Shown in pieces: positions 1 through 17,192 of a stretch of DNA of 17,192 nt. Source of the DNA: Firmicutes bacterium UBA4049. Lineage in GTDB: Bacteria > Bacillota > Desulfotomaculia > Desulfotomaculales > Nap2-2B. A program made the position numbers and the translations under genes. The stretch covers positions 1 to 17,192 of the forward strand of contig DFZT01000087.1 in assembly GCA_002382755.1 (NCBI GenBank), written 5' to 3'. Each line of letters opens with the position of its first letter. Within the stretch, counting starts at the first letter, position 1. Below the pieces are notes generated by a model. The model was not told the origin of the DNA. It did no database searches and saw nothing but the letters and a program-made list of their open reading frames with translations.

Positions 1-49
1 TGAACATCTTTCCGGCTTGATGTTTTGAATATATTTTCACTAAAGACAC
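1..49 (-). CDS. Possible start of a further gene of the cluster (partial)
   Basis: A GTG codon at 49-47 is preceded at good spacing by a GGAGGG ribosome binding site (about 59-64 on the plus strand, read as its complement). The frame stays open to the window edge and reads MSLVKIYSKHQAGKMF. Sixteen codons are too few to recognise a family. It lies on the same strand as, and about 150 bases downstream of, the metallophosphoesterase, so it may belong to the same transcription unit. A second GTG lies three codons inside. Confidence 0.4.
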   Translation of the reverse strand, partial: MSLVKIYSKHQAGKMF

Positions 50-196
50 TTTTCACTCCCTCCAATGATTGTTGCCTTAAAGTATCACTATCAGCAGCGT
101 TATCTTTCGGAGAACCTGGCGAACAGTTTTTTCTCTAGCCGGAAATATTCATGCCCCCTTTACATTTCAGACTCCAGGCTTATCCAATCGCCGCCG

Positions 197-1774
197 TTAT
201 TGCAGGATGGCCGGTTTGAAATCAACCGAGTTGGTTAAGTCGTCAACGATATAAACCTCAACTACATCGCCTGGCTGTACGTTAAATCCAGCCCGGGCGG
301 TGTTAACTGCGTCAAAATCAGCCTTGGTAATGTTCGAACTTTGCCGGACCCCGTTCCTGGAATGAACAAAGACAACCGCTTCCAGCCCTTCATGCGCCCT
401 AACCGGCGTAACCCGGGCGCCGAAATATTTAAGGCCGTATACACCGTCGTTTACAGTCATGGCGCTGATACCTTCAGCCGTTTTACCGCTCTGATAAGCC
501 GTATCCGCTATTGGGGCGACTGTGTAAATCGCTCCGCCGGCGTCTGGCTGCTTTTTAAAGATATAGCTGTCTATTTTCTGCCCGCCGGCATCCTTGGCGG
601 TTAAGCTAAAAGTATCTCCATTAATGTCAACGATTTCGTAATTACTGACATTGGCAATCTCTTCGGCTATATAATCGTAATTTGGACCATGATCAGAAAA
701 CTTGTTCCCGGCGTTGCCCATGATATAGACGATGCCCCGGCCGTCAGCCTGAACCTGATTGTTCCTCAGGGGCTTGGTCCGCATATAGACATGCTGATGC
801 CCGTTAAAAACCGCGTCCGCCCGGCCTTGCTCCAGGAGGGGTACCCAGTTTTCCTGAAGAATGGCCGCATGGCCATCCGGCGCCGCCGGATAGGGCGGGT
901 AATGAAGAACAGCAAACTTCCACTGCTTGCGGCTGTTGTCAAGATCATTTCTCAGCCAGGCGCTGACCCTGCCGAAATTAGCGTCGGCGGGAGCGCCGAG
1001 ATAATTGCTGTCCAGTACGACAATATGGCAGTTTCCGTAATCAAAGGAGTAAAATTTTTCTTCCAGCCCTTCCGGCCCGTTCCGGGGCAAGGCAAAAGAA
1101 TTCCAGAACAACGGCGTATCGTCGTGGTTGCCCGCAGCCGGCATCAACGGAATCTGTTTAAAAACAGGAGAAGCGGCGTTAAAAAATTGCTGCCACTCCG
1201 CGCTGCTGCTGTCATCAACCAGGTCCCCGCCCAAAAGGGCAAATTTAGGGCAGGTTTTTTCAGCAGCAGCTGCCTGCAGCATATTTCCCCATTCCTCGTA
1301 ACCTTGCTGGGCATCACCCATATAAATGAAGGAAAAATTATCAGCGGCGCTTGCAGTGGTAAAAGAAGCCGGCTCGCTCCAGGCGCCTTCCCGCCCAACC
1401 CTGTATACGTAGCCGGCGCCGGGCGCCAGTCCCTGCAGGGTCGCTTCATAATGAAAATACCCCGGATAAAGATCGCTCCGGATTGCAAACGCATTTTGCG
1501 CACCGGAAAAATCATCGTTAGCGCCGGCGGCCGGCATGTATTGCGCCTGGTCGCCGATAATATCGTCGCTTGTACGCCAGGCGATAGTCTGAGTGGTCTC
1601 AGGATTTTCTGTCCATGATAGGATAATCTCATCGGGCTGTAGGCTACAGGTATTGTCATCAGCGGCTGCGCACATGCCGGCCATCAGTAAAAAAGCGGCA
1701 ACAGTACTCAACAGGGCCAACAAGCTGAGCATCTTTTGGGATCTTGGCTTACTTTTCCGTTTCACTAATCGCAC
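197..1774 (-). CDS. Exported purple-acid-phosphatase-like metallophosphoesterase
   Basis: A predicted secreted calcineurin-type phosphoesterase of 525 residues. A basic N-terminus and a hydrophobic stretch (about 15-37) form a signal peptide. A fibronectin-like purple acid phosphatase N-terminal domain follows (about 45-140), then the two-metal catalytic domain. All the metal-binding blocks are present: GDAQ at 153-156, GGDLVDD with D184, GNHD at 215-218, H291 in VLHYPPY, and GHQH at 325-328. The C-terminal 110 residues (about 415-525) are an extra domain that I do not recognise. The start is a GTG with AAGGA upstream; another GTG lies three codons in. It is the last clear gene of the minus-strand cluster, 66 bases after the protein with an inactive-looking phosphatase domain. 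By family it hydrolyses phosphate monoesters or diesters outside the cell; the substrate is unknown. Confidence 0.88.
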   Translation of the reverse strand: MRLVKRKSKPRSQKMLSLLALLSTVAAFLLMAGMCAAADDNTCSLQPDEIILSWTENPETTQTIAWRTSDDIIGDQAQYMPAAGANDDFSGAQNAFAIRSDLYPGYFHYEATLQGLAPGAGYVYRVGREGAWSEPASFTTASAADNFSFIYMGDAQQGYEEWGNMLQAAAAEKTCPKFALLGGDLVDDSSSAEWQQFFNAASPVFKQIPLMPAAGNHDDTPLFWNSFALPRNGPEGLEEKFYSFDYGNCHIVVLDSNYLGAPADANFGRVSAWLRNDLDNSRKQWKFAVLHYPPYPAAPDGHAAILQENWVPLLEQGRADAVFNGHQHVYMRTKPLRNNQVQADGRGIVYIMGNAGNKFSDHGPNYDYIAEEIANVSNYEIVDINGDTFSLTAKDAGGQKIDSYIFKKQPDAGGAIYTVAPIADTAYQSGKTAEGISAMTVNDGVYGLKYFGARVTPVRAHEGLEAVVFVHSRNGVRQSSNITKADFDAVNTARAGFNVQPGDVVEVYIVDDLTNSVDFKPAILQ

Positions 1775-1840
1775 TTTGACTTTCCTTTCTCAGTCGGGCA
1801 GTTAACTCTTATTGCGGAAAGGCCGGCAAGTTCTTTATCT

Positions 1841-3325
1841 TTATTGAAATCTCCAGTAAGGCACAAACATATTATCATTGGTAAACTGCCCTTTTCCCCC
1901 GTTTAACCGGCTGGACCGGGTTCCTTGATTTCCGGTGATAATAACCTTGCCCGTCCACTTGTCAATGATTTGTTGGAGATACTTGTCCGCAGCGCTGATT
2001 GTCCGCATTGTCGGTTGGGCCAAATTGCCATAGCGCTGCCCGGCGCTATCAATATCATGAAAACGGAGTACTATCAAATCGTAGCCTTTGTCCAGATTGT
2101 CCATTGCCGTTTGATACAGCTCATCGTCGGAATTGCCGTCAGCGTCTTGATCAGTAACAGAAACCGGCTGTATTTCAGTTTCCAACCGCTTCCGGTCAGC
2201 CTCCAAATAGAGCGTCTTTTTATTTAACCTGTTTGCCTCCGCAAAAATCGACGGCGCTTTCAGCCGCTGGTCATTTGAGGCTAAAATACCATTTTCTCCG
2301 GCTGTTTGTCCTGTTAACAGAGCAGCCAGCCCTACATTGATCTCAAGCGGATATACCCCGGATGCCTTTATAACTTTGCCGCTATTTTTAAGGAACGGCG
2401 CATACCCTTTTGAAGCGGCATAGCGATACTGGTTGTAAGCGAGCCCGTCCAGAGCCGCCACCAGCAGTTTATCACCGCCGTTAAGATAATGCTCTGTGTC
2501 ATAGTAAACATCCATGATACTTGCGGCGGGCGGCCGAACAATTACTCCTTTCACCTTCTCAAGAACCGTACGTGTTTCAGGCTGAAGGCAATTGACATAA
2601 TTGTCCTTTACTTCAAAACAGCTCCGGTTATCCGCCATGCTGCATTCGCCTTTTTCGCCCATTACCAGGAAGGCCTCCCCGTCTTTAACAGGAATTAAAT
2701 CGCTTAATTTAAAAATCCGACACCTTGTAAAAACTTGCGATTCATAATCTTTTCCGTTGTTTTGCACGACTGCTTTCCCCTCCGGGTTGAGGTACTGCTT
2801 TAATGATCCGGTCAAGAGCTTTCCCGGTGTAATTTGAGCCAGATTACTGTCCTGGCTGATAACATTAAATGCGAAATCTCCGGTATCGCCATTTGACACC
2901 ACTACAATTTCAGTAAGGAGTTTGACGTTGCTGTTAACGGGGTGCTTCAGGTTGACGGCTTCCCAGCCATTTTTAGAGGTATAAGCGATAAAACAATCAT
3001 CAATACTGTCCACTTTAACGGCCGAGACAAACCCGTCGGCGCCTACTAAATAAAGTTGACTGATATTGGGCGCAGGATCAGCCTTTTCAATAACGTCCGC
3101 CAGCTTAACCGCCCTGTATCTGGTTCCCTGGAAAGTTATCCGGACCGGTTTGCCAATCCCTTTCAGATCTTGAAGAGTATAGCTGTTGACGACATCACCA
3201 ATCACTTTCAGGGGCGGAATAAAGTGGGAGCTATGGAAGACTAACATGGTTGCTACTCCTATTGCCAGTCCAAGCAAACCCGGGCAGATACCTAACAGCC
3301 AACTTCTTTTAAGCATATTTTCCAT
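1841..3325 (-). CDS. Membrane-anchored protein: molybdopterin-oxidoreductase-like region plus inactive-looking alkaline-phosphatase-like domain
   Basis: A 494-residue protein with one N-terminal membrane segment (about 9-30) and no lipobox. Residues 40-150 have the pattern of oxidoreductase molybdopterin-binding (SUOX-like) domains, including a 'G-x-x-Y-x-x-V-x-L-x-D-V-I' segment. A second, weaker similar unit covers about 173-265. Residues 285-494 match the type I phosphodiesterase/alkaline phosphatase fold: ALDG (D293), LLTGQTAGENGI (335-347), DIDSAGQRYG (424-433), VIITGNQG (461-468) and a C-terminal MFVPY. However, the catalytic blocks are altered: no Thr/Ser at the nucleophile position before LLTG, Gln430 for the His of DxxGH, Asn466-Gln467 for the Asp-His of SDHG, and Lys478 for the usual last His. 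It is therefore probably a binding or scaffold module. A second ATG three codons in has better SD spacing (GGATGG). Confidence 0.75.
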   Translation of the reverse strand: MENMLKRSWLLGICPGLLGLAIGVATMLVFHSSHFIPPLKVIGDVVNSYTLQDLKGIGKPVRITFQGTRYRAVKLADVIEKADPAPNISQLYLVGADGFVSAVKVDSIDDCFIAYTSKNGWEAVNLKHPVNSNVKLLTEIVVVSNGDTGDFAFNVISQDSNLAQITPGKLLTGSLKQYLNPEGKAVVQNNGKDYESQVFTRCRIFKLSDLIPVKDGEAFLVMGEKGECSMADNRSCFEVKDNYVNCLQPETRTVLEKVKGVIVRPPAASIMDVYYDTEHYLNGGDKLLVAALDGLAYNQYRYAASKGYAPFLKNSGKVIKASGVYPLEINVGLAALLTGQTAGENGILASNDQRLKAPSIFAEANRLNKKTLYLEADRKRLETEIQPVSVTDQDADGNSDDELYQTAMDNLDKGYDLIVLRFHDIDSAGQRYGNLAQPTMRTISAADKYLQQIIDKWTGKVIITGNQGTRSSRLNGGKGQFTNDNMFVPYWRFQ

Positions 3326-3369
3326 CCTTCAGCGGCGCTACTTTCATCAATATATATCATATATCCTGT

Positions 3370-4491
3370 TTATGGCTGACTGCGGCCAACTTCTATAGAA
3401 AGCAGATTATCCAGACTGCTTCCGCCGGACACGCCGGAGGAGACGAAGGACAGACACCCCCGGGCATTCTGGTAAATCAAGCCGTTGCCCAGTTCATCCG
3501 TTTTCAATTCAACACTCACGCCGTCAATTCCGGTAAACTTATACCAGACGCTCCCCGCCATGCCTGTTTCCTTGATAATTTGCGATAAAGCGATTCCTTC
3601 CTTATCTTCAAAGGTCTGTTTGGGCAGGCAGGCGATCCCCTCTGTATAGTCGAAGAAAGCTGTCTGACCATAAATAATAAAAAGCAGATCCCGGATATGC
3701 ATACCTTCAGGCAGTTTCGGAGCGATAAATTTGGGCGCTTCTTTGCCGGTTATTTTGAGATAAGACCCCAGGAAGTTTGCCCTGGTCTCGTTTTTCTGCA
3801 GTCCGTCGCCGGCCTTCATCAGGACGTTAGTCACGGCCTGATCGCCGATATCGGCATATTTTGTGACGAGATCCCCGGTTTTAACAGTCTTATCCGTACT
3901 ATCGTAGTATTGATAATCTTCCTGGGGCAGCTGCCCAACAGCTGTCTCCAGGAATACCAGCTTGTTGACCGGTTTCAGGCTGTCCCCCGTCTCAAAATCC
4001 ATTCGAATCATTTCTCTAACCCAGTACATGGACCGCTCACCGGGAATGATTATGCGGACCGGCTGGCAGTCAGCCTCCAGGGGTTTGCCGTCATTGATAT
4101 AGGACAGGATGATTTCACGGTTTGCCAGAATATCACGCGAAACGGCAATTGAATATTTGTCCCTGGCAGTAAAGCGGATGCGGCTGAAATCTTTCTGGCT
4201 TTTCCCGTACTGGCGCAGGAAGGTATCGAGCAGCGGGCCGGTCGCATCGACACTGATTTTTTCTCCGTTGGTCCGCGTAGCCTCGCCATGCCTGGTTACC
4301 GCCTTCAGCTTTCTGAGATCGTCCTGGGTTATTTCAAAATCCTGATCTTTTAAACCGTGTACGAAAATCTTCTCTTTCGAAAAAAGGCTGGAGGCGCCAG
4401 TGGCTGATTCTTGCCTGTCACAGGCGGCCATGATGATCAGCAAGAGCAGGACAATGGGCAGCAGGAACAGCTTTTTTATAATTGTATTCAT
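3370..4491 (-). CDS. Lipoprotein with molybdopterin-oxidoreductase-like domain
   Basis: A 373-residue predicted lipoprotein. The hydrophobic N-terminus ends in a lipobox, IMAAC, with the lipidated Cys at about residue 24. Residues about 45-165 resemble the oxidoreductase molybdopterin-binding fold (PF00174 type): a TGPLLDTFL block, then a GKPL...PVRIIIPGERSMYWVREM block, which closely follows the domain's C-terminal strand. I see no cysteine in the place of the molybdenum ligand. The C-terminal half (about 190-373) may hold a second, more diverged copy (GIALSQIIKETG...). It lies between the small anchored protein and the phosphatase-like protein, all on one strand with gaps of under 50 bases. 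The role is inferred only from context: an extracytoplasmic binding component of the cluster. Confidence 0.72.
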   Translation of the reverse strand: MNTIIKKLFLLPIVLLLLIIMAACDRQESATGASSLFSKEKIFVHGLKDQDFEITQDDLRKLKAVTRHGEATRTNGEKISVDATGPLLDTFLRQYGKSQKDFSRIRFTARDKYSIAVSRDILANREIILSYINDGKPLEADCQPVRIIIPGERSMYWVREMIRMDFETGDSLKPVNKLVFLETAVGQLPQEDYQYYDSTDKTVKTGDLVTKYADIGDQAVTNVLMKAGDGLQKNETRANFLGSYLKITGKEAPKFIAPKLPEGMHIRDLLFIIYGQTAFFDYTEGIACLPKQTFEDKEGIALSQIIKETGMAGSVWYKFTGIDGVSVELKTDELGNGLIYQNARGCLSFVSSGVSGGSSLDNLLSIEVGRSQP

Positions 4492-4527
4492 AAGTTAACT
4501 AGCCCCTTCCATCAGCTCTTTTTTCAT

Positions 4528-5064
4528 CTACTGTAATTCCAGGCTTACCAGCCAATATGTAAAGCGCTGCCCAAACTCGTCGTTGCAGATGATGACTTTC
4601 ATGCTTCCATCCCCGCCTGCTTTTGTCTTTAACGGTTTACCGTAATCGGCATAGACGATATACACATTATCCGGCTGCAGAACTTCGTCCATAGACATAC
4701 CGGAGGTATAATTATCTACGCCTTTAGAGACAATCTTTTTATGTTTTTGAGTCAGCGCCGGGTCGATACTGTTTAATACGGTCAGGAGAGGAACACCGGT
4801 AAAATCGTGTACGGTATTGCCACGGGTTGAATGAATCGTCATTCTCTTATCTACCGTTGGCAGTTTCCGGAGATCGGCAACTGTAAAACTGCCCAATACC
4901 GTATCGCCGGCTTTAATTACCAGCGCTCCTTCTTTGAGTCCGCTGCTTTTTCCCCGTTCCAGAAGCGAAAGGAAGGCAACTATCAGGACAAGCAGCATGA
5001 TACAAAACACTAGTATCTTTTTAGAACTAATACTGTTGCTTTTCACGGCGTTTGCTTCGTCCAT
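4528..5064 (-). CDS. Small membrane-anchored protein with molybdopterin-oxidoreductase-like domain
   Basis: About 178 residues from the ATG at 5064: a short cytoplasmic tail, one membrane segment (about 16-35) and an outside domain. The domain shows the short SUOX-like signature also seen in the neighbours: VADLRKLP, then FTGVPLLTVLNSID, DNVYIVYADYGKPL and a closing FTYWLVSLEL. The molybdenum-ligand cysteine and arginine-rich cofactor contacts of true sulfite oxidases are not apparent. I chose ATG 5064 because a GAGGCGG site lies upstream of it. The frame is open to an ATG at 5121, but that codon has no ribosome site and would overlap the preceding SLH gene by 26 bases. It sits 31 bases after the SLH gene and 36 before the lipoprotein gene, so co-transcription is likely. 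Confidence 0.72.
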   Translation of the reverse strand: MDEANAVKSNSISSKKILVFCIMLLVLIVAFLSLLERGKSSGLKEGALVIKAGDTVLGSFTVADLRKLPTVDKRMTIHSTRGNTVHDFTGVPLLTVLNSIDPALTQKHKKIVSKGVDNYTSGMSMDEVLQPDNVYIVYADYGKPLKTKAGGDGSMKVIICNDEFGQRFTYWLVSLELQ

Positions 5065-5095
5065 CTCAACTGCCGCCTCTAATAAATATTTATTA

Positions 5096-6703
5096 CTAGC
5101 TAGGCTTGCCGCCCGTCGCATTCAAGATAACTGCAACAGTCTCTGCTCTGGTGGCATTACCACGGGGTCGAATGGTATTGTCAGGATAGCCATTCATGAT
5201 TTTGTTCCGGGTTGCTGTTGCAATGGCTTCCCTGGCCCAATCAGAAATATTTGCATTATCGGCATAATCAGTTTCTTCCGTCACTGTGTTAAGTTTCACG
5301 GCTTTAACAATCATCGCCGCCATCTGCTCACGGGTGATCAAATCATCAGGGCCGAAGGTGGTCTCATCATAGCCGCTGACTATACCGTGAAACGCCGCCG
5401 TGGCAATACTCTCTTTTGCCCAGTGATTGGCGGTGTCGGCAAACGCTTTGCCGCCCTCAGGCGCAAGCTTGAAAGCTTTTACCAGCACGGTGACAAATTC
5501 ACCTCTGGTGATAAATTTATCGGGTTTGAAGCTTCCATCCGGGTAACCGCCGACAGCGCCGAGGGCTGCCAGTTTTTTAATGCTGCTTTCCGCCCAGTGT
5601 CCGGCAATGTCGTTCAGTCCTGTTATCCCATTTAACGCGCCTTCAGGGATGTTAACTTGAGCGTCGCTGCCAGGAACGGTTGTTGCTGTTGCTGGGTTCA
5701 CCGTCACGGCGCAGGCGGCGGTTTTGCCTCCGTCTATCGTAGTCACGGTAATATCGGCGGAACCGGGAGCAACAGCCGTCACCAGGCCGGCGTCGCTGAC
5801 TGTGGCCACCGCGTCGTTGCTTGACTTCCAGGTTGCAGCCTTATTGGAAGCGCTTTCCGGGACGACAGTCGCAGTCAGTTGGCTGGTGGAACCGACATTG
5901 AGGACATCGGCGGATTTGTCGAGAGAAACGCCGGAAACAGAAACTATGGGTGTGGAGCCGCCGGAAGCGGAACCACCGTTGGAAGGCGAAGCTCCTATCA
6001 GTGTCACGTCGATCTGATAAATCCACTTGATTGAATACGGAGCGGTTATTTCGGCAGGATCATTATAGGGCTGGCCAATGGCAAGCCTATACTTTGTAGA
6101 ATCGTCTTGCGTGCTGAAGTCCGGCTCCATAGCCCCCCGTACCCAATTATCCGATACGCAGATCATCGGGTAAACCTGAATGGCGTCTTCCACAGCTTTG
6201 TAAGTAAAATCCGTAACGCTGTCCTCTGATAAAAAATTACAGGTATTCGAGTTCCAATATTTCATTTCATTTGGGTAATAAAATCGGGGCAAGTACAGGA
6301 AGGACTTGTCTAATGTCTTGTATGGCCTATTCGGAACATCGGTTGTATAAAACGCAAATGAATTTATTTTATCAAAATCAATGCCGGCTTCCGATAGAAG
6401 GTCAGTCAGCAATATTCCCGTCACCGCATCCATACATGGCGACGGCATACTATCCATGAAAGAATATTCCCGTTGAAACGCGCCGGCGAAGTCGTTGTCC
6501 GTAAAAACTTTCATCTCAGTGAAAGCTCCGTCTGAATAGCCGGCCCTGATTGTGAGAGATGCCGCCGCCTCGCTTTCGCTAAAGGGATCTGCGGCGGCTG
6601 TGCCTGGCTGCGCAACCCACAAAAAGCCAAGCAGCATAAATATCATCCAGCAAGTAACAATCTTCCGCATCATACTTTTGGTTCTGGATTCCAGCAACTT
6701 CAT
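5096..6703 (-). CDS. S-layer protein: molybdopterin-oxidoreductase-like domain, Ig-like domain, three SLH domains
   Basis: A 535-residue exported protein. The signal peptide covers about 10-38. Residues 48-238 form an N-terminal domain shared with the protein at 7742-8986: both have an MPS-x-C-x-D...G-x-x-L-T-D-L-L-x-x-x-G-I-D block (Cys90 here), FYYPNEMKYW, and SDNW. Residues 253-336 are a bacterial Ig-like group 2 domain (typical endings TVSDAGLVTAVAPGSADITV). Three S-layer homology motifs follow at about 363-412, 420-470 and 479-530, each with the aromatic-Ala-x-x-x-I and GYPDGSF/GYDETTF/GYPDNTI turns. SLH domains bind pyruvylated secondary cell-wall polymers (family knowledge), so this protein should sit on the cell wall while its paralogue sits on the membrane. 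The start ATG is preceded by GAAGGGGA. About 100 bases separate it from the DUF2149 gene. Confidence 0.9.
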   Translation of the reverse strand: MKLLESRTKSMMRKIVTCWMIFMLLGFLWVAQPGTAAADPFSESEAAASLTIRAGYSDGAFTEMKVFTDNDFAGAFQREYSFMDSMPSPCMDAVTGILLTDLLSEAGIDFDKINSFAFYTTDVPNRPYKTLDKSFLYLPRFYYPNEMKYWNSNTCNFLSEDSVTDFTYKAVEDAIQVYPMICVSDNWVRGAMEPDFSTQDDSTKYRLAIGQPYNDPAEITAPYSIKWIYQIDVTLIGASPSNGGSASGGSTPIVSVSGVSLDKSADVLNVGSTSQLTATVVPESASNKAATWKSSNDAVATVSDAGLVTAVAPGSADITVTTIDGGKTAACAVTVNPATATTVPGSDAQVNIPEGALNGITGLNDIAGHWAESSIKKLAALGAVGGYPDGSFKPDKFITRGEFVTVLVKAFKLAPEGGKAFADTANHWAKESIATAAFHGIVSGYDETTFGPDDLITREQMAAMIVKAVKLNTVTEETDYADNANISDWAREAIATATRNKIMNGYPDNTIRPRGNATRAETVAVILNATGGKPS

Positions 6704-6806
6704 TCCCCTTCTTCTTCAGTATTGCCAGCTTGATCTACGATAAAGCTTGGCAGCATCATAGCGCCTTGCATCTGACAAACACACGCTCAACAATCCAGGT
6801 TCCGTA

Positions 6807-7109
6807 TTATTTGTTAATTAGCATGAATAACCGTCCCGTAGCCGGGTCTTTATAAACCGTGCCCATTTTTTCATAAAGCTTTGTTTCTTTTAAATTGTTT
6901 TGTATATTCGGGTCCTGGGTCACCTCCTGACCGCGATTAAGATTGACGCTCTCTTTTGCGTAATCCAGATCAACATTCCAGTGGATAACCAGTGCGAGCA
7001 TCAACCCGCAGGCAAATACAAGCATGGCGTCTACAATGTTGATGGCGCCTTCAAGAGGATTGATCTCTTCGGATATTCTGCGGCTTCTATTCCGCAATCC
7101 CCCGTTCAC
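6807..7109 (-). CDS. DUF2149 family protein, ExbD-like partner of the channel protein
   Basis: About 100 residues with one membrane segment near the N-terminus. The segment INPLEGAINIVDAMLVFACG follows the ExbD/TolR pattern, in which an 'I/V-D-x-M-L-V' motif carries the proton-pathway aspartate. The rest is a short extracytoplasmic tail ending in DPATGRLFMLINK. I recognise it as DUF2149 from the NPLEG...NIVDAMLVF pattern. The gene overlaps the end of the ExbB-like gene, a sign of translational coupling. I prefer the GTG start at 7109, which has GGGGG nine bases upstream, over the TTG at 7115. Known DUF2149 genes often lie beside MotA/TolQ/ExbB genes in methanogens and anaerobes (from memory), as here. 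Direct function is unknown. Confidence 0.8.
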   Translation of the reverse strand: MNGGLRNRSRRISEEINPLEGAINIVDAMLVFACGLMLALVIHWNVDLDYAKESVNLNRGQEVTQDPNIQNNLKETKLYEKMGTVYKDPATGRLFMLINK

Positions 7110-7740
7110 GTGCAAACACCCCCAGCAAGCTTTCCATTAATGCCTCAAGAGAACTCAAATAATCTTCATACCATCTTTTCCGCAATTTTGAGATAACAAA
7201 GGCGACACCGGCGGCTGCCAGTCCGGATACTGTTGCGTCAAAAGCAGTAAGCAGGGAATCGGCCAGTGTTTTGGTATCACCCTGCCCAAGAGCAATCAGT
7301 CCCGGCCCAAGTGGAATCAAAGTGGCCATCAATCCAAACATCGGACCCAGACGAGCCACTATGTCAGTCCTGGAGGTTATCTTCGCATAATGCAGTTCCT
7401 CACTGACAAGCAGCCGGCGCGCCAGTGCCTGCAGGGAATCTGCCGGCAAATTACTGTTTGTGGTTAACTCGCCAAGAGCAGCTTTTTGGCGTTTAAAAAG
7501 GCGGCTGTCTGCAATAACATCCATGATTTCCTGTTCATTTTTACCCTGAAAGGCATTAACCAGTTCCGGCACATTCACCTTCGCCCTGCGCCGTTCTGTA
7601 AGAGCCTCCGCCAGCAGGCCGCCCGACTCGACGACTACCAAAGCCATAAACAACATCAAAATAATTATTACAGGAATTAGTAAACCAGTTGAAATATTGT
7701 GCATCGAATCTCTGAGCGACGCCGAAATAGATTCTGCCAA
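7087..7740 (-). CDS. MotA/TolQ/ExbB-type proton channel protein
   Basis: A 217-residue protein with three membrane segments: about 18-38, 131-152 and 167-185. The family signature is clear: LGPMFGLMATLIPLGPGLIALGQGD followed by FDATVSGLAAAGVAFVISKL, which holds the conserved threonine of the third helix. A cytoplasmic domain (about 45-125) separates helices 1 and 2, as in ExbB. Family members form ion-conducting pentamers around an ExbD-type dimer and turn proton flow into movement of an envelope partner. Here the natural partner is the overlapping DUF2149 gene. The start is a TTG with a strong GGGAGG site seven bases upstream. It begins one base after the stop codon of the preceding secreted protein, so the three genes are tightly coupled. 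No TonB or outer-membrane receptor is seen in the window. Confidence 0.9.
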   Translation of the reverse strand: MAESISASLRDSMHNISTGLLIPVIIILMLFMALVVVESGGLLAEALTERRRAKVNVPELVNAFQGKNEQEIMDVIADSRLFKRQKAALGELTTNSNLPADSLQALARRLLVSEELHYAKITSRTDIVARLGPMFGLMATLIPLGPGLIALGQGDTKTLADSLLTAFDATVSGLAAAGVAFVISKLRKRWYEDYLSSLEALMESLLGVFARERGIAE

Positions 7741-7741
7741 C

Positions 7742-8986
7742 TTAATCCTCCCTCATATATCCCACATACTTACTGCCTGAACCAAAAAGAAATAGCGTTA
7801 AAAACACTACAGCCGCATAAATATCCAGACTGTTTTGCTCCTTTTCCCGTTGCAAAGGCACAGCATCGGCTGACATCTCGAATACACGCCAGGGCTGACT
7901 GCCTGACTGCCCCAAAGAGATATTGATTCTCGACGACCCGGCGGATTCAGTCTCTTTTTCCATCAGGCGCCGTTGTTCCTGCACCCCATCGTTTTGAGAA
8001 CCGGCGCCGGAAGATCCAATACCCTGTCCATTAGTATTGTGGTTTGGATCATTCACGGTACAGGTATCTGTCATATTGCCAACTATTGTACTTACAGTGA
8101 TAACTGCAGCGCCTGGGCCGACAATTGTCACCATACCGTTTTCGTCTACCTTCGCCACGCTGGTATCGCTGGAACTCCAGAGCACGCTTTTATCTGCTGT
8201 TTCATCCGGGAACACGGTCGCTGTCAGGCGGAACGCACTGCCGACTTTAAGATTGACAACATTCTGATTGAGAGTAACTCCGGCGGGCGGCATACCGCCA
8301 AGCATAACTTCAATTGCATGCACCCACTTGGCGGACCGGCAAGCAAAGCGGGAATTGGTATCATTCTGACCGAACACTAACCTGAACCTGTTATCACCGT
8401 TCATCTGTGTAAAATCAGGAGAGGAGGCAAACCGCTGCCAATTGTCAAGTATTGCGATAACCGGATCTACCCTGATTGCTCCATAAACCGCCCCGGGGAT
8501 AGACGACTGATTGTTACTATCCCAGTACTCCGGCAGATTAGGATAGTAGTAACGGCTTGTGTCCAGCAAGAAAGACTTGGGCAGGCATTCATACCATCCC
8601 TTTTTGATATCTGTCGAGTAAAAATAAAAAGCCTCCACAGAATTAACATCAATGCCGGAATCCTCCAGCAAATCGGTAAGCTTCACTCCCCTGGCAGAAT
8701 CTATACACACTGACGGCATTTTATCGATAAATGTGTATGCCTGTTGTACCTGCGGCATTGCTTCCAGGTCACTGACCGCGTAGACTTTCTTCGTATAGTA
8801 TGGTCCGCCAAAATAACCAACCTTGATTGTCAGCGTGTCGGACGGTATACCTATTTTACTGATTGAATCAGCGCTTGCCGTGCCAGACATGACATTCATA
8901 AACAGGTTCAGCGTCACGATTAGCATTACTATAAAGGTGACAGTTTGCCGCAGTATGGTTTTAAGCTTCAGTACCTTTAGCTGCAT
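7742..8986 (-). CDS. Exported membrane-anchored protein: molybdopterin-oxidoreductase-like domain and Ig-like domain
   Basis: A 414-residue protein and the first gene after the leader. A signal peptide covers about 12-39 (TASADS cleavage region). Residues 48-230 are the same domain as in the SLH protein at 5096-6703, with the MPSVCID block (Cys94), G-x-x-L-T-D-L-L, FYFYSTD, RYYYPNLPEYW and ILDNW. A group 2 Ig-like domain follows at about 235-312. A low-complexity Gly/Ser/Gln-rich linker leads to a C-terminal hydrophobic segment (about 387-406) and a short charged tail, so the protein is probably held in the membrane at both ends or by its C-terminus. The ExbB-like gene starts one base after its stop. 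The C-terminal anchor next to a channel gene suggests contact with the ExbB/DUF2149 complex. The ATG has only a weak GAG site. Confidence 0.85.
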   Translation of the reverse strand: MQLKVLKLKTILRQTVTFIVMLIVTLNLFMNVMSGTASADSISKIGIPSDTLTIKVGYFGGPYYTKKVYAVSDLEAMPQVQQAYTFIDKMPSVCIDSARGVKLTDLLEDSGIDVNSVEAFYFYSTDIKKGWYECLPKSFLLDTSRYYYPNLPEYWDSNNQSSIPGAVYGAIRVDPVIAILDNWQRFASSPDFTQMNGDNRFRLVFGQNDTNSRFACRSAKWVHAIEVMLGGMPPAGVTLNQNVVNLKVGSAFRLTATVFPDETADKSVLWSSSDTSVAKVDENGMVTIVGPGAAVITVSTIVGNMTDTCTVNDPNHNTNGQGIGSSGAGSQNDGVQEQRRLMEKETESAGSSRINISLGQSGSQPWRVFEMSADAVPLQREKEQNSLDIYAAVVFLTLFLFGSGSKYVGYMRED

Positions 8987-9030
8987 TTTTTCACTCTAAT
9001 CGCAAGCAGTATTTATTGCACAGTTTAAAC

Positions 9031-9077
9031 AAAAAACAACGCTTAGCTTTATACATAAAGGTGCAAGCCAAGCGTTG
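9031..9077 (-). terminator. Intrinsic terminator in the leader of the minus-strand cluster
   Basis: On the minus strand the arms CAACGCTTGGCTT (9077-9065) and AAGCTAAGCGTTG (9049-9037) pair over 13 positions with one G-U pair, and are followed at once by TTTTTTG. It lies after the promoter and structured leader and 44 bases before the first start codon, where it can only act as an attenuator. That is the usual layout of a riboswitch expression platform. Confidence 0.8.
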
Positions 9078-9129
9078 CAAAAAGAAAACAGAGCCATACT
9101 TAAACAAAAACACTTATCGACATTTATCA

Positions 9130-9240
9130 GCAGGCAAGCTTCCCCTTTACGTAATGGAAGGAACGCCCATTTCCAGACGCTCCCAGTGGCCTGAATTCGT
9201 AGCTTCTGTTTCGGCTTTAGAAATTCAGACTCGGGGATTT
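9130..9240 (-). promoter_or_regulatory. Structured leader RNA, candidate Moco-type riboswitch aptamer
   Basis: Read on the minus strand, the leader holds CCCCGAGTC (9236-9228), a stem CTGAATT/AATTCAG (9228-9222 with 9197-9191), then GCCAC (9190-9186), an eight-pair hairpin GGAGCGTC/GGCGTTCC (9183-9176 with 9167-9160), then GTAAAGGGG (9150-9142) and CTTGCC. The order 'GCCAC, hairpin, CC, ..AAAGG.., GC(C)' resembles the E. coli moaA molybdenum-cofactor leader as I remember it, and CCCC can close the element with GGGG. The downstream genes encode molybdopterin-oxidoreductase-like domains, which fits. The structure is seen; the class is inferred. A cobalamin riboswitch was considered because of GCCACTGG but other boxes are missing. 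Confidence 0.5.
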
Positions 9241-9272
9241 TTATTTTTTTATATTATTTATCTTTAGCTATA

Positions 9273-9301
9273 ATCTTACATATTAAATTATGGCATGTCA
9301 A
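9273..9301 (-). promoter_or_regulatory. Sigma-A-type promoter of the minus-strand cluster
   Basis: On the minus strand, TTGACA (9301-9296) and TAAGAT (9278-9273) are separated by 17 bases, close to consensus. The predicted start of transcription is near 9266, about 25 bases before the structured leader and 280 before the first start codon. The position fits a single promoter for genes 8986 to 197. Confidence 0.7.
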
Positions 9302-9517
9302 TACAGTATATAACAATACAAATTATGATCCTCATATATATTATTTTTATATTGTTATGTTTATTTATGTTTATTTATGTTATACTACGATATTATCACG
9401 TAAGATAAATCCTTTTAATAGTAGTCACAAGCAGATGATATAATCTAAAAACCTTTCGCCTTCAAATTGAAAACTTTTGACGCATATAACAACGAAGAAC
9501 CTATAAAACAGGCGGCA
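9302..9517. other. AT-rich intergenic DNA
   Basis: No gene is seen. The stretch is very AT-rich and contains two head-to-tail copies of a 10-base unit TTTATTTATG (9360-9379). It separates the leader of the minus-strand cluster from a terminator hairpin and transposase remains. Confidence 0.6.
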
Positions 9518-9557
9518 ATAAAAAAGCAGGGATTAATTCTAATCCCGGCTTTTTTAT
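9518..9557. terminator. Bidirectional intrinsic terminator hairpin
   Basis: AAAAAGC-A-GGGATTA and TAATCCC-G-GCTTTTT form a near-perfect long stem around the loop ATTC. An A-run on one side and a T-run on the other make it work in either direction. No intact gene ends at it now; it may have belonged to the transposase remains or may shield the promoter at 9301 from readthrough. Confidence 0.75.
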
Positions 9558-9596
9558 TTACTCAACTAAATTCATGTTACAGGACTTAATCAATAG

Positions 9597-9960
9597 CCTT
9601 TGCCTTTATCGCCGGCCTTATTGCCAAGTCGCCTGATGAAGAACCCGCAGCAACGTACAAAGGCGCTTATCTTCTCATTAGCAACCAGGTAGATATACCA
9701 TTTACTGCCAAAACACTAATCCGAAGCACAAGTGGTGGCGGCTTAACAAAAACGCCGGCGGATCGAACTCCTGTTTCGGAATGCCAGGCAGGAACTGGGT
9801 CTTACCAAGTGCCACTCTACCAATGAAAACCACGTAAATGCCCATGTAGCCTTGTTGTTTGCTCAGCGGGAGCATAATGTTAAAACGGGCGCAGAAGAAG
9901 CATTAACCCACGGTATGGTGGTTAAACTGCTTTTCCGAACCCGCTGCGCACTGACGACCC
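9597..9960 (+). pseudogene. Decayed DDE transposase, C-terminal part
   Basis: Two frames together read like the end of an IS4/IS701-type DDE transposase. Near 9650-9700 one frame reads YKGAYLLISNQVDIPFTAKTLIR, the strand that normally precedes the catalytic Glu. Around 9765-9880 another frame reads RRIELLFRNARQELGL followed by TKCHSTNENHV and NAHVALLFAQ, the usual 'RW-x-IE-x-x-FR-x-x-KQELGL' block with the catalytic Glu. The two parts are out of frame with each other and there is no start, N-terminal domain or visible terminal inverted repeat. The open frame continues to 10118 (FRTRCALTTPS...), where I no longer see transposase similarity. Confidence 0.55.
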
Positions 9961-10118
9961 CATCAACCCATCACGGTAAATCGGATGTCGTGCAACTCTA
10001 TTTTCACACAACAGCGCAGCGGTTTGCAAACCTTTTGGTTAAATATTGGCCAAGTCGAACAGAAATGGGGTGGTATGAACCTAACCACAACTGGTATGTA
10101 ATTCCATCAAGTGCATAA

Positions 10119-10550
10119 GTCATGTACTGTATATATTGTTAATTGTCAACATGCAAATCGTATCAATCCATACAAATTACTGTTCTTAAAACAGCCCTTG
10201 CATTCGAGTAAACTTGCCCGCGCCCCCGGCCGCGCATCCGCTCCTTTCCGGCTGGGATTTTCTGATTGATTATGCATCGAAAACGACGACCGCCTTATAC
10301 AGCTTCGGAAGTGTTAAATTTTTGCCGAAGTTGTCCCTGCCTATGGTTCTTGCTCAGTAAACAAGAGGAATAAAAGGGAAACACGACGAATTAAGGACTG
10401 TATTTATAAGGATTGATTAATTTTATTGCGAAAAATGTGTCTGGCCTTACGCATCGTGCTGTTTCGGGTAAGACTTACATCTATTGGTACGGTTATATTA
10501 TTATTTATGTTATTATTAGTTTATTATTAGAAAAACCGGAGGGGATGATA
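10119..10550. other. Intergenic region upstream of the acyl-CoA synthetase genes
   Basis: No recognised gene. A small hairpin CTTCGG/CCGAAG occurs at 10303-10330. A short open stretch at about 10190-10360 lacks a convincing start. Positions 10490-10530 are AT-rich with several TATAAT-like hexamers, so the promoter of the downstream operon is probably here, but I cannot single one out. The frame of the synthetase gene is open back to 10413 without a ribosome site. Confidence 0.5.
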
Positions 10551-11996
10551 ATGAGCGCTGCCGGCCAGGTTAAAGGCAGCCTGAGCGGCTTGTTTAACGC
10601 CAGGAGCATTGCCGTTGTTGGGGCTTCACCCAAGAAGGATAAGCCGGGCAATCAGATTATCCGGTATGCTCAGGCTATGGACTTCGACGGGCAAATATAT
10701 CCAATTAACCCCACGCAAAAAACAATAGAAGGGCTTACGTGTTATCCGGACATCATGGATATTCCCGGCCGGCTGGACTTAATTGTGCTGGTTGTCGGCG
10801 CGGATGAATGTGTCAGGATGGCGCGGGAAATAGCCCGGCGGAGAGATGAAAAAGGTGACGTGGCCGGTATAGTGGTTGTTTCCGGAGGATTCAGCGAGGG
10901 AGGTTCGGTAAAAGGCGGAGAAAAAGAAAAGGCCATGCTGGAACCTTTGCAGGCCCGCAGTATAAGGCTAATCGGACCCAATTGCCTGGGAATCGTCGAT
11001 CAATACAGTGGCGTGAATACCACATTTGATGTGCCGCCTTACATTAAAGGCGGGGTTTCCGTAGTTTCCCAAAGCGGCGCGCTGGCCGCCTCATTTCTCA
11101 CCTGGGCTAAAGACATGGAGCAAATCGGCATCAGTAAGTTTTTTACGGTAGGCAACATGGCTGATGTAGGCGTGGACGAAGCGGTGGAATTTCTTGGCGA
11201 AGATGAAAATACCAAGGTCATCGCCTTGTACGTGGAAGGAATCAGACAGGGAAGGCGCTTTGTGGAAGCGGCTAAAAAGGTATCGCAAACGAAACCGGTA
11301 GTGGCATACAAAAGCGGGCGGACCTCGTTTGGCTCCGGGGCGGTGCGCAGTCACACGGGTGCAGTGGCCGGCAACGACAGGATTTATGATGGCGCGTTTC
11401 GCCAGGCCGGCGTTATTCGAGCCGCAACTATCGCGGAATTCTTTTATACCGTCTGCGCTATGGGCAAGCAGCCGCTGCCCAGGGGAAACCGGATATGTGT
11501 TCTTACTGTTGTCGGCGGGCCGGGAACAATTTGCATAGACGCTCTGCAGGCGACCGGTGTTGTGGAAATGGCCCGACTGTCCGACGGTACCAAGGAGTAT
11601 TTAAAAGAAATACTCGCCCCGACGGCTGTCGTCGGCGAGCCGCATGGGTATGTGGATCTGACGGCTTCCGTAACTAAAGAGATGCATGAAGAGATTGTTA
11701 GAATCATCCTTGCTGATGAAGGCGTGGACGGGTTAATCTATTTGAATACTCCTCCGCCTTTTTTAAGCGATGAAAAGCTTGTCGAGAGCATCTTGAAAGG
11801 GTATAATTCCTTTCCCGAAGAAGAGCGGAAGCCCTTGCTCTGCGTACTCACATTCGGATCAAACGTCTCCGGGCTGAGGCTTCTCTTTGAGCGAGGCGGC
11901 ATACCCACCATGGAATTTCCCGACGTAGCGGCCGTCGTTATGGCGAATATGATCCGATATAGTGAATGGAAAAATGCCCATAAAACCTTTAAATAA
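10551..11996 (+). CDS. ADP-forming acyl-CoA (acetyl-CoA) synthetase, alpha subunit
   Basis: A 481-residue cytoplasmic subunit of an enzyme that converts acyl-CoA, ADP and phosphate to the free acid, CoA and ATP. The N-terminal CoA-binding Rossmann domain (about 8-140) has IAVVGASPKKDKPGNQI and YPINP. Two succinyl-CoA-ligase-like flavodoxin domains follow, with IGPNCLGI (141-148), SQSGALAASF (173-182) and the block VRSHTGAVAGND, in which His268 is the expected phosphohistidine. The length suits the alpha subunit of split archaeal-type enzymes. I chose ATG 10551 because GGAGG lies eight bases upstream; the open frame before it (from 10413) is hydrophobic, AT-rich and unlike the family. The beta subunit follows 38 bases later. 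In such anaerobes the enzyme gives substrate-level ATP from acetyl-CoA or other acyl-CoAs; which acyl group cannot be told. Confidence 0.92.
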   Translation: MSAAGQVKGSLSGLFNARSIAVVGASPKKDKPGNQIIRYAQAMDFDGQIYPINPTQKTIEGLTCYPDIMDIPGRLDLIVLVVGADECVRMAREIARRRDEKGDVAGIVVVSGGFSEGGSVKGGEKEKAMLEPLQARSIRLIGPNCLGIVDQYSGVNTTFDVPPYIKGGVSVVSQSGALAASFLTWAKDMEQIGISKFFTVGNMADVGVDEAVEFLGEDENTKVIALYVEGIRQGRRFVEAAKKVSQTKPVVAYKSGRTSFGSGAVRSHTGAVAGNDRIYDGAFRQAGVIRAATIAEFFYTVCAMGKQPLPRGNRICVLTVVGGPGTICIDALQATGVVEMARLSDGTKEYLKEILAPTAVVGEPHGYVDLTASVTKEMHEEIVRIILADEGVDGLIYLNTPPPFLSDEKLVESILKGYNSFPEEERKPLLCVLTFGSNVSGLRLLFERGGIPTMEFPDVAAVVMANMIRYSEWKNAHKTFK

Positions 11997-12034
11997 ATTT
12001 CACGCTTAATTTAATTAAAAAGGCGGGTTCAATA

Positions 12035-12760
12035 ATGGATTGCAAAAAAATTGTCAAAGATGCTTTGGCCGCGGGAAGAAGTCATTTGCTGGAACCGGAA
12101 GCTTATCAGGTTTGTGATGAGTTTAAAATAACTTATCCTCAATTCATTTATGTTTCAAATACGGAAGATGGAGCAGCAGCCGCCAGATCGATAGGCTTTC
12201 CTGTGGCAATCAAAGTGGTGTCCCCGCAAATCATTCATAAAACCGACGCTGGCGGTGTTGTTACCAACATTCAATCGGAGGAGCAATTCACCAACGAGTA
12301 TGACACCATGCTTCAGAATGTGCGAAAAAATGCCCCGGCTGCCGAGATAAGCGGAGTGATTGTCCAAAAGTCCATGCCCAAAGGCGTGGAAGTAGCGGTT
12401 GGCGGTTTAAGGGATTCGCAGTTTGGGCCGGTAGTTATGTTCGGGGCGGGAGGTATTTTAATTGAAGTGCTGCAAGACGCGTCCTTCAGGCTGGCGCGGC
12501 TCGACAGGGAAGAGGCATTAAGGCTGATTAAGGAAACCAAGATTTATAAGATCCTGCAAGGCGTGCGCCGGAACGAACCCAGCGATGTTGAAGTATTGGC
12601 GGATCTTGTAGTTAATGTTGGTAATTTGCTTGTGGACATTCCGGAAATCAGCGAACTGGATTTCAATCCGGTGCTGTCTTATCCTGACCGGTACGCGGTC
12701 ATTGACGCGCGGATATTATTATCCAGCTTAATTCAAACTTCCGTATCCAATTCAGATTAG
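12035..12760 (+). CDS. ADP-forming acyl-CoA (acetyl-CoA) synthetase, beta subunit
   Basis: A 241-residue ATP-grasp subunit that binds ADP/ATP and exchanges phosphate with the histidine of the alpha subunit. The diagnostic block GFPVAIKVVSPQIIHKTDAGGV covers about 54-75. Further ATP-grasp elements are VQKSMPKGVEVAVGGLRDSQFGPVVMFGAGG (about 110-140) and the metal-binding end SELDFNPVL (about 208-216). The length matches stand-alone beta subunits (about 230-240 residues) of split enzymes, as opposed to the fused form of about 700 residues. AAAGGCGGG precedes the ATG. Orientation and spacing show co-transcription with the alpha gene. Confidence 0.92.
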   Translation: MDCKKIVKDALAAGRSHLLEPEAYQVCDEFKITYPQFIYVSNTEDGAAAARSIGFPVAIKVVSPQIIHKTDAGGVVTNIQSEEQFTNEYDTMLQNVRKNAPAAEISGVIVQKSMPKGVEVAVGGLRDSQFGPVVMFGAGGILIEVLQDASFRLARLDREEALRLIKETKIYKILQGVRRNEPSDVEVLADLVVNVGNLLVDIPEISELDFNPVLSYPDRYAVIDARILLSSLIQTSVSNSD

Positions 12761-12788
12761 AATCAATAGATAAATTGGGGTGTTTTTA

Positions 12789-13310
12789 GTGAAAATTGAC
12801 GGGTTAAAAAAACTCGAACTGTTAAGCAAAAAAGAATTAATCAAACTGGTACAGGATTTGTCCAAACGATGGGTGGCGCATGATGGAACCTGGTTTCAAT
12901 GCATTGAGAAAAACTATGGCCTTGACGAGGCTGTAAAAATAGATGGAGAATCATGGGATAGGTTTTCAAAGATAGAAGCCGCAAGGATCATGAAATTCCT
13001 TAAAATTACGCCCAATAGTGGTCTTCCTGCCCTTATCAAAGCTTTGGAATTAAGGCAGTATTACTTTTTAAATAAACAAGAAGTTATTGAATTAAACGAG
13101 AATAAAATGATTTTCAGGATGAATACATGTCGGGTGCAAACGGCCAGAAGGAGAAAAGGCATGCAGGAATTCCCATGTAAATCAGTTGGTATTCTCGAAT
13201 ATTCCGGTTTTGCAAAAACTATTGACTCACGTATTAAAACCCGTTGCCTGTCTTGTCCGCCGGACAATCATCCGGATGAATATTTCTGCATGTGGGAATT
13301 TACAATTTAG
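12789..13310 (+). CDS. DUF6125-like protein, function unknown
   Basis: About 173 residues, soluble, without signal peptide. The N-terminal half is helical with W-x-x-x-x-x-x-x-x-G-x-x-x-A elements (IEKNYGLDEAVKIDGESWDRF). The C-terminal half has conserved-looking cysteines: NTCRVQTARRRKGMQEFPCK, then RCLSCPPD and FCMWEF. The pattern 'C-x(2)-Q-x-x-R-x-x-K-G...F-P-C-K...C-x-x-C-P-P-D' recalls DUF6125 proteins, found in anaerobes; this name is from memory. The cysteines could hold a metal or an iron-sulfur cluster, which is inference. I prefer the GTG at 12789 (GGGG eight bases upstream) over the GTG at 12780. It starts 28 bases after the synthetase beta gene and so is probably the third gene of that operon. 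Confidence 0.7.
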   Translation: MKIDGLKKLELLSKKELIKLVQDLSKRWVAHDGTWFQCIEKNYGLDEAVKIDGESWDRFSKIEAARIMKFLKITPNSGLPALIKALELRQYYFLNKQEVIELNENKMIFRMNTCRVQTARRRKGMQEFPCKSVGILEYSGFAKTIDSRIKTRCLSCPPDNHPDEYFCMWEFTI

Positions 13311-13324
13311 TATATGCAACTTGC

Positions 13325-13376
13325 CAACTGCCTGCGTACTCATGTTCGCCTTAGGCCGCCGTTGTCAGGTTCGCTC
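13325..13376. repeat. Diverged repeat, copy 1
   Basis: A stretch starting CAACTGCCT and ending GGTTCGCTC, about 80 % identical by eye to 14133-14186 in the same orientation. It fills the gap between the convergent DUF6125-like and flavin reductase-rubredoxin genes. Confidence 0.65.
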
Positions 13377-14068
13377 TATATTTCTTTAAATTCAGATTTG
13401 GCAGCCCCGCAAACAGGACAAACCCAATCAGAAGATAGTTTTTCAAATGGTGTGCCAGCCGGTACGCCGTTATCCGGATCACCTATTTCGGGATCATAGG
13501 TATACCCACAGACAGAACAAGTGAATTTTCCCGTTTTCCCCGCCGCCACTGCTTCCGGAGCCTGGCTTTTAATATAAGTAGGCGCGTTCTGGCTCACGCC
13601 TCCCTTCTTAACTTGCTGATAATAAGCGTAAGTCATCGGAGTTCCTTCCTTTAGAACCTCCGCCTCCATAACCTCCCCTATAAAGACTGTATGGGTCAGC
13701 GCGTCAATCTCACTGATCACCCTGGCGCCAATGTAAGCCAGTGTATTATCGACAAGATATGGTGTTCCATCCTGACTCAACAAGTAATTAACGCCGTTAA
13801 ATTTGTCAGTATCTCTGCCGCTTTTGAAACCAAACTGTCCGATTAATGACAGAGGCGCATCCTGTGACAGTACCGAAACAACAAATGATTTGCTTTCCCG
13901 TACATACTCATTGGTTAGATTTTTTTTGTTGAGGCTGATTGCAATAGTCATTGGTTCGCTTGAAATTTGAAAAACCGTGTTAGCAACCTGTCCGTTCAGC
14001 CGGCTTCCCTTCTTTGAAGAAATGACGTAAAGCCCATAGCTTAAATTGTACAATGCCTTAGAATTCAA
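13376..14068 (-). CDS. Flavin reductase-rubredoxin fusion (high-molecular-weight rubredoxin type)
   Basis: A 230-residue cytoplasmic electron carrier. Residues 1-155 are a flavin reductase-like FMN-binding domain: [24 protein letters not shown], then [12 protein letters not shown] and [13 protein letters not shown] short linker (about 160-180) leads to a complete rubredoxin at 181-230 with CSVCGY (Cys184, Cys187) and CPVCGA (Cys217, Cys220) binding one iron. The arrangement matches the Moorella high-molecular-weight rubredoxin, which takes electrons from NADH and passes them to the flavodiiron protein FprA for O2 or NO reduction (family knowledge). No FprA gene is in the window; rubrerythrin and desulfoferrodoxin nearby could be acceptors. 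GGAGGTG precedes the ATG. It is set apart from the other stress genes by a 350-base gap containing a repeat. Confidence 0.9.
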
Positions 14069-14132
14069 TGCTTTACACCTCCAATAACGATGTATTGCCT
14101 ATTTCCCGAAAATTAACTTACCTTAGGAAGGT

Positions 14133-14186
14133 CAACTGCCTACGCGCTTAATAATCGCCTCAAGCCGTCGTTGTCACGGTTCGCTC
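14133..14186. repeat. Diverged repeat, copy 2, with inverted elements next to it
   Basis: Same orientation and pattern as 13325-13376. It continues into CACGG...CCGTG (about 14176-14199), able to form a hairpin, and a second ACGGTTCGCT about 40 bases after the first. Such short GC-richer intergenic elements are often dispersed in a genome; other copies cannot be checked here. Confidence 0.6.
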
Positions 14187-14420
14187 AGGTGCTCCGTGCC
14201 GGCAACACCAACGGTTCGCTTCGGACAGGACCAGGCGGCGCTGCAAAGGCAGCAAGACAGGCGCGAAATAAACCGAACATTAAATTCCCGACATCACTAA
14301 GTCTTTTCAAGAAACCTTGAGTGTGCCGCTGGTTTCGCACCGCAGTCCTGTAACTGAAGCTTCACCGGGCGCTATAGCGACACTTAAGCAATATCGCTCA
14401 CCTGTGAACAACGACGCCCT
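14187..14420. other. Intergenic region without recognised gene
   Basis: Apart from the tail of the repeat, I see only small palindromes (TGAAGCTTCA near 14357, CGCTATAGCG near 14371). It separates the end of the LapA-like gene from the flavin reductase-rubredoxin gene, whose promoter should lie at about 14080-14150; I could not assign one. Confidence 0.5.
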
Positions 14421-14714
14421 CTAATTAATAGGGTTCACTCGTTCTTTGTCAGTTTCCATTTTTTTGAGGTCTTTGATCTGCGCTTCAAGCTGAAGGATAT
14501 AACTTCTTTTTTTAAGCTGCCAGACAAACACAAAACAAAGTGTAACCAGAGACCCCAATAATGCGGATAAAAGTATTACAACTATTTTTGAAACGCTTTG
14601 GACCTTCCAGAAGAGAAAGTTAATAGATACACTTTCAGCATTCTGTACAGAAAAGATAGAAATTATTATAGCAAATATGGTCGCCATTAAAAAATAAAAT
14701 TGGTTTTTACTCAT
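14421..14714 (-). CDS. LapA-like (DUF1049) small membrane protein
   Basis: A 97-residue protein with two membrane segments (about 6-24 and 39-62) around a short loop, FSVQNAESVSINFLFWKVQSVS, followed by a basic coiled-coil tail (QLEAQIKDLKKMETDKERVNP). The loop 'Q-N-x-x-x-V-x-I-x-F-L-F-W' and the second helix with GSLVTL are typical of the LapA/YciS family, linked with envelope assembly. I chose ATG 14714, which has AGGTG upstream. The open frame reaches back to 14843, but that part overlaps the rubrerythrin gene and reads as an unrelated frame. It follows rubrerythrin by about 70 bases that contain a hairpin. Confidence 0.82.
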   Translation of the reverse strand: MSKNQFYFLMATIFAIIISIFSVQNAESVSINFLFWKVQSVSKIVVILLSALLGSLVTLCFVFVWQLKKRSYILQLEAQIKDLKKMETDKERVNPIN

Positions 14715-14725
14715 GATTTCACCTA

Positions 14726-14757
14726 AGGCGAGCCAAACATTTCTGTCCGGCTCGCCT
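14726..14757 (-). other. Perfect hairpin between rubrerythrin and LapA-like genes
   Basis: AGGCGAGCC and GGCTCGCCT pair over nine bases around a 14-base loop. There is no T-run after it on the minus strand, so it is not a classic terminator. It lies just before the ribosome site of the LapA-like gene and after the rubrerythrin stop, where it could stabilise the upstream mRNA 3' end or tune downstream translation. Confidence 0.6.
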
Positions 14758-14785
14758 ATTAAATTCAGGTTTTTTCCAATTGAGT

Positions 14786-15361
14786 TTAATAGTTTTCGGC
14801 AAGAATCTCGAAATACGCCTGGGGATGTGTGCAAGCGGGGCACATTTCCGGCGCAGTAGTTCCCTCGTGGATATACCCGCAGTTTCTACATTTCCACCTG
14901 ACTACTTCCTCCTTTTTAAAGACCTTTCCTTTTTCTATGTTTTCCAGAAGCTTCAGGTAACGTTTCTCATGCTGTTTCTCTGAAACAGCCACTGCCCTGA
15001 AAACCTCCGCTATCTCAGAAAATCCCTCTTCATCCGCAATACGCGCAAATTCAGGATACATTTGGCTGTATTCTTCTCTCTCTCCACCTGCGGCGGCTTG
15101 AAGATTCTCTTCGACGGTTTTGATTTCACCAGCCGGAAAGGCAGCCGTAATTTCAACATTACCGCCTTCTAAGAATCTAAAAAACCTTTTGGCATGCTCT
15201 TTTTCATTGTCTGCAGTTTCAAGGTAGATTGCCGCTATCTGCTCATAACCATCCTTTTTAGCAGCAGATGCAAAGTAGGTATAGCGGTTCCTGGCCTGTG
15301 ATTCACCGGCAAAAGCTGTTAGAAGATTTTTCTCAGTTTGTGTCCCTTTTAAACTTTGCAT
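14786..15361 (-). CDS. rbr: Rubrerythrin
   Basis: A 191-residue cytoplasmic peroxidase that reduces hydrogen peroxide to water in anaerobes. Residues 1-145 are the ferritin-like four-helix domain with the diiron ligands visible: Glu20, Glu53 and His56 (DNEKEH), Glu94 and Glu97 (GEREE), Glu128 and His131 (SEKQH). Residues 153-191 are a rubredoxin-like domain with CRNC (158, 161) and CPAC (174, 177). Length and layout are standard. AGGAGGT precedes the ATG. It lies downstream of desulfoferrodoxin and a broken ferritin-like gene on the same strand, so superoxide would be turned to peroxide and then to water by products of one operon. Electrons probably come from a rubredoxin such as the fusion encoded at 13376-14068. 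Confidence 0.96.
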   Translation of the reverse strand: MQSLKGTQTEKNLLTAFAGESQARNRYTYFASAAKKDGYEQIAAIYLETADNEKEHAKRFFRFLEGGNVEITAAFPAGEIKTVEENLQAAAGGEREEYSQMYPEFARIADEEGFSEIAEVFRAVAVSEKQHEKRYLKLLENIEKGKVFKKEEVVRWKCRNCGYIHEGTTAPEMCPACTHPQAYFEILAENY

Positions 15362-15412
15362 AATGAATACCTCCTAGTGCTCAAGTTGTATTGTATTCCG
15401 ATCCGAAAAATT

Positions 15413-15831
15413 TTAGGCAGATAATAATTTCTCCCAGCGCCTTACGTGCTCCTGCTCATCAGCACGATTTTTTTTCAGCACTTTGCGCGGTATCCTGATC
15501 CCAGTCAACAGTCCCAAGCAGTTTATTGTAGTGTTTAGTAGCTTCTTTTTCTACCCTAATATTAGTTTTAAAACCCTTTTCATGCCCAGGATGCGTGAGA
15601 AACAACCCAAAACTTGTCCGCAGAGGGAAAATAAATATCTTAATATTCATGGACGAATATACATGGACAAAATCCGAATTCATATATCTTCACCTGAAAA
15701 TCCTGGACATGTGTCATCTCATTCAACACTTTCCGGATAGCCTTGAGCCTTGTCGGGGGACAGCCGCGGCCCCTTACCTGCACATCCCGGTCTTTCACTT
15801 CAGTACGTATTATCAAATCATTGTTTGACAC
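15413..15831 (-). pseudogene. Frameshifted ferritin-like (COQ7-like) diiron protein
   Basis: Three frames in series add up to one ferritin-like protein. The first runs from GTG 15831 (strong AAGGAGGAAGG site) and contains LNEMTHVQDFQVKIYEFGF, ending at a stop near 15640. The second contains KTNIRVEKEATKHYNKLLG and TVDWDQDTAQ (about 15580-15480). The third reads KVLKKNRADEQEHVRRWEKL and stops at 15413. The E-x-x-H pairs (NEMTH, DEQEH) and the 'VEKEA-x-x-H-Y...L-L' helix match COQ7/demethoxyubiquinone hydroxylase-like and related diiron carboxylate proteins. At least two shifts separate the frames and the N-terminal part looks short. It starts 18 bases after desulfoferrodoxin. Either the gene has decayed recently, since its ribosome site and operon place are kept, or the sequence has indel errors. 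Confidence 0.7.
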
Positions 15832-15849
15832 TCTAGCCTTCCTCCTTGG

Positions 15850-16230
15850 TTAGGCTGAAGAACTCCAAAGGCCATGAATGTTGCAGTAAGCCCTTGCCGT
15901 AACACTCTGAGAGCGGATGGCAAACTCAACTTCAGTTTTATTTCCCGGTTTCAAAAACTGCCTGTATACCTTGCCGTCAGAAATCAGTTCCACCCATTCA
16001 ATAAAATGTTTTTCTTCCATCGGATGAGGTTGGCTGCCGATTCTTACAATAACCTGTCCATTATTATTTTCTATAACCGGGACATGCTTTTCCAAGGAAG
16101 CGTCAACTGTATTTTCCTTTAAAAGCAGCATAGGTTTATTACAGCAGAGCAGTTCCCCTTTCCCCGAATGAAGAACTTCAACAACGTTTTCGCAAATGCT
16201 GCACTTATAAAACTGTTTTTGTTCCGTCAT
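15850..16230 (-). CDS. dfx: Desulfoferrodoxin (superoxide reductase)
   Basis: A 126-residue two-iron superoxide reductase, reducing superoxide to hydrogen peroxide without making oxygen. The N-terminal desulforedoxin-like centre I has Cys10, Cys13, Cys29 and Cys30 ([12 protein letters not shown]). The catalytic centre II has His49 (EKHVPVIE), His69 and His75 ([15 protein letters not shown]), Cys116 and His119 (CNIHGLW). Lys48 and Glu47 of the E-K-H motif are present. Every metal ligand is in place. GGAGAC precedes the ATG. It is the first gene after a good promoter and is followed by the broken ferritin-like gene and rubrerythrin. Confidence 0.97.
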
Positions 16231-16279
16231 TTTTCATGTCTCCTTTTTTAAAATAATTAGTTTTCTTCCTACTTAATCT

Positions 16280-16307
16280 ATTATAATAAAAACTTCTCTT
16301 TTTACAA
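16280..16307 (-). promoter_or_regulatory. Promoter of the desulfoferrodoxin-rubrerythrin genes
   Basis: On the minus strand TTGTAA (16307-16302), a 16-base spacer and a perfect TATAAT (16285-16280), 50 bases before the desulfoferrodoxin start. The surrounding sequence is AT-rich, and I could not fit a convincing PerR box to it. Confidence 0.65.
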
Positions 16308-16734
16308 CAGTACTTTTTAATTATTAAAAATATTTTAAATATATTTATATCGGGAGAAAAGGAAATTAGGCTTGTTTTGTTCAATTTTATAGTTGTTTAA
16401 CTAACTTCTGGCTGAAAGCCTCTTGCAACTTAAAAAAGTGATTGGGGTCTAGAAGGTAATATTTTTTGTATGTTTGAATACTTCCAGGTTATAAACGGGT
16501 ATTGTTCTGTTGTTGGAAAACTTTCCGATAAAAAGGTTATCTCTTTTAAGTACATAAAAGCCCCCTCTTAATATATAAGGCTATATACGGCCTTTTTTAC
16601 ATATATCCGGATTGTACGCCAAAAATTATATCATAAAACAATCGGCGGACCATATGAAAAATTTTAAAAAAGGGGTTCGGTTCCTGATTATTTTTTGTCT
16701 GCCAAAAATTGAAGTTTCCTTGGCTTTAATTTGC
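16308..16734. other. AT-rich intergenic DNA with one small open frame
   Basis: No gene family is recognised. A 33-codon plus-strand frame (16470-16571, MFEYFQVINGYCSVVGKLSD...) ends just before a weak hairpin AAGGC/GCCTT followed by six T (16577-16598), which looks like a terminator. The ribosome site (GAAGG, 13 bases away) is poor, so this is at most a candidate small gene or small RNA. A longer frame at 16612-16815 overlaps a minus-strand terminator and gene and looks non-coding. Confidence 0.45.
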
Positions 16735-16761
16735 AAAAAGGCGCTCTTTGCGGGCGCCTTT
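16735..16761 (-). terminator. Intrinsic terminator after the small helical protein gene
   Basis: On the minus strand AAAGGCGC (16761-16754) pairs with GCGCCTTT (16744-16737), the run ending in TTTTT. It lies 30 bases after the stop codon at 16792. Confidence 0.75.
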
Positions 16762-16791
16762 CGGTTATATATTATCTTTGTGTTTCTTTGC

Positions 16792-16950
16792 CTAAAACTT
16801 ATTCTGGAAGATTAGCCGGATTTTTTCGTATTCATTCCTGGACAAACGATTCTGCAACTCATTATTGATTTGTTTTATTTCTTCGGGCGAAAGACCGTCT
16901 TTCGCCATTCTTTTAAATCTTAATAACTCTGATACAGTAAACTTCTCCAA
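16792..16950 (-). CDS. Small helical protein, unknown, 5' end uncertain
   Basis: The minus-strand frame reads EKFTVSELLRFKRMAKDGLS, then PEEIKQINNELQNRLSRNEY and EKIRLIFQNKF before a TAG at 16792. The charged, amphipathic pattern and the terminator 30 bases later say that it is, or was, a gene. The family is not recognised; 'L-S-P-E-E-I' and 'L-x-x-x-E-Y-x-x-I' recall small all-helical regulatory or spore-related proteins, but this is weak. The frame is open up to a TGA at 16996-16998 and contains in that part VYNSNKLAREIL, yet no ATG. Possible starts are TTG at 16950 or ATG at 16908. The coding feel of the upstream part suggests a lost 5' end. Confidence 0.4.
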   Translation of the reverse strand: MEKFTVSELLRFKRMAKDGLSPEEIKQINNELQNRLSRNEYEKIRLIFQNKF

Positions 16951-17005
16951 TAGAATTTCTCTGGCCAGTTTATTACTGTTATAAACAGTTACTACTCAGG
17001 ATGTT

Positions 17006-17026
17006 TAGGCTATAGGCTGTAGGCTG
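17006..17026. repeat. Three tandem copies of a heptamer
   Basis: TAGGCTA, TAGGCTG, TAGGCTG in direct succession, starting a few bases after the stop of the four-helix-bundle gene. Simple heptamer arrays are often seen beside genes of this family, which I recall but cannot check. Confidence 0.7.
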
Positions 17027-17192
17027 TTAGTCACGCATTGACCGAATCAAGGCGCTCAGAACCTTCTCGGTCTCCGCCATTTTCGAGTCGCATTCGGGAA
17101 CATCCAACTCATTTGTATAACCCAAGCGGCTGGCCAAGCCGAACTGGTAATGCAGTTCCCTTGCGGAACCGAAGGCTATTTCAAGAAAGCGA
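17027..17192 (-). CDS. Four-helix-bundle protein (S23/23S rRNA intervening-sequence type), 3' part
   Basis: The C-terminal 54 codons of a minus-strand gene that enters from the right edge: RFLEIAFGSARELHYQFGLA then SRLGYTNE, and KVLSALIRSMRD before TAA. The 'F-L-x-I-A-x-G-S-A-x-E-L-x-x-Q' helix and the final 'L-x-x-L-I-x-S-x-R' are diagnostic of the family of about 120 residues. Members are small and dimerise or pentamerise; some lie within rRNA intervening sequences, many are stray chromosomal copies of unknown role. The N-terminal half is outside the window. Confidence 0.85.
   Translation of the reverse strand, partial: RFLEIAFGSARELHYQFGLASRLGYTNELDVPECDSKMAETEKVLSALIRSMRD

What the first reader, a model, noticed from the sequence alone, without database searches (positions are those of the whole stretch)
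197..8986. A proton-channel-linked envelope system built from molybdopterin-oxidoreductase-like proteins
Seen: eight same-strand genes with mostly short gaps or overlaps. They encode an ExbB-type channel, an ExbD-like DUF2149 protein, and five extracytoplasmic proteins with similar SUOX-like signatures. Each of the five has a different attachment: C-terminal membrane helix, S-layer domains, N-terminal helix, lipid, and N-terminal helix with a phosphatase-like end. No TonB, outer-membrane receptor, MotB-like peptidoglycan binder or Moco synthesis gene is present. Known: ExbB/ExbD pairs couple proton flow to work in the envelope. Inference: an energised machine spanning membrane and S-layer of a Gram-positive, perhaps for capture or handling of a molybdenum/tungsten compound, a pterin or another ligand.
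Basis: partly seen in the sequence, partly recalled or inferred. Interest (0 to 1): 0.88.

Follow-up and report, generated by a model that had tools for sequence, protein, structure and literature searches.

The report
Powered surface system for pterin cofactors
Some anaerobic bacteria carry a membrane motor linked to many pterin-binding-like proteins on their surface, under an RNA switch of the kind that senses the molybdenum or tungsten cofactor; it looks like a way to collect that cofactor or its pterin from outside.

Summary
In detail: eight same-strand genes, an ExbB channel, a DUF2149 (ExbD-like) partner, and five extracytoplasmic proteins with six SUOX-type domains. The strongest clue was missed. 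A Moco/Tuco riboswitch (RF01055, 59.5 bits), of the P3-lacking type that the literature ties to the tungsten cofactor, lies about 140 nt upstream of the first gene. The arrangement is conserved: SUOX genes lie near ExbB-DUF2149 in 63 of 121 fetched loci, and 20 of 22 phylum genomes with a strong hit to this domain class have DUF2149. Two modelled domains fold like sulfite oxidase and like PruR, a periplasmic pterin-binding protein. The family has no conserved molybdenum-binding Cys (the window's branch does have a Cys nearby) and looks Sec-exported. In four relatives a SUOX domain is fused to an ECF importer S component; ECF genes lie in the same gene runs elsewhere and in a second SUOX cluster of the window's own genome. 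Secreted phosphatases recur. Best reading: energised capture and import of a tungsten/molybdenum pterin cofactor, or its pterin (0.55). No ligand was shown, the riboswitch's sign is unresolved, and most hosts have the cofactor synthesis genes that I searched for.

The parts
9126..9248 (-). Moco/Tuco riboswitch aptamer (RF01055), P3 stem absent, about 140 nt upstream of the first gene
   Evidence: Rfam 59.5 bits, gathering 36; alignment shows the P3 stretch deleted
9031..9078 (-). Terminator-like hairpin with U-run between aptamer and first gene
   Evidence: Read; folds alone at -20.8 kcal/mol; not listed by the consensus scan
7742..8986 (-). Receptor/coupler candidate: signal peptide, SUOX-fold domain (residues 54-229), Big_2 domain, RVFEMS segment, C-terminal helix and short tail
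   Evidence: model pLDDT 93.2
7087..7740 (-). ExbB/MotA/TolQ-type proton channel
   Evidence: PF01618 33.2 bits; alignment A2
6807..7115 (-). DUF2149 protein, ExbD-like helix with Asp
   Evidence: PF09919 41.6 bits; Asp motif in 94 of 95 homologues
5096..6703 (-). S-layer-anchored SUOX-domain protein: SUOX (52-235), Big_2, three SLH
4528..5121 (-). N-terminally membrane-anchored SUOX/PruR-like domain
   Evidence: PF00174 32.5 bits; model pLDDT 95.0, best match PruR 7kom
3370..4491 (-). Putative lipoprotein with two SUOX-like domains
   Evidence: PF00174 31.5 bits; profiles S4 and S3C
1841..3325 (-). N-terminal helix, SUOX-like domain (54-236), degenerate type I phosphodiesterase domain
197..1774 (-). 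Secreted purple-acid-phosphatase-like metallophosphatase
   Evidence: PF16656 65.8 and PF00149 58.5 bits; homologues recur at related loci

Best explanation
An energised capture-and-import system for the pterin-dithiolene cofactor of tungsten and molybdenum enzymes, or for the molybdopterin/pterin derived from it, in Gram-positive-type anaerobes. Shown by sequence and model: a Moco/Tuco riboswitch precedes the operon; SUOX/PruR-fold domains without a family-wide Cys and with Sec-type or lipoprotein signals sit at several depths (S-layer, C-terminal membrane anchor, lipid anchor, N-terminal helix); an ExbB-DUF2149 pair is encoded with them; relatives fuse the same domain class to ECF importer S components. 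Inferred: SLH-anchored domains catch pterin cofactor shed by lysed cells or held by proteins; the secreted phosphatase removes phosphate; the C-terminally anchored SUOX protein is driven through a proton-powered cycle by ExbB-DUF2149, taking the part that TonB plays elsewhere, and hands ligand to the lipoprotein and membrane-bound domains; an ECF transporter, encoded in a second SUOX cluster of this genome, brings it in. The riboswitch ties expression to the cell's cofactor state.
Against: No ligand was tested. MoaA is found in 20 of 23, MoaC in 19 of the same 23 and MoeA in 20 of 23 system genomes, so most can probably make the cofactor. PruR's pocket is said to be likely too small for Moco (PMC13259868), so the ligand could be a simpler pterin. 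No ECF gene lies in the window, and PF09819 is absent from 2 of 9 system genomes searched (G142, G348). No riboswitch was found at 44 of 63 SUOX loci, some of them short contigs; Rfam also found none in 8 of 8. The RNA model came mostly from SUOX-side aptamers, a bias. The window's 7742-8986 and 5096-6703 domains and relatives at L040 and L043 do have a Cys in the stretch before the GVKL-type motif, so a metal ligand is not excluded in this branch. The terminator folds with or without P1, so ON or OFF is unresolved. Proton coupling is inferred from homology.
Confidence: 0.55

Rival explanations
1. Pterin sensing rather than uptake: like PruR, the domains bind a secreted pterin and ExbB-DUF2149 transmits or resets the signal across the envelope.
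For: Closest fold of the 4528-5121 domain is PruR, a signalling protein.
Against: No DcpA-type or other cytoplasmic signalling domain among the eight products; fusion to ECF importer subunits and recurring phosphatases point to nutrition.
Confidence: 0.12
2. Capture of molybdate/tungstate or a metal chelate, not the pterin.
For: The same riboswitch class precedes a TupA-like solute-binding gene set and two PF01497 binding proteins in S. wolfei.
Against: The nearest fold with a known exported binder is a pterin binder; S. wolfei already has that TupA-like set; ECF S components carry organic vitamins or Ni/Co (recalled).
Confidence: 0.12
3. Extracytoplasmic Mo/W oxidoreductases of the SUOX family.
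For: One source names a homologue YedYZ-like (P0059); Regulski et al. called two such S. wolfei genes putative sulphite oxidases; the window's branch has a Cys near the possible ligand region.
Against: No Cys conserved across 91 domains, no twin-arginine-like motif in the window's five, modelled domains shorter than the enzymes.
Confidence: 0.1
4. Outward delivery: the system loads exported proteins with cofactor made inside.
For: Most hosts have cofactor synthesis genes.
Against: ECF transporters import (recalled); no family-wide metal-ligating Cys.
Confidence: 0.05

Closest known systems
Hmu haem systems of Bacteroidetes (hmuYRSTUV: CobN-like, ExbB-like and DUF2149 proteins)
   Same: ExbB-DUF2149 pair encoded with a large cofactor-handling protein; upregulated in the iron-deficiency study PMC10434189 (passages)
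   Different: CobN protein and a TonB-dependent receptor there; here SUOX domains and an S-layer anchor, and neither of those among the eight products
PruR periplasmic pterin-binding protein
   Same: SUOX fold, exported, no Mo-ligating Cys, Asp/Asn and Tyr motif region
   Different: Single soluble signalling protein in Proteobacteria; here many anchored copies with a motor and, in relatives, ECF importers
TonB-ExbB-ExbD
   Same: ExbB-type channel with an ExbD-like Asp helix and a third membrane-anchored protein
   Different: Third protein is anchored by its C-terminus and carries the binding domain itself; no TonB or receptor among the eight products
Isd/Shr haem relays of Gram-positives (recalled)
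   Same: Repeated binding domain at several depths of the wall, ending at an importer; a Shr-type HID domain occurs in two related proteins
   Different: NEAT domains and haem there; no ExbB-type motor

Membership tests
ExbB/TolQ/MotA channel | PF01618 over curated cut-off | tested here: met
   33.2 bits, cut-off 22.9
DUF2149 (ExbD-like) | PF09919 over cut-off and Asp in the helix | tested here: met
   41.6 bits, cut-off 27.1; motif in 94 of 95 homologues
TonB system | TonB and TonB-dependent receptor | tested here: not met
   None among the eight products in Pfam; rest of genome not searched
Hmu-type DUF2149 system | CobN/Mg-chelatase protein | tested here: not met
   No PF02514 among the eight products; present at L068, L070, L073 and, in part, L057, L042
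SUOX-family Mo enzyme | SUOX fold | tested here: met
   Two domains modelled
SUOX-family Mo enzyme | Conserved Cys ligating Mo | tested here: not met
   No column over 30% Cys in 91 domains; two of the window's domains have a Cys nearby whose role is untested
SUOX-family Mo enzyme | Tat export of folded, loaded protein | tested here: not met
   Simple motif test: 5 of 118 ORFs, none of the window's five
PruR-like pterin-binding protein | Fold and sequence profile match | tested here: met
PruR-like pterin-binding protein | Pterin binding | not testable with these tools
   Needs purified protein
Moco/Tuco riboswitch RF01055 | Score over gathering threshold | tested here: met
   59.5 against 36 bits
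Tuco-type (P3-lacking) riboswitch | No P3 stem | tested here: met
   Alignment; ligand preference itself not tested
ECF importer | S component plus two ATPases and T | tested here: met
   On another contig of the same genome, not in the window: PF09819 51.5 bits, two ABC_tran, CbiQ
Type I phosphodiesterase (1841-3325 C-terminus) | Catalytic Thr and metal-ligand residues (motifs recalled) | tested here: not met
   Motifs degenerate in 6 of 6 aligned homologues
Purple-acid-type metallophosphatase (197-1774) | Pfam domains over cut-off | tested here: met
   catalytic motifs read by eye only

The most novel reading that the evidence does not exclude
The first dedicated bacterial import route for a tungsten or molybdenum pterin cofactor: an S-layer-to-membrane relay of SUOX/PruR domains, powered by an ExbB-DUF2149 motor through a C-terminally anchored receptor, feeding an ECF importer and controlled by the cofactor's own riboswitch. 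It would be one member of a wider class in which the same motor carries interchangeable cofactor-binding domains: CobN for tetrapyrroles, SUOX for pterins.
Probability: 0.42. Interest if true: 0.93.

Novelty: new variant of a known kind. Interest (0 to 1): 0.8.

Why it matters
How pterin cofactors cross membranes is open: a 2026 review says it is unknown how pterins pass the membrane (passages), and a C. elegans study asks how dietary Moco is harvested and crosses membranes (passages). This locus offers a gene set, present in a bacterium with a one-contig genome (Syntrophomonas wolfei), to test it. It also offers an explanation for the two riboswitch-associated 'sulphite oxidases' of S. wolfei that the 2008 riboswitch paper left as possible exceptions. 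If right, ExbB-type motors power cofactor uptake without TonB in Gram-positive-type cells, and tungsten-cofactor sharing may link members of syntrophic communities.

Tried and rejected
Auxotrophy as proof of uptake: MoaA and MoaC are both missing in 3 of 23 system genomes (G348, G364, G385; G142 lacks MoaC only); MoeA is missing in G228, G364 and G385; G364 and G385 have aldehyde ferredoxin oxidoreductase genes. In G344, of the same family, these genes lie within about 5 kb, so one missing contig in genomes of 79% and 87% completeness could explain it. Not used as evidence.

Riboswitch sign: with P1 free or forced the terminator forms in both. P3 absence was read in an alignment for the window only; for other aptamers I saw lengths only, and two are clearly longer (L118 137 nt, L197 140 nt).

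Genome-level association: aldehyde ferredoxin oxidoreductase in 19 of 20 system genomes against 209 of 378 others, riboswitch in 18 of 20 against 202 of 378. Not corrected for relatedness, so weak.

Literature: searches listed no title or abstract start that describes this system; I opened seven papers for passages or sections, none whole. The library holds open-access papers only. Terms searched in two S. wolfei papers gave no passage on it.

Counts: the metallophosphatase profile also caught SUOX proteins at E 1e-32 to 1e-40 and one archaeal locus (L169) at 6e-59; counts use E < 1e-90. Loci are partly redundant (L113/L049, L115/L065, L117/L064, L122/L137, L153/L059; L052/L054 same genus), which inflates counts and p values. 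Left out: aptamers of L117 and L137 (duplicates), L082, and two tandem ones of L197. For three of its 28 no next gene was found, though one search had shown oxidoreductase ORFs behind two of them (L125, L127). L121, labelled Parabacteroides, has SUOX genes.

Full report
What is there. The window is a complete 17,192-base contig of a 1.8 Mb genome, 93% complete. Two same-order relatives can be named from homologue records that share their contig lengths: Desulfofarcimen acetoxidans (4,545,624 bases) and Pelotomaculum terephthalicicum (186,225 bases). Eight minus-strand genes run from 8986 to 197. In order: a secreted protein with a SUOX domain, a Big_2 domain and a C-terminal helix; ExbB; DUF2149; a SUOX protein with three SLH domains; a helix-anchored SUOX domain; a putative lipoprotein with two SUOX-like domains; a SUOX domain joined to a degenerate phosphodiesterase; a secreted metallophosphatase.

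The clue that was missed. A Moco/Tuco riboswitch aptamer lies at 9126-9248, about 140 nt before the first gene. Its P3 stem is missing in the alignment to the family. Regulski et al. 2008 (passages and section 11) tie P3-lacking aptamers to the tungsten cofactor and list, as possible exceptions, two in Syntrophomonas wolfei associated with 'putative Moco-utilizing sulphite oxidase' genes. Its 14 aptamers lie at eleven places: ten fetched and the one in L052. Two have a SUOX gene as the next gene on the strand: L052 (953 nt downstream) and L206 (five SUOX domains in one protein). These are probably the two exceptions, and they belong to the present surface family. The other nine, named by reading unless a call is given, include formate-dehydrogenase-like genes, Moco synthesis genes, a TupA-like transporter set, a pyrophosphatase-like protein and two PF01497 binding proteins.

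Conservation. DUF2149 occurs in 34 of 398 phylum genomes: 20 have SUOX genes beside it, 9 belong to a higher-scoring group without SUOX, 5 have no SUOX either. Three loci of the higher-scoring group were tested and hold CobN proteins. A named-genome scan with the ExbB alignment gave 80 loci, the best of 174. Over both sets SUOX genes are near in 63 of 121 loci at E < 1e-6, and in 0 of the 25 last-ranked loci L168-L192, which are archaeal, Bacteroidetes or proteobacterial; one better-ranked record labelled Parabacteroides, L121, does have them. In the reverse direction 22 of 398 genomes have a strong hit (below 1e-35) to the SUOX domain class of the first gene, and 20 of these have DUF2149. Named hosts include Syntrophomonas, Pelotomaculum, Dethiobacter, Mogibacterium and Family XIII bacteria.

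Riboswitch linkage. RF01055 is in 21 of 23 system genomes. A model built from 14 aptamers, with Rfam on part of the loci, finds riboswitches at 19 of 63 SUOX loci and 1 of 33 SUOX-less Firmicutes/Actinobacteria loci (p 0.0013, redundancy not removed, model built mostly from SUOX-side aptamers). Of 28 riboswitches examined, 25 have a next gene in reach: 15 SUOX genes, 2 metallophosphatases, 2 ApbE genes, 1 ferredoxin-like gene, 5 others (some loci were chosen for SUOX). Tungsten-type aldehyde ferredoxin oxidoreductase genes lie shortly after the system and a riboswitch at L122, L125 and L127. One ExbB-DUF2149 locus without SUOX, L051, has a cobalamin riboswitch at ExbB's start, which fits a motor shared among cofactor systems.

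Link to import. An ECF S component (PF09819 type) lies in 14 of 63 SUOX loci and 1 of 58 others. In L058, L062, L119 and L123 it is one polypeptide with a C-terminal SUOX domain after a further helix, with ABC ATPase genes next to it (Pfam for L062, reading for the rest). In L118 a homologue of 3370-4491, one of 1841-3325, the S component, a homologue of 4528-5121 and ATPase-like and T-like genes follow each other; L132 is similar with a shorter second gene. The window's own genome has a second SUOX cluster on contig C32 with S, two ATPases and T, and a TrmO-SUOX fusion with a sub-threshold FmdE match. PF09819 is present in 7 of 9 system genomes searched. That ECF transporters import vitamins and Ni/Co, and FolT imports folate, a pterin, is recalled.

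The motor. The 17 other ExbB proteins of A2 are 46-78% identical to the window's. DUF2149 has an IVDAMLV-type helix, with Asp in 94 of 95 homologues. Of 94 ExbB genes with a gene ending within 100 nt upstream, 51 have a SUOX gene there; 41 of these end in a hydrophobic stretch and 25 have an RVFEM-like segment. The same kind of ending follows a partial CobN domain in L057 and L042, so binding domains may have been swapped on one coupler. In Bacteroidetes CobN, ExbB and DUF2149 genes form the haem operon hmu (passages).

Processing. A metallophosphatase lies in 20 of 63 SUOX loci at E < 1e-90, 0 of 58 others. In S. wolfei L052 it is fused to SUOX, SLH and a Shr-type HID domain. Removal of the cofactor's phosphate before import is a guess. 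The phosphodiesterase end of 1841-3325 has lost its catalytic motifs in 6 of 6 homologues (motifs recalled), so it more likely binds than cuts.

Limits. No ligand, energisation or transport was shown. Most hosts have the synthesis genes searched for (MoaA 20 of 23, MoaC 19 of 23, MoeA 20 of 23), so the system would be a saving, not a need. PruR's pocket is thought likely too small for Moco, so a simpler pterin is possible. The sign of the riboswitch is unknown. The window holds no ECF gene. That the hosts are monoderm is recalled, not tested.

Verdict. A real and conserved system that the open-access searches made here did not find described. Uptake of a tungsten/molybdenum pterin cofactor or its pterin is the best reading at 0.55.

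Noticed in passing
L082:7719-7836 and 6111-7118: The genome's second Moco/Tuco riboswitch is upstream of a NiFe hydrogenase small subunit, an enzyme not known to need Mo or W.
   Followed up: partly
L042, L057, L060: ExbB-DUF2149 pairs whose membrane-anchored partner carries a partial CobN domain (tested in L042 and L057); L057 also has a family 5 solute-binding protein and oligopeptide-type ABC genes.
   Followed up: partly
L051:1614-1855: Cobalamin riboswitch at the start of an ExbB-DUF2149 pair without SUOX genes.
   Followed up: no
L197:12560-13573 and L198:1711-2784: ApbE-family genes directly behind Moco/Tuco riboswitches.
   Followed up: partly
L200 and L209: Two PF01497 binding proteins under Moco/Tuco riboswitches in Syntrophomonas wolfei, possible further Mo/W or cofactor importers.
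   Followed up: partly
L193:5597-6904: TrmO-SUOX fusion (FmdE match below cut-off between them) in the second SUOX cluster of the window's genome; L048:13132-13956 is TrmO-FmdE without SUOX.
   Followed up: no
window 13376-16230: Cluster of oxidative-stress genes: flavin reductase-rubredoxin, rubrerythrin, desulfoferrodoxin.
   Followed up: no
window 10413-12760: CoA-binding/succinyl-CoA-ligase-type protein followed by an ATP-grasp-like ORF (by reading), perhaps an ADP-forming acyl-CoA synthetase in two genes.
   Followed up: no
L055, L058, L061, L206: Single surface-type proteins with five to seven SUOX-like domains.
   Followed up: no
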